Translations under genes and position numbers: made by a program | Assembly (NCBI RefSeq): GCF_020177265.1 | Contig: NZ_JAIVMC010000007.1 | Span: forward strand, 186,001-250,000 | Reading direction: 5' to 3' | DNA length: 64,000 nucleotides | Origin: Pseudooceanicola marinus | GTDB lineage: Bacteria; Pseudomonadota; Alphaproteobacteria; Rhodobacterales; Rhodobacteraceae | The notes under the pieces: model-generated | Database searches by the model: none | The model's input: only the letters and a program-made list of their open reading frames with translations | Told to the model about the DNA's origin: nothing | In this document: piece by piece, positions 1-64,000 of the stretch | Layout of the letters: every line of letters begins with the position of its first letter | How positions within the stretch are numbered: position 1 is the first letter of the stretch

Positions 1-985
1 CGGTGAAGAAGGACATGAACTGTCCCACGGTTTTCTCGCCGTCGATGATCTCGGAGCCGCCGAAGATCAGCACGCCCAGGAAGCCGATGCCGGCCATGAT
101 GTCGATCATGCCGGGGATCGAGGCGGTGCCGATGGTGGAGCGGATCGAGGCGCGGACCAGGTCGTCAGTCAGGGCGCCGTATTGTCGTGATTGATACTCC
201 TCCAGGCGGTTCAGCTTCACCGGGACGATGCCGTGGAAAATCTCGTCCAGGCGGGTGGCCAGCCGGGCGCCGAGGTCACGCGCCTCGCGCGAGCGGGCAC
301 GTACGAAGCGTTGCACGATCATCGAGGGCGCCACCAGGATCGGCGCGCCGATCAGCGCCACGGCGGTCCATTGCCAGTCCACCGAGATCGCCACGCCCAT
401 CAGGATCACCAGCGAGATCAGGTCGCGGCCCGCGCCTGTCAGGATTGCGGTCCAGACGCCGTTGACGGCGGCCACGTCCGCCTGCACCCGCTGGATCAGG
501 AAGCCCGGCGGATGGGTCTGGTGAAAGGTGCCATCCTGGCGCATGAGGTTCGCCAGCAGGTCCATGCGCAGGTCCGCCGCATTTAGCTGGCCCACGCGTG
601 CCAGCAGCGCCTTCTGCCCCATGGAACTGAGCGCGCGAACTATGAAGATCGACAGGATGGCGGCTCCGACCCAGCCGAGCGCACCGGTCTGGCCCTCGAT
701 GAAGACGGTGTCGAACATCGGCTTCATCATCCAGCTGAGTGCGCCCAGCATCGAGCCCTCCAGCGACATCAGCACGAAGGCGGCGATCAGCGTCCAGCTG
801 TGTTTCTTCAGGTAGTTGACCCAGAGCCAGCGCGCCAGGATGCGGCCGGGCACATGGGCCTCCGTGCCGGGGACAGGCTTGCCGCCCATGGTGGGGGCGG
901 GCTTGGAGGCCTTGTCAGCCGGGCGGGGACTACCTGTCGCCGCGCCGGTCGGGGTGGTGCTCTTCGGGGTATTGTCGTCAGTCAT
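1..985 (-). CDS. ABC transporter, fused membrane/ATPase type (5' part; C-terminus outside window)
   Basis: About 328 N-terminal residues of an exporter-type ABC protein; the rest lies beyond the left edge. After a Pro/Ser/Thr-rich leader of about 45 residues come membrane segments near residues 64-80 and 105-120, a further hydrophobic pair near 175-215, and the coupling-helix region of an ABC_membrane domain (RLDEIFHGIVPVKLNRLEEY). Such proteins work as homodimers that export lipids, peptides or drugs; MsbA-like exporters are the closest picture, but the substrate cannot be read. The ATPase domain is not visible. Its ATG overlaps the stop of the upstream phosphatase gene in an ATGA, so the two are probably translated together. 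Confidence 0.85.
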   Translation of the reverse strand, partial: MTDDNTPKSTTPTGAATGSPRPADKASKPAPTMGGKPVPGTEAHVPGRILARWLWVNYLKKHSWTLIAAFVLMSLEGSMLGALSWMMKPMFDTVFIEGQTGALGWVGAAILSIFIVRALSSMGQKALLARVGQLNAADLRMDLLANLMRQDGTFHQTHPPGFLIQRVQADVAAVNGVWTAILTGAGRDLISLVILMGVAISVDWQWTAVALIGAPILVAPSMIVQRFVRARSREARDLGARLATRLDEIFHGIVPVKLNRLEEYQSRQYGALTDDLVRASIRSTIGTASIPGMIDIMAGIGFLGVLIFGGSEIIDGEKTVGQFMSFFT

Positions 986-1665
986 CGGCGCCACCAGGGC
1001 AGGGCGCGGAAGTCTGCCTTGATCCTGTCCGCATCATATTCGGTCCGTATCCAGTCTTCGAAGCCGATCGGCTCTTTCGCATTGCGCGCGGCGTAGACGT
1101 CGAGCAGGTGATCGAGCACGCCGGTCTTGCTCTTGCGGATGTGGATGTACTTCAGCGAGAGCATCTTGCGGGCCTCTTCCACGGGGCGGCCTTCGATCAC
1201 CATCAGGTAGATCGCCGAGGCCAAGCCTGCCCGGTCGGCACCGGACTTGCAATGCATCACGAACGGGCGGGGGATGGTGCGCAGGGTCTCGATGACTGCC
1301 AGCACCTCCTCCCGGCTCGGGGCCTTGCGGGCATGCAGGCGGCGCGCGATCAGCGTCAGGCCCAGTTCGCGGCAGCTTTCGACCTCGGTCAGGTAGTGCG
1401 CCGTCGGCTTGTCTCCCCGCAGGGTCAGGACATGGGTGATGCCCATGGCCTTCATCTTCGCGAAACGCCGGTGCGTGGGGTGGTTCGAGCGCCAGACGCC
1501 CGGGGCGATCTGGAAAAAGTTGGTCCACAGGATGCGCAGCGCGGCGTGATCGAACCAGAGGTTGTAGACATTCGCGCGCCGCCGCAGTTCGGGCGTGGAA
1601 AGATCGGTGTTGTAGTGGTCGCGCAGGTCGCGCTCAAACTTGCGGATCTTGTCAGCCAGTGTCAT
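982..1665 (-). CDS. tyrosine/dual-specificity phosphatase family protein
   Basis: A 227-residue protein with the cysteine phosphatase signature HCKSGADRAG: nucleophile Cys139 and Arg145 in a C-x5-R loop. A conserved N-terminal stretch (NVYNLWFDHAALRILWTNF) precedes the phosphatase fold, and the start of that fold (VWRSNHPTHRRFAKMKAMGI) resembles bacterial PTP-like proteins said to act on phosphotyrosine or lipid phosphates. The frame is open further upstream, but the added N-terminus is Pro/Arg-rich and unlike the family, so I chose the ATG at 1665. Four-base overlap with the ABC exporter downstream suggests the pair is co-expressed, perhaps for envelope lipid or polysaccharide work; that link is inference. 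Confidence 0.82.
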   Translation of the reverse strand: MTLADKIRKFERDLRDHYNTDLSTPELRRRANVYNLWFDHAALRILWTNFFQIAPGVWRSNHPTHRRFAKMKAMGITHVLTLRGDKPTAHYLTEVESCRELGLTLIARRLHARKAPSREEVLAVIETLRTIPRPFVMHCKSGADRAGLASAIYLMVIEGRPVEEARKMLSLKYIHIRKSKTGVLDHLLDVYAARNAKEPIGFEDWIRTEYDADRIKADFRALPWWRR

Positions 1666-2028
1666 CCCGAACCCTTGTCTGTCAGTTCCGGCGTCCGTAC
1701 CGGCGCGTCCCCGCGAAACCCGCCCCCATGTAGGCGAGCAGGGGCCGTCGCGCAAGCGTGGTGGGGGTGACGTAGCGATCTGGCCGAGGGCAGCGGTAAG
1801 GGGGGCCGGAGAAAGGCGTGGGCAGGCCGGGGGCAGGGGGCGCTGCCCCCTCTTGAGCCTGCGGCTCAATTCACCCCCGGAGTATTTCAGACAAGGTGAA
1901 GCAAGGGGCCGGCGGCGCGATGCAGGCGCAGGTGCCCATGAGCCGGAGGGGCAGGCCGGACAACGCGAAAGGCGCCGGCCTGGCGGCGGGGCGCATGGGG
2001 TCCTGCAGGGCAGTCGGTCAGCGGCGTG
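1666..2028. other. 363-bp intergenic stretch with a structured repeat
   Basis: No convincing gene between the phosphatase start and the stop of the large acidic protein. The stretch holds one copy of the hairpin/CCCCCGGAGTATTT element (1829-1902), listed separately. Short open frames here have no start signal and no recognisable family. A promoter for the phosphatase/ABC pair should lie near 1670-1800 but I cannot define one. Confidence 0.6.
1829..1902 (+). repeat. interspersed structured element, copy 1 (long form)
   Basis: Three parts in order: a hairpin with perfect arms GGGGGCAG (1829-1836) and CTGCCCCC (1843-1850); a second hairpin TTGAGCC-TGC-GGCTCAA (1853-1869); then the box CCCCCGGAGTATTT (1874-1887) and a tail ending GGTGAAG. 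The same order occurs at 46363-46430 with a different second-stem sequence. Strand is given by the box orientation. Confidence 0.6.
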
Positions 2029-4653
2029 TCAGCCTGCGGCGCGTTTCTCGGGGCGGAAGCCGATGCTGTCGGAAACGGTGAAGCGCCCGGCCTCGGCCTT
2101 GCGGATCTTGCCGTCGCGCAGCAGCTGGCCGAAGGCGCGAAGCCCGTCCTCGCGCGAGTACTCATCGGGGGCCAGAGTCTTCACCCGCGTCATCAACTGT
2201 GGCCGCGAGAAGAGAGGCTGGCCTTCCAGGAAGCACATGTAGGAGGCCGCGGCCTCCAGCAGATCCCCGAGGGAGCTGGCGCCGACGGAGGCGGCGTAAT
2301 CCTCGAAACTTTCGTCCGGCGTGCGGGCCGGGACCTGCGGGGCCGCCGCGGCCTCGCGCCGCTGCTCCCCGCTGTCATGACGGGCCAGGTCGGCCACCGA
2401 GATGCGGCGCGGGCGGACCGGGCCGCGCGGGGCGGCAGCGACGTCGACGCGTTGCTCTGCCACCAATTTCAGCGGCGCGGGGCGGCTGTCCAGGCGCCGG
2501 GCGGGGGCGGTGCCATGGTGCGCGATCGCCGGGCGGCGCGGGCGCACGACCTGGGCCAGGTCTTCGCGGTAGGCATCGGTGGTGTCCTCGCGCGCGGCAA
2601 AATCCGAACCGGCGGCCTTCTCGGCCTTCTTCGCTGCCACCGCGGCGCGCAGATGCGCCAGGGCGGAGCGACGCCGGGTGCTGTCTTCCTGTTCGAACTG
2701 GTGATCCGTCTCGCGCAGGATGCGGTCCATCTGATCGGAATGATCGGTGGCCCGAAGCGTGTCGCGGGCGGTCGGACGGGCACGCGCGGCGGGCGGTTCG
2801 GCGGCCGGCGTGTCGTTTTCCTCGGAGGCCGCGCCCTCATCCGGGACCTCCGCCGCCATCGGCTCGTCCGTCAAAAGGTCGTCCGCCGTCAGGTCGGGCG
2901 CCGGCGCATCCTCGTCCATCTCGTCGGGCGAGACGCCGGTGGCGGCGTTGCTGCTGGCGATCTCATCTTCGAGCGCGGCCAGCTCGCGCTGCAACTCGGC
3001 CTCGTCCTCGGGCGAGAGTGTGCTTTCCTCCGGGGCGACGTCCGCGCGCCGCTTCACCTTCACCACGCGGGCCATGACACGCGGGGCGCCGTCCAGATCG
3101 CTGTCGTCGCCGTCGTCGGAGAAGAGGGAATCGGCGCCTTCACTGTCCTCGGACAGGTCATCCTCGGCCTCGGCGGCGCCGATGGTGGAGGAGAAGGCGG
3201 CCTCTTCGTCCGCGATCGGGGGCAGGGGGGCGCTGTCCTCCTCCTGGGGGGCGAGGTCGACGGGGGCCGCCAGGCTTTCGGCCAGGGCACGGCGGCGGGC
3301 GACCACGTCGCGGATGCGTTGCAGTTTCAGCGCGACATCGGTGACGTCGGGACGGGCCGGGGCGACGGGCAGGTCTTCGGCCTCCCGGGCGCGGGCGGTA
3401 TAGATGGCGTCGGCGGCCTCTGCGATGGAATCCTGGCCGTCGCCCTCGGCAGCCAGGTCGGGCAGCTCGATCGTCTCATCGGTCTCGGGGGCTGCGGCGT
3501 CCTCGACCAGGATGGCGCCCTCGGCACTTTCGGCGTCGTCGGTCGCGGAGGGCGCGTCCACCTCAGAAAGCGCGGCGTCGAGCGGCGCAGGGTCCGTCTC
3601 CGCGTGCAGATCATCCCCTTCGGGCGCCACAAGCTCGGGCGCGTCGGAGGTGGTCTCCGCATCGTCGGCGTCTGCCGGCAGCGGCGTATCGAGCAGCAGC
3701 GCGTCCAGCGTCTGCTCCTCCGGGGCCTCGTCCTCGGTGTCGGCCAGAAGCGTGTCGAGCGACTCGCCCTCTTCGACCGGAGCCTCGATCTGGGCGCTGT
3801 CGTCTGCCGTGACGGCGTCCACGGTCGGCGCCGCATCCAGAAGATCGTCACCGGCGTCCTGCGCGATCTCGTCGTTCTGGGGGCCGGTCGCCCCTGCCTC
3901 GGGCGCGGTCGTCAGGGGATCGGCCGTTTCAATCGGGGGTTCGAGGGCGTCGGCCTCTACCGGGTCTGCTTCGGTCAGCGTCCGGGCTTCGGCCGGAGAA
4001 AATGCTGTGGTTTCGGTTGCCTCGGGGGCGGACGGCTCCGCGTCGCCCTGGTCGGAATCGGGGATCGTCTCGACGATCTCTGCCACGGCTTCGCTGTCCG
4101 CCTTCGGCAGGTCTTCTGCCGGCGTCTCGGGGACCTGTGCCTCGTCGGTCGCGGCGCGGGCCGGGGCCGAGGCGAGCAGGGCGGCGCCGCCGGCGGCGGC
4201 CAGGGCGGCGGCGATGCGCGGGGCGCGTTGCGGTTGCGGCGCGGGGCCGTCTTCGTCGTCCTCGTCGGGGCGCGCGGCCGCGGGGGCGGGGGCCCCGCTA
4301 TCGGCCTGCGTTTCGGGCTGTGGCGTCGGCTCGGGGCGCGTTGCGGTGCCCTGAGCCCGGGACGCGGGAGCCGGCTGCGGCGCGGCGGTGGCCTGCTGCG
4401 CGTCGGGGCTGAGGACGATGTTTCCGTCCTCGCTGCGGGCCGTCACCCGCCGCGAGATGCTGCGCTCGGCCAGGCGGGCCAGCATGTCGGCATCGGGGGT
4501 GGGTGGCTCGGCGCCGAAATAGCGGTCATCGGCGGCCAGGTCGCGGAAGTACTCGGCAATGGCCTTCATCGTGTCGAACGCGTCGTCGAATCCCTCAAGG
4601 GTACAGGAGAACGTCCCGTAGGAAACCGTGAGGATCTTGTTCGACTCGACCAC
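2029..4653 (-). CDS. large acidic protein of unknown function
   Basis: An 874-residue protein with two plausible folded ends and a long, probably disordered centre. Residues 1-70 (VSYGTFSCTLEGFDDAFDTM and following) and the last 90 or so (ESFEDYAASVGASSLGDLLE and following) look like compact conserved domains. Residues about 90-640 are dominated by Ala, Asp, Glu and Pro, and the part before the C-terminal domain is rich in Arg. I see no signal peptide and no catalytic motif. I have the impression that proteins with this N-terminus are common in Rhodobacterales, sometimes mislabelled as lipoprotein or CheA, but cannot check that here. It is divergent from the thiamin pyrophosphokinase gene with 168 bp between. 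Confidence 0.75.
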   Translation of the reverse strand: MVESNKILTVSYGTFSCTLEGFDDAFDTMKAIAEYFRDLAADDRYFGAEPPTPDADMLARLAERSISRRVTARSEDGNIVLSPDAQQATAAPQPAPASRAQGTATRPEPTPQPETQADSGAPAPAAARPDEDDEDGPAPQPQRAPRIAAALAAAGGAALLASAPARAATDEAQVPETPAEDLPKADSEAVAEIVETIPDSDQGDAEPSAPEATETTAFSPAEARTLTEADPVEADALEPPIETADPLTTAPEAGATGPQNDEIAQDAGDDLLDAAPTVDAVTADDSAQIEAPVEEGESLDTLLADTEDEAPEEQTLDALLLDTPLPADADDAETTSDAPELVAPEGDDLHAETDPAPLDAALSEVDAPSATDDAESAEGAILVEDAAAPETDETIELPDLAAEGDGQDSIAEAADAIYTARAREAEDLPVAPARPDVTDVALKLQRIRDVVARRRALAESLAAPVDLAPQEEDSAPLPPIADEEAAFSSTIGAAEAEDDLSEDSEGADSLFSDDGDDSDLDGAPRVMARVVKVKRRADVAPEESTLSPEDEAELQRELAALEDEIASSNAATGVSPDEMDEDAPAPDLTADDLLTDEPMAAEVPDEGAASEENDTPAAEPPAARARPTARDTLRATDHSDQMDRILRETDHQFEQEDSTRRRSALAHLRAAVAAKKAEKAAGSDFAAREDTTDAYREDLAQVVRPRRPAIAHHGTAPARRLDSRPAPLKLVAEQRVDVAAAPRGPVRPRRISVADLARHDSGEQRREAAAAPQVPARTPDESFEDYAASVGASSLGDLLEAAASYMCFLEGQPLFSRPQLMTRVKTLAPDEYSREDGLRAFGQLLRDGKIRKAEAGRFTVSDSIGFRPEKRAAG

Positions 4654-4821
4654 TTTACTTCTCGCTCATTCTGGCACTACCGACCCTGTAACCCGGTCTG
4701 GCCGGGGCGAGGGAGCGCTTGCTTGGACTCTTGGATGAGACATAACCCGTCCGAATCTAAGGTGCAGAAGGTTTCATTTTGTGACGATATTGTGGTTTCT
4801 GTCGAATCCAGGGGGAAAAAC

Positions 4822-5514
4822 ATGGGTCTAGATGCGGTGGTGACAAGCCCGCGGGCCGTGGCCCTGGTGGGCGGCGGCAGGGTGCCCGAGGCGGTGCTGG
4901 ACCGGATCCTGGCGCTGACCGGGCCGGTGGTCGGCGCCGACGGAGGGGCCGCCGCGCTGCTGGCGCGGGGGGTGTCGCCCGACGCGGTGGTGGGCGACAT
5001 GGACAGCCTCTCCGCCCCGGTGCGGGCCCAGGTGCCCGGGGCGCGCGTCCATCATATCCCCGAGCAGGCCAGCACGGATTTCGAGAAATGCCTGACCCGG
5101 ATCGCGGCGCCGCTGGTGCTGGGCACCGGTTTCCTCGGCCCGCGCGCCGATCACATGCTGGCGGCGCTGTCGGTGCTGACGACCCATCCTGACCGCCGCT
5201 GCCTGCTGGCCAGCGACAGTGACGTGGCCTTTCTCGCCCCGCCGGAACTGCGGCTTTCGCGGCCTGCGGGCGAACGGCTGTCGCTCTTTCCCATGGGAGC
5301 CGTCACGGGGCAGTCGGTGGGACTGGAGTGGCCGATCGAGGGGCTTTCCTTCGCCCCGGACGGCCAGATCGGGACGTCGAACCGGGTGACCGGCCCGGTG
5401 CGTCTGCGTTTCGACCGGCCGGGCATGATCGTCATACTGCCGGTGGCGGCGCTGGAGGATGCGGCAGCGGCGCTTGACGGCTCGCCCGCGCAATGGCCCG
5501 CTCGCGCAGGATGA
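4822..5514 (+). CDS. thiamin pyrophosphokinase
   Basis: A 230-residue enzyme that transfers pyrophosphate from ATP to thiamin to make thiamin diphosphate, a cytosolic salvage step. Family motifs are GADGGA (residues 38-43), VGDMDSL (57-63) and TDFEKCL (85-91), which bind nucleotide and metal. The frame is open far upstream but only from 4822 does the product match the family; the ATG follows a purine-rich AGGGGGAAAAA. No TPP riboswitch is visible upstream. Its last 83 bases are shared with the oppositely transcribed EamA gene. The symbol could be thiN or tnr3-like, so none is given. Confidence 0.9.
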   Translation: MGLDAVVTSPRAVALVGGGRVPEAVLDRILALTGPVVGADGGAAALLARGVSPDAVVGDMDSLSAPVRAQVPGARVHHIPEQASTDFEKCLTRIAAPLVLGTGFLGPRADHMLAALSVLTTHPDRRCLLASDSDVAFLAPPELRLSRPAGERLSLFPMGAVTGQSVGLEWPIEGLSFAPDGQIGTSNRVTGPVRLRFDRPGMIVILPVAALEDAAAALDGSPAQWPARAG

Positions 5515-6379
5515 TGTAGAGGCCGGCGGCGATGGTCACCACGATCCCGGCCAGGGCCAGGCCGTCAGGGAAATCGCGGAAGATCAGCCAGCCGATCAGC
5601 GTCGCCACGGGGATCTCCAGGTATTGCATCGGGGCCAGGGTGGCAGAGGGCGCATAGCGCAGGCTGGCCGCCATCAGCAGGTGCCCGAAGGATCCGATCA
5701 GCCCGATGGCCAGGATCAGCAGCCAGCTTCCGGGATCGGGGGGCAGCATGGTCAGCGGGTCGAGCCCAGCCCAGTGGCCCAGCCCGATCACGGGCACCAG
5801 GATCGCCACGGCCATCCCCCCGCTCAGCCCCTGCATGCCGATCGGCGCGATGTCCTTGGCCACCTGCCGTGTCGACAGCATGAAAAGCGAGAAGAGCACC
5901 GCGACCCCGAGCGGCAGAAGGGCCGGCCAGCCGACCTCGGCGAAGGAGGGCTGGACAACCATCAGGGTGCCGATGAAGCCCACGGCGCAGGCGGCCAGGC
6001 GGCGCGGGCCGACCTCCTCGTCCAGCACGAACCAGCCCAGCAGGAGCATCAGGAAGGGCATGACGAAGGCGATGGCCACCGCGTCCGCCAGTGGCAGGTA
6101 CAGAAGGGCGGTGAACATGCAGAAGATGCCGCCCATGTGGAACAGCGTCCGGTAGAGCGTGAACCGCAGGACCCGCGGGCTGAGCCCGCGCAACTCGCCT
6201 CGCCACAGGGCGACGGGGCCGAGGAAGATCATCTGCGCCAGGAAGCGGAACAGCAGCAGCTGCATCACGGGCAGCACGCCGCCGAGGAGCTTGGCGATGG
6301 AATCGCCCAGGGGCGCCAGCACGCAGAACCCCAGCATGAGGGAAATGCCCAGAAGCGGGCGGTCGAGATCCTTGGTCAT
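5432..6379 (-). CDS. EamA/DMT-family membrane transporter
   Basis: A 315-residue protein with about ten hydrophobic segments in two repeated halves, as in the drug/metabolite transporter superfamily. Typical landmarks are an acidic/charged loop after the fourth or fifth helix (FVLDEEVGPRR) and the second-half equivalent (LIFRDFPDGLALAG). Substrate is not predictable; relatives move amino acids, nucleotides or other small metabolites. The C-terminus ends in a Pro-rich tail (PHPPAPPPAV) encoded in the stretch shared with the 3' end of the thiamin pyrophosphokinase gene. The ATG at 6379 is the only start compatible with a full first helix. Confidence 0.85.
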   Translation of the reverse strand: MTKDLDRPLLGISLMLGFCVLAPLGDSIAKLLGGVLPVMQLLLFRFLAQMIFLGPVALWRGELRGLSPRVLRFTLYRTLFHMGGIFCMFTALLYLPLADAVAIAFVMPFLMLLLGWFVLDEEVGPRRLAACAVGFIGTLMVVQPSFAEVGWPALLPLGVAVLFSLFMLSTRQVAKDIAPIGMQGLSGGMAVAILVPVIGLGHWAGLDPLTMLPPDPGSWLLILAIGLIGSFGHLLMAASLRYAPSATLAPMQYLEIPVATLIGWLIFRDFPDGLALAGIVVTIAAGLYIILRERAIARASRQAPLPHPPAPPPAV

Positions 6380-6451
6380 GGGGCGACGCTAGGGGGCGTC
6401 CCAGGGGATGTCCATTGTCCAGGGCGTTTGCGTGGGTGGGGCGGCGTCGGT

Positions 6452-6505
6452 ATCGGCCTGGCGGCCGATCGCCTCCGGCGGGAGTATTTGGACCGAGGTG
6501 AAAAG
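6452..6505 (+). repeat. interspersed structured element, copy 2
   Basis: Hairpin ATCGGCC-TGGC-GGCCGAT (6452-6469) followed directly by CGCCTCCGGCGGGAGTATTT (6470-6489) and a tail GACCGAGGTGAAAAG. The box is nearly identical to that at 42661-42680. Confidence 0.6.
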
Positions 6506-6612
6506 GGGGGGAGGCACCCGGGCTGGTCAGCGGTCCGAGGGCGGAGGCCTGCCACGCCCGGGGAGGAAAAGGAGGCCGCCTTTCCGGGCGCCGTCCTGCC
6601 TGGGTCGTACGG

Positions 6613-6632
6613 CTGGGAATATCCGGGGGTGT
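6613..6632 (-). repeat. inverted partner of repeat copy 2
   Basis: Read on the minus strand this is ACACCCCCGGATATTCCCAG, a variant of the CCCCCGG..TATT box, facing the forward copy about 110 bp away. Short and degenerate, so the assignment is tentative. Confidence 0.35.
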
Positions 6633-6679
6633 CTGTCGCAGGAGAACGGGGCAAGGGCCCCATCTGCCTGTCTCTCGCC

Positions 6680-8050
6680 TCAGCAGTTGGGTACGTTCAC
6701 GGCCAGGCCCCCCAGCGAGGTTTCCTTGTAATGTTCGTGCATGTCGCGGCCCGTCTGGCGCATGGTCTCGATGCAGGCGTCCAGCGGCACGAAGTGGCGC
6801 CCGTCGCCGCGCAGGGCCAGCGAGGCGGCGGAGACCGCCTTGATGGCGCCCAGCCCGTTGCGTTCGATGCAGGGCACCTGGACGAGGCCCGCGACGGGAT
6901 CGCAGGTCATGCCGAGGTGGTGCTCCAGGGCGATCTCGGCGGCGTTCTCGATCTGCTCCGGCGTGCCGCCCATGACGGCGCAGAGGCCGGCGGCGGCCAT
7001 GGCGGCGGCGCTGCCCACCTCGGCCTGACAGCCCGCCTCGGCGCCCGAGATCGAGGCGTTGTATTTCACCAGCCCGCCAATGGCGGCGGCGGTCAGCATG
7101 AACTCGGTGATCTTCGACGGCGTCGCCGTGGGCACATGGGTCAGCCAGTATTTCATCACCGCCGGCATCACGCCCGCCGCGCCGTTGGTGGGCGCCGTCA
7201 CCACCTGGCCCCCGGCGGCGTTTTCCTCGTTCACCGCCATGGCGTAGCAGCTGATCCAGTCGTTGACGACATGGGGCGGGGCCAGGTTGCGGCCTGCTTC
7301 CTCCTTAAGGGCCTCGTGGATGGCCCGGGCGCGGCGGCGCACGGCGAGGCCACCGGGCAGCAGGCCGTCGCTGTCGAGCCCACGGTCGATACAATCCGAC
7401 ATCACCTTCCATATCTGGCCGACCCCGGTGCTGACGTCCGGACGGCCGCGTGCGGCCTCGTTGGCGGCCTTCATCTGGGCGATGGTCAGGCCGGAGGCGC
7501 GGGCCATCTCCAGCATCTCGGCGGCGGAGTGGAAGGGGTAGGGGATGGGGGTGCCGGGGGCCTTGTCCTCGCCCGCCTCCAGCTCGGCCTCGGTCAGGAC
7601 GAAGCCGCCGCCGACAGAATAATAGACCTCCGACAGGATCACGTCGCCCTGGGCGTCCAGCGCCATCAGCTTCATCCCGTTGGGGTGGCCCGGCAGCGCC
7701 TCGTCGTAGTCGAAGAGCATGTCGCGGGCCGGGTCGAAGGCCATCGGCGGCAGGCCCTCGGGCGTGACCTCGCCGGTCTCGGCGATCCGGGCCAGCGACG
7801 CCTCGGCCTTCTCGTTGTCGTAGGTCACCGGCTCGAACCCCGCCAGGCCGAGGATCGTGGCCCGGTCCGTCGCATGCCCCTTGCCGGTGAAGGCCAGCGA
7901 GCCGTGCAGCGAGGCGCGCAGGCCCTTCGCCTCGAAGGGGGCTTCGCGCAGCCGGTCGAGGAAACGCGCGGCGGCCACCATCGGCCCCATGGTATGGGAC
8001 GAGGACGGGCCGATGCCGATCTTGAAGATCTCGAAGACGGAAAGGAACAT
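6680..8050 (-). CDS. sdaA: L-serine ammonia-lyase (serine dehydratase), single-chain iron-sulfur type
   Basis: A 456-residue cytosolic enzyme that deaminates L-serine to pyruvate and ammonia. The N-terminus has the family signature [11 protein letters not shown] (residues 13-23). The alpha domain carries the cysteines expected to hold the [4Fe-4S] cluster, in [12 protein letters not shown] and in [12 protein letters not shown]. Length matches the E. coli SdaA type (about 455). The frame continues upstream with an unrelated Pro-rich leader, so the ATG at 8050 is used, directly before the family N-terminus [10 protein letters not shown]. Divergent from xseA with 167 bp between. Confidence 0.95.
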
Positions 8051-8217
8051 GAGGCACCCCTGTTTATACCGTGACCCTAGCGCAGGCAGGGCGGGCGACA
8101 ATGCCGAAAGCGACAGGGGCGGCCCCGGCTGCGGCGTGGCGCCGCCCAGGTCCGCGGTCCGGGTCTTTTGTCTGCCGCCCGGCGCCGCTAGGATGGCGCC
8201 AAAGCAAGGGCAGGCGC

Positions 8218-9849
8218 ATGGACCTTTTCGAAGACGACACCTCCGACAATGGCCCGGGAAATTCACCGGAATTCACCGTCTCCGAGATCTCGGGCGCAGT
8301 GAAACGCGTGATCGAGGGCGAGTTCGCCCATGTGCGCATCCGGGGCGAGATCGGGCGCGTCAGCACGCCGCGTTCGGGTCATGTCTACATGGATCTGAAG
8401 GACGATCGCGCCGTCATCTCGGGGGTGATCTGGAAAGGGGTCGCCAGCCGGCTGGAGACCCGCCCCGAAGAGGGGCTGGAGGTCGTGGCGACGGGCCGTC
8501 TGACGACCTTCCCCGGGCAGTCGAAATACCAGCTGGTGATCGAGGACCTGGCGCCGGCGGGCATGGGCGCGCTGATGGCCATGCTGGAAAAGCGCAAGCA
8601 GGCGCTGGCTGCCGAGGGGCTGTTCGCCCAGGAGCGCAAGAAACCGCTGCCCTTCCTGCCGGAGGTGATCGGCGTGGTCACCTCGCCCTCGGGCGCTGTC
8701 ATCCGCGACATCCTGCACCGTCTGCGCGACCGCTTTCCGCGCAAGGTGCTGATCTGGCCCGTGGCCGTGCAGGGCAAGGCCTGCGCGCCGGAGGTGACCC
8801 GCGCCATCGAGGGGTTCAACCGGATGACCCCCGGCGGGGCCATGCCGCGCCCGGACCTGCTGATCGTCGCGCGCGGCGGCGGCAGCCTGGAGGACCTCTG
8901 GGGGTTCAACGAGGAAAGCGTGGCGCGGGCGGCGGCGGCCAGCCAGATCCCGCTGATTTCGGCCGTGGGGCATGAAACCGACACGACACTGATCGACTTC
9001 GCCTCCGACCGTCGCGCGCCCACGCCCACGGCGGCGGCGGAACTGGCGGTGCCTGTGCGCGGCGAACTGCTGGCCTGGGTGGCTGACCAGGGCGCCCGGC
9101 TGACCCGCGCCCAGACCAGTGCGGTGGAAACCCGCACGCGATGGCTGCGTGATCTGTCGCGGGCATTGCCGCGGGTGGAAACGCTGGTCGAAGGCCCGGC
9201 GCAGCGGCTGGATCACCTGGGCGACCGCCTGCCGCGCGCCCTGACCGGGCTGGCGCAGCGCCGCCGGGTGGAACTGTCGGAAAAGGGCGGGTTGCGGCCC
9301 GCGCTGTTGCGGGGGCGGATCAGCGAGGAGCGGCGGCGGCTGGATCAGCTCTCGGCGCGGCTGGCCCCGGCATTGTCGCGGTCCGTGGCGGTGAAATCCG
9401 AACGCCTCGCCGCGCGGGGTCGGATCGAGCCCAGCCGGTTGGCGCGCCAGGCAGCACAGGGTCGGACCGAGCTGACGGCGTTGATGGGCCGTTTCGACCG
9501 TGGCGCCCGCGGCCAGATCGAGGCGCAGCGCCAGCGGCTGACCGCGCTGGATCGCCTGCGCGAAACGTTGGGCTACAAGGCGACCCTGCGGCGTGGCTAT
9601 GCGGTGGTGCGCGACGAGGCGGGCCAGGTGCTGCGCGACAGCGTGGCGGCAGGCGCGGCCGCGGGGCTGGAGATCGAGTTTGCCGATGGCCGCTTGGCGG
9701 TCGGGGCCGGGGGCCGCGTCCCTGCGCCCGAGGCCACTGCCAAATCCGCGTCGAAGCCCGCCTCGAAAGCAGCCCCGCGCAAGGCGCCGAAATCGGACGG
9801 TGGCGGGTCTGGCGGAGGCACGCCGCCGGAACAGGGCTCTCTCTTCTAG
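8218..9849 (+). CDS. xseA: exodeoxyribonuclease VII large subunit
   Basis: A 543-residue subunit of exonuclease VII, which degrades single-stranded DNA in mismatch repair and damage processing. An N-terminal OB-fold domain (FTVSEISGAVKRVIEGEFAHV, residues about 19-115) is followed by the catalytic domain with GVVTSPSGAVIRDI, the ARGGGSLEDLW motif and GHETDTTLIDFASDRRAPTP. A long coiled-coil-like region follows and then the returning strand GYKATLRRGYAVVRD. The last 45 residues are a Lys/Ala/Ser-rich tail ending in a short hydrophobic GSLF. The small subunit gene is not in the window. The ATG at 8218 gives the normal family start. Confidence 0.95.
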   Translation: MDLFEDDTSDNGPGNSPEFTVSEISGAVKRVIEGEFAHVRIRGEIGRVSTPRSGHVYMDLKDDRAVISGVIWKGVASRLETRPEEGLEVVATGRLTTFPGQSKYQLVIEDLAPAGMGALMAMLEKRKQALAAEGLFAQERKKPLPFLPEVIGVVTSPSGAVIRDILHRLRDRFPRKVLIWPVAVQGKACAPEVTRAIEGFNRMTPGGAMPRPDLLIVARGGGSLEDLWGFNEESVARAAAASQIPLISAVGHETDTTLIDFASDRRAPTPTAAAELAVPVRGELLAWVADQGARLTRAQTSAVETRTRWLRDLSRALPRVETLVEGPAQRLDHLGDRLPRALTGLAQRRRVELSEKGGLRPALLRGRISEERRRLDQLSARLAPALSRSVAVKSERLAARGRIEPSRLARQAAQGRTELTALMGRFDRGARGQIEAQRQRLTALDRLRETLGYKATLRRGYAVVRDEAGQVLRDSVAAGAAAGLEIEFADGRLAVGAGGRVPAPEATAKSASKPASKAAPRKAPKSDGGGSGGGTPPEQGSLF

Positions 9850-9906
9850 GATCTCGTTTCTAGCATCCCGGGCGGGCACGCCACAGGCCGGGAGGCCGGC
9901 GGTGCC

Positions 9907-10335
9907 TCAGACGCCGATCTCGGGGCCGGGGCAGGCCAGGGGCTCTTCGCTGCTCTGCATCTCGTAAAGCTCGGTCTGGCTGCCCGGCCCCTGGAAGGTC
10001 GCGGTCAGCCCGCCGCCCGATCCGGCCGCGAAGCTCCAGCATTGCGGCTCGGGGGTCTGCTCGTAGGTGAAACAGATCAGCCCGTTTTCCTCATACCATT
10101 GCCCTTCCTGGCAGTCGCCGTCGAGGAAGGACCAGCGCACGCGGCGGTTCGACAGGTATTCCTCTGCGCCGTAGGGGGCCCCTTGCGAGCCGTAGGTGAA
10201 GGTGCGCCCCTGGGTGTAGGCGTCGAATTCCGCCGCCGACATCGAGGACGCAGGGGCCTGTTGTGTGGGGGCCTGTTGCGCTGTGGCAGGCAGGGCGGTG
10301 GCGGTGAGCAGCGCAAGGGTGAGAAGCGGTTTCAT
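9907..10335 (-). CDS. small secreted protein of unknown function
   Basis: A 142-residue protein with a clear Sec signal peptide (MKPLLTLALLTATALPATAQ, cleavage after TAQ or nearby). The mature part begins with a Gln/Ala/Pro-rich linker and then a compact domain with conserved-looking Gly, Trp and four Cys (DGDCQEGQWYEENGLICFTY, PQCW, LACPG), which could form two disulfides in the periplasm. I do not recognise a named family with certainty; similar short periplasmic proteins occur in many Rhodobacteraceae. It lies 37 bp downstream of the AlkB-like gene on the same strand and may be read through from it. Confidence 0.72.
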   Translation of the reverse strand: MKPLLTLALLTATALPATAQQAPTQQAPASSMSAAEFDAYTQGRTFTYGSQGAPYGAEEYLSNRRVRWSFLDGDCQEGQWYEENGLICFTYEQTPEPQCWSFAAGSGGGLTATFQGPGSQTELYEMQSSEEPLACPGPEIGV

Positions 10336-10372
10336 GCGGGCACTGTGACAGGTCGCGGGCAGGTCGCAAACG

Positions 10373-11458
10373 TCAAACCGCGTCACCTGGCTGTGACGGG
10401 CGGGCGCTTGCCGTGCCGCTGCCTGCCTTTGACTGCGCCCTGTGCAGGGCATCGACACGGGGGTCCATGACGTGCCGCCACCAACGCGGCACCAGGGCCA
10501 CCGTCGCCATGACCGGCAGGGAGCGTGGCAGGATCGGCATCGCGTCCCGGTCCAGTTGCAGCCCGGGGTAGATACGCCCCGGGTGCAGGTGATGGTCGGA
10601 ATGGCGTGGCGCATTCAGCATCATCGCCTGGGTGGCCGCATGGGGCGTGTTCCAGGAATGGCCCATGCCGACAGGCTCCAGCCGGCCATCCGGGCGCTCG
10701 CCGCGTTCCAGCCCGTAGTGCTGCACGTAGTCCGACAGCAGGATCTGGATCTGCGCCAGGATGCAAATCCCCAGATAGATCGCCGCGCCGCGCGCCCCGC
10801 CGAAGGCGCAGGCCAACAGCAGGCACAGCAGGGCCACCGCGACGTAGCCGATGTAGGGATGATGCCACCAGCCGCGCCCCGCGCGGCGCAGGTCGCGGGT
10901 TTCGGCGCGGAGCCCTTCGCGGAAACTGCCGCGCCAGGCTCGCCGCAGGTAGCGCCAGAACCCTTCGCCCCGCCGGGCCGTGTTGGGATCGCGCCGGGAG
11001 GCGACCCAGACATGATGCACCTTCGGGTGGGCGCTGGCGTGGTGGCCGAACAGCATCGTGGAATAGACCAACCGCCCGAGCCTCCGCAGGCCGCGTTTGG
11101 GGCGGTGGATCAGCTCATGCGCATTCGGGTGGCTGACCTGGCCGAAATAGACGGCGAAGGCCAGCGCGGCGGGCGCCATCTCGGCCCAACCCTCGGCTCC
11201 GCCGGGACCGCCGAGGAACCGCAGCGCGATCAGCACCAGCCACAGGTGTGCCAGCCCGAGCGTCAGCGACAGGCCGACCCCGGCGTCGAAGGCGCGGTCC
11301 GTGGGCGTGTTCTGCCAGTTCTTCGGCAAGAGCGCGTCCAGCAGGGCAGTGAGGCCGGTCAGCCAGGCCAGGGCGATCCAGCCCCATGGTCCGCCGACCA
11401 GCGCGGCCAGGACCAGCAGGGGCAGGGGACAGAGCGTGGCAATCACGAAAGCAACCAT
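10373..11458 (-). CDS. AlkB-like membrane di-iron alkane/fatty-acid hydroxylase
   Basis: A 361-residue integral membrane protein of the fatty acid desaturase/alkane hydroxylase superfamily. The three histidine clusters that bind two irons are present: HELIH (114-118), HHASAHPKVHH (139-149) and RHSDHH (285-290). The stretch LSDYVQHYGLERG (241-253) is the hallmark that separates AlkB alkane 1-monooxygenases from ordinary desaturases. At least five hydrophobic segments surround the clusters. AlkB needs rubredoxin and a reductase, neither of which is nearby, so the substrate (alkane, or another acyl chain) is uncertain. The C-terminus is a basic, Ser/Ala-rich tail. Confidence 0.85.
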   Translation of the reverse strand: MVAFVIATLCPLPLLVLAALVGGPWGWIALAWLTGLTALLDALLPKNWQNTPTDRAFDAGVGLSLTLGLAHLWLVLIALRFLGGPGGAEGWAEMAPAALAFAVYFGQVSHPNAHELIHRPKRGLRRLGRLVYSTMLFGHHASAHPKVHHVWVASRRDPNTARRGEGFWRYLRRAWRGSFREGLRAETRDLRRAGRGWWHHPYIGYVAVALLCLLLACAFGGARGAAIYLGICILAQIQILLSDYVQHYGLERGERPDGRLEPVGMGHSWNTPHAATQAMMLNAPRHSDHHLHPGRIYPGLQLDRDAMPILPRSLPVMATVALVPRWWRHVMDPRVDALHRAQSKAGSGTASARPSQPGDAV

Positions 11459-11666
11459 GAGGGTTCCCGGGGGAGAGGAAGAATGCGCGCCGCCGACCTG
11501 GCCGGGGCGCCTTTGTCTAACATAGCGCGCAATGGGTTGGGAAACGGGTGCAATCTCCTCCTTCTCCCGGCATTTCGCCTACTTTCGCCCGCGCTCCGCG
11601 TCCCGCGCCCCCTTCCATCGTCCCCGCTTTGGCATTACCTCCGTAACGGTAACGACCGGAGGCCCC

Positions 11667-12947
11667 ATGGCGCTGTTTTCCAAACTGAAGGACCGTCTGT
11701 TCAAATCCTCGTCCCGGCTGGAGGCCGGTCTGGATGCGATCGTCGAGGAAGGGGCCGAGGCGCCCGAACAGCCCGAGACGCCGGAGCCCGCGCCAACCCC
11801 GCGCCCCGAGCCAAAGCCGGAGCCGAAGCCGGAGCCTGCCCCGGAACCGGAGCCCGAGCCCGTACCGGCGCCCACGCCGCAGCCTGACCCGGCGCCTGCG
11901 CCCACGCCGCAGCCGGAGATCCCGCCCGCGACCCCGCCCGAGGATCCCGCGCCCACGCCCGACAGCGATCCGGGCGTGCCGCCGACCCCCGGCCCCGACC
12001 TGCCCAGCCCCGGCCCTGACGAGGTGCCTCCCCCCGCGCCGGACCTGGCGTCGGTGACGCCAAAGGGTGGGCTTGTCTCGCGCCTGTTCGGGCGGGGCCA
12101 GGCCGCCGTGCCGCGCCGGGTGCTGGACGACGAGATGCTGGAAAGCCTCGAAGAGCTTCTGATCGCCTCGGACATGGGGGTGGATACCGCGTTGCGGGTG
12201 ACGGCCAACATGGCCGAGGGGCGCATGGGCCAGAAGCTCTCGGTCGACGAAATCAAGCGTCTGCTGGCCGAGGAGGTCACCCGGGTGATGGAGCCGGTGG
12301 CGCGCCCGCTGCCGATCTACCCGAAGAAGCCGCAGGTGGTGCTGGTGGTGGGCGTCAACGGGTCGGGCAAGACCACGACCATCGGCAAGCTGGCCTCGCA
12401 GTTCCGTGACGCGGGCAAGTCGGTGGTGATCGCCGCCGGCGACACCTTCCGCGCGGCGGCCGTCGAACAGCTGGAGGTCTGGGGCCAGCGCGCTGGCGTG
12501 CCGGTGCTGAAGGCCGAAACCGGCTCCGACCCGGCCAGCCTGGCGTTTGATGCCATGACCAAGGCCGAGGCCGAGGGGGCCGATCTGCTGATGATCGACA
12601 CCGCCGGGCGTCTGCAGAACCGCGCCGACCTTATGGAAGAGCTGGCCAAGATCGTCCGGGTGATCCGCAAGAAGGATCCTTCGGCGCCGCACAACACCCT
12701 GCTGGTGCTGGATGCCACCACCGGCCAGAACGCCCTGAGCCAGGTCGAGACCTTCCAGAAGCTGGCCGATGTATCGGGCCTGGTGATGACGAAGCTGGAC
12801 GGCACGGCCAAGGGCGGTGTGCTGGTGGCGCTGGCCGACAAGTTCGGCCTGCCGATCCATGCCATCGGCGTGGGGGAGCAGATCGACGACCTGGCGCCCT
12901 TCGACCCGGCCGATTTCGCCCGGGCCCTGACCGGGCTGGACAGCTGA
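11667..12947 (+). CDS. ftsY: signal recognition particle receptor FtsY
   Basis: A 426-residue GTPase that docks SRP-bound ribosomes at the inner membrane. The N-terminus is a short basic amphipathic stretch (MALFSKLKDRLFKSSSRL). Residues about 34-130 are an extreme Pro/Glu-rich linker with runs of EPKPEP and two PAPTPQP repeats, replacing the acidic A domain of E. coli. The NG domain follows: GVNGSGKTTTIGKLA (near 228), DTAGRLQ (near 311) and TKLDGTAKGG (near 374). The ATG at 11667 sits behind CGGAGG at good spacing; an inverted repeat TTACC-N8-GGTAA (11635-11652) lies just before it. Divergent from the AlkB-like gene. Confidence 0.97.
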   Translation: MALFSKLKDRLFKSSSRLEAGLDAIVEEGAEAPEQPETPEPAPTPRPEPKPEPKPEPAPEPEPEPVPAPTPQPDPAPAPTPQPEIPPATPPEDPAPTPDSDPGVPPTPGPDLPSPGPDEVPPPAPDLASVTPKGGLVSRLFGRGQAAVPRRVLDDEMLESLEELLIASDMGVDTALRVTANMAEGRMGQKLSVDEIKRLLAEEVTRVMEPVARPLPIYPKKPQVVLVVGVNGSGKTTTIGKLASQFRDAGKSVVIAAGDTFRAAAVEQLEVWGQRAGVPVLKAETGSDPASLAFDAMTKAEAEGADLLMIDTAGRLQNRADLMEELAKIVRVIRKKDPSAPHNTLLVLDATTGQNALSQVETFQKLADVSGLVMTKLDGTAKGGVLVALADKFGLPIHAIGVGEQIDDLAPFDPADFARALTGLDS

Positions 12948-13004
12948 GGCGCGCCGGCCCCTCTCACGGACCTCATCCCCTTCGGCGGGCCGCGGACCGG
13001 CCCG

Positions 13005-13472
13005 TCATTCCAGCACGCGCTTCAGCAGCCACAGCACGGTGACGGCCATGACCGACGTCAGCGCCGCCAGCGCCAGGTTGCCCATCCCCGCCGAGAGGCC
13101 GACCGCGCCCGCCAGCCACAGGCCCGCGCCCGTGGTGATGCCGCGCACCTTGTCGTCGGCGGTGAAGATCGCGCCGCCCGCCAGGAAGGCGACCCCGGCG
13201 GTCACCGCCTCGATCACGCGGATCGGATCCTTGCGGACAGAGGAATCGTCCGTCAGCGGGTCCATCAGGATTCCCAGCATGATGAGGGTGAACAGACAAG
13301 CGGCCAGCGACACCAGGATGTGGGTGCGCAGCCCGGCCGATTTTTCCTGCCGCTCCCGCTCCCAGCCGATGATCCCGCCAAGCAGCAGGGCACTGAACAG
13401 GCGCAACAGGATCTCGGGCCAGCTGAGGCCGGCGACGGGCGGAGCAAAATGGGTGCTGAGTAGGTTTTCCAT
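13005..13472 (-). CDS. MgtC/SapB family membrane protein
   Basis: A 155-residue protein with four or five membrane helices and the family features IGWERERQEKSAGLRTH and the Gly-rich GVAFLAGGAIF. Members such as MgtC are linked to magnesium limitation and ATP synthase control in pathogens; most, like this short form, lack the C-terminal ACT-like domain and have unknown function. A GTG lies one codon before the ATG at 13472; I prefer the ATG. Convergent with ftsY. Confidence 0.85.
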   Translation of the reverse strand: MENLLSTHFAPPVAGLSWPEILLRLFSALLLGGIIGWERERQEKSAGLRTHILVSLAACLFTLIMLGILMDPLTDDSSVRKDPIRVIEAVTAGVAFLAGGAIFTADDKVRGITTGAGLWLAGAVGLSAGMGNLALAALTSVMAVTVLWLLKRVLE

Positions 13473-13529
13473 CACCGGGCCAACGCCCTACGCCCATCTA
13501 GGGTTCATTTCCCGAAAGGCCTCGCGCGC

Positions 13530-14435
13530 ATGAGTGACTGGATCACCGCCATTGAGGGCACGGAGGCCGGCCATCAGGCCGCGCTGATCCTGGCGCTATC
13601 CGCGGCCCTTCTGCATGCGCTGTTCGGGTCCTTGCAGAAGGGGCGCCTGGATCCCTGGACCTCGCGCGGCATCATGGATGTCTTCATGGTGGCCCTGGCC
13701 GTGCCGGCGGTGCTTTGGCTGGTGCCGGCGCCGCAGGGCGCGCTGCAATGGGGGCTGGTGCTGGGGGCGATCCCCATTCACATGGCCTACAAGATCGGCA
13801 TGGCCATGGCCTACAGCCGGGGCGCCTACACGGTGGTCTACCCGGTGGTGCGCGGCACCGGCCCGGTCTTCACCGTGCTGGGCGCCTGGGTGGTCTTCGG
13901 TGAGGTGTTCCAGCCGCTGCAGTGGCTGGGCGTCGGCATCCTGATGGCGGGGATCCTCGGACTGGCGCTTTACAACCTGCGTCGCATCGTGGTGGCGCGG
14001 GAGACGCTGGTGGCGGCGCTGATCCTGGCGGTGGTCACCGGCGCGCTGGTCGCGCTTTATACCACCTACGACGCCTATGCGATCCGTGCGCTGCCCGATC
14101 CCTTCACCTTCCTCGCCTGGTTCTTCCTGGTCACGAACCTGGACTTCCCCCTTGTCCTGGCCTGGCGCTGGCGCCATCTGGACATCAGACCCGCGCCGCG
14201 TGACTGGCTGCGCGGCGGGTTCCTCGGCGCGCTGGTGGCCTATGGCTCCTTCGGGTCGGTCATGCTGGCGACGCGGCTGGACAAGGTGGGCGAGGCGGCG
14301 GTGCTGCGCGAAACCTCCACCGTCTTTGCCGCGCTGATTGGCTGGCTGGTGCTGAAGGAAACGGTGGGGCCGCGCCGTATCGCCCTGATGGCATTGATCG
14401 CCGTGGGCGCCGTGGTAGTAGAAGTAGCCGGATGA
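13530..14435 (+). CDS. EamA/DMT-family membrane transporter
   Basis: A 301-residue protein with about ten hydrophobic helices in two halves. Recognisable features are AMAYSRGAYTVVYPVVRGTGP in the first half and LRETSTVFAALIGWLVLKE in the second, the usual positions of the EamA repeats. The substrate is not predictable. The stop overlaps the ATG of the YciB gene (ATGATGA), a strong sign of translational coupling. The start ATG follows a weak ribosome site after the divergent MgtC-like gene. Confidence 0.85.
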   Translation: MSDWITAIEGTEAGHQAALILALSAALLHALFGSLQKGRLDPWTSRGIMDVFMVALAVPAVLWLVPAPQGALQWGLVLGAIPIHMAYKIGMAMAYSRGAYTVVYPVVRGTGPVFTVLGAWVVFGEVFQPLQWLGVGILMAGILGLALYNLRRIVVARETLVAALILAVVTGALVALYTTYDAYAIRALPDPFTFLAWFFLVTNLDFPLVLAWRWRHLDIRPAPRDWLRGGFLGALVAYGSFGSVMLATRLDKVGEAAVLRETSTVFAALIGWLVLKETVGPRRIALMALIAVGAVVVEVAG

Positions 14436-15064
14436 TGAAGGAGCGCCCCGTGGCCGAGCCCAAGAAGATTTCACCTGCCCTGAAACTTGGCCTGGAGCTG
14501 GGGCCGATCCTGGTCTTCTTCGCTGCATATCTTCTGCTGAAGGACAACATCTACACCATCGGCGGGCGCGACTACGAAGGGTTCATCCTGGTCACCGCCG
14601 GGTTCATCCCGCTGATGCTGGCCTCCACCTTTGCCCTGTGGCGGCTGACCGGCAAGCTGTCGAAGATGCAGGTGATGACGGCGGTGCTGATCGTGATCTT
14701 CGGCGGGCTGTCGGTCTGGCTGAACGATGACCGCTTCTTCAAGATGAAGCCGACGCTGATCTACCTGCTGTTCGGCGGTGCCCTGGGCCTGGGCCTGCTG
14801 CGCGGAGAAAGCTGGCTGCAGATCGTCATGGAAGAGGCCGTGCCGCTGACCCACGAAGGCTGGATGATCCTGACCCGACGGCTGTGCTATTTCTTCCTGG
14901 CGCTTGCGGTTCTGAACGAGGTGATCTGGCGCACGCAAAGCACCGACACCTGGGTCTATTTCAAGACCTTCGGCCTGTCGGCGGCGGTCTTCCTGTTCTT
15001 CATCACGCAGGGAAAGGTGTTCCAGGACCACGGCATCGAAGAGGCCGAGGGCGACGAGAGCTGA
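14432..15064 (+). CDS. yciB: YciB/IspZ inner-membrane septation protein
   Basis: A 210-residue protein with about six membrane helices. Family features are the N-terminal LKLGLELGPILVFFAAYLLL and the conserved DDRFFKMKPTLIYLLFG and TQSTDTWVYFKTFG. YciB proteins take part in cell envelope synthesis and septation; in E. coli YciB interacts with divisome and elongasome parts. Two ATGs stand in tandem at the start (14432 and 14435); either is possible. Coupled to the upstream transporter by overlap. Confidence 0.92.
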   Translation: MMKERPVAEPKKISPALKLGLELGPILVFFAAYLLLKDNIYTIGGRDYEGFILVTAGFIPLMLASTFALWRLTGKLSKMQVMTAVLIVIFGGLSVWLNDDRFFKMKPTLIYLLFGGALGLGLLRGESWLQIVMEEAVPLTHEGWMILTRRLCYFFLALAVLNEVIWRTQSTDTWVYFKTFGLSAAVFLFFITQGKVFQDHGIEEAEGDES

Positions 15065-15109
15065 CGGGCCCGCAGGCGGCGCTTTCCCGGCCCGGCTCCG
15101 GTCGGGCCA

Positions 15110-15127
15110 CTGTCATTTCCCTGTCAT
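15110..15127 (+). promoter_or_regulatory. Pho box (PhoB-binding site)
   Basis: CTGTCAT-TTCC-CTGTCAT: two identical 7-bp direct repeats with a 4-bp spacer, the exact layout of a classic PhoB site. It ends 47 bp before the ATG of a secreted phosphatase gene, placing it where a -35 element would be. Confidence 0.8.
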
Positions 15128-15174
15128 CGCCCCGCGTTAGGGCTGCGCCTGTCTGTTCATGACAGGAGGGCGTC

Positions 15175-16980
15175 ATGCCTTTCTCCCCCCGCCGTCGCGC
15201 CGGAGCGGGCATGTTGGCCATGGCTCTTGCCCTGCTGATCCTGCCCCCGGCGCCCTCAGCCGCGCAGAGCCTTGAGATGACCCACCTGTTGACCGACCCC
15301 TACCTGCAACTGCCGACCGAGACGGGGGTGCGGGTGGTCTGGCTGACCGAGTTCGAGGGCCGCGATCACCAGGTGGTGCTGGCGGATGGCACCCGGGTCG
15401 CGGCCCGGACGCTGAAGATGTCGCGCATGGCCGAGGATGCTGACAGTCATATCGGCACGCAGTCGGGCGATGGCAGCCTGTACCCCCGCGCCACCCCGCG
15501 GGCCATCTGGCGGCATGAGGCGCAGGTCGAGGGGCTGACGCCCGGCCAGCGGACGGGCTACCACGTCGAAAGCACGGACGGGGCGGGCAGGAGGCTGACC
15601 AGCGAAAGCTACACCCTCGCGGCCCTGCCACGACCGGGCCAGCCGCTGCGCATCCTTCTGACCTCGGACCACCAGCAGAAGCCGATGACACCGGCCAACA
15701 TGCAGCAGGTGGAGGCAATGTTCGGCCCGCTCGACGCGGTGTTCTTCGCCGGCGACTTGCAGAACGTGCCGGATCGCGCCTCGGGCTGGTTCGACGACAC
15801 GCGTGGCGCCGCCTTCTTCCCGGCGATGCAGGGGCGGGCGGACACGGTGTTGCGCACCGCCGGGGAGGCCGGCGAGACCCGCTACCACGGGGGCCGCATC
15901 CTGCAGCATGCGCCGCTTTTCCCGATCATCGGCAATCATGAGGTGATGGGCCGCTACGATCCGCGGGCGCCGCTGGTGCGACAGTTCAACGATCCGGATC
16001 CCCGCGCCGTGGCCGAGGCGGGCTATGAGGCCCGTGCGGGGCTATTGAACCCCTCGGGCGATCCCGGCGTCCAGGAGGGCTGGATCCGGGACAATGCCTT
16101 CAACACCCTCAGCTATGAAGAGCTGTTCACCCTGCCCGATGACAGCCCGGGGGGCGAAACCTACTACGCTCTGCGGTTCGGCGATGTCTTCCTGATCGGG
16201 CTTTACGGCACGCGCATCTGGCGCAACCCGACGATGGCGTCGGACCGGCGCGGCAAGTACCGCGAGGCTGATCAGCATCTGGACAACCCCGACCAGTGGG
16301 GCTGGGGGGAATTCATCTTCGAGGACATGGCCGCGGGCTCTCGCCAGCACGACTGGCTGAAGACGGTGCTGGCAAGCGACGCCTTCCGCACCGCGCCGGT
16401 GAAAGTGGCGATGATGCACACCCCTTCGCATGGGGTCGGCGACAACTCTATCCCGGTCTTCGCTGATCCGGTGCCGGTGCTGGACCGGGACGAGGCGGGG
16501 CGGCTGACCGGGGTGCGCTACGAGTATCCGCTGGGCGATGACATCTACATCCGCGACGTCGAACCGCTGCTGGAGGCGGCGGGGGTGCATCTGCTGCACA
16601 ATGGCCATTCACACCTGTGGACCCGCTTCGTCACGGCGGGCGGGCTGAACGTGCTGGAAACCTCGAACGTGGGCAATTCCTATGGCTGCTACCTGCCGGG
16701 GCAGCGCCCCCGCACCAACGGTCCCGACGATCCGCGATTCGATGCGGTGAGCTACCCGGCGTGGGGCGATCCGCACGGGCTGTCCCCCGTGCCCCCGACC
16801 GAGTTCGCGCCGCAGACGGGCGAGGACGGCACGCCGCTGCCCTGCCTCGCCTCCGACGTGCTCTCGGCCTTCTCCATCCTGGAAACGGATGAGACGGGCG
16901 CCCGGGTCAGTTCCTACGTCTTCGATTCGACGCGACCTGACGTGGCGCCGCGCCTCTTCGACCGTTTCCCGCTGCGATGA
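15175..16980 (+). CDS. secreted metallophosphoesterase (purple-acid-phosphatase-like)
   Basis: A 601-residue exported enzyme. A signal peptide (residues 1 to about 31, ending PSAAQS) is followed by a fibronectin-like N-terminal region (LTDPYLQLPTETGVRVVW) and then a calcineurin-like domain with metal-ligand motifs in order: LTSDHQ (the D-x-H position), FAGDLQN, IGNHE, MMHTPSHG and NGHSHLW. It probably releases phosphate from organic esters in the periplasm. The exact Pho box upstream fits phosphate-starvation control. The first motif has SDHQ, a small departure from the usual GDxH/TDxH. A hairpin CCTGTC/GACAGG overlaps the ribosome-binding site AGGAGGG. Confidence 0.87.
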   Translation: MPFSPRRRAGAGMLAMALALLILPPAPSAAQSLEMTHLLTDPYLQLPTETGVRVVWLTEFEGRDHQVVLADGTRVAARTLKMSRMAEDADSHIGTQSGDGSLYPRATPRAIWRHEAQVEGLTPGQRTGYHVESTDGAGRRLTSESYTLAALPRPGQPLRILLTSDHQQKPMTPANMQQVEAMFGPLDAVFFAGDLQNVPDRASGWFDDTRGAAFFPAMQGRADTVLRTAGEAGETRYHGGRILQHAPLFPIIGNHEVMGRYDPRAPLVRQFNDPDPRAVAEAGYEARAGLLNPSGDPGVQEGWIRDNAFNTLSYEELFTLPDDSPGGETYYALRFGDVFLIGLYGTRIWRNPTMASDRRGKYREADQHLDNPDQWGWGEFIFEDMAAGSRQHDWLKTVLASDAFRTAPVKVAMMHTPSHGVGDNSIPVFADPVPVLDRDEAGRLTGVRYEYPLGDDIYIRDVEPLLEAAGVHLLHNGHSHLWTRFVTAGGLNVLETSNVGNSYGCYLPGQRPRTNGPDDPRFDAVSYPAWGDPHGLSPVPPTEFAPQTGEDGTPLPCLASDVLSAFSILETDETGARVSSYVFDSTRPDVAPRLFDRFPLR

Positions 16981-17046
16981 GGGGCGGGAGACCCAACTTC
17001 AGCCACTAGTTGATGATCTCTACTGACTCCGCTCCCGGTGGTGGTT

Positions 17047-17071
17047 CCGCCATGTGTTTCACGCATGGCGG
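17047..17071. promoter_or_regulatory. inverted repeat upstream of CoA-transferase gene
   Basis: CCGCCATG-N9-CATGGCGG, perfect 8-bp arms. A second small palindrome GGAAC-C-GTTCC lies at 17124-17134. Both are in the 208-bp stretch before the gene and could be operators; no regulator is linked. Confidence 0.4.
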
Positions 17072-17188
17072 ATCTGCGTGCCGTCGCGGCCCACTGGCGG
17101 TCGGTGCACATTTGTATTCAATTGGAACCGTTCCAGCGCGGGTCTGTCCCGCCGCCAGGTCGAACCAGCCGAGGAGGATGCTTCGCTG

Positions 17189-18700
17189 ATGTCCAACCGA
17201 ATTTCCAACGAGACCCTGCGCGCCCGGATGATGAGCGCCGAGGATGCCGCCAGCCTGATCGCCCCTGGCGATACCATCGGGATGAGCGGTTTCACCGGCT
17301 CGGGCTACCCCAAGGAGGTGCCCCAGGCCCTGGCCGCGCGGATCGAGGCAAAGCACGCCGAAGGCACGCCGTTCAAGGTGAAGATCTGGTCGGGGGCCTC
17401 CACGGGGCCGGAGCTGGACGGGGCCTTGGCCAAGGCCGACGGGATCGAGTTCCGGCTGCCCTACAACTCGGACCCGATCGCCCGCGAGAAGATCAACAAC
17501 GGCGAGATGAACTATTTCGACATGCACCTCAGCCAGGTCGCGCCGATGGCCTGGGAAGGCTTCATGGGCAAGATGGACGTGGCCGTGGTCGAGATCTCGG
17601 GCATCACGCCCGAGGGCGACCTGATCCCGTCCTCGTCGGTGGGCAACAACAAGACCTGGCTGGAACTGGCCGACAAGATCATCCTGGAGGTCAACGACTG
17701 GCAGTCCGAGCACCTGAACGGGATGCACGACATCTACTATGGCACGGCCCTGCCGCCGAACCGGGTGCCGATCCCGTTGGTGAAATCCGACGACCGCATC
17801 GGTCAGCCGCATTTCCGCGTAGATCTGTCGAAGGTGGCCGCTGTGGTGCGCACCGATGCGCCCGACCGCAACGCCCCCTTCAGCCCGCCCGACCAGACGT
17901 CGCTGACCATCGCCAGCCACATCATCGAGTTCCTGGAATGGGAGGCCAAGCGCGCCGGCCTGCCGAAATCGCTGCTGCCGATCCAGTCAGGCGTGGGCAA
18001 CGTGCCCAATGCGGTGATGGCCGGGCTGATCGAGGCGCCGTTCGAGAACATGACCGCCTTCACCGAGGTCATCCAGGACGGCATGCTGGACATGATCGAG
18101 GCGGGCACCCTGCGCATGGCCTCCGCCACCGCTTTCTCGCTGAGCCCGGAAAAGGCGCAGTATTTCAACGACAACGCCGAACGGTTCAAGGACCGGCTGC
18201 TGCTGCGGCCGCAGGACATCTCGAACAACCCCGAACTGGTGCGCCGCCTGGGCTGCATCGCCATGAACGGGTTGATCGAGGCGGACATCTTCGGGGCCGT
18301 GAACTCCACCCATATCATGGGCTCGCGCATTCAGAACGGCATCGGCGGCTCGGGCGATTTCGCCCGCAACGGCTATGTCTCTATCTTCGTCACGCCGTCC
18401 ACGGCCAAGGGCGGCGCGATCTCGGCCATCGTGCCGCGCGTGGCCCATGTGGACCACATCAGCCAGGACGTGCAGGTGATCGTGACCGAACAGGGCCTGG
18501 CGGATCTGCGCGGCCTGGCGCCGCGGCAGCGCGCCGAGCTGATCATCGAACAATGCGCCCACCCCGACTACCGTCCCATGCTGCGCGACTATTACACCCG
18601 CGCCCTGCAGGACAGCTACGGCAAGCATGCGCCGACTCTGCTGAACGAGGCGCTGTCGTGGCACCAGCGGTTCGTCGAAACCGGCACGATGAAGCTCTAA
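17189..18700 (+). CDS. acetyl-CoA hydrolase/transferase family protein (succinyl-CoA:acetate CoA-transferase-like)
   Basis: A 503-residue enzyme of the class I CoA-transferase family. The length, the N-terminal MSGFTGSGYPKEVPQALA, the CoA-binding GVGNVPNAV and the catalytic Glu293 in FTEVIQDG all match the AarC/Cat1 type, which moves CoA between succinyl-CoA and acetate or other short acids. The C-terminal GGSGDFARNGYVSIF and VTEQGLADLRGL are also typical. Hydrolase annotations of this family are usually transferases; I favour transferase. The ATG at 17189 has GAGGAGG 11 bases upstream; an out-of-frame ATG at 17178 opens a three-codon frame whose TGA overlaps this start. Confidence 0.9.
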   Translation: MSNRISNETLRARMMSAEDAASLIAPGDTIGMSGFTGSGYPKEVPQALAARIEAKHAEGTPFKVKIWSGASTGPELDGALAKADGIEFRLPYNSDPIAREKINNGEMNYFDMHLSQVAPMAWEGFMGKMDVAVVEISGITPEGDLIPSSSVGNNKTWLELADKIILEVNDWQSEHLNGMHDIYYGTALPPNRVPIPLVKSDDRIGQPHFRVDLSKVAAVVRTDAPDRNAPFSPPDQTSLTIASHIIEFLEWEAKRAGLPKSLLPIQSGVGNVPNAVMAGLIEAPFENMTAFTEVIQDGMLDMIEAGTLRMASATAFSLSPEKAQYFNDNAERFKDRLLLRPQDISNNPELVRRLGCIAMNGLIEADIFGAVNSTHIMGSRIQNGIGGSGDFARNGYVSIFVTPSTAKGGAISAIVPRVAHVDHISQDVQVIVTEQGLADLRGLAPRQRAELIIEQCAHPDYRPMLRDYYTRALQDSYGKHAPTLLNEALSWHQRFVETGTMKL

Positions 18701-18722
18701 GCCATTCACAGGCGTAAGAAAA

Positions 18723-18778
18723 AGGCGCGCGTCCCGAGGGGCGCGCGCCTGACTGAGAAACCGCTAAGGGAAAGCGGT
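18723..18778 (-). terminator. terminator of the luciferase-like oxidoreductase gene
   Basis: Arms AGGCGCGCG (18723-18731) and CGCGCGCCT (18742-18750). Read on the minus strand the hairpin is followed by TTTTTCTTA, so it ends transcription of the minus-strand gene; a second hairpin ACCGCT/AGCGGT lies at 18759-18778. On the plus strand it lacks a T run but may still serve the CoA-transferase gene. Confidence 0.75.
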
Positions 18779-18788
18779 AACGCCTTCC

Positions 18789-19808
18789 TTAACGCCAGCC
18801 GAGAGCGGGCGCCACGTCTTTCAGGATGCTTTCGATCACATGGGCGTTGTAATCGACGCCCAGGGAGTTCGGCACGGTCAAAAGCAGGGTATCGGCCTCG
18901 GCGATCGCCTCGTCCTTTTCCAGCTGCTTGATCAACTTGTCCGGCTCATCCGCGTAGCTGCGCCCGAAGATCGAGCGTTGCTGTTCGATGTAGCCGACGC
19001 TGTCATCCTCCTTGCCGCCGCGCCCGAAATAGGCCCGGTCCATGTCGTTGGTCAGGGCAAAGATCGACCGGCTGACCGAGACGCGCGGCGTGCGCTTGTG
19101 ACCGGCGGCCTTCCAGGCCTCGCGGTAGGCGCGGATCTGCTGCGCCTGCTGGACGTGGAAGGGTTCGCCCGTCTCGTCGTCCTTCAGGGTGGAGCTTTGC
19201 AGGTTCATGCCCAGCATGGCGGCCCATTCGGCGGTCTTCACGCTGCCCGAGCCCCACCAGATGCGATCCTTCAGCCCTTCGGAGAAGGGTTCCAGCCGCA
19301 GCTTGCCCGGCGGGTTGGGGAACATCGGGCGCGGGTTCGGCTCGGCAAAGCCCTGGCCTTCCAGCATCTGCAGGAAGACCTGGGCGTGGCGGCGCCCCAT
19401 GTCGGCGTCGGTTTCATCCTCGCCGGGGTTGTAGCCGAAATAGCGCCAGCCTTCGATCACCTGTTCCGGGCTGCCACGCGATAGGCCCAGTTGCAGGCGA
19501 CCCTCGGAAATCAGGTCGGCGGCGCCGGCATCCTCGGCCATGTAGAGAGGGTTTTCATAGCGCATGTCGATGACGCCGGTGCCGATCTCGATCTTCGAGG
19601 TCTTGGCGCCGACGGCGGCCAGCAGGGGGAAGGGGCTGGCGTGCTGACGGGCAAAGTGGTGCACGCGGAAATAGGCGCCGTCGGCGCCCAGTTCCTCGGC
19701 CGCGACCGACAGGTCGATGGCCTGCAGCAGGGCGTCGCCGGCGGTCCGGGTGGCCGAGCCGCGCTGCGCGGACCAATGGCCGAAGGACAGAAAGCCGATC
19801 TTCTTCAT
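18789..19808 (-). CDS. luciferase-like (LLM-class) flavin-dependent oxidoreductase
   Basis: A 339-residue protein with the bacterial luciferase-like TIM-barrel pattern: N-terminal beta strand MKKIGFLSFGHW, the conserved RVHHFARQHASPFPLLAAVGAKT, RYENPLYMAEDAGAADLIS and the flavin-region GLSRGSPEQVIEGW. Such enzymes use reduced FMN to oxidise diverse substrates; alkanal, nitrilotriacetate or sulfonate oxygenases are relatives, but the substrate here is unknown. No flavin reductase is adjacent. ATG at 19808 follows an AGGAGACACGAG ribosome site. Confidence 0.87.
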   Translation of the reverse strand: MKKIGFLSFGHWSAQRGSATRTAGDALLQAIDLSVAAEELGADGAYFRVHHFARQHASPFPLLAAVGAKTSKIEIGTGVIDMRYENPLYMAEDAGAADLISEGRLQLGLSRGSPEQVIEGWRYFGYNPGEDETDADMGRRHAQVFLQMLEGQGFAEPNPRPMFPNPPGKLRLEPFSEGLKDRIWWGSGSVKTAEWAAMLGMNLQSSTLKDDETGEPFHVQQAQQIRAYREAWKAAGHKRTPRVSVSRSIFALTNDMDRAYFGRGGKEDDSVGYIEQQRSIFGRSYADEPDKLIKQLEKDEAIAEADTLLLTVPNSLGVDYNAHVIESILKDVAPALGWR

Positions 19809-19955
19809 CTCGTGTCTCCTCGGGATCGGGCAGCGCGACAGGGGCCGCGCCCGCCCGTCCTGTTTGAGAGACAGCTAGTCATTCCGACCCCACCCGGGCA
19901 AGCGGCGGGGCTGTGTGTGCGGGCGCAATGGCTGTGCGCCCGCGTCACGGGCGGC

Positions 19956-20651
19956 TCACTTCTGGCCGAAGAGCACCTTCTGCGCGTCCTTCGACTGCGT
20001 CACCGCGCGTTTGTCGGACGACAGGGCCTTGCCCTTCTGCACCGCCTCGCGCGCGCCGACCTGGTCGAGCCAGCGCGACAGGTTGGGCTTGTCGCTGATG
20101 TCCTGTTGCTGGCCTTCCCACAGGATCGCCCAGGGCCAGATCGCCATGTCGGCGATGGAATAGAAGTCGCCGGCAACATATTCCGTCTTGGCCAGCTGCC
20201 GGTCGAGAACGCCATGCAGGCGGTTCACCTCGTTACGGTAGCGGTCCTGGGCATAGGGCAGTTCGTGCCCCATCTGGGGGGCGTATTTCAGGAAGTGATG
20301 CGCCTGGCCGGCCATCGGGCCAAGGCCTCCCATCTGCCACATCAGCCACTGGTCCACCGCGATCCGGTCGCGTTCGGTGGGGCCGCAGAACTGGCCGGTC
20401 TTGCGCGCCAGGTACTGCAGGATGGCGCCGCTTTCGAAGATCGAGATCGGCTCTCCCTCCGGGCCGTCAGGGTCGATGATCGCGGGCATCCGGTTGTTGG
20501 GAGAAATCTTCAGGAAGTCAGGCTCGAACTGCTGGCCGGCGCTGATGTCCACGAGGGTCAGGTTGTAGGGCAGGCCCATCTCCTCCAGCGCGATGGAGAT
20601 CTTCCATCCGTTGGGCGTGGGCCAGTAGTAAAGCTCGATCGGCGTGGTCAT
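19956..20651 (-). CDS. glutathione S-transferase family protein (YghU/YfcG-like)
   Basis: A 231-residue protein with an N-terminal thioredoxin fold and an all-helical C-terminal domain. TPNGWKISIALEEMGLPY is the signature of the Nu-class disulfide-bond oxidoreductases YfcG and YghU, which use Thr/Asn rather than Cys or Tyr to hold glutathione. NRMPAIIDPDGPEGEPISIFESGAI is the usual cis-Pro and glutathione-binding stretch. Probably a cytosolic glutathione-dependent reductase. The upstream extension of the frame is unlike the family; ATG at 20651 follows AGGAGG. It is 23 bp downstream of the hydrolase gene. Confidence 0.9.
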   Translation of the reverse strand: MTTPIELYYWPTPNGWKISIALEEMGLPYNLTLVDISAGQQFEPDFLKISPNNRMPAIIDPDGPEGEPISIFESGAILQYLARKTGQFCGPTERDRIAVDQWLMWQMGGLGPMAGQAHHFLKYAPQMGHELPYAQDRYRNEVNRLHGVLDRQLAKTEYVAGDFYSIADMAIWPWAILWEGQQQDISDKPNLSRWLDQVGAREAVQKGKALSSDKRAVTQSKDAQKVLFGQK

Positions 20652-20674
20652 GACATCCTCCTGTTCGCGAGGGG

Positions 20675-21601
20675 TCATGATGACGCATTGGCGCCCCATG
20701 GCAAGGGCAGGGACCAGCCGGCCCGGGCGGGCCGTGCGGGTTTGCCGATGGCCTGCGTCACTTCGGCGTGAAGCGCGGCGCCCTGCGGGCCGGTCAGCGC
20801 GCGGTAAAGCGGAAAGGCGCCCTCGCGCAGGTAGGTCGACCAGTGGCAGATCCGGCGGTCCGGCGCGGCCAGGGGAAAGCCAAGGGCGCAGAGGCCGGCC
20901 AGGTGCCGACTGTCGTCAAGCCGCAGTTCCGGCAGGGCGGGGACGCCGGCACGCCCCAGAACTGTGTCATTCCAGCGCCTGCCGAGGACGAGTCCCCCCA
21001 GCATCAGGTCGAAGATGCCGTTTTCCCCGCTGGTCACATGCAGAAGGCGGGCGCGCCGCCCGGCCGGGCTGGTCAGCGCGGCCTCCAGGTGGCTGGCGTG
21101 ATCGGCGGCGGCCAGCAACAGGACGCGGTCCAGCACGGGGCCATCCAACGCCGCCAGGGCCGACAGCAGCACCCGCGCGCCCAGCGAATGGCCCAGGGCG
21201 TGGATCGGGCGATGCGGCGCCAGGCGCCGCAGCTCCGCCAGGACCTGCGCCAGGTCCCGGCCCGCCGCCTCGGCCCGGGCATAGGCCTGCCAGATCGTGC
21301 CGCGGGCAGGCCAGCCGAAGGCCAGGCCCAGGCGTCCGTCCTCGCCGATACCCAGGCCCCGGGGCCAGCTGGCGGCCTTGCGGCAGGCATGGCTGACATG
21401 ATCCGAAAGGATGTGACGATGTGGGCAATGCTGCGGGTCGCCGGGCAGAAAACGGTAGCCGTGCACCATCACGATGATCGGGCCGGCGGGCCCCTGTGTG
21501 GCGCGGGGGCCGAGCACCTGGCGCAGCGCCGGTCCGGCGGGCGCGCCGCCGTCGTGGGTCACCGGCCCCTGCGGGCTCGTGTTTATCCGGATCAAGCTCA
21601 T
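20675..21601 (-). CDS. alpha/beta hydrolase (DUF900-like)
   Basis: A 308-residue protein with an alpha/beta hydrolase core. The oxyanion strand IIVMVHGYRF (residues 42-51) and the nucleophile elbow ALGHSLGAR (Ser139) are clear, and a late RICHWSTYLREG could supply the catalytic His. Family resemblance is to predicted bacterial lipases/esterases of the DUF900 kind. I see no signal peptide. The substrate is unknown. I chose MSLIRINTSP at 21601 over a farther upstream start because that lies in the divergent riboswitch promoter region. Likely co-transcribed with the glutathione transferase gene. Confidence 0.75.
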   Translation of the reverse strand: MSLIRINTSPQGPVTHDGGAPAGPALRQVLGPRATQGPAGPIIVMVHGYRFLPGDPQHCPHRHILSDHVSHACRKAASWPRGLGIGEDGRLGLAFGWPARGTIWQAYARAEAAGRDLAQVLAELRRLAPHRPIHALGHSLGARVLLSALAALDGPVLDRVLLLAAADHASHLEAALTSPAGRRARLLHVTSGENGIFDLMLGGLVLGRRWNDTVLGRAGVPALPELRLDDSRHLAGLCALGFPLAAPDRRICHWSTYLREGAFPLYRALTGPQGAALHAEVTQAIGKPARPARAGWSLPLPWGANASS

Positions 21602-21730
21602 CGCAACGAGCCCTCTGCTCAACTCTGCGTCATGGCTAACCCAAAGAAGCAAAGGAGCCGTGAAATCTCCGTAACAGCGCCGTGACGGGGCGTGGCCGTC
21701 TTGACCCCGCGTCGGGCGGCGCGTATGCGG

Positions 21731-21787
21731 GCGACGTGGCGCTTTGTTACCGGATTGCGGGCCACGTTAAATATTCCGCTAAAGAGG
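21731..21787 (+). ncRNA. SAM-II riboswitch
   Basis: A match to the SAM-II (metA) motif. Stem P1 is ACGTGGC (21734-21740) with GCCACGT (21761-21767). The loop TTTGTTACCGGATTGC and the 3' part TTAAATATTCCGCTAAAGAGG carry the conserved ACCG.ATTGC and TAAAT...GCTAAA.AGG positions that form the pseudoknot. It precedes metZ, the usual target in alphaproteobacteria, and should lower expression when S-adenosylmethionine is plentiful. Confidence 0.9.
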
Positions 21788-21798
21788 TCGAGGATAGG

Positions 21799-21836
21799 AG
21801 ACCCCTTTCGCTTGACCGCGTCTGGGGTTTTTTTAT
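21799..21836 (+). terminator. candidate riboswitch-controlled terminator
   Basis: AGACCCC (21799-21805) pairs with GGGGTTT (21824-21830, one G-T pair) and is followed by further Ts. It lies between the SAM-II aptamer and metZ, so it may be the attenuator that the riboswitch controls. Confidence 0.6.
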
Positions 21837-21869
21837 TGGCCGTTTCCCCGCGGCCCGGAGGTTGGAAAG

Positions 21870-23051
21870 ATGACGCAAGACTACAAACCGCGCACCAGGC
21901 TGGTCCATGGCGGCACCCGCCGATCGCAGTACAACGAAGTTTCCGAAGCGATCTTCATGACGCAGGGCTTCGTCTATGACACGGCCGAACAGGCCGAGGC
22001 CCGGTTCGAGGAAACGGGTCCGGACGAATTCATCTACGCCCGCTACGGCAACCCGACAGTGGCGATGTTCGAGGACCGGATCGCCCAGCTGGAAGGGGCC
22101 GAGGCGGCCTTTGCCACGGCGTCGGGCATGGCGGCAGTAAACAACGCGCTGCTGTCGCAGGTGAAGACCGGCGATCATGTCGTGGCCTCCCGCGCGCTCT
22201 TCGGGTCCTGCCTGTTCATCCTGGAAAAGGTGCTGGTGCCCTTCGGGGTCGAGCTGACCCTGGTCGACGGCACCGACCTGGAGGCCTGGAAGGCCGCGAT
22301 CCGCGAGGACACCAAGCTGGTCTTCTTCGAGACCACCTCGAACCCGACGCTGGAGGTCGTGGACATCAAGGCGGTGTCGGACATGGCCCATGCGGTCGGC
22401 GCGCTGGTCGTTTGCGACAACGTCTTTGCCACCCCGGTCTATTCCCGCGCGATCGAGCTGGGCGCCGACGTGGTGGTCTATTCCGCGACCAAGCATATCG
22501 ACGGCCAGGGCCGTGCCCTGGGTGGTGTCGTCCTGGGCAGCGAGGATTTCATCAACGGGCCCTTCTTCAACTATTCCAAGCATACCGGCGCCGCGATCTC
22601 TCCGTTCAACGCCTGGCTGATGCTGAAGGGGCTGGAGACGATCGACCTGCGCGTGCGCGCCCAGACCGAAAGCTCTGAAAAGATCGCCGAGGCCTTCCAC
22701 CAGCATCCCAAGCTGTCGCGCATGATCTACCCGGGGCATCGTTCGCACCCGCAGTTCGACCTGGTGCAGCGCCAGACCGGCAAGGGCGGCACTGTCATCG
22801 CCATCGACCTGGCCGGCGGACAGGAGGCGGCCTTCCGTTTCCTCAACGCGGTCAACGTCGGCGTCATCTCCAACAACCTGGGCGATGCGAAGTCGATCCT
22901 GACCCACCCGGCGACCACCACCCATTCCTCGCTGACTGAAGAGGCGCGGCAGGAACTGGGTATCACCCGGGGCCTGGTGCGGATCTCGGTCGGGCTGGAA
23001 GATGCCGAGGACCTGGTGACCGACTGGCTGGCGGCCCTCGAACTGGCCTGA
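21870..23051 (+). CDS. metZ: O-succinylhomoserine sulfhydrylase
   Basis: A 393-residue PLP enzyme of the Cys/Met metabolism family that makes homocysteine from O-succinylhomoserine and sulfide. Motifs include YARYGNPTVAMFEDRIAQLEGAEA, the PLP lysine Lys208 in YSATKHIDGQGR, and the C-terminal THPATTTHSSLTEEAR. The LVHGGTRRSQYNEVSEAIF start and length favour MetZ over cystathionine gamma-synthase or O-acetylhomoserine sulfhydrylase (which is longer). The SAM-II riboswitch upstream independently supports a role in methionine synthesis. Ribosome site CGGAGG stands eight bases before the ATG. Confidence 0.93.
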   Translation: MTQDYKPRTRLVHGGTRRSQYNEVSEAIFMTQGFVYDTAEQAEARFEETGPDEFIYARYGNPTVAMFEDRIAQLEGAEAAFATASGMAAVNNALLSQVKTGDHVVASRALFGSCLFILEKVLVPFGVELTLVDGTDLEAWKAAIREDTKLVFFETTSNPTLEVVDIKAVSDMAHAVGALVVCDNVFATPVYSRAIELGADVVVYSATKHIDGQGRALGGVVLGSEDFINGPFFNYSKHTGAAISPFNAWLMLKGLETIDLRVRAQTESSEKIAEAFHQHPKLSRMIYPGHRSHPQFDLVQRQTGKGGTVIAIDLAGGQEAAFRFLNAVNVGVISNNLGDAKSILTHPATTTHSSLTEEARQELGITRGLVRISVGLEDAEDLVTDWLAALELA

Positions 23052-23090
23052 TCCCCGACAGGCCCGCCCGCCGGGTCGGGATGGAGACAG

Positions 23091-23122
23091 ACGGCGTTCC
23101 GGACCCCCGGAGCGCCGTTTTC
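23091..23122 (+). terminator. metZ terminator
   Basis: Arms ACGGCGTTCCGG and CCGGAGCGCCGT (one mismatch pair) with a short C-rich loop, followed by TTTTCGTTT. Confidence 0.8.
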
Positions 23123-23267
23123 GTTTCCGCAAAGATTTACTGATCCGGTAGCTTTATGGCTGCGTATCCAAGGCGAGAATGGAAATTCCTGCCAAAGACG
23201 CTTATGTATACACCAGCTTGCCTGGGAGCGTCCTGTCTGGGGCGATGAAGAAGGGGGAGGGCGGAGC

Positions 23268-24356
23268 ATGAACATCCACCCGAACGATCTGAAACCGGAA
23301 ACCGAAGAGGCGAAAGCCGCGCTCGCGCTGTTGCGCGACTGGGTCGCCAAGGCCTCGGATGCCGAGATCAACGCGCTGGATCCAGCCGTGGCCCAGCTGT
23401 TGCCGGGGCAGGGGGGCTATCCCGTGCTGTCGCGCGACTACCCGCAGGATTTCACCGTCGATGAGGCCTATCGCGCCACGCTGCCCGATCTGCAGAACGG
23501 ACCCGCCTCGTTGATCCGTGGCGCCCGTGCGCCGATCCAGCACGTGGGCATCTCCAACTTCCGCCTGCCGATCCGCTTCCACACCCGCGACGGCGGCGAC
23601 CAGACGCTGGAAAGCTCGGTCACCGGTACCGTCAGCCTGGAGGCCGACAAGAAGGGCATCAACATGTCCCGGATCATGCGCAGCTTCTACGGCCATGCCG
23701 AGAAGTGCTTCTCCTTCGGGGTGATCGAGGCGGCGCTGGATGACTACAAGTCGGACCTAGAAAGCCTCGACGCCCGGATCATGATGCGGTTTTCCTACCC
23801 GGTGAAGCGCGAAAGCCTGCGCTCCGGCCTGGCGGGCTATCAGTATTACGACATCGCGCTGGAGGTCGTGGACGAAGGCGGGCAGCGCAACCGCTACATC
23901 CACCTCGACTACGTCTATTCCTCCACTTGCCCCTGCTCGCTGGAGCTGTCGGAACACGCGCGCCGGGCCCGCGGCCAGCTGGCCACGCCCCATTCGCAGC
24001 GGTCGGTGGCACGGATCTCGGTGCAGGTGCTGCCCGGCGACTGCCTGTGGTTCGAGGACCTGATCGACATGGCCCGCGTCGCCGTGCCGACCGAGACCCA
24101 GGTGATGGTCAAACGCGAGGATGAACAGGCCTTTGCCGAGCTGAACGCCGCCAATCCGATCTTCGTCGAGGACGCGGCGCGGTTGTTCTGCGAAGAACTG
24201 CAGGGGGATGCGCGGATCGGTGATTTCCGCGTGGCGGCCAGCCACCAAGAAAGCCTGCATTCGCACGACGCGGTGTCGATCCTGACCGAAGGGCCGACCT
24301 TCGCCGCCTCCAGCCTGGATCCGCGTTTCCTCGCAACGCTGCATCACGCGGGCTGA
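23268..24356 (+). CDS. folE2: GTP cyclohydrolase FolE2 (type IB)
   Basis: A 362-residue enzyme that converts GTP to dihydroneopterin triphosphate, the first step to folate and queuosine. FolE2 features are LPIRFHTRDGGDQTLESSVTG, the STCPCSLELSEHAR motif (Cys221, Cys223) near the metal site, and the C-terminal EESLHSHDA-like SHQESLHSHDAVS. Length is slightly above the family's 260-300 because of an N-terminal extension of about 60 residues that is common in Rhodobacteraceae. FolE2 is often linked to zinc shortage, but I see no clear Zur site upstream. The upstream 215 bp hold the metZ terminator. Confidence 0.92.
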   Translation: MNIHPNDLKPETEEAKAALALLRDWVAKASDAEINALDPAVAQLLPGQGGYPVLSRDYPQDFTVDEAYRATLPDLQNGPASLIRGARAPIQHVGISNFRLPIRFHTRDGGDQTLESSVTGTVSLEADKKGINMSRIMRSFYGHAEKCFSFGVIEAALDDYKSDLESLDARIMMRFSYPVKRESLRSGLAGYQYYDIALEVVDEGGQRNRYIHLDYVYSSTCPCSLELSEHARRARGQLATPHSQRSVARISVQVLPGDCLWFEDLIDMARVAVPTETQVMVKREDEQAFAELNAANPIFVEDAARLFCEELQGDARIGDFRVAASHQESLHSHDAVSILTEGPTFAASSLDPRFLATLHHAG

Positions 24357-24373
24357 CCGCACGCCGCTTGCCG

Positions 24374-24397
24374 GGCGCCCATTTGATGGGCGCCTTG
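24374..24397 (+). terminator. hairpin after folE2
   Basis: GGCGCCCAT-TTG-ATGGGCGCC, perfect 9-bp arms, followed by TTGCCG. The T run is weak, so termination is likely but not certain. Confidence 0.55.
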
Positions 24398-24496
24398 CCG
24401 CCGAAAGTGGCAGGGTCGGGGGCGTGATCGCGATTGCCCTTTCGTCCGCCGCACGGCTTGCTACTCTCCGAGGAATTGGAGGGACACGCCATCAAC

Positions 24497-25318
24497 ATGG
24501 AGCTGCAGGAGATGCGCCCCAAGGCGCAGCGCCAGCCCCGCGCCCGCGGGGTGCTGCGGCTGTCCGCCCGTCCCGGCGCGCGCATCGGGCGGCTGCATCA
24601 GTCCGGCTCGCTCAAGGCGCTGTTCCCTGCCTCCCGTCATGACACGCTCAACGCCGTTTTCCTGAACACCTCTGGCGGGGTGACTGGCGGCGATCGGTTC
24701 CATGTCGAGGCCGAGGCGGAGGCCGGCGCCTCGCTGATGCTGACCTCCCAGGCGGCCGAACGGTTCTACCGCGCGCAACCCGATGAAACCGGCGCGATGG
24801 ACATCGCCCTGACCGTCGGTGCGGGCGCGCGGCTCGACTGGCTGCCGCAGGAAACGATCCTGTTCGATGGCGCCCGGGTGCGACGCAGCTTCCGCGTGGA
24901 CCTGGCCGAAGATGCCCGTTTCCTGGCGGTGGAGCCGCTGGTGTCGGGCCGTTTGGCCATGGGCGAGCTTGTACATTCCGGATCTCAATCGGATGTCTGG
25001 CGGGTGTATCGCGCAGGTAAATTGACTTTCGCCGACAATTTCCGCCTCACCGGCGACATCGACGCGCAGCTGGCGCAGCCGGGTGTCGCAGCGGGCAATC
25101 GGGCCATGGCGGCCCTGCTGTTCGCCGCCACGGGGGCAGAAACGCTGCTGCCGGCGCTGCGCGATCTTCTGGGTCCGCTGGGGGGCGCAAGTTGTGTCGC
25201 CAAGGACCTTCTCTTTGCACGGATCCTGGCCGAAGATGGGTATGAGCTGCGACGCCGACTCATCCCGGCCATCACGCGGCTTTCGGGCCAGGACATTCCC
25301 AAGACGTGGACGCTTTAA
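24497..25318 (+). CDS. ureD: urease accessory protein UreD
   Basis: A 273-residue urease chaperone (UreH in some species) that binds apo-urease with UreF and UreG for nickel loading. Family features are LNTSGGVTGGDRFHVE, LTSQAAERFYRA, WLPQETILFDGA and the C-terminal ARILAEDGYELRRRL. First gene of the urease operon; ureA starts three bases after its stop. The start is uncertain: the ATG at 24497 is used, with GGAGGG 13 bases upstream, and a longer frame is open. Mature UreD proteins of this group begin close to here. Confidence 0.9.
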   Translation: MELQEMRPKAQRQPRARGVLRLSARPGARIGRLHQSGSLKALFPASRHDTLNAVFLNTSGGVTGGDRFHVEAEAEAGASLMLTSQAAERFYRAQPDETGAMDIALTVGAGARLDWLPQETILFDGARVRRSFRVDLAEDARFLAVEPLVSGRLAMGELVHSGSQSDVWRVYRAGKLTFADNFRLTGDIDAQLAQPGVAAGNRAMAALLFAATGAETLLPALRDLLGPLGGASCVAKDLLFARILAEDGYELRRRLIPAITRLSGQDIPKTWTL

Positions 25319-25321
25319 CAC

Positions 25322-25624
25322 ATGCAGCTAACTCCCCGCGAAAAAGACAAACTTCTGGTGGCCATGGCGGCCGAGGTGGCCCGCAAGCGGCTGGCCCGCG
25401 GCGTCAAGCTGAACCACCCTGAGGCGATTGCCCTGATCACCGACGCGGTGGTCGAAGGCGCCCGCGACGGGCGCAGCGTCGCTGAAATGATGGAGGCCGG
25501 CGCCCAGGTCATCACCGCCGAGCAATGCATGGAGGGCGTCGCCTCGATGATCCACGAGGTCCAGGTCGAGGCCACCTTCCCGGATGGCACCAAGCTGGTG
25601 ACCGTCCACAACCCGATCCGCTAG
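25322..25624 (+). CDS. ureA: urease subunit gamma
   Basis: A 100-residue structural subunit of cytosolic nickel urease. The full family sequence pattern is present: [41 protein letters not shown] and the C-terminal [21 protein letters not shown]. The length is standard. It lies three bases after ureD. Confidence 0.97.
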
Positions 25625-25682
25625 GGCCGATCCGTCCCGGCCGGCCGCAAAAGGCACAACCTTAAGAAAGGAGCGCAAGCAA

Positions 25683-25793
25683 ATGAGCTTTCTGGAGAAA
25701 CTCCTGGCGCTACTGGGCCCGAAACAGCAACCCGCCCCGATCCCCGTGCGCGTCGAGAAACCGAAGCGCGCGCCCTGGGAGGGACGTCGATGA
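25683..25793 (+). CDS. 36-residue small protein between ureA and ureB
   Basis: ATG at 25683 follows a good ribosome site (GAAAGGAG, 25667-25674) and the TGA overlaps the ureB ATG as ATGA (25790-25793). The product starts [16 protein letters not shown], a short amphipathic hydrophobic helix, then continues Pro- and Lys/Arg-rich ([15 protein letters not shown]). No known family. The signals are those of a translated gene coupled to ureB; it could equally act mainly as a leader that delivers ribosomes to ureB. Confidence 0.6.
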
Positions 25794-26095
25794 TCCCCGG
25801 TGAACTGCTGCCCGCAGAGGGCAGTCTGACGCTGAACGACGGGATCCAGTCGGTGACGCTGATGGTGGCCAATACCGGCGATCGCCCGGTGCAGGTCGGC
25901 AGCCATTACCATTTCGCCGAGGCCAACCCGGCCCTGGATTTCGACCGGGCCGCCGCGCTCGGCCTGCGGCTGGACATTGCCGCCGGCACCGCCGTGCGGT
26001 TCGAGCCGGGCCAGCGTCGCGAGGTGCAGCTGATCCCCATCGGGGGCGGCCGGAAGATCTACGGCTTCAATCAACAGGTCATGGGCGCGCTCTGA
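25790..26095 (+). CDS. ureB: urease subunit beta
   Basis: A 101-residue structural subunit of urease. It begins [11 protein letters not shown] and has the family stretches [47 protein letters not shown] and [16 protein letters not shown]. Standard length for the separate beta subunit of bacteria. Overlaps the small upstream frame by four bases, with no strong ribosome site of its own (GGGAGG inside the small frame ends near 25783). Confidence 0.97.
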
Positions 26096-26184
26096 CGCGA
26101 CCCGGGGCCACGAGGGAACGGGCAGATCGGCGGGGGCGTCCCGCCGGAACGTGACATGGACGCAACGCGAAAGGGACAGACCCA

Positions 26185-26814
26185 ATGATGGACGCGACGC
26201 AGATCATGATCCGCCAGGCCAGCTTCGTGCAGGGGCTGGTTGTCGGCTCCGCGCGGATGGCCGAATGGCAGATGCGCTTTTCCCAGGCGATGCTGAAGGC
26301 GATGCTGGATGACCCGCTGCCTGATGTTTCGCCGCATCCGGCCCCCGAGGGCGCCGAGGCGGCCCCGGCGCTGACGCCGAAACCGGCCCCTAGGCGCAAG
26401 CCCGCCGCCCGCAAGGCGCCGGCAAAGCGGGCCGCTCCCGCGAAGGCGGCAGCCCCCGCGACCGAACCCGCCGCCAAGACCGCTGCCGGAAGCGAGGCGA
26501 AACCGGCCGCCCGGAAGGCCGCGCCCAAGCCGGCCGCGAAACCTGCATCGAAACCGGCCACGCGGGCCAAGACCCCGGCGAAACCCGCCGCCAAGGGCGC
26601 AACCGCCGGGACGCAAGCCAAGGCAGCGCCCGCGACGCCGCCGAAGCCGGCAGCCAAGACCGAGCCCAAGGCCGCGAGCGCCGCGCAACCGGCGCCCAAG
26701 CCGGAGGCTGAGGCCAAGCCCGCTGCCACCGAGGCCAAGGCACGTCGCCCGCGTCAGCCCTCGGCGCCGCCTTCGATGCCCGACAGCCCTGCCAACAAGA
26801 GCGACGACAGCTAA
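26185..26814 (+). CDS. histone-H1-like Ala/Lys/Pro-rich protein inside the urease operon
   Basis: A 209-residue protein in two parts. Residues 1-45 look like a helical domain (MDATQIMIRQASFVQGLVVG, then AEWQMRFSQAMLKAML). Residues about 55-209 are low complexity, mostly Ala, Lys and Pro, with PAKPAAK- and KPAAR-type repeats as in bacterial H1-like and phasin-tail proteins. It may bind nucleic acid or another polyanion, or tether a small helical domain; function is unknown. It sits on the same strand between ureB and ureC with gaps of 89 and 33 bp. Tandem ATGs at 26185 and 26188. Confidence 0.7.
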   Translation: MMDATQIMIRQASFVQGLVVGSARMAEWQMRFSQAMLKAMLDDPLPDVSPHPAPEGAEAAPALTPKPAPRRKPAARKAPAKRAAPAKAAAPATEPAAKTAAGSEAKPAARKAAPKPAAKPASKPATRAKTPAKPAAKGATAGTQAKAAPATPPKPAAKTEPKAASAAQPAPKPEAEAKPAATEAKARRPRQPSAPPSMPDSPANKSDDS

Positions 26815-26847
26815 GTCGCGCCGACAGATCCTTCAGGAGCCACCCGA

Positions 26848-28598
<1,751 letters not shown>

Positions 28599-28599
<1 letters not shown>

Positions 28600-29228
28600 T
28601 GCGCCTCGCTGCCGCATTCTGCCTGTCCCTGCCGGCTGTGCTGCTGGCCGGGGCGGCGCTGGCCCGTTGCCCGACGTCGGACGACATTTCGGCGGGCATC
28701 GTCTATTCCAACACGGTCGCGGGGCAGGAGAGCATCAATGTCGCCTTCGGCACCACGGCCTATCTCGCCTCCTATTACGAGTTGGGCGACCAGGGGCTGA
28801 CCAAGCAGTTCCTGATGTTGAAGGGGGTCTACCCGCAGACCCTGACGGCGATCACCGCCGCCGAGGTGCTTACGATCTCCTACCACTACCCCGTGGGCCA
28901 GGCGGAGTTCCCGGAGCCGCGCGAAGGGGTCTCTTGGCAGGTCGAGGCGGTCGTCGCCCAGGGGAGCGACAGCCTGACGGAAACCCAAAGCTACACCTTT
29001 GGCCGCGAGGAGGCGCGCGAGATCGGCGACTGCACCTTCGGCGTCATCCCCTACGACATCGAGACCCGCAGCGAGGCCTATGGCGCCCAGGTGCTGGGGA
29101 TGTTCTACGTTCCGGTGCTGGGCGTGGCCTTTCCCGACGTGAGGCGCGATCTGCCCGAGTCGGGCGAGGTGGCGTTCAGTGAGAGCATGACCACATACCC
29201 CGCGCTTCTGGCGCAATGGGGCAACTGA
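28599..29228 (+). CDS. secreted protein of unknown function, coupled to ureC
   Basis: A 209-residue protein with a signal peptide (MRLAAAFCLSLPAVLLAGAA, cut near ALA-RC). The mature part looks globular and beta-rich, with Cys near the new N-terminus and one near the middle (GDCTFG). I do not recognise a family. Its ATG shares one base with the ureC stop, so it is translated with urease, yet a secreted protein has no obvious role in cytosolic urease assembly. Extra genes between ureC and ureE have been reported in Rhodobacter, but I cannot say whether this is a homologue. Confidence 0.7.
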
Positions 29229-29248
29229 GGGGCGATCCTTGACAAGTC

Positions 29249-29260
29249 TTGTGATCACAA
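29249..29260. promoter_or_regulatory. perfect palindrome TTGTGATCACAA
   Basis: A 12-bp perfect palindrome directly after TTGACAAGTC, in the 284-bp stretch before the DUF1127 gene. It resembles, but does not match, FNR (TTGAT-N4-ATCAA) or CRP sites. Downstream, two hairpins follow (29318-29332, then CTTTTCT; and 29367-29382, then TTTAAAT), so the region may hold a terminator or a short RNA. Confidence 0.4.
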
Positions 29261-29512
29261 AGTTCGGCGGGGCGGGAAAATCGCCTTGTGTGACAGGGAT
29301 TTCCCCGGATCTGGGCACGCTGCAATGCAGCGCTTTTCTGGAAAGAGCTATGCGTATTGCGCAAGGGGGGTCTGCAAACCCCTTTAAATCAAGGCTTTCT
29401 GCGTTGCGGCAAGCGCATGGCGGTAATGAGGGATTGAAAATGGTAAGGGCGCAAGAGCTGACCTATTTTGAGTGTCAATCAACGGACGAACCAGACATTC
29501 ACGAGGTCCCCC

Positions 29513-29737
29513 ATGGCAACCGTTTCCAGCCAAGTTTCCGCTCCCGCCGGCATTTCCGCAAAACTGTCGGCCTTCTTCCACTCCGTCTCCGTGGCCCTGG
29601 TGGCCTACATGGAACGTCGCACCCGTGCCGATCAGATCGCCGCGCTGCAAGCCAAGTCCGACGAGGAACTGGCCAAGATGGGCGTCAACCGCGACGAGAT
29701 CCCGGCCTACGTCTTCCGCGATCTGTTCTACGTCTGA
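29513..29737 (+). CDS. DUF1127 small protein
   Basis: A 74-residue protein whose C-terminal 45 residues match the YjiS-like DUF1127 pattern (RRTRADQIAALQAKSDEELAKMG, then REEIPAYVFRDLFY-like end). In Rhodobacter sphaeroides a DUF1127 protein (CcaF1) is reported as an RNA-binding partner of stress-linked small RNAs; transfer of that role here is inference. I use the ATG at 29513; a longer frame starts at 29468. It lies between ureC and ureE with AT-richer DNA upstream, so it may have its own promoter. Confidence 0.85.
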   Translation: MATVSSQVSAPAGISAKLSAFFHSVSVALVAYMERRTRADQIAALQAKSDEELAKMGVNRDEIPAYVFRDLFYV

Positions 29738-29824
29738 TCGCCGTTTGGCCGAAGCGGGGCGCCGCCGCGCGCCGCTCGGGCCATCCGGCTGTCAGGGAAT
29801 GGTTCCCGGTAGCGGAGGTGCGTC

Positions 29825-30604
29825 ATGCCTGATCGCGCCCCAGTCAAGAGAGCCCTGACAGCCCTCAGATCCGCCGAAATGGACGCGCCCCGTTTCGACG
29901 ACCTTGTGACGCTCGACTACGAAGAGCGTTTCTTCCGGCGCAAGGGCCTTGTGACCGACGGCGGGGAGCGGATCCTCGCCGATCTGGCCCAGACCCTGTC
30001 GCTGGACGAAGGCGACGCGCTGCAGCTTGAGGATGGCCGGCTGATCGGCATCCGGGCCGCCCCCGAACCCCTGCTGAAGGTCACCGGCGAGGCGCTGCCC
30101 CGTCTGGCTTGGCATATCGGCAACCGTCATACCCCCTGCGAGATCACCGCCGCGGCCCTGTTCATCCGCCAGGACAAGGTCATTGCCGAGATGCTGCGCC
30201 ACCTCGGCGCCACGGTGGAAACCGTCATGGCGCCCTTCCTGCCCGAAGGCGGGGCCTACGGGCACGGGCGCACCCATTCCCATGAACATGGCGCCACCCT
30301 GCACGACGGGGAGCACGGGCATTCCCATGCCCGGGACCACGACCACGGGCATTCGCACGACCATGGCCACGCCCATTCGCACGATCACGGCCATGTTCAC
30401 CACCATTCCTCCCACGATGATCCGGATGTGCAGTCCGAGGATGAGACGGCGCGCGGCGCCCGTACGGCACGCAAGGGCCACGGTCACACCCATCACCATT
30501 CCTCGCATGACGACTTCGGTGCCCTGACCGAGGACGTGGATGGCGACGGTGGCCCTCGCGTCCCGGGCCACGGCCCCCTGGGTGATCATGACCGCGACCA
30601 CTGA
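29825..30604 (+). CDS. ureE: urease accessory protein UreE with long His-rich tail
   Basis: A 259-residue nickel metallochaperone. The core (residues 1-140) has the family strands [37 protein letters not shown] and the [11 protein letters not shown] stretch. The tail from residue 147 on holds about 30 histidines, mostly HSHDHGH-type repeats, giving many nickel sites; typical UreE tails are shorter. CGGAGG stands before the ATG. The last 17 bases overlap the start of ureF. Confidence 0.95.
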
Positions 30605-31238
30605 TCCGGCGCTGATCCTGCACCGCTGGCTGTCCCCCGCCTACCCGGTGGGGGCCTTCGCCTATTCCCACGGGATCGAGGCGGCGGTGGCCGAGGGCTG
30701 GCTGACCGATGCGGATCAGACCGGCGCCTGGCTGCGCGACGTGGCTTTGAAGGGGGCCGGGCACAACGACGCGATCCTGCTGGCGGCCGCCTGGCACGCC
30801 GAAACACCCGAGAGGCTGGCGGAGATCGCCGAGTTGGCCTCCGCCCTGGCCCCTTCGGCCAACCGCCGGCTGGAAACCGAGGCCCAGGGCGCGGCCTTTG
30901 CCCGGACCACCGCCGCGGTGCACGGGATCGCCCTCGATCCGGCACCCTATCCGGTGGTGCTGGGCCGGGCTGCACGGCTTCTCGATCTGCCGCTGGAGAA
31001 GACCCTGCGCCTCTTCCTGCTGGCTTTCCTGTCTAACCTCACCTCTGCCGCGATCCGACTGGTGCCCCTGGGCCAGACCGACGGTCAACGCATCCTGTCG
31101 GCACTGGAGCCGCTTTGCGCCGAGCTTGCCGCGACGGCTGCGCCAGGCGATCTCGACGCCCTTGGCTCTTGTGCTGTAATGTCCGACATTGCGGCAATGC
31201 GGCAGGAGGTGCTGACCACGCGCCTCTTCCGTTCCTGA
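30588..31238 (+). CDS. ureF: urease accessory protein UreF
   Basis: A 216-residue all-helical protein that joins UreD and UreG in the urease activation complex. Family features are [35 protein letters not shown] and the C-terminal [10 protein letters not shown]...[19 protein letters not shown] chose the ATG at 30588 because it gives the usual start; the reading frame is open further inside ureE. Overlap with ureE is 17 bp. Confidence 0.95.
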
Positions 31239-31275
31239 CCGACCACGCCACCACGACCTGACACGAGGTATCCCG

Positions 31276-31902
31276 ATGACCAGCTCCCCTCACGGCCCCC
31301 TGCGGATCGGCCTCGGCGGCCCGGTGGGCGCCGGCAAGACCTCCCTCACGGCCGCGCTCTGCCGTCGCCTGCGCGATGACCTGTCCATCGCCGTGGTCAC
31401 CAACGACATCTACACCCAGGAAGACGCCGAGGCGCTGGTGCGGATGCAGGCGCTGTCCTCGGACCGCATCCGCGGGGTCGAAACGGGCGGCTGCCCCCAT
31501 ACGGCGATCCGCGAGGATGCCTCGATCAACCTGGCCGCCATCGACGACCTGATGGCGCACTTCCCGGACCTCGACGCGGTTTTCGTCGAATCGGGCGGTG
31601 ATAACCTCTCGGCCACCTTCTCGCCGGAACTGGCGGATGTGACGATCTACGTGATCGACGTAGCCGCTGGCGAGGAAATCCCCCGCAAGGGCGGCCCCGC
31701 CGTCACCCGCTCCGACATCCTGGTGATCAACAAGACCGACCTGGCCCCCTACGTGGGCGCGGACCTGTCGGTGATGGAACGCGACGCCAAGGCACAGCGC
31801 GGCGCGCGGCCCTTCGTCTTCACCAATCTCAAGACGGGGGAGGGGCTGGACCAGGTCCTGACCCTGCTGGAAGAGATCGGCGGCCTCGCCGTGCCCGCCT
31901 GA
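31276..31902 (+). CDS. ureG: urease accessory GTPase UreG
   Basis: A 208-residue SIMIBI-class GTPase that powers nickel insertion. The P-loop [11 protein letters not shown], the [10 protein letters not shown] metal region, [17 protein letters not shown] (Cys-Pro-His nickel motif) and the NKTDLAP specificity motif are all intact. Last gene of the urease operon; 37 bp after ureF. trkH starts four bases after its stop, which may extend the transcript. Confidence 0.97.
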
Positions 31903-31906
31903 TCCG

Positions 31907-33394
31907 ATGGCCAACCTGGACGTGCCCCGCGGGCAGAGCCTGACCCTGATCGACTTCCGCCCCATTGGCTACGTGATCGGCCTGCTGGTGGCGGTGCTGG
32001 GGCTGACCATGCTGGTGCCGCTGGCGATGGACATCGCGGACGGCAATGGCCACTGGCCGGTCTTCTTCGAGAGCTTCCTCATCACCTTCACCGTGGGCAG
32101 CCTGACCTCGCTTGCCTGTCAGAACGGCGCGCGCGAGGGGCTGACCCTGCAGCAGACCTTCATCCTGACGACGGGCCTTTGGGCGATGCTGCCGCTCTTC
32201 GGGGCGATCCCCTTCGTCATGGGGGCGACGCAGGCCAGCTTCACCGATGCCTATTTCGAGGCGATGTCGGGGATGACCACCACAGGCTCCACGGTGTTCT
32301 CCGGGCTTCAGGACCTGCCGCGGGGGCTGAACCTGTGGCGCGGCATCCTGCAATGGCTGGGCGGCATCGGGATCATCGTCGTGGCCATGGTTTTCCTGCC
32401 GGAACTGCGCGTGGGCGGCATGCAGATGTTCCGCTCCGAGGCCTTCGAGACCATGGGGAAGATCCTGCCCAAGGCCTCGGCCATCGCGGGGCAGATATCG
32501 GTGATCTACGTCGGCCTGACCGTGGCCTGCATGCTGACCTACCTGCTGCTGGGCATGGATCCCTACAACGCCACGGTGCATGCGCTGACCACCATGTCGA
32601 CCGGGGGCTTTTCCACCTCCGACGCCAGCTTCGGCGCCTTCCAGGGGCCGATGGAATATGCCGCCTCCTTCTATATGATCGCCGCCGCGCTGCCCTTCGT
32701 GCGCTACGTGCAGATGCTGAACGGCAACCGCATCGCGCTGTTCCGCGACACCCAGGTGCATGGCTTCATCGGCACCATCGCCGTTCTGGTGATCGTCTCG
32801 GCCATCGTGTTGCTGCACATCTTCCCGCATCACTGGGAACAGGCGGTGCGCGAAAGCCTGTTCAACATCGTGTCGATCATGTCCGGCACCGGCTATGCCT
32901 CGGTCGATTACATGCAGTGGGGCGCCTTCCTCATCACCATGTTCTTCTTCATCGGCCTGATCGGCGGCTGCGCCGGCTCCACCGCCTGCTCGGTGAAGAT
33001 CTTCCGCTACCAGATCCTGCTGATTTCCATCAAGGCGCAGATCAAGCGGATCCACTCGCCCCACGGGGTCTTCTCGCTGCGCTATGACGGCAACAAGCTG
33101 GACGAGGACGTGCTGGCCTCGGTCATGTCCTTCTTCGTCTTTTTCACCGTCTCGGTGGGGGTCTTCTCGGTGGCGCTGGCGCTGACCGGGCTCGACTTCA
33201 TCACCTCGCTGTCGGGGGCGGCCACGGCGCTGGCCAATATCGGGCCGGGCCTCGGCGACATCATCGGCCCCGCGGGCAACTTCGGCCCGCTGAACGACAC
33301 GGCGAAATGGGTGCTGATCATCGGCATGCTCTGCGGCCGGCTGGAGCTGATGGTGGTCTATGCCATGCTGACCGTGCGGTTCTGGCGCGGCTGA
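31907..33394 (+). CDS. trkH: potassium uptake protein TrkH
   Basis: A 495-residue inner-membrane K+ channel-like subunit. Four pore motifs typical of the family appear: SGMTTTGSTVF, ALTTMSTGGFSTSD, VSIMSGTGYASVDY and a last one around ATALANIGPGLGDI. About ten to twelve hydrophobic helices and the GGIGIIVVAMVFLPELRVGG stretch agree. TrkH works with the peripheral TrkA protein, which is not in the window. Only four bases separate it from ureG. Confidence 0.95.
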   Translation: MANLDVPRGQSLTLIDFRPIGYVIGLLVAVLGLTMLVPLAMDIADGNGHWPVFFESFLITFTVGSLTSLACQNGAREGLTLQQTFILTTGLWAMLPLFGAIPFVMGATQASFTDAYFEAMSGMTTTGSTVFSGLQDLPRGLNLWRGILQWLGGIGIIVVAMVFLPELRVGGMQMFRSEAFETMGKILPKASAIAGQISVIYVGLTVACMLTYLLLGMDPYNATVHALTTMSTGGFSTSDASFGAFQGPMEYAASFYMIAAALPFVRYVQMLNGNRIALFRDTQVHGFIGTIAVLVIVSAIVLLHIFPHHWEQAVRESLFNIVSIMSGTGYASVDYMQWGAFLITMFFFIGLIGGCAGSTACSVKIFRYQILLISIKAQIKRIHSPHGVFSLRYDGNKLDEDVLASVMSFFVFFTVSVGVFSVALALTGLDFITSLSGAATALANIGPGLGDIIGPAGNFGPLNDTAKWVLIIGMLCGRLELMVVYAMLTVRFWRG

Positions 33395-33545
33395 TGCCTG
33401 CGGGGGCGGCGTTTTGCGCGCCCCGACGCCTTGGCATTGCCTTTTCCTTGCGCGACTCGGCCCCGTTGCGCGATACTGAGCGGGTCGCGCGGCAAAGGCG
33501 TCGCGCCTCTCTCCCGATGATTGGGATCCCTGGCAGGGTTGCCTG

Positions 33546-33566
33546 CCTGTCCGACATGCGGACAGG
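33546..33566. promoter_or_regulatory. inverted repeat upstream of cysG
   Basis: CCTGTCCG-ACATG-CGGACAGG: perfect 8-bp arms, 40 bp before the cysG ATG. It may be an operator or an RNA hairpin in the leader; no regulator is linked. Confidence 0.45.
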
Positions 33567-33606
33567 GCGGTGACTCTTTGGCGTTTTCCCAATCGGAGGC
33601 AGAGCG

Positions 33607-34989
33607 ATGAAAAGCTTTCCCATGTTCCTGAAAATGACCGGCCGTCGCGTGGTGATCTGCGGCGGTGGGGCCGAGGCCGCACGCAAGGCGCGCCTGGTGC
33701 TGAAGACCGAGGCGCGGATCCTGCTGGTGGCCCCCGTGCTGGACCCCGAACTGGCTGGGCTGGTGGCCGTAGGCCGAGCGGGCCATGTCGCGACGGCGGG
33801 CCCCGACACCTTCGACGGCTGCGTGCTGGCCTTCATCGCCACGGGCGATGTGGCCGAGGAGGACGCGCTGGCCGCCCAGGCCCGTGCGGCGGGGGCGGTG
33901 GTCAATATCGTCGACCGGCCCGAGGCCTGCGACGCCTTCACCCCCTCCATCGTCGACCGTGATCCGGTTGTGGTCGCCGTCGGCACCGAGGGTACGGCCC
34001 CGGTCCTGGGCCGATCGATCAAGACGGAGGTCGAGGCGATGCTGCATCCCCGCCTGGGCGCCTTTGCCGCTCTGGCCGGCCGGCTGCGCGCGGCGGTGGC
34101 CGAGCGGATCGCGCCGGAGGCGCGGCGCCGCTTCTGGGAATGGGTCTATACCGGCCCGGCCTTCGACCGGCACCGCGCGGGCGACGAACATGCCGCCGCC
34201 GACATGCTGAAACAGGCGATAGCGGCAGGGCAGGCCCCCGAAGGCGGCGGGCGCATCGCCCTGGTTGGTGCGGGGCCCGGCGCGCGTGACCTGCTGACCC
34301 TGCGCGCCGTGCGCCACCTGCAGGAGGCCGACGTGATCTTCTACGACCGCCTGGTCGATCCGGATGTGCTGGAACTGGCGCGACGCGACGCCGATCGGGT
34401 CTTCGTCGGCAAGGAGGTCGGCGCCTGCGCCTGGCCCCAGGCGAAGATCGACGCGGTGATTGTGGCCGAGGCGCAGAAGGGGCGCAGGGTGGTACGGCTG
34501 AAATCCGGTGACCCCTCGGTTTTCGGACGTGCAACGGAGGAGATCGAGGCCGCCCGCGCCGCCGGCATCCCCATCGAGATCGTGCCCGGGGTCACCGCCG
34601 CCTCCGCCGCCGCCGCGTCGCTGAGCCGGCCCCTGACCGAGCGTGGCGAAAGCGACGCCTGCGTCTTCGTCACCGGTACCTGCCGTCCCGGCGACCCGGC
34701 GCCCGACTGGACAGCGCTGGCCCGGCCCGGCACGACGCTATGCATCTACATGGGTGTGGCACGGGCGGGCGAAATCGCTGGCGGTCTGATCGCCGCGGGT
34801 GTGCCCGGAGGGACCGAGGTCGAGGTGGTCTCGCAGGCCTCCCACGCCACAGAGCGCCGCGCCTGCGCGACACTGGCGAGCCTGCCGCAGGTGATCCGCG
34901 ACGAAGGCATCGCGAACCCGGCGATCCTCATGGTGCGGCACCTGAAGTCGGCTGCGGCAGAGGTGGTCTATCCGCAAAGCGTGGCGTGA
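33607..34989 (+). CDS. cysG: siroheme synthase (CysG, fused)
   Basis: A 460-residue fusion. The N-terminal half (about 1-205) is the precorrin-2 dehydrogenase/ferrochelatase with the dinucleotide fold VVICGGGAEAARKA. The C-terminal half is uroporphyrinogen-III C-methyltransferase, with VGAGPGARDLLTLRAV, YDRLVD, LKSGDPSVFGR and PGVTAASAAAA. Together they make siroheme for sulfite or nitrite reductase. In many Rhodobacteraceae cysG is followed by sulfite-reduction genes (DUF2849, cysI, cysH); here it is not. The ATG lies after GAGGCAGAGCG. Confidence 0.95.
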   Translation: MKSFPMFLKMTGRRVVICGGGAEAARKARLVLKTEARILLVAPVLDPELAGLVAVGRAGHVATAGPDTFDGCVLAFIATGDVAEEDALAAQARAAGAVVNIVDRPEACDAFTPSIVDRDPVVVAVGTEGTAPVLGRSIKTEVEAMLHPRLGAFAALAGRLRAAVAERIAPEARRRFWEWVYTGPAFDRHRAGDEHAAADMLKQAIAAGQAPEGGGRIALVGAGPGARDLLTLRAVRHLQEADVIFYDRLVDPDVLELARRDADRVFVGKEVGACAWPQAKIDAVIVAEAQKGRRVVRLKSGDPSVFGRATEEIEAARAAGIPIEIVPGVTAASAAAASLSRPLTERGESDACVFVTGTCRPGDPAPDWTALARPGTTLCIYMGVARAGEIAGGLIAAGVPGGTEVEVVSQASHATERRACATLASLPQVIRDEGIANPAILMVRHLKSAAAEVVYPQSVA

Positions 34990-35015
34990 CAAACGCCCTC
35001 TCTTGCGGCGTTTGT
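34989..35015 (+). terminator. hairpin at the end of cysG
   Basis: ACAAACGCC-N9-GGCGTTTGT, perfect 9-bp arms that start at the last base of the stop codon. No T run follows, so it may act as an mRNA 3' end stabiliser rather than a terminator. Confidence 0.5.
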
Positions 35016-35143
35016 GTCGGCGGGGGGCCGCGGCGAGGCATTCGGGAGTCCGCCCTCGTTTTCGTGCTGTATCGGTGACGCGATATGGCATCATGCTGCC
35101 TGTCATGGGCGTCGTTGGGACGTCGAAGCGAAGCGAGGAGCAT

Positions 35144-35533
35144 ATGAAATTCAGAACAGCAACCATGGTGGCAGCCCTGGTCGCCGGATTGGCGACGCCG
35201 GGCACCGCGGGAACGGAGCTGTCGCGGGATGAGGTCCTGGCGTTGATCGTGGGTCACACCGAGCAGGGGCGGGTCATGAAGGCGTCGCGCGATGACATCG
35301 GTCGAGATCGCACACAGTACGCGATCCGCTATGCGGCCGATGGCACGCTGGTCTATTCCACAGGCGGCGGAAAGTCGGGAACCGGCACCTGGTCGATGGA
35401 GGGCAACGCCCTGTGCCGTGGCTTCGACGGCAACGGCGCCTCTTGCCGGAAGATCGAGAAAAGCGGCGACCGCCACGAAGGGGTGGGATTCCGGACGGGC
35501 AACCTGCGGTACCGCTTCACCATCTCCGACTGA
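35144..35533 (+). CDS. small secreted protein of unknown function
   Basis: A 129-residue protein with a signal peptide (MKFRTATMVAALVAGLATPG, then TAG). The mature part has DGTLVYSTGGGKSGTGTW and ends RFTISD, a short beta-rich domain like those of uncharacterised periplasmic proteins with a repeated W/G pattern; Cys pair in ALCRGF and GASCRK may form a disulfide. Ribosome site GAGGAG precedes the ATG at 35144. Family not recognised with certainty. Confidence 0.72.
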   Translation: MKFRTATMVAALVAGLATPGTAGTELSRDEVLALIVGHTEQGRVMKASRDDIGRDRTQYAIRYAADGTLVYSTGGGKSGTGTWSMEGNALCRGFDGNGASCRKIEKSGDRHEGVGFRTGNLRYRFTISD

Positions 35534-35562
35534 ACCGCGCGAGGATGCGGCGACAGGACAGC

Positions 35563-35592
35563 AAAAAGGCGCCCGCTTGGGGCGCCTTTCTT
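35563..35592 (+). terminator. intrinsic terminator
   Basis: AAAGGCGCCC-GCTTG-GGGCGCCTTT with As before and TTTC after; can act in both directions, here mainly for the small secreted protein gene. Confidence 0.85.
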
Positions 35593-35698
35593 GTGTGATG
35601 AAGATGAGGTGGCGCCCGTGACCTCTTTTCGGTCTGAGGGAACGACCCGTGCTGTCCTCATACCAACTGGGCTCCGCGGAGCCGTCCTTACCGGTCCG

Positions 35699-35839
35699 GG
35701 GCTCCGCCCGTGGCCACCTCAAACGCTCCCTTGGAGCGTTTGTCGGCCCCATTGGAGGGCCGAGCCTGAGGGCTCCGCCCGTGACCGCTTCAAACGCTCC
35801 CCCAGAGCGTTTGCCGCGCCCCTTTGGGGCGCGGATCAG
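35699..35839. repeat. two tandem 71-bp units, each with two hairpins
   Basis: Unit 1 starts at 35699 and unit 2 at 35770. Both begin GGGCTCCGCCCGTG. Each then has hairpin A: CAAACGCTCC-CTT-GGAGCGTTTG (35720-35742) and CAAACGCTC-CCCCA-GAGCGTTTG (35791-35813). Each ends with hairpin B: GGCCC/GGGCC in unit 1 and GCGCCCC-TTT-GGGGCGC in unit 2. Stems are kept although loop and stem bases differ. Confidence 0.65.
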
Positions 35840-35842
35840 CGG

Positions 35843-37603
35843 TCACTCCCAGCACTGCACCAGGACGGTCAGTTCTTCGGCCTGACGGGTCAGGGCGGCG
35901 GGCGTCAGCGTCTCACCAGCGTTGGAGGCGCTAGGGCTGAGGCCGGCCTGCGTCAGCATGTCGGCCACGGTCATGGCATCGATCGCGAAGGAGACGCCTT
36001 CGGGCAGGCGGCGGGCACCGTCCTCGGGGTCTGCCAACAGGCCGATCAGCGCGCCGGAGCGGTCGAAGACCGGGCCGCCGGCATCACCGGGCAGGGCGGC
36101 GAGGTCGAGGCGCAGAAGGCCCTCTTCGCCGGCCAGGCCGCGCACGTCCGCCAGGCTGCCCCAGGTGACGCTGGGCGCGCCAAGCAGGCCCTCGTAGCTG
36201 TAGCCGGCCACGGCCACTTCGCTGGCGATGCGGGGGCTGAGGCTGGCCAGGCTGGCCACGCCCATGGGCGCCTGGGCGGTCGTCGGGCGCAGCAGGGCCA
36301 GCCCGCTGTCGCCGTCGCTGGCGGCCAGTTCCGCCGGGGTGCCGTCCTCGCGCCCCGTGCCAAGGGTCACGCGGCCGCAGCCGTCCACGGCCGACATCAG
36401 CGTCAGCACGGCACCGTCGGCGCCCACGTAGACGCCCGACCGGCCCTTCAGCGGCTTGCGGATCTCCAGGCCGGAAACCAGGTCGACGCTCTGTTCGGTG
36501 CCCGCGCCCGCATCATGGGGCAGCACGCTGGGCGTCCGCTCGAAGCTGGCGCGCATCGTCTCCAGCAGGCGGCTGCGGCGTTCCTCGTCGCCGGCGGGCC
36601 AGACCAGGATGAAGCCCTTGATCGCGCCATCCTCCAGCGTGGCCTCGGCATAGGTGGCGCGGGTGGCGTTCCGGCCCTCGATGGTGAAGCTGCGCGCGGC
36701 GCGTTCGCGCGGGCCGTCTTCTGGCAGGATCTCCAGCGTCTGCAGGATGTCGTAGAGGCCGAACAGCGTATCCTGATCGCCGTCCTGGCTGATCAGGATC
36801 AGCTGGGCATCCAGATCGCCGGAGGCGGTGTAGAAGGCAAAGGGCGCCTGGTAGCGGTCGAAGCTGACGGCGCCGAGGGGCATCTGCATGCGGATACCGG
36901 CGCGGGTGTCGGTCTGGGTCTGCAGGCCCAGGCCGTCGAGAACCGCGTTGTACTGACCCAGAAGCTCGGCCCGCTGGGCGGTGGTCAGGATGCCGGTGGC
37001 CTCGTGCCCGTTGTTCTGCTGCCAGGCGGCCATGGCGCCACGGGTGCCGCGGCCGAAGGCGCCGTCGATGGCGCCGTTGTAGACGCCGGCCCATTCCAGC
37101 GCGATCTGCAACTGGTCCCGTTCGGCCCGGTTCAGCAGGGCCTCGCTGCGCCGCGCCTCGGCGGGGCTTTCGTCGGGCAGTGCGGGCATCGCCGGTTGCG
37201 TCTCGGCCTGCGCCTCGGGGGTGGCCTCGGGCTGGGCCTGCGGTGCCGTGGCGCCGCCGGCGGGCGGGTAGATCCGACCGGCGAACCAGCTGGGGAAGGC
37301 GATGTAGCTGTCGCGCGGGATGCGGCCCTCGGCGCGCAGCACGCGCAGAACCTCGCCGGCGTCGGTACGGCTGTAGGGGCCAAGCGCGACGGCGAAATAG
37401 CCGTTGCCCAGCGAGAAGCCGTTCACGTCCGACAGGAAATCTTCGTAATAGGTGATGGCGCGCAGGGCCTCGGACTCACTGGGTTGAGCCTCGATCTGCA
37501 CGTAGACCTGGCCGTCGGCGGTCTGCGCCCGGACGGGCAGGGGCGCCAGGGCCCCCAGGGAAAGGAACAACGCGGCCAACACCGCGAACAGGGAACGGAT
37601 CAT
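35843..37603 (-). CDS. envelope protein with SPOR-like, peptidoglycan-binding and degenerate trypsin-like domains
   Basis: A 586-residue exported protein. Signal peptide 1-26 (PLPVRAQ). Residues 32-105 resemble a SPOR domain (VYVQIEAQPSESEALRAITY, YFAVALGPYSRTDAG). Residues 158-227 are a PG_binding_1 domain (NGAIDGAFGRGTRGAMAAWQ). Residues about 385-550 keep the trypsin/HtrA fold pattern, but the catalytic positions are changed: His to Ser404 (TLMSAVDGC), Asp to Gly434 (SGLALLRP) and Ser to Ala508 (LPGDAGGP). So it is probably not a protease, and more likely a peptidoglycan-bound binding protein or regulator. ATG at 37603 gives the signal peptide; a longer frame upstream is spurious. Confidence 0.85.
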   Translation of the reverse strand: MIRSLFAVLAALFLSLGALAPLPVRAQTADGQVYVQIEAQPSESEALRAITYYEDFLSDVNGFSLGNGYFAVALGPYSRTDAGEVLRVLRAEGRIPRDSYIAFPSWFAGRIYPPAGGATAPQAQPEATPEAQAETQPAMPALPDESPAEARRSEALLNRAERDQLQIALEWAGVYNGAIDGAFGRGTRGAMAAWQQNNGHEATGILTTAQRAELLGQYNAVLDGLGLQTQTDTRAGIRMQMPLGAVSFDRYQAPFAFYTASGDLDAQLILISQDGDQDTLFGLYDILQTLEILPEDGPRERAARSFTIEGRNATRATYAEATLEDGAIKGFILVWPAGDEERRSRLLETMRASFERTPSVLPHDAGAGTEQSVDLVSGLEIRKPLKGRSGVYVGADGAVLTLMSAVDGCGRVTLGTGREDGTPAELAASDGDSGLALLRPTTAQAPMGVASLASLSPRIASEVAVAGYSYEGLLGAPSVTWGSLADVRGLAGEEGLLRLDLAALPGDAGGPVFDRSGALIGLLADPEDGARRLPEGVSFAIDAMTVADMLTQAGLSPSASNAGETLTPAALTRQAEELTVLVQCWE

Positions 37604-37870
37604 GAAAAGGGCCTCTTGGCGAACTGTCTTTGCCCCTTCTAGCCGTCTGAACCCCCGGAAAGGCAAGCGTTTTGACGTATTCGGACAAACCGGACGCGCG
37701 CGCGGCGTCCCGCGTGCAACAGCACGGGGGACGCATGCAACCAGAAGGGGACCGGTCCCGGGGCCGCCGGTCGGCGCGGGTCTGGGCCATTGACCCTTCG
37801 CACGCCCGCCCGTAATCAGGCCCCTGACCCCGGCCGGCCCCGGTCTGTGCGCTACGTGAAAGGGATGGAC

Positions 37871-38815
37871 ATGTCCGAGACCCGCATCGAGAAACCCCGC
37901 TCCTTCCAGGAGATCATCCTGCGTCTTCAGGCCTACTGGGCCTCCAAGGGCTGCGCGGTGATGCAACCCTACGACATGGAAGTGGGCGCGGGCACCTTCC
38001 ACCCGGCCACCACGCTGCGCTCGCTGGGCTCGCGCCCCTGGGCCGCCGCCTATGTGCAGCCCTCGCGCCGCCCCACCGATGGCCGCTACGGCGAGAACCC
38101 CAACCGCCTGCAGCACTATTACCAGTACCAGGTGCTGATCAAACCCAGCCCGCCGGACCTGCAGGACCTTTACCTGGGCAGCCTTCAGGCCATCGGCATC
38201 GACATGGAGCTGCACGACATCCGTTTCGTCGAGGACGACTGGGAAAGCCCGACACTCGGCGCCTGGGGCCTGGGCTGGGAGGTCTGGTGCGACGGCATGG
38301 AAGTCAGCCAGTTCACCTATTTCCAGCAGGTCGGCGGCCACGACTGCCACCCCGTCTCGGGCGAGCTGACCTACGGGCTGGAGCGTCTGGCGATGTACGT
38401 CCTGGGCATCGATCACGTGATGGACATGCCCTACAACGATCCTCAGGCCCCGATCGCGCTGAAGTACGGCGATGTCTTCCGTCAGACGGAAGAGGAATAC
38501 AGCCGCTGGAACTTCGACGTGGCCAACACCGAGGTGCTGCTGAAGCATTTCGAGGAGGCCGAGGCGGAATGCGAGGCGATCCTGTCGCAGGCGCATGACG
38601 ACCCCAAGACCGGCAAGCGCATCGTCATGGCCCATCCCGCCTATGACCAGTGCATCAAGGCGTCCCATCTGTTCAACCTGCTGGACGCGCGCGGCGTGAT
38701 CTCGGTCACGGAACGTCAGGCCTACATCGGCCGCGTGCGGGCGCTGGCGAAGAAATGCGCCGATGCCTTCGTGCAGACCGAAGCGGGCGGCTGGACCCCC
38801 GAGACCGCGGCCTGA
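37871..38815 (+). CDS. glyQ: glycine-tRNA ligase alpha subunit
   Basis: A 314-residue catalytic subunit of the heterotetrameric glycyl-tRNA synthetase. Family features are [53 protein letters not shown] and [13 protein letters not shown]. Two in-frame ATGs (37865, 37871) are close; the second has the better spacing from GAAAGGGA. The beta subunit gene glyS is 1.7 kb downstream, after two small genes. Confidence 0.97.
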
Positions 38816-38822
38816 TCGCGTC

Positions 38823-39350
38823 ATGATGGGCCGCATCCTCATTGTCGCGCTGCTGATCACCGCCGTGGTGGCCGGTGGCGCGATCTACTACCTGCAGGAA
38901 TACGCCTATTACGAGGAGGTGCCAGCCACCGGTGCCGAGGACGTGCGGCTGACCACCCGCGAGGGTGAGGTCGTCGCACTGTCCCACACCGGGTTCCAGG
39001 CGATCGACGCCGACAGCTCTCCGATCCGCTACCGTGCCTGTTTCACGGTCGACGCGGATACGGACCTGTCAGGCTATGCGCCCTATGAGGCGGCCGAACC
39101 GCTGGTCGGCCCGCGCTGGTTCGACTGCTACGACGCCGACGGCATCGGCGCGGCCCTGGAAGAGGGCAGTGCCCGGGCGCTGCTGTCTGTGGAGAATATC
39201 TCCTACGGGATCGACCGCGTGGTGGCGGTCGCGGACGACGGGCGCGGCTGGGTCTGGCACCAGATCAATCGCTGCGGCGCCGAGGTCTTCGACGGCCATC
39301 CCGCTCCCGACGGCTGCCCGCCGGTTCCCGAGGGCGTCGCGCGCCAGTAG
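38823..39350 (+). CDS. single-pass membrane/periplasmic protein (DUF6446-like)
   Basis: A 175-residue protein with one N-terminal hydrophobic helix (GRILIVALLITAVVAGGAIY) that is probably a signal anchor. The rest is a periplasmic domain with Cys in RYRACF, WFDCYD, INRCGAE and DGCPPV (two possible disulfides). I believe this is the family called DUF6446, often seen next to glyQ in Rhodobacteraceae; I could not check. ATG at 38823 or 38826. It starts seven bases after glyQ. Confidence 0.7.
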   Translation: MMGRILIVALLITAVVAGGAIYYLQEYAYYEEVPATGAEDVRLTTREGEVVALSHTGFQAIDADSSPIRYRACFTVDADTDLSGYAPYEAAEPLVGPRWFDCYDADGIGAALEEGSARALLSVENISYGIDRVVAVADDGRGWVWHQINRCGAEVFDGHPAPDGCPPVPEGVARQ

Positions 39351-39392
39351 GCGCCGCTCAATCGGCTTCCCCCCCTCCGAATACATGACGAC

Positions 39393-39416
39393 AGGCCGCG
39401 CTCCGCGCGGCCTTTT
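39393..39416 (+). terminator. intrinsic terminator
   Basis: AGGCCGCGC-TCC-GCGCGGCCT followed by TTT; ends the glyQ transcript. Confidence 0.85.
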
Positions 39417-39533
39417 GCATTCCGGTCGCACGCGGCTCTGGCGGCGCCGTTTGCCCTGATCCGGGGGGCGGAAGGAACCTCGGCCGCTCGCTTCGCATTG
39501 GCCTAGTGACACAACACCGTGAGGAGCCGACCC

Positions 39534-40397
39534 ATGTCCCAATCCCGTGCCCCCGCCTGGGTCGTCCCCCTGATGCGCATTGGATACGGCGCCCGCGGCA
39601 TCACCTACATCCTGCTCGGAGGTCTTGTCCTCTCCGCTGCCCTGACCGGCGGGCAGGCCGGCAGCACCTCCACCGCGCTGGCCCAGTTGAAGGGGCAGCC
39701 CTTCGGCGACCTGATGCTGGGGGCGATGGCTCTGGGGCTGCTGGCCTATGCGCTTTGGCGCCTGATCTGCGCGGGCATGGATCTGGAGCGGCGCGGCGCG
39801 GATGCCGAAGGGATCGTTGCCCGGCTGGGGCAGGCGATTTCGGGCGCCGTCGCCGCCGGTCTTGCGGTAACGGCTGCACGCCTCGCCCTCGGCTCCGCCA
39901 GCGGCAGCGGCGAGCAGGGGACCACGACACTGGCCTCCTGGCTGCTGCAACAGCCCATGGGCAAGTGGCTGGTCATCGCCGTGGGCGTCGGGACCATCGG
40001 CGCCGGTGGCTATTACGCCGTCAAGGCGCTGAAGGAGAAGTACAAGGACCACATGCGCGCCACTGCCACCAGCGAGAAGCTGGACCCGGTGGTGAAGGCC
40101 GGGTTGATCGCCCATGGCGTGGTGATCGCGCTGATCGGCGGCTTCCTGGCCTATGCCGGCTGGACCTCTGACGCGTCGGAGGCGCAGGGCATGACCCAGG
40201 CCTTCGAGGCGGTCCGCGCCCAACCCTTCGGGCAGGTCCTTCTGGGGGTGCTGGCCCTGGGCCTGCTGGGCTTTGCCGTCTACTGCTTCGTCGAAGCGCG
40301 TTATCGCATCGTGCCGGCGCGGGCGGGGGATGACGTCACCACCCTGGCGCAGCGGGCCAAGCGCGAAGGTCGGCGCGCCGCTGCCCGTCTCGGCTAG
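39534..40397 (+). CDS. DUF1206 membrane protein
   Basis: A 287-residue protein with six hydrophobic helices in three repeated pairs. Each pair carries the DUF1206 pattern: GYGARGITYILLGGLVL, then GQAISGAVAAGLAVTA and AGLIAHGVVIALIGGFLAYA, each followed by a short GQP/QPFG loop (KGQPFGDLMLG, QQPMGKWLVI, AQPFGQVLLG). Function unknown; members are predicted integral membrane proteins. Ribosome site GAGGAG precedes the ATG. Own transcript, between glyQ and glyS. Confidence 0.85.
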   Translation: MSQSRAPAWVVPLMRIGYGARGITYILLGGLVLSAALTGGQAGSTSTALAQLKGQPFGDLMLGAMALGLLAYALWRLICAGMDLERRGADAEGIVARLGQAISGAVAAGLAVTAARLALGSASGSGEQGTTTLASWLLQQPMGKWLVIAVGVGTIGAGGYYAVKALKEKYKDHMRATATSEKLDPVVKAGLIAHGVVIALIGGFLAYAGWTSDASEAQGMTQAFEAVRAQPFGQVLLGVLALGLLGFAVYCFVEARYRIVPARAGDDVTTLAQRAKREGRRAAARLG

Positions 40398-40415
40398 CCG
40401 GCAGGCAGGCTGCGG

Positions 40416-40440
40416 GGCGGGGAATTTCCCCGCCCTCTCT
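40416..40440 (+). terminator. hairpin after the DUF1206 gene
   Basis: GGCGGGG-AATTT-CCCCGCC followed by CTCTCT. Stable stem with a poor T run. Confidence 0.55.
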
Positions 40441-40519
40441 GGACGCTCCCGGCCCCCTTCGCTATTCCCTGCGGCAACGCGCCCTTCGCGGCGCCCCACG
40501 CTGCCTGGATGGAACCGAC

Positions 40520-42622
40520 ATGCCCGATCTGCTGATCGAACTCTTTTCCGAGGAAATTCCCGCGCGCATGCAGGCGCGGGCCGCGGAAGACCTGAAGAAA
40601 CGCATGACCGATGCGCTGGTCGAGGCCGGGCTGACCTACGCCGGCGCCGCCGCCTTCCACACGCCGCGCCGCCTGTGCCTGACGGTGCACGGCCTGCTGG
40701 CCGAAAGCCCGTTGGTGCGCGAGGAACGCAGGGGCCCCCGCGTGGACGCGCCCGAAAAGGCGATCGAGGGCTTCCTGCGCGGTGCGGGCCTGACCCGCGA
40801 CCAGCTGGAGGAACGGGAGGAGAAGAAGGGGAAGGTCTTCTTCGCCGTGATCGAGAAGCCGGGCCGCCCGGCGGCCGAGATCGTGGCGGAAGAGCTGGAG
40901 AAGATCATCCGCAACTTCCCCTGGCCGAAATCCATGCGCTGGGGGGAAGGGTCCCTGCGCTGGGTCCGCCCGCTGCATTCCATCCTGTGCATCCTCACCG
41001 ATGAGGAAGGCGCGCGCGTCGTGCCGATGGACATCGACGGCATCGCCGCCGGCGACACCACCGAGGGCCACCGTTTCATGGCGCCGGGCCGCTTCAAGGT
41101 GCGCAGCTTCGAGGACTATGACGCCCAGCTGAAACGCCGCTTCGTCGTGCTGGACGCCGCCGAGCGCGCCGATGCCATCTGGCAGGAGGCCACCAACCAG
41201 GCCTTCGCCGCCGGGCTTGAGGTGGTCGAGGACAAGGGCCTGCTGGCCGAGGTCGCGGGCCTCGTCGAATGGCCTGTCGTCCTGATGGGCGAGATCGGCG
41301 CCGACTTCCTGCACCTGCCGCCGGAGGTCCTGCAGACCTCGATGAAGGAACATCAGAAGTTCTTCTCGGTGAAGAACCCCAAGACGGGTCGCATCGAACG
41401 CTTCGTCACCGTTGCCAATCGCGAGACGGCGGACAATGGCGCCACGATCCTGGCGGGCAACCAGAAGGTTCTGTCGGCGCGCCTGTCGGATGCGAAATTC
41501 TTCTGGGACAATGACCTGCGCATCGCCAAGGACGCCAAGATGCAGCCCTGGCGCGACCACCTGGCCCATGTGACCTTCCACGCGAAACTGGGCAGCCAGG
41601 CCGAACGGATCGAGCGGATCGCCGCGCTGGCCGGGCAGCTGGCCCCCGCGCTCTCCGCCGACGCGGGCCTGGCGGAAGAGGCCGCGCGCATCGCCAAGGC
41701 CGATCTGTCGTCCGAGATGGTCTACGAATTCCCCGAGCTGCAGGGCCTGATGGGCCGCTACTACGCGGAGGCCGCGGGCTTCGCGCCGGAAGTCGCGGCT
41801 GCCTGCGAGGAACACTACTCTCCCTTGGGCCCGACCGACGACGTGCCGACCGCGCCGGTCTCGGCCACCGTGGCGCTGGCTGACAAGCTGGACACGTTGA
41901 CCGGCTTCTGGGCCATCGACGAGAAGCCCACGGGGTCCAAGGACCCCTTCGCGCTGCGCCGTGCCGCGCTTGGCGTGATCCGGATCCTGCTGCAGCACGG
42001 TACGAAGCTGTCTCTGCTTTCGGTCTTCAGCAAGTTCGACATTCTGCATGCGGAGAACGAAGACGGGCTGGCTGGACCGGCCGTCCAGGTTTGGGGGCCC
42101 GACCTCCTCTCCTTCTTCCACGACCGCCTGAAGGTCCACCTGCGCGACGAAGGCATTCGCCACGACGTGATCGACGCCTGCCTCGCGATGGAAGGCAACG
42201 ACGACCTGGTGGCCCTGGTGGCCCGCGCCCGGGCGTTGCAGGCCGTGCTGTCGACCGAGGACGGGGAGAACCTCGTCCAGGGCTTCAAGCGGGCCAACAA
42301 CATCCTGACCAAGGAAGAGGAAAAGGACGGCGTGGCCTATGAGTTCGGCGCCGATCCGAAGTTCGCCGAAGCCGCTGAGGAAACCGCGCTCTTCAACGCG
42401 CTGGAAGCGGCCAAGCCCAAGCTGGACGCCGCCAATGCCGCCGAGGACTACGCCGCGGCGATGGAAACCCTCGCCACGCTGCGCGCGCCCATTGACGCCT
42501 TCTTCGAGGCGGTCCAGGTCAACACCGACAACGCCGTGGTGCGCCGCAACCGCCTGAACCTTCTGTCGACCATCCGCTCCACCGTGCTGAAGGTCGCCGA
42601 CCTGACCCGCATCGAGGCCTGA
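40520..42622 (+). CDS. glyS: glycine-tRNA ligase beta subunit
   Basis: A 700-residue tRNA-binding subunit of glycyl-tRNA synthetase. Starts MPDLLIELFSEEIPARMQ, has the family TPRRLCLTV, FPWPKSMRWGEGSLRWVRPLHSIL and STLRSTV-like C-terminus (NRLNLLSTIRSTVLKVADL). Length is normal (about 690). Fourteen bases after its stop begins a hairpin that is part of interspersed repeat copy 3. Confidence 0.97.
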   Translation: MPDLLIELFSEEIPARMQARAAEDLKKRMTDALVEAGLTYAGAAAFHTPRRLCLTVHGLLAESPLVREERRGPRVDAPEKAIEGFLRGAGLTRDQLEEREEKKGKVFFAVIEKPGRPAAEIVAEELEKIIRNFPWPKSMRWGEGSLRWVRPLHSILCILTDEEGARVVPMDIDGIAAGDTTEGHRFMAPGRFKVRSFEDYDAQLKRRFVVLDAAERADAIWQEATNQAFAAGLEVVEDKGLLAEVAGLVEWPVVLMGEIGADFLHLPPEVLQTSMKEHQKFFSVKNPKTGRIERFVTVANRETADNGATILAGNQKVLSARLSDAKFFWDNDLRIAKDAKMQPWRDHLAHVTFHAKLGSQAERIERIAALAGQLAPALSADAGLAEEAARIAKADLSSEMVYEFPELQGLMGRYYAEAAGFAPEVAAACEEHYSPLGPTDDVPTAPVSATVALADKLDTLTGFWAIDEKPTGSKDPFALRRAALGVIRILLQHGTKLSLLSVFSKFDILHAENEDGLAGPAVQVWGPDLLSFFHDRLKVHLRDEGIRHDVIDACLAMEGNDDLVALVARARALQAVLSTEDGENLVQGFKRANNILTKEEEKDGVAYEFGADPKFAEAAEETALFNALEAAKPKLDAANAAEDYAAAMETLATLRAPIDAFFEAVQVNTDNAVVRRNRLNLLSTIRSTVLKVADLTRIEA

Positions 42623-42635
42623 TCGTAGGGCCCCT

Positions 42636-42680
42636 TTCGCCCCCGGTGCTCGGGGGCGAAGCCTCCGGCGGGAGTATTTT
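42636..42680 (+). repeat. interspersed structured element, copy 3
   Basis: Hairpin TTCGCCCCCG-GTGCT-CGGGGGCGAA (perfect 10-bp arms, 42636-42660) followed directly by GCCTCCGGCGGGAGTATTTT (42661-42680). Confidence 0.6.
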
Positions 42681-42762
42681 CGGCCTGCGTATAGGGGGGC
42701 AGGGCGCGGGTGATCTCTGGTCCGCCCGGCAGGTTTGCCGCGTGCCCCCTGTCTTCTCCTTG

Positions 42763-42783
42763 CCGGAAGTATCCCGAGGGGCG
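42763..42783 (-). repeat. inverted partner of repeat copy 3
   Basis: Minus-strand CCCTCGGGATACTTCC, a variant of the CCTCCGGGATATTTTC box, facing copy 3 about 80 bp away. Degenerate, so tentative. Confidence 0.35.
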
Positions 42784-42875
42784 GGGCCCGCGCGGGGCCT
42801 TGCTGCATCCGCGAAACCGCTTGCCCCGAATCCCGCCACCGTTATGCTTCGGCCACCTTGAGGGGGGAAAGAGCG

Positions 42876-45440
42876 GTGAAAGACACCGATCCGCATATCA
42901 CGCGCATCACCGAAACCGCGCCGGTGGCCACCAACACCCACGGCGGCCGGGCGAAATGCCTGCAGCGCCTGGTGCGGCTGTCGCTGCCCGTGCCGCTGAC
43001 CGTCGCGCTGTCCTTCCGGGCCGTCAACGACATCGCCGAAGGTCGGCTGCCGTCCATGGCCGCCCTGCTGGAGCCCTTCGGCGAACACCCCCTGTTGTGC
43101 GTGCGCCCCTCGTCGGAGGATCCCGACTGGGGCGGGCCGTCGGCGGTGCTGAACATCGGCATGAACGACGCCACCCACGCCCGCCTGTCGGCCCAGATCG
43201 GGGAGGAGGCGGCAACGGCGCTCTACCAGAGTTTCGTGCGGACCTACTCGGTGCATGTCGAACGGCTTGACCCGGATATGTTCGAGGATCTGCCCCCCTC
43301 GGGCCCGGAGGCGCTGGCCATGTCCCTGCGCGCCTACCGCGAGGAAACCGAGGAGGAATTTCCCCAGGATCCGGCGGTGCAGCTGGCGGCCGTGTTGAAA
43401 AGCATGGCGCGCGCCTGGCGCGGCACCACCGCGCGGCTCTTGCGCCAGGCCAAGGGGGCGCCGGCCGATGCGGGACTGGGGCTCGTGGTGCAGGAGATGG
43501 CGCTTGGCCTCGGCAAGGACGGAGAGTGCGGCTCGGGCGTGATGCAGCTGGTCTCCTCGACCTCCGGCAAGCCGCGCATCACCGGGCGCTATCTCAGCCA
43601 GTCGCAGCACCGCGAGGCGTTGCGCGAGGGCTCCCGCGCGCTGTACTTGGCGCGGGACGAACGCGGTCCGTCCCTGCAGGAGCTGGCGCCCGAGGCCTAT
43701 GACCGGCTGGTCGAATACTGCGAGCTTATGCGTTTCCGCCTGCGCGAGGAGATGCAGGCCGAGTTCACCATCGAGAACGGCAACGTCCATGTCCTCGACG
43801 CGCTGCGGGTCAGCCGCAGCCCGCGCGCGGCGCTGCGCATCGCCGTGGCGCTGGCCCAGGACGGGGTGATCCCGCGCGACGAGGCGCTGTGCCGGGTCGA
43901 AAGCCGGGCGCTGAACGAGATGCTGCACCACCAGATCGACCCCGAGGCGCCGCGCGATGTGCTGGCCACGGGGATCGCGGCCTCTCCCGGCGCGGCCACG
44001 GGCAAGCTGGTCTTTTCGGCGGCCGCCGCCCAGGCGGGAAAGGCGCGGGGGGAGGCCACCATCCTGGTGCGCCGCGAGACCGGGCCGGAGGATATCCGCG
44101 GCATGCATGCGGCCGTTGCCGTGGTGACCGAGCGGGGCGGCATGACCTCCCACGCGGCGGTCATCGGGCGGGGCCTGGGTCTGCCCAGCGTGGTGGGCTG
44201 TTCGGACCTGTCCTTCGACGTGAAGAAGGAACGGCTGCGCGCCCGCGACGGGCGGATGCTGAAGGCCGGGGATATCGTGACGGTCGATGGCTCCTCGGGG
44301 GACATCCTGGCCGGTGCCGCGCCGCTGATCGAGGCGGCCCATGACGAGGCCTTTCAGGCGATGATGTCCTGGGCCTGGGAGTATTGCGACATCGGCATCC
44401 GCGCCAATGCCGACACCCCCGCCGACGCCGAGGTGGCGCGCCGGTTTGACGCCCAGGGCATCGGGCTGTGCCGGACCGAGCATATGTTCTTCGACGCGGG
44501 CCGCCTGACGGTGATGCGCGAGATGATCTTTGCAGATGCCGCCGCCGATCGCCGCGCGGTGCTGGACCGACTGCTGCCGATGCAGCGCGCCGATTTCATC
44601 GAGCTGTTCCGCATCATGCAGGGAAAGCCGGTGTGCATCCGCCTCTTCGATCCGCCCCTGCATGAATTCCTGCCCTCGGACCGGGCCGGCCTGCGCGAAC
44701 TGGCCGAGGCGCTGTCGCTGCCGCTGTCGGACGTCACCCGTCGGGTCGAGGCGCTGTCGGAATACAACCCCATGCTGGGCATGCGCGGCGTTCGTCTGGG
44801 GATCACCATGCCCGAGATCTACGAGATGCAGGCCCGTGCCATCTTCGAGGCCACCGTCGAGGCCTCGCGCGAGGGCGATCCGGTGGTGCCGGAGATCATG
44901 ATCCCGCTGGTCAGCGCCAAGCGCGAGGTCGAGATGGTGAAGACCCGGGTCGACGCCGTGGCAGCGGCGGTGCGAAACGAGACGGGCCGCGATTTCACCT
45001 ATCGCCTGGGGGTCATGGTCGAGACCCCGCGCGCGGCCCTGAAGGCCGGCGATATCGCGCCCCACGCGGCCTTCCTGTCGTTCGGGACCAACGACCTGAC
45101 CCAGATGACCTACGGGCTGTCGCGCGACGACGCCGGGAAGTTCATGTCCGACTATGTCAAGCAGGGCGTCTTCCCGGAGGATCCTTTTCATACGCTCGAC
45201 ACCGACGGGGTGGGCGAATTGCTCATGATCGGGGCAGAACGGGGGCGCGCGGCGCGGCCCGACCTGATCCTGTCGATCTGCGGCGAACACGGGGGCAACG
45301 CCGAATCAATCGCCTTCTGTCGCAGCGCGGGCTTCGATTACGTGTCTTGCTCTCCCTTCCGGGTGCCGGTGGCACGGCTGGCGGCGGCGCAGGCGCGCAT
45401 TCGTCCCACCCTGCCGCCGCGGGCCTTCAAAACCTCCTGA
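42876..45440 (+). CDS. ppdK: pyruvate, phosphate dikinase (PEP-utilising enzyme)
   Basis: An 854-residue enzyme interconverting pyruvate/ATP/phosphate and phosphoenolpyruvate. The phosphohistidine domain has ERGGMTSHAAVIGRGLG with His426; the TIM barrel has GLCRTEHMFF, LFDPPLHEF, the metal ligands in SFGTNDLTQM and Cys802 in SICGEHGGN. The N-terminal ATP-grasp part (about 1-340) is shorter and more divergent than the plant or Clostridium form, as is usual in Rhodobacteraceae. GTG at 42876 follows GAGGGGGGAAA and begins VKDTDPH; no ATG fits. No regulator gene is adjacent. Confidence 0.88.
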   Translation: MKDTDPHITRITETAPVATNTHGGRAKCLQRLVRLSLPVPLTVALSFRAVNDIAEGRLPSMAALLEPFGEHPLLCVRPSSEDPDWGGPSAVLNIGMNDATHARLSAQIGEEAATALYQSFVRTYSVHVERLDPDMFEDLPPSGPEALAMSLRAYREETEEEFPQDPAVQLAAVLKSMARAWRGTTARLLRQAKGAPADAGLGLVVQEMALGLGKDGECGSGVMQLVSSTSGKPRITGRYLSQSQHREALREGSRALYLARDERGPSLQELAPEAYDRLVEYCELMRFRLREEMQAEFTIENGNVHVLDALRVSRSPRAALRIAVALAQDGVIPRDEALCRVESRALNEMLHHQIDPEAPRDVLATGIAASPGAATGKLVFSAAAAQAGKARGEATILVRRETGPEDIRGMHAAVAVVTERGGMTSHAAVIGRGLGLPSVVGCSDLSFDVKKERLRARDGRMLKAGDIVTVDGSSGDILAGAAPLIEAAHDEAFQAMMSWAWEYCDIGIRANADTPADAEVARRFDAQGIGLCRTEHMFFDAGRLTVMREMIFADAAADRRAVLDRLLPMQRADFIELFRIMQGKPVCIRLFDPPLHEFLPSDRAGLRELAEALSLPLSDVTRRVEALSEYNPMLGMRGVRLGITMPEIYEMQARAIFEATVEASREGDPVVPEIMIPLVSAKREVEMVKTRVDAVAAAVRNETGRDFTYRLGVMVETPRAALKAGDIAPHAAFLSFGTNDLTQMTYGLSRDDAGKFMSDYVKQGVFPEDPFHTLDTDGVGELLMIGAERGRAARPDLILSICGEHGGNAESIAFCRSAGFDYVSCSPFRVPVARLAAAQARIRPTLPPRAFKTS

Positions 45441-45597
45441 ACTCAGTCGCTTACCCCCGGTGCGATGCGCCGGGAGGTGTTAACGGACCGCTCACCTTTC
45501 GGTGGGGGCCGGGCCGCGGGGTGGACGGTCCCATAAGTTTTCGTTAGGGAACCGCCCTTGGTGCGCCCCATTAGGCGTGCAGCGACGAGGTTCGACG

Positions 45598-46239
45598 ATG
45601 CGAATTCTGACTTTCCTGAGCGTGGCAGCCACCGCCGTGGCACTGGTGTCCGGTGCGCCCGCGCGCGCGGACAACCCTCTGTCCGAAGCCATGAAGGCCG
45701 AAGCTCAGGGTCTGAATTCCGTTCCCGGCACCCGCCTGACCGCCCTGTTGAAACGCCCCCGTGTCGCCGCCGAGACCGGCGTGGAATACTCCCGCGAATG
45801 GCTGGCCCGCCAGCCCTCCGGCAAGGGCGACGCCGAGTTCCAGTGCCTGGCCGAGGCGCTTTACTTCGAGGCGCGGGGCGAGAGCGTGAAAGGTCAGTTC
45901 GCCGTGGCCGAGGTGATCCTGAACCGGGTCGACAGCGCGACCTTCCCCAACACGGTCTGCGGCGTTGTCCATCAGGGCACGGGCCGCAAGTTCGCCTGCC
46001 AGTTCACCTATACCTGTGACGGCCGCGAGGAAGTGATCCACGAACCCGCCGCCTACGCCCAGGTGTCCAAGGTGGCCTCGATCATGCTGAAGGATGAGGA
46101 CGCCCGCGGCCTGACTGACGGCGCCACCTTCTACCACACACTGCATGTCTCGCCGCGCTGGTCGCGGAAGTTCGACCGCACCGCCACCATCGGCGTGCAT
46201 CATTTCTACCGCATGCCGACCCGACTGTCGCAGAACTGA
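45598..46239 (+). CDS. SleB-type cell wall hydrolase
   Basis: A 213-residue exported protein. Signal peptide (MRILTFLSVAATAVALVSGA, cut near ARA). Residues about 85-205 are a Hydrolase_2 domain: FQCLAEALYFEARGESVKGQ (catalytic Glu in YFEARGE), VAEVILNRVDS, TVCGVVHQGTG and FACQFTYTCDG with Cys, and a C-terminal ATFYHTLHVSPRWSR. Similar to SleB/CwlJ lytic transglycosylases; in Rhodobacteraceae it remodels periplasmic peptidoglycan rather than spore cortex. ATG at 45598. Confidence 0.9.
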   Translation: MRILTFLSVAATAVALVSGAPARADNPLSEAMKAEAQGLNSVPGTRLTALLKRPRVAAETGVEYSREWLARQPSGKGDAEFQCLAEALYFEARGESVKGQFAVAEVILNRVDSATFPNTVCGVVHQGTGRKFACQFTYTCDGREEVIHEPAAYAQVSKVASIMLKDEDARGLTDGATFYHTLHVSPRWSRKFDRTATIGVHHFYRMPTRLSQN

Positions 46240-46603
46240 TCCCGCGCGGGCCCGGCCGATCCGGCCGCGCCACCTGATCCTGTCAAATCTCTGACTGAAG
46301 TGCGGGTTCCGTTCGGGACCCGTCCCGTGATGTCCTGTCGAAAGTTTGCGTGACAGACTGCCGGGGCAGGGGGCGCTGTCCCCCTTGCACTGACGCGCAA
46401 TTCCCTCCGGGATATTTTCTGTAGTGAGAAGACCGGAGGTGAATCGGCCTGCGCGGGGGATTGATGTGCGATTATAGACCATTTGAAATTTATTAGTCCG
46501 AAACTCCGATTAAATTCTGGACCCCGACCGGCGTTCGCGCGACACTTCGTCCCGTGCGGGGCGGTCCTGCGGCTGCCCCGACGGACCTCGAAGTGGAAAG
46601 ACC
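46240..46603. other. 364-bp intergenic region with a repeat and AT-rich stretch
   Basis: Between the cell wall hydrolase and allA. Contains repeat copy 4 (46363-46430). The section 46470-46516 is the most AT-rich DNA nearby (TTGAAATTTATTAG and GATTAAATT) and probably contains the promoter of the allA-hyuAB operon, but I cannot assign -35/-10 boxes with confidence. No gene seen. Confidence 0.5.
46363..46430 (+). repeat. interspersed structured element, copy 4 (long form)
   Basis: Same order as copy 1: G-rich hairpin (GGGGCAG...CTGTCCCC), second hairpin TTGCAC-TGAC-GCGCAA (46385-46400), box TTCCCTCCGGGATATTTTC (46401-46419) and a tail with GAGAAG. Its second stem differs in sequence from copy 1 but still pairs. 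Confidence 0.6.
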
Positions 46604-47137
46604 GTGCCGCAAACGCCTCCCGATACCGCCCCCCGAACGCCTGCCACCTGCATCGCGCAGCCCCTGACGCCGGAGGCCTTCGCGCCCCATGGCGACGTCG
46701 CCCGTCCGGGCATGGGCGCGGTCAAGATGATCCGCGCGGGCCAGGTGCGCCTGAGCAAGACCGAAGCGACCTTCCCCCATGATCCGGCTGCGCACGCGAC
46801 GGCGCTGGATTTCTACGAGGTCGAGCCCAGTGTGGCGCCCATGCGGGCCACCATGGTCGAACGACATCCCTTCTCCACCCAGATGTTCTGCCCGATGGAG
46901 GCGGGCCGCTGGCTGGTCGCGGTTTGGCCCGACGGCCCCGAGGGCGCGCCGGAGGCCTTCGTGGCCGGTCCGGGCGACGTGGTGACCTATCGCCCCGGTC
47001 TGTGGCATCACGGGATCGTCGCGTTGGATCGTCCGGCCACCTTCGCCTCGCTGATGTGGAAGACCGCGGACGGGCAGGGCGACACCGAGTTCCTGGAGCT
47101 GCCCGCTCCGGTTCTGATCGACTGGCCCGCGGCATGA
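46604..47137 (+). CDS. ureidoglycolate lyase family protein
   Basis: A 177-residue cupin-like protein. PLTPEAFAPHGDVARPG at the start, HPFSTQMFCPMEAGRWLVAV and the late PGDVVTYRPGLWHHGIVAL match ureidoglycolate lyase (AllA), which splits ureidoglycolate to glyoxylate and urea at the end of allantoin breakdown. In this context, before hyuA/hyuB, it may instead act on a related ureido compound. Start is GTG at 46604. The stop overlaps the hyuA ATG (ATGA). Confidence 0.8.
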   Translation: MPQTPPDTAPRTPATCIAQPLTPEAFAPHGDVARPGMGAVKMIRAGQVRLSKTEATFPHDPAAHATALDFYEVEPSVAPMRATMVERHPFSTQMFCPMEAGRWLVAVWPDGPEGAPEAFVAGPGDVVTYRPGLWHHGIVALDRPATFASLMWKTADGQGDTEFLELPAPVLIDWPAA

Positions 47138-48945
47138 ACGGGACACATCTGGCCGTGGATTTCGGCGCCCGCTTTGCCGATTTCGTCACCTGGGACGCCC
47201 GGGAACTTCGGATCTGCAAGGTGCCCAACAGGGGCGATGTGACCCAGGTGACCCGCGCCGGGCTGGCTGAGCTGGGCCTGACCGGGGCGGAGCTGGACAG
47301 CCTGCGTGTCGTCACCACCGCCCCGCTGAACGCCCTGCTGGATCGCGCGCCGGCGGACGTGGCCCTGCTGACCACCCGGGGCTTTGCCGATACCCTGCGG
47401 CTGGGACGGCAGAACCGCGTCGCCCTCTACGATCCCGTTGCGGCCTCTCCTGCGCCGGCCTTCCTGGTGCCCGAGGCCCGCATCCACGAGATCGGCGGGC
47501 GTCTGGACGCCACGGGGGCGGAGATGGAGGCTTTGTCGCAGGTCGACCTGGACCGGGCCATCGACGCCCTGCGGCGTGAGGGTGTGCAGGCGGTGGCGAT
47601 CTGCTTCCTCTTCTCCCACCTGAACCCCGCGCATGAGGTGCAGGCGGCCGAGGCGCTGCGCGCGGCCCTGCCCGGGGTGGCGATCAGCATGTCCCATGTC
47701 ATCGACCCCGCGCCGCGTGAATACGACCGCACTGTGTCGGCGGCGCTGGATGCCTGGATCGCGGCGCGCGCGGGCGATACCCTCGCGCAGCTGCGCGCGG
47801 CCTTGCCGGAGGGGTTTGCGGGCCAGATCCTGCTGGGCGACGGCCGGGGCGTGCTGGTGCCCGAGGGGGCTTTCGATCGGCAACGCGCCGTCCTGCTGAC
47901 CGGCGCCCCGGCGGCGGCGGCCCGGGCCGGCGCTCGCGCATCGGTCGGGGCGGAGGCGCCGGAGGATACCCTGGTCCTCGACATCGGCTCGCAAAGCGCC
48001 GACATCGCCCTGATCCAGGGCGGAGAGCCGGTTAGCGTCGATTTCTCCCGCTTCGCCGGGGTCGATCTGCGCGCCACGATGGTCGACATGGCCAGTGTGC
48101 CCCTGGGTGGGGCCCGCGGGGTGCGGCAAAACGGGGCAGAGCTGACCTTCGACGGCAGCGCGCCCGACGCGCCGTGCCTCGACGATGCGCTGGCGGTGTT
48201 GGGGCGTCTGCCCGACCCTGAGAGCGCGGCGCGTGAGCGGATCGCGGGCTTTGCTCCCGGGCAGGGGGTGAAGGAGACCGCGCGGCAGATCGTCCGGACC
48301 GCTGCGCAGACGGCTGCGCTCGCCCTGATCCGCTATGCCACCCGGCGCAACGTGGATCCGTCCCGCGCGGGCCTGTGCATCATGGGCGGCACCGGCCCCC
48401 TGCTGGCGGCCGAGATCGCGGCCGAGATGGATGCGACCGCTGTCATGATCCCCCGCGCCCCTGCCGTGGCTGGCGCCATGGGCCTGGCCCAGGCACCCCG
48501 CCGGTGGGAAGCCATCCGTCGCGCCGACAGCGCCCTTGCCGATCTCGGCGATGCGACACTGACGGGGCTGCTGGAGGCGCTTGAGGCCGAGGTGACGGGA
48601 GAGGGCACGCCGGTCTGGACCCTGACCCTGGCCGCGCGGGCGCCCATGCACCCGCTGCAGCTGATCACGCGGACCCGCCCGGCCTCTGTCGCGGCGATCC
48701 GCGAGGACCTGGCGCGCGCCTATGACACGCAGTTTGGTGTGGCCCCGCCGGGACCGGGGCACCTTTTTTCTATCCGGCTGTCGCGCGACACGGTCACCGC
48801 GCTGCCGGCGATGCCCGGCACCGGCGCGCCGACACCTGACGCCGCCCGCCTTGTCACCACCGAGGCCGGGGCGATCTACCTGCCCGAGGGCTGGGATATC
48901 ACGCAGGACGGCGCCGCCTACCGCCTGACGAGGAGCGCGCCATGA
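47134..48945 (+). CDS. hyuA: hydantoinase/oxoprolinase subunit A (HyuA-like)
   Basis: A 603-residue ATP-dependent subunit of the hydantoinase/5-oxoprolinase family. The actin-like ATPase has VDFGARFADFVTW at the N-terminus, LDIGSQSADIALI (phosphate 2) and GGTGPLLAAEIA (adenosine region). With HyuB it hydrolyses hydantoins, N-methylhydantoin or 5-oxoproline using ATP. It is shorter than the usual 680-700 residues. Overlaps both neighbours by four bases, so the three genes form a tight operon. Confidence 0.87.
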   Translation: MNGTHLAVDFGARFADFVTWDARELRICKVPNRGDVTQVTRAGLAELGLTGAELDSLRVVTTAPLNALLDRAPADVALLTTRGFADTLRLGRQNRVALYDPVAASPAPAFLVPEARIHEIGGRLDATGAEMEALSQVDLDRAIDALRREGVQAVAICFLFSHLNPAHEVQAAEALRAALPGVAISMSHVIDPAPREYDRTVSAALDAWIAARAGDTLAQLRAALPEGFAGQILLGDGRGVLVPEGAFDRQRAVLLTGAPAAAARAGARASVGAEAPEDTLVLDIGSQSADIALIQGGEPVSVDFSRFAGVDLRATMVDMASVPLGGARGVRQNGAELTFDGSAPDAPCLDDALAVLGRLPDPESAARERIAGFAPGQGVKETARQIVRTAAQTAALALIRYATRRNVDPSRAGLCIMGGTGPLLAAEIAAEMDATAVMIPRAPAVAGAMGLAQAPRRWEAIRRADSALADLGDATLTGLLEALEAEVTGEGTPVWTLTLAARAPMHPLQLITRTRPASVAAIREDLARAYDTQFGVAPPGPGHLFSIRLSRDTVTALPAMPGTGAPTPDAARLVTTEAGAIYLPEGWDITQDGAAYRLTRSAP

Positions 48946-50504
48946 GCGATACGCTGAAGATCCTGCAGTTGCGCCTCGACGGGCTGGCCGAAACCATGCA
49001 GCAGACCCTGCTGCGCTGTGCCGTCTCGCCGGTGGTACGCGAAGGGGCCGATGCCTCCTGCGCGCTGTTTTCGCCGCGGGGCGAGGTTCTGGCCCTGGCC
49101 GAGGCGATCCCGCTTCTGCTGGGGGCGCTGCCCGGGTCGGTGCGCGCGATCCTCGATGCCTATCCGGCGGAAACGATGCAGCCCGGCGACATCTTCGTCA
49201 CCAATGATCCCTTCTCCGGCGGGACGCATCTGCCCGACATCGCCGTGGTGCAGCCGGTCTTTGCCGAGGCGCGCCTGGTCGCCCTGTCGGCCAGCCTGCT
49301 GCATCACCAGGACATCGGCAGCACCCGCGCGGGATCGGTACCGCCTGATGCCACGGAAATCTTCCACGAGGGCCTGCGCCTGCCGCCCCTGCAGGCGGGG
49401 CGCGCGGGGCGGTTCGATCCGGCGTTCGAGCGGCTGATCCGCGCCGCCTCGCGCGTGCCGGACGTGGTGGTGGGGGATCTGGAAACCCAGCTGGCCGCCG
49501 GGTTCCGCGCCGCCGAAGGCGTGCGCCGCCTGGCGGGCGAGGCGGGGGCGGAGAGTTTCCTGGCGGCCTGCGACGCGATGCTGGACCGGGCAGAGGCCGC
49601 GACCGTCGCCCGCTTGTCGGAACTGCCCGCTGGCCCCTTCGCGGGCGAGGATGAGCTGGACCCGGTCGCCGGGCTTGGCCCCTGCGCCGCGCGGGTCTCC
49701 CTGCGCTTCGAGGCGGGGCGCATGATCGCGGATTTCCACGGCTCCTCGCCGCAGGTGGCCGCGCCGGTGAACTGTGTTCGCTCGGGTCCGCTGTCGGCGA
49801 CCTTCTACGGGCTGCTGACCCTGCTGGACGACGGCGCCCTGCGCAACGGTGGCGTGCTGCGTTGCCTCGACCTGCGCCTGCCCGAGGCCAGCGTGGTCAA
49901 CGCCGCGCCCCCGGCCGCGGTGAACGCGCGGATGAACATGGTGCGCTGCATCACATCGGCCCTGTTGCAGGCCCTGGCGCATGCGGACGGCGCGCGGATG
50001 CCCGCGGCCAATTCCGGCATGTCCTATGTCATCGCCTTTTCCGGCACGGACGATGCCGGTCAGCGGTTCCTGTCGACCGAGATCGTCGCGGGTGGTGCCG
50101 GTGGCGGGCCGCGTGCCGACGGCTGCTCGGCGATCTCGACGGACGTGGGCAACGCCATGAACATCTCCGCCGAGGCGCTGGAGTCGCTGGTGCCGATGCG
50201 CCTGCTGTCCGCCGAGATCCGGCGCGGGTCGGGCGGCCCAGGGCAGTTCCGGGGCGGCGACGGGGCAAAACGCGTCTATGAGGCGCTGACCGATGGCATC
50301 GCGGCCTCGATCCGGGGTGAACGGTTTTCCCGTGTGGCGCAGGGCGCCCATGGGGGCGTCGCGCCGAAAGGCTCGGCTGTGACGGTGCTTCGGGTGGATG
50401 GCGGGCGCGAAGAACTGACCGCGCGGTCGGCCATCACGCTGAACCGGGGCGACCGGGTGGTGATCGAAAGCTCCGGCGGAGCTGGATATGGCCCCCCGGC
50501 CTAG
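48942..50504 (+). CDS. hyuB: hydantoinase/oxoprolinase subunit B (HyuB-like)
   Basis: A 520-residue partner of HyuA. Family features are NDPFSGGTHLPDIAVVQPVF, the conserved EIFHEGLRLPP, and the C-terminal ETVAGGAG-like EIVAGGAGGGPRADGCSA, RRGSGGPGQFRGGDG and SSGGAGYG. Normal length (510-570). Forms the hydrolase complex with HyuA; substrate undetermined. A GC-rich hairpin follows at 50529-50562. Confidence 0.92.
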   Translation: MSDTLKILQLRLDGLAETMQQTLLRCAVSPVVREGADASCALFSPRGEVLALAEAIPLLLGALPGSVRAILDAYPAETMQPGDIFVTNDPFSGGTHLPDIAVVQPVFAEARLVALSASLLHHQDIGSTRAGSVPPDATEIFHEGLRLPPLQAGRAGRFDPAFERLIRAASRVPDVVVGDLETQLAAGFRAAEGVRRLAGEAGAESFLAACDAMLDRAEAATVARLSELPAGPFAGEDELDPVAGLGPCAARVSLRFEAGRMIADFHGSSPQVAAPVNCVRSGPLSATFYGLLTLLDDGALRNGGVLRCLDLRLPEASVVNAAPPAAVNARMNMVRCITSALLQALAHADGARMPAANSGMSYVIAFSGTDDAGQRFLSTEIVAGGAGGGPRADGCSAISTDVGNAMNISAEALESLVPMRLLSAEIRRGSGGPGQFRGGDGAKRVYEALTDGIAASIRGERFSRVAQGAHGGVAPKGSAVTVLRVDGGREELTARSAITLNRGDRVVIESSGGAGYGPPA

Positions 50505-50528
50505 GGGCTGCATGCGCGCCTGAAAGAC

Positions 50529-50562
50529 AAAGCGGCGGTCGGGATGTCCCGGCCGCCGCTTT
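50529..50562. terminator. bidirectional terminator between hyuB and tctA
   Basis: AAAGCGGCGG arm and CCGCCGCTTT arm with an inner CGGGATGTCCCGG-like stem; flanked by As and Ts, so it can end transcription from both converging operons. Confidence 0.8.
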
Positions 50563-50586
50563 CGTGTCGCGCGCTGAGCGCAGGTG

Positions 50587-52116
50587 TCAGTCGTCGTCCT
50601 CGTTCATCTCCACCGGCGCGCGGCGCAGCAGGCGCTGGCGCAGGCTGGGCAGGAAGACCGAGGCGAGGAAGATCAGGCTGAGGCCCATGAAGACCGCGCT
50701 GATCGGGCTGGTGAAGAAGACGCTGGCATCGCCCCGCGACAGCAGCATGGCGCGGCGGAAGTTCTCCTCCAGCAAGGGGCCGAGGATGAAGCCCAGCAGA
50801 ACCGGCGTGGCCGGGAAACCGAAGCGCCGCATCAGGTAGCCCAGCACGCCGAAGCCCAGCACGACGAAAATGTCGAAGACATTGTTGTCAGCGGAAAAGA
50901 CGCCGACGCAGATGAAGACCAGAATTCCCGGGTAAAGCAGGTTGTAGGGCACCGACAGCAGCTTCACCCACAGCCCGATCAGCGGGATGTTCAGCACCAG
51001 CAGCATCAGGTTGCCGACCCAGAAGCTCATGATCAGGCCCCAGAACATCTGCGGTTCGGAATTGATCAGGTTCGGCCCCGGGGTGATCCCGTGCAGAATC
51101 ATCGCCCCCATCAGGACGGCGACGATGGCGTCCCCCGGAATGCCCAGCGACAGCATCGGGATGAAGGCCGACTGGACGGAGGCGTTGTTGGCCGCCTCGG
51201 GGGCGGAGATGCCTTCCAGCGCGCCCTTGCCGAAACGGTCGGGTGTCTTCGAGATGCGTTTCTCGGTGGCATAGGCCATCAGGGAGGCGATGCCCGGCCC
51301 GGTGCCCGGCAGGGCCCCCACGAAGGAGCCGATGGCCGAGCCGCGCAACGTCGGTCGCACGATCTGCCGCCACTCGCCACGCTTGGGCATCATGTCCTTC
51401 AGGCGGATGCGCCCGACCTTCTGTATCACCCCCTGCGGCTGGCGGATGTTCGAGATGATCTCGGCCACGCCAAAGAGCCCCATGGCGACGGCCACGATGG
51501 AGAACCCGTCGGCCAGTTCAAACAGCCCGAAGGTAAAGCGGAACTGGCCGGTGTTCACATCCGTCCCCACCATGCCCAGGAGCAGGCCGAAGACCACCAT
51601 CGACAGCGCCTTCATCGGCGAGCCGATGGTCAGGGTGGAGGCCGCGACGAGACCCAGCAACATGACGGAGAAGTAGTCCTCGGCCCCGAACTCCAGCGCG
51701 AATTCGGCGATGGCGGGGGCGAAGCCCATGACCAGCACGATGGCAATGGAAGAGCCGACGAAGCTGTTGATCGCGGTGACGAAGATCGCCAGCGGCGCCT
51801 TGCCCTGCTGCGCCAGCGGATAGCCGTCAAGGCAGGTGATCGCCGCCGTGGCCGTGCCCGGCAGGTTCAGCAGGATCGAGGCGGTGGAGCCGCCGTATTG
51901 CGCGCCGTAGAAGATGCCCGCCAGCATGATCAGCGCGTCAGTGGGATCGAGGTAATAGGTCAGCGGCAGCGCAAGTGAGATCGCCGCCAGCGCCCCGATG
52001 CCCGGCAGCACGCCCACGAAGGTGCCGATGGTGACCCCGATGAAGCAATACATCAGCGCGTGCCAGGTCAGCGCCGTGGCCAGGCCGGTTTCAAATCCCT
52101 GCAGGATATCCATCAC
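50587..52116 (-). CDS. tctA: tripartite tricarboxylate transporter, large permease TctA
   Basis: A 509-residue membrane protein with about twelve helices. TctA features are VGVLPGIGALAAISLALPLTY, the Gly-rich GSTASILLNLPGTATAAITC and GALPGTGPGIASLMAYATEKR. Takes up organic acids with TctB and the binding protein TctC using the ion gradient. Its start overlaps the stop of tctB (ATGA). Confidence 0.95.
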   Translation of the reverse strand: MMDILQGFETGLATALTWHALMYCFIGVTIGTFVGVLPGIGALAAISLALPLTYYLDPTDALIMLAGIFYGAQYGGSTASILLNLPGTATAAITCLDGYPLAQQGKAPLAIFVTAINSFVGSSIAIVLVMGFAPAIAEFALEFGAEDYFSVMLLGLVAASTLTIGSPMKALSMVVFGLLLGMVGTDVNTGQFRFTFGLFELADGFSIVAVAMGLFGVAEIISNIRQPQGVIQKVGRIRLKDMMPKRGEWRQIVRPTLRGSAIGSFVGALPGTGPGIASLMAYATEKRISKTPDRFGKGALEGISAPEAANNASVQSAFIPMLSLGIPGDAIVAVLMGAMILHGITPGPNLINSEPQMFWGLIMSFWVGNLMLLVLNIPLIGLWVKLLSVPYNLLYPGILVFICVGVFSADNNVFDIFVVLGFGVLGYLMRRFGFPATPVLLGFILGPLLEENFRRAMLLSRGDASVFFTSPISAVFMGLSLIFLASVFLPSLRQRLLRRAPVEMNEDDD

Positions 52117-52589
52117 GCGCCTCCGAAGGCCGAAAGGGGCAGGCCCAGGCCCCAGAGGAAGACCGCCGTGCCCAGCCCGGCAATGAAGAGCGCGGCCAGC
52201 GCCAGCCGGCGCCAGTCCCGTCCGCCCTCGAAGGCGGCACAGATCGCGAAGAGCAGCAGCGTGGCGGGGATGAACCCGATGCGTTCGACGCTCAGGCCGA
52301 AGGCCAGGATACTGACCACGGTGCCGATCAGCGCGCCCCAGTGGAACGGCTCCTCGGGGGTGTCGGTGGGGGCGGCGCGGGCCGTGGCGCGCGCCTCGAT
52401 CAGCACGCCCAGGCCCATCAGCATCAGCAGCACCGAAAGGCCCAGCGGGAAGAACCCGGGGCCGGGCCGCAGGACCGACCCCAGTGGATAGTTGAGGGCC
52501 CCTGCGGCGACGGCGGCGCCGGTCAGGATCACCACGACCCCCGGGAGGTAGGGGCCGGGACGGAAGGAGAATGCGGGGGAACTGGCCAC
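52113..52589 (-). CDS. tctB: tripartite tricarboxylate transporter, small permease TctB
   Basis: A 158-residue membrane protein with four hydrophobic helices and the family pattern SVLRPGPGFFPLGLSVLLMLMG near the first two. Poorly conserved by nature. Overlaps tctA by four bases; a strong hairpin separates it from tctC. Confidence 0.88.
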   Translation of the reverse strand: MASSPAFSFRPGPYLPGVVVILTGAAVAAGALNYPLGSVLRPGPGFFPLGLSVLLMLMGLGVLIEARATARAAPTDTPEEPFHWGALIGTVVSILAFGLSVERIGFIPATLLLFAICAAFEGGRDWRRLALAALFIAGLGTAVFLWGLGLPLSAFGGA

Positions 52590-52620
52590 GAGATGGCTCC
52601 GAAGCTGTCGGTGGGACGCG

Positions 52621-52650
52621 GATCGCCGGCGGGACGGGCCGCCGGCGATC
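52621..52650 (-). other. GC-rich hairpin between tctC and tctB
   Basis: GATCGCCGGCGG-GACGGG-CCGCCGGCGATC: perfect 12-bp arms with no T run, in the transcript just after the binding-protein gene. Such hairpins often protect the upstream message and reduce read-through, so more binding protein than permease is made. Confidence 0.7.
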
Positions 52651-52675
52651 GGGTTTCAGCCAGGATAGGCGTCGC

Positions 52676-53653
52676 TTACTGCTTCAGGCCAGCGGCATCG
52701 ACGACCTCGGTCCATTTCTCGACCTCGGAGGCGATGAAGGCCTTGGACTCCGCCGGCGGCATGCCCTCGACCAGGAAGCCGCGCTCGCGGAACATGGCCT
52801 GCATCTCGTCGCTCTCCAGCGCGGTGGAGACGGCACCGTACAGCGTGTCCAGCGCTTCGGTCGGTGTGCCGGCGGGGGCGAACAGACCCTGCCAGGAGAA
52901 GGCGGCGTAGTCGGGCAGGCCGGCCTCGGCGATGGTCGGCACGCCTTCCAGCAGGAAGTGCTCCTGGGTGCCGGTGACGCCCAGGGCGGTCAGTCGGCCG
53001 TTGGCGATGTACTCCGACGTCACCAGGATATCGCCGAACATGGCGTCGATGCGCCCGCCCAGCAGGTCCTGCAGGGCGGCGGCGCTGCCCTTGTAGGGGA
53101 CGTGGACCAGGCTGGTGCCGGATTCCAGCGCGAAGAGCTCGCCGGCCATGTGCATCGAGGTGCCGACGCCCGGGGTGCCGTGGGTGAACGTGTCGGGGTT
53201 TTCCTCGGCGAAGTCGAGCACGTCCTGGACGCTTTCGAAATCGCTGTCGGAGTTGACCACCAGCGCCAGAGGCGAGGAGATGACGATGCTGACCGGGTCG
53301 AAGTTCTCGGTCGGAGAGTAGGGCAGGTCGTCGCGCAGCGCGGCGGAGATCGCGTTGGACCCGGTGACGCCCATCAGAAGGGTGTAGCCGTCGGGATCGG
53401 ACTGGGCGACGTAGTTGGCGCCAACGGTGCCGCCGGCACCGCCCCGGTTTTCCACCACCACCGGCTGGTCGAGCTGGGCGGAGATGCTTTCCCCCAGCTG
53501 GCGCGCCAGCAGGTCGGTGGAGCCGCCGGGCGGGAAGGGCACGACGATGGTGATCGGGCCTTCGGGATAGGTCTGGGCGGCCAGCGGGCCGGCGAGGGCG
53601 GTCATCAGGGCCGCCGCGGCGGCGCCCGTGGTCAGGAAAGTACGCTTGAGCAT
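52676..53653 (-). CDS. tctC: tripartite tricarboxylate transporter, periplasmic binding protein TctC
   Basis: A 325-residue Bug-family binding protein. Signal peptide (ALMTALAGPLAAQTYPEGPI). Family motifs IVVPFPPGGSTDLLARQLGE, NRGGAGGTVGANYVAQ and the late GLFAPAGTPTEALDTLYGAV. Captures an organic acid in the periplasm for TctAB. Ligand unknown. The gene lies 95 bp downstream of the FAD oxidoreductase gene and is probably in its operon. Confidence 0.93.
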   Translation of the reverse strand: MLKRTFLTTGAAAAALMTALAGPLAAQTYPEGPITIVVPFPPGGSTDLLARQLGESISAQLDQPVVVENRGGAGGTVGANYVAQSDPDGYTLLMGVTGSNAISAALRDDLPYSPTENFDPVSIVISSPLALVVNSDSDFESVQDVLDFAEENPDTFTHGTPGVGTSMHMAGELFALESGTSLVHVPYKGSAAALQDLLGGRIDAMFGDILVTSEYIANGRLTALGVTGTQEHFLLEGVPTIAEAGLPDYAAFSWQGLFAPAGTPTEALDTLYGAVSTALESDEMQAMFRERGFLVEGMPPAESKAFIASEVEKWTEVVDAAGLKQ

Positions 53654-53748
53654 TGTCTTTATCCTCTACTCTGTTGGGGAAATGGCCCGTTTTTCGGACC
53701 TGTTCTGGTTGTTGATTTCTTCGTTTGTCGTGCCGCGGGGGCGGCGGG

Positions 53749-55002
53749 TCAGCCGCCCAGCAAGGTTCGGAACCGGTCGGGGCGGAAGGGGGTCAGGTCG
53801 ATCTCCGGCGCGCGGCCCGAGATCAGGTTGGCCAGCTCGCGGCCCGTGGTGGCGCCGCCGCACATGCCCACATGCCCGTGGCCGAAGCCCAGCCAGGCGT
53901 TCTCGACCCGGGCCGGGGCGCCGATGACAGGCATGCTGTCGGGCATGCAGGGACGATGGCCCATCCACTCGGTGTACTTTTCGGTGCGCATCTTAGGGAA
54001 CATGGTGCCGCCGACCTTCAGCAGGGACCGGGCGCGGTCGTAATTGGGCGGCGGGGTCAGCCCGGCCAGTTCGACCGTCCCCGCCAGGCGCAGGCCCATG
54101 GCCATGGGGTTCACCATGATGTTCTGTTCCACCGCCATCACGTTGCGGTTCAGCGTGACGCCCGGGTTCTCGACCGTGACGTGGTAGCCGCGTTGGCTTT
54201 CCAGCGGCACCCGCGTGCCCAGCTGGCGGGCCAGACGGGCGGACCAGGCGCCGGCGGCCACGACGACCCCGTCCACGGGCAGCGCCTCTCCGGTGGCGAG
54301 GCGGATCGCCTCGACCTGGCTGTCCTTCATGTCGAACCCCCAGGCTTCATGCCGCACATGCTCTGCGCCATCCTTGATCGCCTGGGCGTAGATCGCCTTC
54401 ACCAGCGCCGACGGATCGGGGGTGGAGCCATTCTCGGGCGCGTACTGGCCGAAGCCGAAGCTGCCGCGCAGGTCGGGCTCCAGCTCGAACAGGGCATCGC
54501 CCTCCAGCTCCTGCATTTCGATGCCCAGGCCGCGGCGCAGGTTGGCACCCCATGCCCATTTTTTAGCCATTTCGCGGGAGGAATAGACGTAGAGACAGCC
54601 GTTGCGGCGCACCATGGACATGGCCCCGGCCCGTTGCAGCAGCGGGGTGTAGGCGTCGAAGACCGGCGCCAGCAGCCCGCGCATGGCGCCTGCGATCCGG
54701 GTCACTTCGGCCTCCGACGAATGGCGCAGGAAGCGCATCAGCCAGGGCAGGACCGTCGGCAGGTACTGGGTGCGGATGACCAGCGGCCCGTCGGGATCCA
54801 GCAGCCATTTGGGCACTTTCTTCCACATTCCGGGCATCGCCACGGGCAGAACGGCGGTGGGAGAAATCGAGCCCGCATTGCCGAAGGAACAGGCCTCACC
54901 CGCCTCGCGCGGGTCGACGAAGACCACCTCGTGCCCGTCCCGCTGCAGCCAGCCGGCGGTCGAAACCCCCACGATTCCCGTTCCTATAATTCCGATGCGC
55001 AT
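53749..55002 (-). CDS. FAD-dependent D-amino-acid dehydrogenase-like oxidoreductase
   Basis: A 417-residue flavoenzyme of the DadA/DAO family. N-terminal FAD fold GIIGTGIVGVSTAGWL (GxGxxG), later DGVVVAAGAWSARLARQLG and a C-terminal PRPCMPDSMPVIG-like HRPCMPDSMPVIG and GFGHGHVGMCGGATTGRELA. Oxidises the amine of a D-amino acid or cyclic imino acid, passing electrons to quinones. Next to a Bug-type transporter and hyuAB it could act on the product of hydantoin opening; that is inference. Divergent from the LysR gene. Confidence 0.88.
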   Translation of the reverse strand: MRIGIIGTGIVGVSTAGWLQRDGHEVVFVDPREAGEACSFGNAGSISPTAVLPVAMPGMWKKVPKWLLDPDGPLVIRTQYLPTVLPWLMRFLRHSSEAEVTRIAGAMRGLLAPVFDAYTPLLQRAGAMSMVRRNGCLYVYSSREMAKKWAWGANLRRGLGIEMQELEGDALFELEPDLRGSFGFGQYAPENGSTPDPSALVKAIYAQAIKDGAEHVRHEAWGFDMKDSQVEAIRLATGEALPVDGVVVAAGAWSARLARQLGTRVPLESQRGYHVTVENPGVTLNRNVMAVEQNIMVNPMAMGLRLAGTVELAGLTPPPNYDRARSLLKVGGTMFPKMRTEKYTEWMGHRPCMPDSMPVIGAPARVENAWLGFGHGHVGMCGGATTGRELANLISGRAPEIDLTPFRPDRFRTLLGG

Positions 55003-55045
55003 CTGGTTGGCAGCCCTTGGTCGTCCGTTTCAGGGGATTGTTGAA

Positions 55046-55059
55046 TGTGAGATGTCACA
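55046..55059. promoter_or_regulatory. candidate LysR-type operator
   Basis: TGTGA-GATG-TCACA inverted repeat between the divergent FAD oxidoreductase and LysR genes, inside a T-rich/A-rich stretch. Position fits autoregulation and control of dadA/tct genes. Confidence 0.5.
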
Positions 55060-55099
55060 ATACAAACAAAATGAATTTGCCAATCCATCAGGAAACCTT

Positions 55100-56005
55100 A
55101 TGTCGCTGTCCCTTCGCCAGCTTCGCGCCTTCCTCGCCGTGGCTGAGGCCGAAAGCTTCACCGCCGCTGCCGAACAGCTGAACCTGACGCAATCAGCGGT
55201 CAGCATGCTGGTGCGTCAGCTGGAGGCGGACCTGAAGATCCCGCTGTTCACCCGGTCGGGGCGCGGGGCGGAGCTGACCGAGTTCGGTGCCAGCATCCGG
55301 CCCACGGCGTCACGGGTGCTGTCGGACGTGGGCAACATCGCGGATGCGGCGGCGGACCTGCGCTCGCTGCAGCGCGGGCACCTGCGGCTGGCGATCCCGC
55401 AGGTGCTGGGCTGCTGCTGGCTGCCCGAGGTTCTGGGCGCCTTTCGCGAAGCCTTCCCGGATGTGGAGGTCAGCGTCTACGAGGCCGCCGGCGACGGGGT
55501 GACCGAACTGGTCGAACAGGGCGATGTGGAGATCGGCATCGGCCCCGAACGGCCCCTGGGCGGCGGCGTGGAGGGCGACGTGCTGTGGCATGTGCCGATG
55601 CAACTGGTGGTGCCGGCGGGCGCGGAGCTGCCGGCGGACCGGGCGCCCTCGGCCCGCGATCTGCGGCGCATGCTGTGGATCAACTATTCCGATGAATTCA
55701 GCGGCATGATCAACCGCACCCTTCTGGGCGCGCCGGATACGCCGCGCCCGCAGGACATGCGGGTCCTGGGCTTGATGAGCGCCATGGCGATGATCGGGCG
55801 GGGCACCTACGTCACCGTGGCCCCGGCCTATGCGGGTCTTTTCGCTGGGGTCTTCGGGGTGCGTTTCCTGCCACTGGAAGGTCCGGCCAGCCTGCGGCGG
55901 TTCCTTTATTACGTGCGGGCCCGGCACGACCTGTCGCCAGCGGCGGAGATGTTCCTGGACATGGCCCGCCGCGCGGGACCGCAGGGCGCGCAGCGCGAGG
56001 CCTGA
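55100..56005 (+). CDS. LysR-family transcriptional regulator
   Basis: A 301-residue regulator. The N-terminal winged helix is MSLSLRQLRAFLAVAEAESF, FTAAAEQLNLTQSAVSMLVRQLE, and the ligand-binding domain follows from about residue 90 (GHLRLAIPQVLGCCWLP). Divergent from the dadA-like/tct group, its likely target. An upstream ATG at 55052 would add 16 residues without a ribosome site; AGGA stands before 55100. Convergent with the IclR gene, only 15 bp apart. Confidence 0.93.
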   Translation: MSLSLRQLRAFLAVAEAESFTAAAEQLNLTQSAVSMLVRQLEADLKIPLFTRSGRGAELTEFGASIRPTASRVLSDVGNIADAAADLRSLQRGHLRLAIPQVLGCCWLPEVLGAFREAFPDVEVSVYEAAGDGVTELVEQGDVEIGIGPERPLGGGVEGDVLWHVPMQLVVPAGAELPADRAPSARDLRRMLWINYSDEFSGMINRTLLGAPDTPRPQDMRVLGLMSAMAMIGRGTYVTVAPAYAGLFAGVFGVRFLPLEGPASLRRFLYYVRARHDLSPAAEMFLDMARRAGPQGAQREA

Positions 56006-56020
56006 CAGGGCAGGGGGGCC

Positions 56021-56785
56021 CTAGCGCAGGGCCTTGGCGATCTCGCCTGCGTGGCGGTGCAGGATCTCGGTCAGGCGGGGGTAGTCCGCTGCGGGGATCT
56101 CGCTCATCGGTTCGGAGAAGCCCAGGGCGGCCTCGGCCGCGCCCATGGCGCCTACGGGCACGGCGATTCCAACCGCGCCGGCCTCGAACTCGCCCTCGAC
56201 CACCGCCGCGCCGCGCGTGCGGATCTCGGCCACCGCCTCGGCGATGCGATCACGGTCGGTCAGGGTCTCGGAGGTGAAACGCTCCAGCTCGGCGGTGGCG
56301 ATCATCTCCCGTGCCCAGGCGTCCTCGCCCCAGGCCAGCAGCATCCGCCCGATGGCCGTCGGCAGAAGGGGCAGGCGACTGCCCACGGTGAAACCGAAGG
56401 TGAAGCGCGCGTTCTGCTGTGCCGACTGCGCCACGTAGACCGCCGAGGCCCCGTCCCGCATCGCCAGGCTGACGCTGTAGCCCAGTTCGCGGGCACAGAG
56501 CTCCATCAGCGGCTGCACCTGCCGGCCGAACTGGTTGCCGCGCAGGAAGCCCGATCCCAGCACCAGCACCCGCGGCGTCAGGGAATAGCGGTTCTCCTCC
56601 TTGCGCACGTAGCCCAGATGGACCAACGTCAGGACCAGACGGCGCACCGCCGCCCGTTCGATCCCGGTGAGCCGGGCAATATCGGCCAGGGACAGCTGGC
56701 TGTGTGCCTCGTCGAAGGCCCGCAGCACGGTCATGCCCTTCATGAAGGTTAGCGAGATGTCCTTGGTTGGAATATCCGACTGCAC
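56021..56785 (-). CDS. IclR-family transcriptional regulator
   Basis: A 254-residue regulator. Winged helix SLTFMKGMTVLRAFDEAHSQ, LSLADIARLTGIERAAVRRLVLTL, then the IclR effector domain (DGASAVYVAQSAQ, LPLLPTAIGRMLLA, FEAGAVGIAVPVGA). Start is a GTG at 56785. Divergent from the TRAP transporter operon with 224 bp between, so it most likely controls that operon. Confidence 0.93.
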   Translation of the reverse strand: MQSDIPTKDISLTFMKGMTVLRAFDEAHSQLSLADIARLTGIERAAVRRLVLTLVHLGYVRKEENRYSLTPRVLVLGSGFLRGNQFGRQVQPLMELCARELGYSVSLAMRDGASAVYVAQSAQQNARFTFGFTVGSRLPLLPTAIGRMLLAWGEDAWAREMIATAELERFTSETLTDRDRIAEAVAEIRTRGAAVVEGEFEAGAVGIAVPVGAMGAAEAALGFSEPMSEIPAADYPRLTEILHRHAGEIAKALR

Positions 56786-56894
56786 GTTCTCTCACCCTGT
56801 CCTTCAGCGCCCATTCGGCGGGCATAAAACTTCGTCCCACCGTATTGCCCACGGAAACCGGCCCCCGCAAGCTCTGTCTGTCTTGACAGGGCAA

Positions 56895-56961
56895 TGGTAT
56901 ATCCACCATGTGGTATATTATCGAACAATCGGAACATGAACGATAGAGTCGAACGATAGAC
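56895..56961. promoter_or_regulatory. repeat-rich control region between the IclR and TRAP genes
   Basis: Two copies of TGGTATAT (56895-56902 and 56911-56918, 16 bp apart) and two of GAACGATAGA (56938-56947 and 56951-56960, 13 bp apart), plus TATCG...CGATA inverted arms. A TTGACA lies at 56883-56888. Candidate IclR operator region; exact sites unproven. Confidence 0.5.
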
Positions 56962-57009
56962 TGGCGCTCCCCAAAGCCAGCGATCAGCCAACACGGAGAC
57001 CAGAATTCC

Positions 57010-58020
57010 ATGATGAAGACACTTGCCGTTTCCGGCACCCTTGCCCTCGCCATGACCGCCGGCGCCCAGGCGGAAACCCTGCGCTACGCGCATTTCATGT
57101 CCGCCAACAGCTGGCAGAACCAGGTCATCTTCGAAGACTGGGCCGCCGCCGTCGAAGAGGCCGCCGGTGAAGACCTGGACGTCGAGGTCTACCCGGCCCA
57201 GACGCTGGGCAAGGCGCCCGCGGGCTACGACAACGCCATGATGGGCATCGCCGACATCGCCTGGACCGTGCAGGGCTACACCGCCGGCCGCTTCCCGCTG
57301 AGCCAGATCATGGAACTGCCGGGCCTGTTCGACACCGGCGCCGTCGGCTCCTGCGCCTTCCAGAAGCTCTACGACAGTGGCGCGCTGGATGCGGAATACG
57401 ACGAGACCCACGTCCTCTTCCTGCACACCCATGATCCGGGGCACCTGCACACCGCCGACACGCCGGTCGAGAACCTGGACGACATGCGCGGCCTGAAGCT
57501 GCGCCGCCCGACCCAGGTTGTCGGCACCCTGCTGGAAAACCTCGGCGCGGAGCCCGTGGGCATGCCCGCCCCCAACACCTACGAGGCGCTGCAGCGCGGC
57601 GCCATCGACGGCTACATGCTGCCCTGGGAAAGCGTTGAAAGCTTCCGCCTGGATGAGCTGTCGGGCTACCACACCGAGTTCGGCTTCTACGCCCTGGCCT
57701 TCGTCGCCACGATGAACAAGGCCAAGTACGAGGGCCTGTCGCCCGAGGCCAAGGCCGCCATCGACGCCAACTCCGGCATGGAGTGGGCCGTGACCGCGGG
57801 CCGTGGCTACGACGAGGCCGGCGCCAAGGTCCTGGAAGGTCTGCGCGAAACCTCGACCGTGATCGAACTGTCCGAGGAAGAGCGCGCCAAGTGGGCCGAG
57901 GCCGCCCAGTCCGCCTCCGACGCTTATATCGCCGAGCTGGACGGCATGGGCCTGCCGGGCACCGAGACCTATGCCGCCGTGCAGGGCTACGTCAGCGAGT
58001 GCGAAGCCGAGCTGAACTGA
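57010..58020 (+). CDS. TRAP transporter substrate-binding protein (DctP type)
   Basis: A 336-residue periplasmic protein. Signal peptide (LAVSGTLALAMTAGAQA-E). Family features include FMSANSWQNQVIFEDWAAAVEEA, DIAWTVQGYTAGRFP, GLKLRRPTQVVGTLLENLG (the conserved Arg that binds the ligand carboxylate) and a C-terminal helical end. Binds an organic acid. Two ATGs stand in tandem (57010, 57013). First gene of the TRAP operon. Confidence 0.93.
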   Translation: MMKTLAVSGTLALAMTAGAQAETLRYAHFMSANSWQNQVIFEDWAAAVEEAAGEDLDVEVYPAQTLGKAPAGYDNAMMGIADIAWTVQGYTAGRFPLSQIMELPGLFDTGAVGSCAFQKLYDSGALDAEYDETHVLFLHTHDPGHLHTADTPVENLDDMRGLKLRRPTQVVGTLLENLGAEPVGMPAPNTYEALQRGAIDGYMLPWESVESFRLDELSGYHTEFGFYALAFVATMNKAKYEGLSPEAKAAIDANSGMEWAVTAGRGYDEAGAKVLEGLRETSTVIELSEEERAKWAEAAQSASDAYIAELDGMGLPGTETYAAVQGYVSECEAELN

Positions 58021-58043
58021 GCCGCCCCGGCGTGACTATTCGG

Positions 58044-58065
58044 CGGGCCGCCCCGGGGCGGCCCG
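58044..58065 (+). other. GC-rich hairpin after the TRAP binding-protein gene
   Basis: A perfect 22-bp palindrome, CGGGCCGCCCC joined to GGGGCGGCCCG, without a T run. Same position as the hairpin after tctC. Confidence 0.7.
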
Positions 58066-58099
58066 TCTGCGCTCAGACCGAAAATCGACGGAACAGCCA

Positions 58100-58615
58100 A
58101 TGGTAATAGCGACGGTCCGGCGGGTTGCCCGCGTGATGGAGGGAGGCAGCCTGATCTTGGGTGCGATCTGCCTTTTCTACATGGTCTGCGTGGTGGGGGT
58201 GAACGTGTTGGCACGGATCATCTTCGACGCCACCGACACGGCGGTGAACCTGATGATCCCCGGCGCCATCGAACAGGTGTCCTACCTGCTGGGCATCGTG
58301 GCTCTGGCCGGTCTGACCGCCTCGATGGCCCATGGCATGATCGCCGTCGACTTCCTCGTCGCCCGCCTGCCCAGCCTCGGCCAGGCGCTGGTGGCGCGGT
58401 TCTGGTTCATCGGCATGGTGGCCCTCGCGCTGGTGCTGACCTGGCTCTTCTACGAGGACATGCTGGCGACCTATGCCCGCGGCGAGGACACCCAGGACCT
58501 GCGCCTGCCGATGTTCCTGATCTACGGCCTCTACGCGGCGCAAAGCCTGGCCCTGGCCATCGTCGCCCTGCGCGAGGTGCTGACCAGCCATGGCGACCAC
58601 GGGGAGATGACCTGA
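58100..58615 (+). CDS. TRAP transporter small permease (DctQ type)
   Basis: A 171-residue membrane protein with four helices (GAICLFYMVCVVGVNVLARII, SYLLGIVALAGLTASMAHGM, FWFIGMVALALVLTWLFYED and a last one) and the DctQ pattern MIPGAIEQVSYLLGIV. Bridges binding protein and large permease. The ATG at 58100 has a weak ribosome site. Its stop overlaps the dctM start (TGATG). Confidence 0.88.
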   Translation: MVIATVRRVARVMEGGSLILGAICLFYMVCVVGVNVLARIIFDATDTAVNLMIPGAIEQVSYLLGIVALAGLTASMAHGMIAVDFLVARLPSLGQALVARFWFIGMVALALVLTWLFYEDMLATYARGEDTQDLRLPMFLIYGLYAAQSLALAIVALREVLTSHGDHGEMT

Positions 58616-59934
58616 TGACACCCCTGATGATCGGCTACGCCTGCATCGGCGCCATGTTCGTGATCCTGATCCTCGGCGCGCCCATCGGGCTGGCGATGAT
58701 CACCGTGGGCTTCGTCGGCTTTTCCGCCATCATCGGCATGACGCCGGCGCTGGCGGTGCTGAAGACCGCGACCTTCGAGACTATCACCAACTATTCCTTC
58801 ACCCTGATCCCGCTGTTCCTGCTGATGGGCAACCTGATCTCGCGCTCGGGCGTGGCCGCCGACCTGTTCCGCGGCGCGCTGCTGCTGACGCGCGGCTGGT
58901 CCGGCGGGCTGGCGGCGGCGGGCATGACCGCCAGCGCCGTCTTTTCCACCGTGTCGGGCTCGTCCCTGGCCACCGCCTCGACCATGACCCGCGTCGCCTA
59001 CCCGGAGATGAAGGCGCACGGCTACGACCCGCGCCTGGCCACTGGGTCGCTGGCCGCAGGGGGGACGCTGGGCATCCTGATCCCGCCCTCGATCGCGCTG
59101 ATGCTCTACGCGCTGATCACCGAGCAATCGGTGGGCACGATGTTCCTGGCGGGCATCCTGCCGGGCATCCTGGCCTTCGTCCTCTATATTGTCACCATCC
59201 TGATCATGTCGCGGATCTGGTCCCCGGACCCGGAAATTGCCGCGCAGGCCATCGCGTCGGAGGCCGAGGCCGCGGGCCCCGCCCGCCGCTTCGAGACGCT
59301 GCGCCTCTTCGCGCCGGCCATCGTCCTCTTCGGGTTGGTGATGGGCGGGCTTTACGGCAACTTCTTCACCCCCACCGAGGCCGGCGGCGTCGGCGCCGCG
59401 CTGTCGCTGATCTTCGCCCTGTGGCGCCGGGTGCCGCGCGCCGAACTGGTGGCGGCCTTCGTCGAGACCATCGTTACCTGCGGCTCGATCTTCCTGATCC
59501 TGATCGGCGCCGAGGTCTTCGGCTTCGTCCTGTCCACCTCGCAGCTGTCGAACGAACTGGTGCGTTTCCTCGATGGCAGTGGCTTCGGCCCCTGGCAGGT
59601 GCTGCTCGTGATCCTGATCTTCTACGTGATCCTGGGCTGCTTCATGGAAAGCCTGGCGATGATCCTGCTGACCGTGCCGATCTTCTTCCCCGTCATCCTG
59701 GCCAACGGGTTCGACCCGATCTGGTTCGGCGTCATCGCCGTGGTGACGGTGGAGCTGGGGATGATCACGCCACCCGTGGGCATGAACCTCTTCATGGTCA
59801 AGAGCGCCTCGCGCGACACCAAACTGACCACGATCATGACCGGGGTCGTCCCCTTCGTGGTGACCGACGTGATCCGGCTGGGCATCCTCCTGGCCTTCCC
59901 GGCGATCTCTCTGCTGCTGACCGGGCGGCTGTGA
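58615..59934 (+). CDS. TRAP transporter large permease (DctM type)
   Basis: A 439-residue membrane protein with about twelve helices. Typical stretches are GAPIGLAMITVGFVGF, PLFLLMGNLISRSGVA, SGSSLATASTMTRVAYPEM, GTLGILIPPSIALMLYA and ITPPVGMNLFMVKS. Carries the transport path driven by Na+ or H+ gradient. Coupled to dctQ by one-base overlap. Confidence 0.94.
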   Translation: MTPLMIGYACIGAMFVILILGAPIGLAMITVGFVGFSAIIGMTPALAVLKTATFETITNYSFTLIPLFLLMGNLISRSGVAADLFRGALLLTRGWSGGLAAAGMTASAVFSTVSGSSLATASTMTRVAYPEMKAHGYDPRLATGSLAAGGTLGILIPPSIALMLYALITEQSVGTMFLAGILPGILAFVLYIVTILIMSRIWSPDPEIAAQAIASEAEAAGPARRFETLRLFAPAIVLFGLVMGGLYGNFFTPTEAGGVGAALSLIFALWRRVPRAELVAAFVETIVTCGSIFLILIGAEVFGFVLSTSQLSNELVRFLDGSGFGPWQVLLVILIFYVILGCFMESLAMILLTVPIFFPVILANGFDPIWFGVIAVVTVELGMITPPVGMNLFMVKSASRDTKLTTIMTGVVPFVVTDVIRLGILLAFPAISLLLTGRL

Positions 59935-60031
59935 ACCCCGGCGGCGCGCGCTGTCCCCTCCGCGCGCGCCGCCCCCAATTCCCCGGCCCGTCGCCCCGGC
60001 GGGTCCGCATGTCAGGCAGGAAGGCTTACGC

Positions 60032-61495
60032 ATGACATCTTCATCTCATCATGACCGGATCGCGGCGGGCCGCCTGGCCCGCGAGGGCCTGCTGGACGCG
60101 GAGGCCGTGACGGCGGCGGCCGAGTTGCTGGCCCGTGTCGAGGGCAGCGAGCTGGAGACGGTGCGCGTCGTCTTCGCTGATCAGCACGGGCTGCTGCGCG
60201 GCAAGACGGTGACGGCGGCCAGCCTCGGCTCTATCTTCCGCGCCGGGCTGAACCTGCCGGGGACCCTGCTGCTGAAGGATACCTCGAACCGTACCGTCTT
60301 CCCGGTCTGGGAAGGGGCGGCCGAGGGGGTGATGAAGACCATGGCAGGGGCGGGCGACATGCTTCTGGTGCCCGATCCGGCCACCTTCCGCATCCTGCCC
60401 TGGGCGCCGCATTCCGCCTGGCTGTTCTGCGATCCCTACACCCGCACCGGCGAGGCGCTGCCCTTCGCGCCGCGTCCCGTGCTGCGCCGTGCCGTGGGGG
60501 CGCTGGCCGAACGCGGCCTGTCGCTGACCGTGGGGCTGGAGGTGGAGTTTCACGTCTACACCCGCGAGGCCGCGAACCTCGGCCATCATCAGGCCGGCAT
60601 GCCTGGCCAGCCGCCGGAGACGGCGCTGCTGGATCAGGGGTATCAGTTCCTGGCGGATGCCAACTACGACCGGCTGGAGCCGATCATGGACCTGCTGCGC
60701 CGCCACGCCCAGGCCCTGGGCCTGCCCGTCCGCTCGACCGAGGTGGAGATGGGGCCGAGCCAGTTCGAGTTCACCTTCGATCCGGCCAGCGCGCTGGAGC
60801 ATGCGGACAACATGATCATGTTCCGCACCATGGTGAAGGAGGTCTGCGCCCGCGAAGGGCTGCACGCCACCTTCATGTGCCGCCCGAAGAAGGAGAACGG
60901 CGCCTCCAGCGGCTGGCACCTGCATCAGTCGCTGGTGGACGGCGAGGGGCGCAACGTGCTGATCCCCGAGACGGAGGGCGCCCTGACGCCCGAGGCCAGC
61001 GGCTGGATCGCGGGGCTGCTGACCCATGCCGAGGAAAGCTGCCTGCTGACCACGCCCACGGTGAACGGCTACAAGCGGTATCAGCCCTATCAGCTGGCCC
61101 CCGACCGGATCGAATGGGGCTACGACAACCGCGGCGCCATGGTGCGCGCGCTGATGGCGCCGGGCGACGGGGCCAGCCGGGTGGAAAACCGCGTGGCGGA
61201 ACCGGCGGCCAACCCTTACTTCTACTTCGCCTCGCAGATCCTGTCGGGCCTGTCGGGTCTCGACCAGGGTCTCACCGCGCCCGAGCCGGTCGAAAGCCCC
61301 TATGACAACGACGCCACCGCCCTGCCGCCTAGCCTGATCGCCGCGATCGAGGCCTTCGAGGCGGGCGACCTGTACCGCCGTGCCCTGGGGCCGGAGTTCG
61401 TGGAATATATGTCGGTGCTGAAACGGGCCGAGTGGAAACGCTACCTCTCGGTCGTGACCGAATGGGAGCACACCGAGTATTTCGGGATCTTCTGA
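60032..61495 (+). CDS. glutamine-synthetase family ligase
   Basis: A 487-residue enzyme of the GlnA family, related to gamma-glutamyl amine ligases (GlnT/PuuA/aniline-type) rather than ordinary GlnA. N-terminal beta-Grasp part has VRVVFADQHGLLRGKTVT; the catalytic part has GLEVEFHVY, EVEMGPSQFEFTF, NGASSGWHLHQSL and SRVENRVAEPAANPYFYFAS. Probably joins glutamate to an amine using ATP; amine unknown. Between the TRAP genes and the isomerase, 97 bp after dctM. The isomerase starts three bases after its stop. Confidence 0.85.
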   Translation: MTSSSHHDRIAAGRLAREGLLDAEAVTAAAELLARVEGSELETVRVVFADQHGLLRGKTVTAASLGSIFRAGLNLPGTLLLKDTSNRTVFPVWEGAAEGVMKTMAGAGDMLLVPDPATFRILPWAPHSAWLFCDPYTRTGEALPFAPRPVLRRAVGALAERGLSLTVGLEVEFHVYTREAANLGHHQAGMPGQPPETALLDQGYQFLADANYDRLEPIMDLLRRHAQALGLPVRSTEVEMGPSQFEFTFDPASALEHADNMIMFRTMVKEVCAREGLHATFMCRPKKENGASSGWHLHQSLVDGEGRNVLIPETEGALTPEASGWIAGLLTHAEESCLLTTPTVNGYKRYQPYQLAPDRIEWGYDNRGAMVRALMAPGDGASRVENRVAEPAANPYFYFASQILSGLSGLDQGLTAPEPVESPYDNDATALPPSLIAAIEAFEAGDLYRRALGPEFVEYMSVLKRAEWKRYLSVVTEWEHTEYFGIF

Positions 61496-61497
61496 CC

Positions 61498-61836
61498 ATG
61501 CCCCACGTCGTCATCGAGTATTTCACCGAAGACCCGCTGGACCGCACCGCCGTCCTGCAAACCGCGCTGGACACGGCGGCGGGCAGCGGCGTGATGAACC
61601 GCGCCGACATCAAGGTGCGGCTGGTCCCGGCGGAGGCGATCCTGATGGGGGACGGGCGGTCGTCCTTCCTCCATGTCACGATCTCCATGCTGACGGGCCG
61701 CACCGATGAGGCGAAGCTGGCGGTGGCCCAGGCGATGACCGCGGCGCTGCGGGATCTCTGCCCGCAGATCGGCGCGATCAGCACCGACATCCGCGACATG
61801 AACCCAGCCTGCTACAAGAAATCCCTCGCGGAGTGA
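61498..61836 (+). CDS. 5-carboxymethyl-2-hydroxymuconate isomerase-like tautomerase
   Basis: A 112-residue protein of the tautomerase superfamily, CHMI type: MPHVVIEYFTEDPLD with the catalytic N-terminal Pro, NRADIKVRLVPAEA, FLHVTISMLTGRTDEAKLAV. CHMI moves a double bond in homoprotocatechuate degradation; here it more likely handles another dienol acid. Coupled to the ligase gene by a three-base gap. A strong terminator follows. Confidence 0.85.
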   Translation: MPHVVIEYFTEDPLDRTAVLQTALDTAAGSGVMNRADIKVRLVPAEAILMGDGRSSFLHVTISMLTGRTDEAKLAVAQAMTAALRDLCPQIGAISTDIRDMNPACYKKSLAE

Positions 61837-61854
61837 TCCCGGCGCAGGAAACGT

Positions 61855-61886
61855 GAAAAAGGCGGGGCCATGGCTCCGCCTTTTCG
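61855..61886. terminator. terminator between converging operons
   Basis: AAAAAGGCGG-x-GCCATGGC-x-CCGCCTTTTC: long stem with an inner GCC/GGC, flanked by As and Ts. Works in both directions. Confidence 0.85.
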
Positions 61887-61920
61887 TGTTTCGATCGGTC
61901 CGGGGCAGGCGCTGTCCGGG

Positions 61921-62397
61921 TCAGGCGCTGAAGGGGCGGAACCCGGCGGCGTCGCCCATCAGGCGTGGCAGGTCTGCCAGCACCTCCGCTGCGGCGAGGG
62001 GGCGGGCAATGGGACGCGACGACAGGCCGAAGCCGGTGAAATAGGCGGGCTCGCCCAGGCGGATGTCGGCGGGCAGGGCGGTGTCTGCGCGCGCATCCAA
62101 CCAACGCCACTCCCCCGTGCCCAGCAGGGAGACATCTGCGGTCTCGCCCTCGGGGCAGGTCACCGTCAGGACCATGGTGTCGATCAGCCCGGCGTAGCCG
62201 TCGCGCAGGTGCAGCGGCACCGGCGCATCCGGGGCCAGGCCGTCGATTTCCATCACGGGGGCGTGGCACAGCAGCATCCAGGCCCAGCTGAGGTCATGGC
62301 GCGCCATCATCTGGCGCACCGACTCCTTCAGGGTGAAATAGCCGTCCAGGATGTCATGGAACGGCTGCGCATGATCCCCGTTTTCGGGCAGGATCAT
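61921..62397 (-). CDS. unknown protein coupled to the oxygenase gene
   Basis: A 158-residue protein. MILPENGDHAQPFHDILDGY, MMARHDLSWAWMLLCHAPVM, and TGEWRWLDARADTALPADIR are its distinctive stretches. Helical N-terminal half, then mixed. I do not recognise a family; it is not like the NTF2-fold beta subunits of ring-hydroxylating oxygenases. ATG overlaps the oxygenase stop (ATGA at 62394-62397), so a fixed ratio of the two is likely. Could be a small subunit or assembly factor of the oxygenase. Confidence 0.65.
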   Translation of the reverse strand: MILPENGDHAQPFHDILDGYFTLKESVRQMMARHDLSWAWMLLCHAPVMEIDGLAPDAPVPLHLRDGYAGLIDTMVLTVTCPEGETADVSLLGTGEWRWLDARADTALPADIRLGEPAYFTGFGLSSRPIARPLAAAEVLADLPRLMGDAAGFRPFSA

Positions 62398-63626
62398 ACC
62401 GTCGCGTCCCAGGGCGCGGCCTGGCGGCGCTCCATGTCGGTGGCCATGCTGGCGCCCAGCCAGTCGTCGCTGTCGGCGATGGCATCGTTGGACAGCGGGC
62501 CCATGATCTCGGGCGTGGTCTGCATGTCCTGCATCGGCAGCCGGTCCAGCTTGCCCGTCTGCACGGCCTTGATCGCCTTGCGCAACAGCAGGCGGTAACG
62601 GATGATCGCCGCATCGCCCCGGCCCAGGTGTTCGCGGGTGCGGTCCTGGATCGCGCCCATGCTTTCCACCGCCCACTGGTCATGCACGTTGATGTCCATG
62701 CCCATGCCCGTGTAGGTCAGCGATTTCTGCTCTTCCGGATCGTAGTGGTAGTTGTTGGAGGCGTTCTTCAGCGGCGCATAGTCGGGCAGGCTGTGTTCCT
62801 TCAGGCGCTGCTCGCGCATCAGCTCCTTGTTCACCGGTTTGTCGAAGCTGGTGAACATCGTGTACCAGTAGCAGTTCTCGTCATCGACGGGCACGTGCCA
62901 CTGGGTGATGATCATCTCGCGCGACATCGGGATGCAGATGGCCGAGGGGAAGATCTGGTTGGTCACCCGCACATGGGTCAGGCCGCCCTTCATGTGCCGC
63001 AGCGAGGTGATCTTCAGTCCGAAGGGCGTCTCGTCCACCTCGATGTCCGGACGGGGATATTCACGCAGCACCTGGGTGATCGGCATGTCGGTGTTGGCGG
63101 CCTTGTCGCGGAACTGCTTGCCGTAGCCGTCGCTGGGGTCCTCGTCCTGCAGGAAGCGGTGCAGGAAGGAGGCATGGCTGGGGTCGATACCGATTTCCAG
63201 CGCCTGCAGCCAGTTGCATTCCCACAGGCCCTTGAAGGCGAAGACGTGGCTTTCGGGCGCGCGGAAACAGTCGAAGTTGGGGAAGGCCGGCGGTTCACCC
63301 TCGCCCATGAAGGCGAAGCAGATGCCGTTCTTCTCGACAACCGGGTAAACGGGGCCACCCTCGACCAGGCGGATGTCCTCGCGCGCGGGGTGATGGGTGG
63401 GGGCCTCGTCGGCGCTGGCCTCGCGGGTGGCCAGGATCAGGTCACCGGCCTCGTCCCTCATCATCACCAGGCGCTCGCCCAGCAGGTTCACGGGCAGCAT
63501 GGGATCGTTGGCGCCGGCCAGCTCATCCGTCAGGGCGGCGGGTTGCCAGTACTGGCGATGCACGGCGCCGGCGGGGGTGTTCGGGCCGATGCGGGTGATC
63601 TGGTCGTTCAGCTTCTGGGTAATCAT
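62394..63626 (-). CDS. Rieske-oxygenase catalytic subunit lacking the Rieske cluster residues
   Basis: A 410-residue protein related to phthalate-dioxygenase-type oxygenase alpha subunits. N-terminal MITQKLNDQITRIGPNTPAG and QYWQPAAL are family-typical. The mononuclear iron motif is intact: N138-W-x-Q141 and Asp148-x2-His151-x4-His156 (GIDPSHASFLH), with later HDQWAVESMGAIQDRTREHL. But where C-x-H...C-x2-H should be, between MRDEAGDL (56-63) and YPVVEKNGICFAFMGEGEPP, only a short Cys-free stretch occurs (residues 66-92). So it cannot bind a Rieske cluster alone. AAAGGAG stands before the ATG. Confidence 0.87.
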   Translation of the reverse strand: MITQKLNDQITRIGPNTPAGAVHRQYWQPAALTDELAGANDPMLPVNLLGERLVMMRDEAGDLILATREASADEAPTHHPAREDIRLVEGGPVYPVVEKNGICFAFMGEGEPPAFPNFDCFRAPESHVFAFKGLWECNWLQALEIGIDPSHASFLHRFLQDEDPSDGYGKQFRDKAANTDMPITQVLREYPRPDIEVDETPFGLKITSLRHMKGGLTHVRVTNQIFPSAICIPMSREMIITQWHVPVDDENCYWYTMFTSFDKPVNKELMREQRLKEHSLPDYAPLKNASNNYHYDPEEQKSLTYTGMGMDINVHDQWAVESMGAIQDRTREHLGRGDAAIIRYRLLLRKAIKAVQTGKLDRLPMQDMQTTPEIMGPLSNDAIADSDDWLGASMATDMERRQAAPWDATV

Positions 63627-63692
63627 GCGGGGGCTCCTTTGCGGGAACGCTTGGGGAAGATGTGGGGCGCGCGGCGCGACAGGGAAGGGGGC

Positions 63693-64000
63693 TCAGGCGT
63701 CGAGGACGGGGGGCGTGCCCTCGCCGGACCAGGCGAAGATCTCTCCGTTCCGTTCGACCACGGTGAAGCTGGGCAGCTTGATCGCCTTGTACATGGTGGA
63801 ATCCACCGGTTCTGCGGGCTGTTCGGTGCACTGACCTGAGCGGTCGAAATGCCAACCGTGGAAGGGACAGCGGATACCGTTGTTTTCGTGCCGGCCAAAG
63901 CAGAGGTCAGCGCCACGGTGCGGGCAGTAGCGGCCGATCAGGCCCAGCTCGCCCTCCTCGTCGCGGAACAGCACCAGTTTCTGGCCGAAGGCCGTCACCG
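63693..64000 (-). CDS. Rieske [2Fe-2S] domain protein (N-terminus outside window)
   Basis: The visible 102 codons give an intact Rieske domain: RYCPHRGADLCFGRHENNGI, then RCPFHGWHF, i.e. C-x-H-x16-C-x2-H, preceded by LVLFRDEEGELGLIG and followed by FTVVERNGEIFAWSGEGTPP. It stops at PPVLDA, where a normal oxygenase alpha subunit would go on into the catalytic domain. The true start lies beyond the right edge (the first visible codon is an internal GTG). It precedes the cluster-less catalytic gene by 66 bp on the same strand. Confidence 0.85.
   Translation of the reverse strand, partial: VTAFGQKLVLFRDEEGELGLIGRYCPHRGADLCFGRHENNGIRCPFHGWHFDRSGQCTEQPAEPVDSTMYKAIKLPSFTVVERNGEIFAWSGEGTPPVLDA

Follow-up and report, generated by a model that had tools for sequence, protein, structure and literature searches.

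Gene content of the locus

The window analysed here is a stretch of 64,000 nucleotides from Pseudooceanicola marinus (G000:C7:186001-250000), and its right-hand end holds an operon of three genes on the reverse strand, RSK, OXY and P3 (Table 1). OXY is an oxygenase alpha-type protein that lacks a Rieske centre, RSK is a Rieske-only protein whose gene runs beyond the window, and P3 is a third protein of 158 aa. The synthetase (GS), tautomerase and TRAP transporter genes are convergent with this operon, and farther off is the gene for an IclR-family protein, which is likely the local regulator.

Table 1. Genes in and around the RSK-OXY-P3 operon (window positions).
Feature	Position	Strand	Basis or remark
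IclR-family regulator (likely)	56021..56785	-	Best NCBIfam match is the PcaR/PcaU/PobR family, below cut-off
TRAP transporter genes, associated uptake system	57010..59934	+
DctP of TRAP transporter	57010-58020	+	Family match
TRAP small permease	58100-58615	+	Homology to annotated P. algae gene
TRAP large permease	58615-59934	+	Homology to annotated P. algae gene
Glutamine synthetase-like protein (GS)	60032..61495	+	Nearest solved structure is NpaA1 (glutamyl-organic-amine synthetase)
5-Carboxymethyl-2-hydroxymuconate isomerase-like tautomerase, associated gene	61498..61836	+	Homology
P3, 158 aa	61921..62397	-	Start codon overlaps OXY stop by 4 nt
OXY, Rieske-less oxygenase alpha-type protein, 410 aa	62394..63626	-	ORF, Pfam, alignment, model
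RSK, Rieske-only protein, part in window	63693..64000	-	Runs on past the window to 64091 or 64145

Domain composition of OXY and RSK

The initial annotation described OXY as a 410-residue oxygenase with a mononuclear-iron motif and without Rieske ligands, and the reading frame, Pfam and alignment all agree with this description. The iron motif reads GID148PSH151ASFLH156, and the C-x-H/C-x2-H pattern of a Rieske centre, absent from the OXY chain, is present in the neighbouring gene. In Pfam, OXY matches the LigXa_C catalytic domain (PF19301, E 9.7e-26, above the cut-off) and, marginally, VanA_C, with no Rieske model at E <= 0.1. When OXY is aligned with its intact relatives, about 29 residues are absent over the cluster-binding loops and the flanking residues have diverged. 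What the chain has lost is thus the cluster-binding subdomain; its N-terminal arm, Rieske-fold base and catalytic LigXa_C domain are still there. The structural model of OXY is confident over residues 11-110 (ten-residue block means of 76-94), where it has the six strands of the Rieske base with the cluster loops missing, and poor across the catalytic half, where pLDDT averages 59.

The structure nearest to the model is 9ioy (Z 21.2, rmsd 4.4, 296 aligned). It belongs to the isophthalate/phthalate dioxygenases of Comamonas testosteroni KF1 (9ina, 9ioy, 7fjl, 7v25, 7v28), which are among the nearest solved relatives of OXY both by sequence and by model. OXY shares their layout except for the lost subdomain, whereas in these enzymes a single intact alpha chain carries both centres. 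In the 18 OXY sequences, D148, H151, H156 and D316 are invariant; D328 varies, being N in L019 (among the rows shown). We take D316 to be the candidate third, carboxylate ligand of the iron.

The gene upstream of OXY had been read as Rieske-only from the part that lies in the window, and completion of the frame past position 64000 bears this out. The whole frame (G000:C7:249693-250145) encodes 132 aa when started at MSQATQ (to 64091), which is the more likely start, or 150 aa from the first ATG (to 64145). It carries CPH...CPFH and one Pfam Rieske domain, with no catalytic domain. As a small Rieske-only protein, RSK shares that trait with the Rieske ferredoxins of three-component oxygenases. 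Its best PDB matches are nonetheless alpha chains (E 2e-31 and down), compared with 4.6e-8 for the methanesulfonate monooxygenase ferredoxin and 5.3e-5 for the naphthalene dioxygenase ferredoxin.

Co-occurrence across loci and genomes

Scanning 84,980 species genomes for the pattern yielded 384 OXY relatives, from which 80 loci were kept. The Rieske ligands are present in 62 of these 80 oxygenases and missing in 18, and the split arrangement is found in a group of mostly marine bacteria. RSK lies directly upstream of OXY in all 18 split loci (interrupted in one) and in 0/62 intact loci. Likewise, a P3 homologue is found within 1.5 kb downstream of OXY in 18/18 split loci and 0/62 intact loci, with absence invisible in a few cases given that 58/62 intact loci have at least 600 bases upstream and 49/62 at least 2,500 downstream. 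The synthetase gene sits between OXY and P3 in three of the split loci (L013, L014 and L016).

Among 147 whole genomes of relatives, six carry OXY, and it is these six that also have P3 and a close RSK (at least 60% identical to ours). The remaining genomes of this set have no P3, and a sample of 385 genomes from the class yielded it in the P. marinus genome only. Rieske matches of greater distance, in other frames, occur in many of the 147 (74/147 genomes at E <= 1e-10). By our own count, the trio is present in 22 distinct genomes, including a P. algae plasmid, G077 and a Palleronia plasmid. The RSK gene of Palleronia is an open frame, though it is missing from the gene table of its record, and of the three frames in Jiella pelagia (L010), that of RSK is interrupted and the other two are open. 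One further locus that had passed the motif filter as split, L163, was rejected, as what it contains is an intact-type gene broken into pieces.

The association of OXY, RSK and P3 is more than chance. The co-occurrence of the OXY-RSK pair in relatives, which the initial annotation had put forward as a check, is confirmed, and the pairing is complete in the sets examined; the proposal of a two-gene unit needs extension, since the conserved P3 gene belongs to it too. There is also no sign of a third, intact oxygenase doing the job of the pair: no second OXY homologue was found in the P. marinus genome at E <= 0.001.

Evolutionary origin of the split

In a tree of the catalytic domain inferred by a quick search (104 rows), the split OXY sequences form one clade (SH-aLRT of 98) inside the intact LigXa_C family, which places the origin of the split within that family. 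String-identical reading frames were merged, leaving 82 intact and 22 split rows (G003 appears twice); the trimmed intact rows start about 28 residues before the split rows, and those columns were kept in. A tree of the Rieske domain (109 rows) has only 114 columns and many unresolved forks, and it too resolves the RSK sequences as one clade (support of 97). This second tree omits six motif-incomplete frames, of which one is from the L010 pair and the others are fragments from five Rieske genes. A1 and A2 do not include L023, whose sequence contains unknown residues.

The neighbours of the RSK clade are the Rieske domains of intact L024, L028, L030, L029, L054 and L061 (fork support of 92), and these six are also among the seven intact rows nearest to OXY in the catalytic-domain tree (fork support of 92). 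The overlap of intact neighbours in both trees suggests that OXY and RSK come from about the same intact ancestor. In the alignment, the base strands and a YPVVEKNG-like stretch are present in both proteins, with RSK keeping the whole Rieske fold. Because OXY and RSK keep overlapping parts, duplication followed by reciprocal loss fits better than a cut through one gene, and gene fission is disfavoured. The capture of a Rieske ferredoxin as the source of RSK is disfavoured as well, since RSK nests among alpha-chain Rieske domains (in a tree without ferredoxins) and its best PDB matches are alpha chains.

To judge from these alignments and trees, a single duplication with reciprocal loss, as put forward in the initial annotation, is a well-supported account of how OXY and RSK were produced. 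An intact alpha subunit of the LigXa/isophthalate-dioxygenase type would have been duplicated, one duplicate being reduced to the Rieske domain alone (RSK) and the other (OXY) losing the cluster-binding subdomain but not the N-terminal arm, the Rieske base or the catalytic domain.

Conservation and selection

Regional identities were computed from a hand-picked set of 8 of the 18 split OXY sequences, 7 of the 18 RSK sequences and 11 intact sequences (12 were aligned; L081 is outside the means). In this set, the cluster region of RSK has a mean identity of 84% to intact relatives (90% between intact sequences), while the two parts of its base fall to 58% and 41% (80% and 67% between intact sequences). 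The catalytic domain of OXY is 72% identical to intact relatives, compared with 75% between intact sequences. In 11 pairs, dN/dS ranges over 0.04-0.18 for OXY, 0.08-0.42 for RSK and 0.17-0.45 for P3, with one OXY pair and one RSK pair saturated. These ratios indicate that all three genes are under purifying selection. In 8 of the 9 pairs for which both are defined, dN/dS is lower for OXY than for RSK, the exception being our sequence versus L006. The dN of RSK is higher than that of OXY in every pair, which counts against the reading of the operon as one enzyme that we prefer below.

These data bear on whether OXY is still an oxygenase. With its cluster ligands missing, it could conceivably have become a structural or regulatory protein, with RSK serving an unrelated oxygenase of the cell, and the P. 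marinus genome does hold two other Rieske matches, whose frames are 362 and 482 aa long. We regard this loss of oxygenase activity as very improbable, given that the catalytic motif residues are invariant, that the catalytic domain comes close to the conservation seen in intact enzymes, that the dN/dS of OXY is mostly below that of RSK, and that RSK and OXY occur together in every split locus. The chance that the split arrangement is a pseudogene or an assembly artefact is smaller still and practically negligible; the interrupted RSK frame of L010 and the broken gene of L163 would be in its favour, but the same anatomy recurs across the 22 genomes under purifying selection.

A predicted fold for P3

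At E <= 0.1, P3 has no family match in Pfam or NCBIfam, nor does it have a convincing sequence match in the PDB. Its fold was modelled from the longer L012 homologue (pLDDT of 74.7). The top seven structural matches of this model are modest, with Z scores of 6.8-7.9 (rmsd of 3.9-4.7, 109-121 aligned), followed by a next row at 4.9, and the same seven entries make up the first eight rows in Foldseek; Z scores under 8 can reflect merely a common arrangement. One of the seven, 2dt4, carries PPC in its title, and the other six are entries that we take to be PPC/DUF296-like. P3 is accordingly predicted to have a PPC/DUF296-like fold, a reading that comes from structure and finds no sequence support in Pfam searches with P3 and its homologues. 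According to PMC4209074, PPC proteins of prokaryotes are trimers, a symmetry that would match a threefold oxygenase with P3 as its PPC-like partner, and we regard P3 as a probable structural subunit of the oxygenase assembly. An identity as an oxygenase beta subunit or a glutathione S-transferase (GST) is less favoured, there being no Pfam, NCBIfam or convincing PDB match and the structural list being PPC-like. As a conserved gene without an assigned family, P3 thereby gains a family that can be tested.

A proposed split Rieske oxygenase

We consider it probable that the product of the operon is a split Rieske non-heme iron oxygenase, in which RSK gives electrons in trans to OXY and P3 is a partner subunit, and we infer that OXY and RSK are physically one working enzyme. 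RSK would supply the [2Fe-2S] cluster to OXY in trans, with its conserved tip docking on the face of the OXY catalytic domain that, in ordinary trimers, is used by the Rieske domain of the neighbouring subunit. Electrons from RSK would then reach the mononuclear iron of OXY via the bridging Asp (D148), and P3 would act as a structural partner in this assembly. In ordinary Rieske oxygenases, the distance from cluster to iron is roughly 12 Å. Their arrangement, in which each iron is served by the cluster of a neighbouring subunit (PMC12445004), and the presence of an Asp that bridges the Rieske cluster and the mononuclear iron (PMC5033481) are described in the literature.

One feature constrains this geometry. 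Because OXY keeps its own Rieske base and RSK has a full one, RSK cannot occupy the exact site of the ancestral domain and must approach differently from it. The retained base is also what speaks for RSK being a dissociable Rieske ferredoxin, one that comes from outside and shuttles between a reductase or flavodoxin and an OXY trimer, passing electrons straight to the iron. Gene spacing can be read both ways: the RSK stop codon ends 66 bases before the OXY start codon in the window, and the two genes are 12-66 nt apart in 8 of the 18 split loci, but in the other 10 the RSK stop and OXY start overlap by 4 nt (with start codons picked by script), and such translational overlap is not what a freely shuttling protein would suggest. 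The descent of RSK from an alpha-chain Rieske domain and the conservation of its cluster face, which resembles that of a docked domain, argue in the same direction, so that we find a shuttling RSK less likely than the docked assembly.

With both centres in one chain, the transfer of electrons from cluster to iron across the subunit boundary is hard to dissect. In the natural OXY/RSK pair, each centre can be made, mutated and titrated separately, and the pair can show whether the trimer needs its Rieske cluster fixed in place and opens a route to mixing and matching electron modules.

Electron supply and substrate

Past the RSK gene, on the opposite strand, are genes for an FprA-like NADPH-ferredoxin reductase and a flavodoxin. 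This pair adjoins 8/21 split loci and 0/64 intact loci. Homologues of the plant-type ferredoxin and FAD reductase that adjoin the Polaromonas oxygenase are found beside intact L028, L065 and L167 (the ferredoxin alone also beside L058) and beside none of the split loci. In some lineages, including this one, electrons thus probably come from NADPH via the FprA-like reductase and flavodoxin. The intact LigXa_C oxygenases, such as that on the Polaromonas JS666 plasmid (L166), are direct relatives of OXY (about 43-67% identical) and are mostly linked to the same type of synthetase; they differ in having an intact Rieske domain, in showing no P3 and, in some cases, in having the plant-type ferredoxin and FAD reductase alongside.

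The synthetase gene is near 60/62 intact loci, compared with 12/18 split loci. Among solved structures, NpaA1 is by far its best match (8wwu, E 5e-113, with the next at 5.8e-54), and GS is closer to characterised GoaS than to GSI. According to PMC11335346, the hallmarks of GoaS are a 15th motif and the loss of ammonia activity, and NpaA1 glutamylates 1-naphthylamine and anilines before the Rieske dioxygenase step. The closeness of GS to NpaA1 points to a gamma-glutamylated amine as the likely substrate. By analogy with aniline and 1-naphthylamine degradation, the split oxygenase would probably act on such a compound made by the linked synthetase. The AtdA1-A5 (aniline) and NpaA1-A5 (1-naphthylamine) systems combine a glutamylamide synthetase with a Rieske oxygenase, as here; they consist, beyond the synthetase, of a two-component Rieske dioxygenase, a reductase and a GAT-like protein, and the available part of the source mentions no split (PMC11335346).

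At 6 of the 18 split loci, no synthetase gene is in view and the glutamylation step is not seen, which counts against this substrate. The neighbours of some intact copies resemble what we take to be purine-degradation genes, and close to the P. algae split locus are a gene with the annotation ureidoglycolate lyase and hydantoinase/oxoprolinase genes. A role in purine catabolism has less support than the link to the synthetase.

Comparison with other split Rieske systems

Although no named example of such a pairing was known to the initial annotation, one exists in the caffeine N7-demethylase NdmCDE of Pseudomonas putida CBB5, which comes from a different oxygenase family and is reported to be functional. 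Its Rieske domain, detached from the oxygenase and fused to a reductase, is presented as the first such case on record (PMC4408171, PMC10380055). NdmCDE was the only split or stand-alone Rieske pair found in the literature covered, which included few subscription papers. As in our operon, an oxygenase without a Rieske cluster is encoded beside a separate Rieske-bearing partner; NdmCDE also needs a third, structural subunit, a part for which P3 is the candidate here. That subunit is GST-like in NdmCDE, which is reported as a 3:3:3 complex (PMC10380055), whereas no GST match is found for P3 or its homologues and the fold predicted for P3 is PPC-like.

Ndm-like clusters are also found on rhizobial plasmids, namely S. 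meliloti pSymA (L168) and in Sinorhizobium sp. B11 (L170). Unlike NdmD and the L168 protein, in which the Rieske domain is fused to a reductase, RSK is Rieske only, at 132-150 aa; L170 has a separate Rieske protein of 213 aa, and the third gene of the B11 cluster has a GST match. The rhizobial oxygenases are of the VanA_C type, in contrast to OXY, which is LigXa_C with its marginal VanA_C match. The nearest solved structures to the L170 oxygenase are GxtA/SxtT and NdmA, and it has no significant BLASTP similarity to OXY (E 0.76). A weak profile match between the two is confined to residues 17-157 (probability 42), from which the L170 oxygenase seems also to keep a Rieske-fold base.

With these Ndm-like relatives standing in for NdmC, and given the OXY tree, the LigXa_C-type split probably has a separate origin from the Ndm split. 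This suggests that splitting of a Rieske oxygenase evolved more than once. A fuller scenario can be offered only tentatively: the operon would represent a second, independent origin that combines OXY, a free RSK and a threefold scaffold of PPC fold, fed by flavodoxin, with the cluster subdomain as a detachable electron module, and the Ndm and LigXa types would have converged on loss of the same subdomain with the base kept. The substrates would differ as well, a methylxanthine for Ndm and, as we infer, a gamma-glutamylated amine here.

Other split arrangements and locus neighbourhoods

In the cluster of Sinorhizobium sp. B11 that resembles the caffeine demethylase (Ndm) genes, a stand-alone Rieske protein of 213 aa is encoded together with a Rieske-less oxygenase of 282 aa and a GST-like protein, and this cluster is a second split type in which the Rieske protein is free. 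On S. meliloti pSymA, two adjacent genes, both annotated as oxygenase alpha subunits, encode proteins of 288 and 301 aa that contain a VanA_C domain and have no Rieske match; the gene that follows them encodes a protein of 588 aa in which a Rieske domain is combined with reductase and ferredoxin domains.

A flavodoxin and an FprA-like reductase, encoded divergently from the split operon at L003, were observed next to none of the intact relatives (0/64 loci), and a switch of electron donor at the split operon is possible. Near some intact copies in roseobacters lie genes that, judging by their sequences, we take to resemble those of purine or allantoin degradation (e.g., L039, L047, L050, L055 and L059).

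In Jiella pelagia, the Rieske-only gene is divided between two frames while those of the oxygenase and the third gene, P3, are open, reflecting either a pseudogene or a sequencing error. The intact-type oxygenase gene at L163 (genome G171) is broken, with one stretch missing and the Rieske ligand region altered. The Palleronia Rieske-only gene is omitted from the gene table of its plasmid record despite its open frame.

Coordinates of features at related loci
Locus	Feature	Positions	Source or context
L003	FprA-like reductase	6338-7534	divergent from split operon
L003	Flavodoxin	7580-8023	divergent from split operon
L010	Interrupted Rieske-only gene	7485-8001	Jiella pelagia
L165	Rieske-only gene, open frame	9536-9970	Palleronia sp. 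LCG004 plasmid
L168	Oxygenase genes and multidomain Rieske gene	2674-6276	S. meliloti pSymA
L170	Ndm-like cluster	4504-6646	Sinorhizobium sp. B11 plasmid p1
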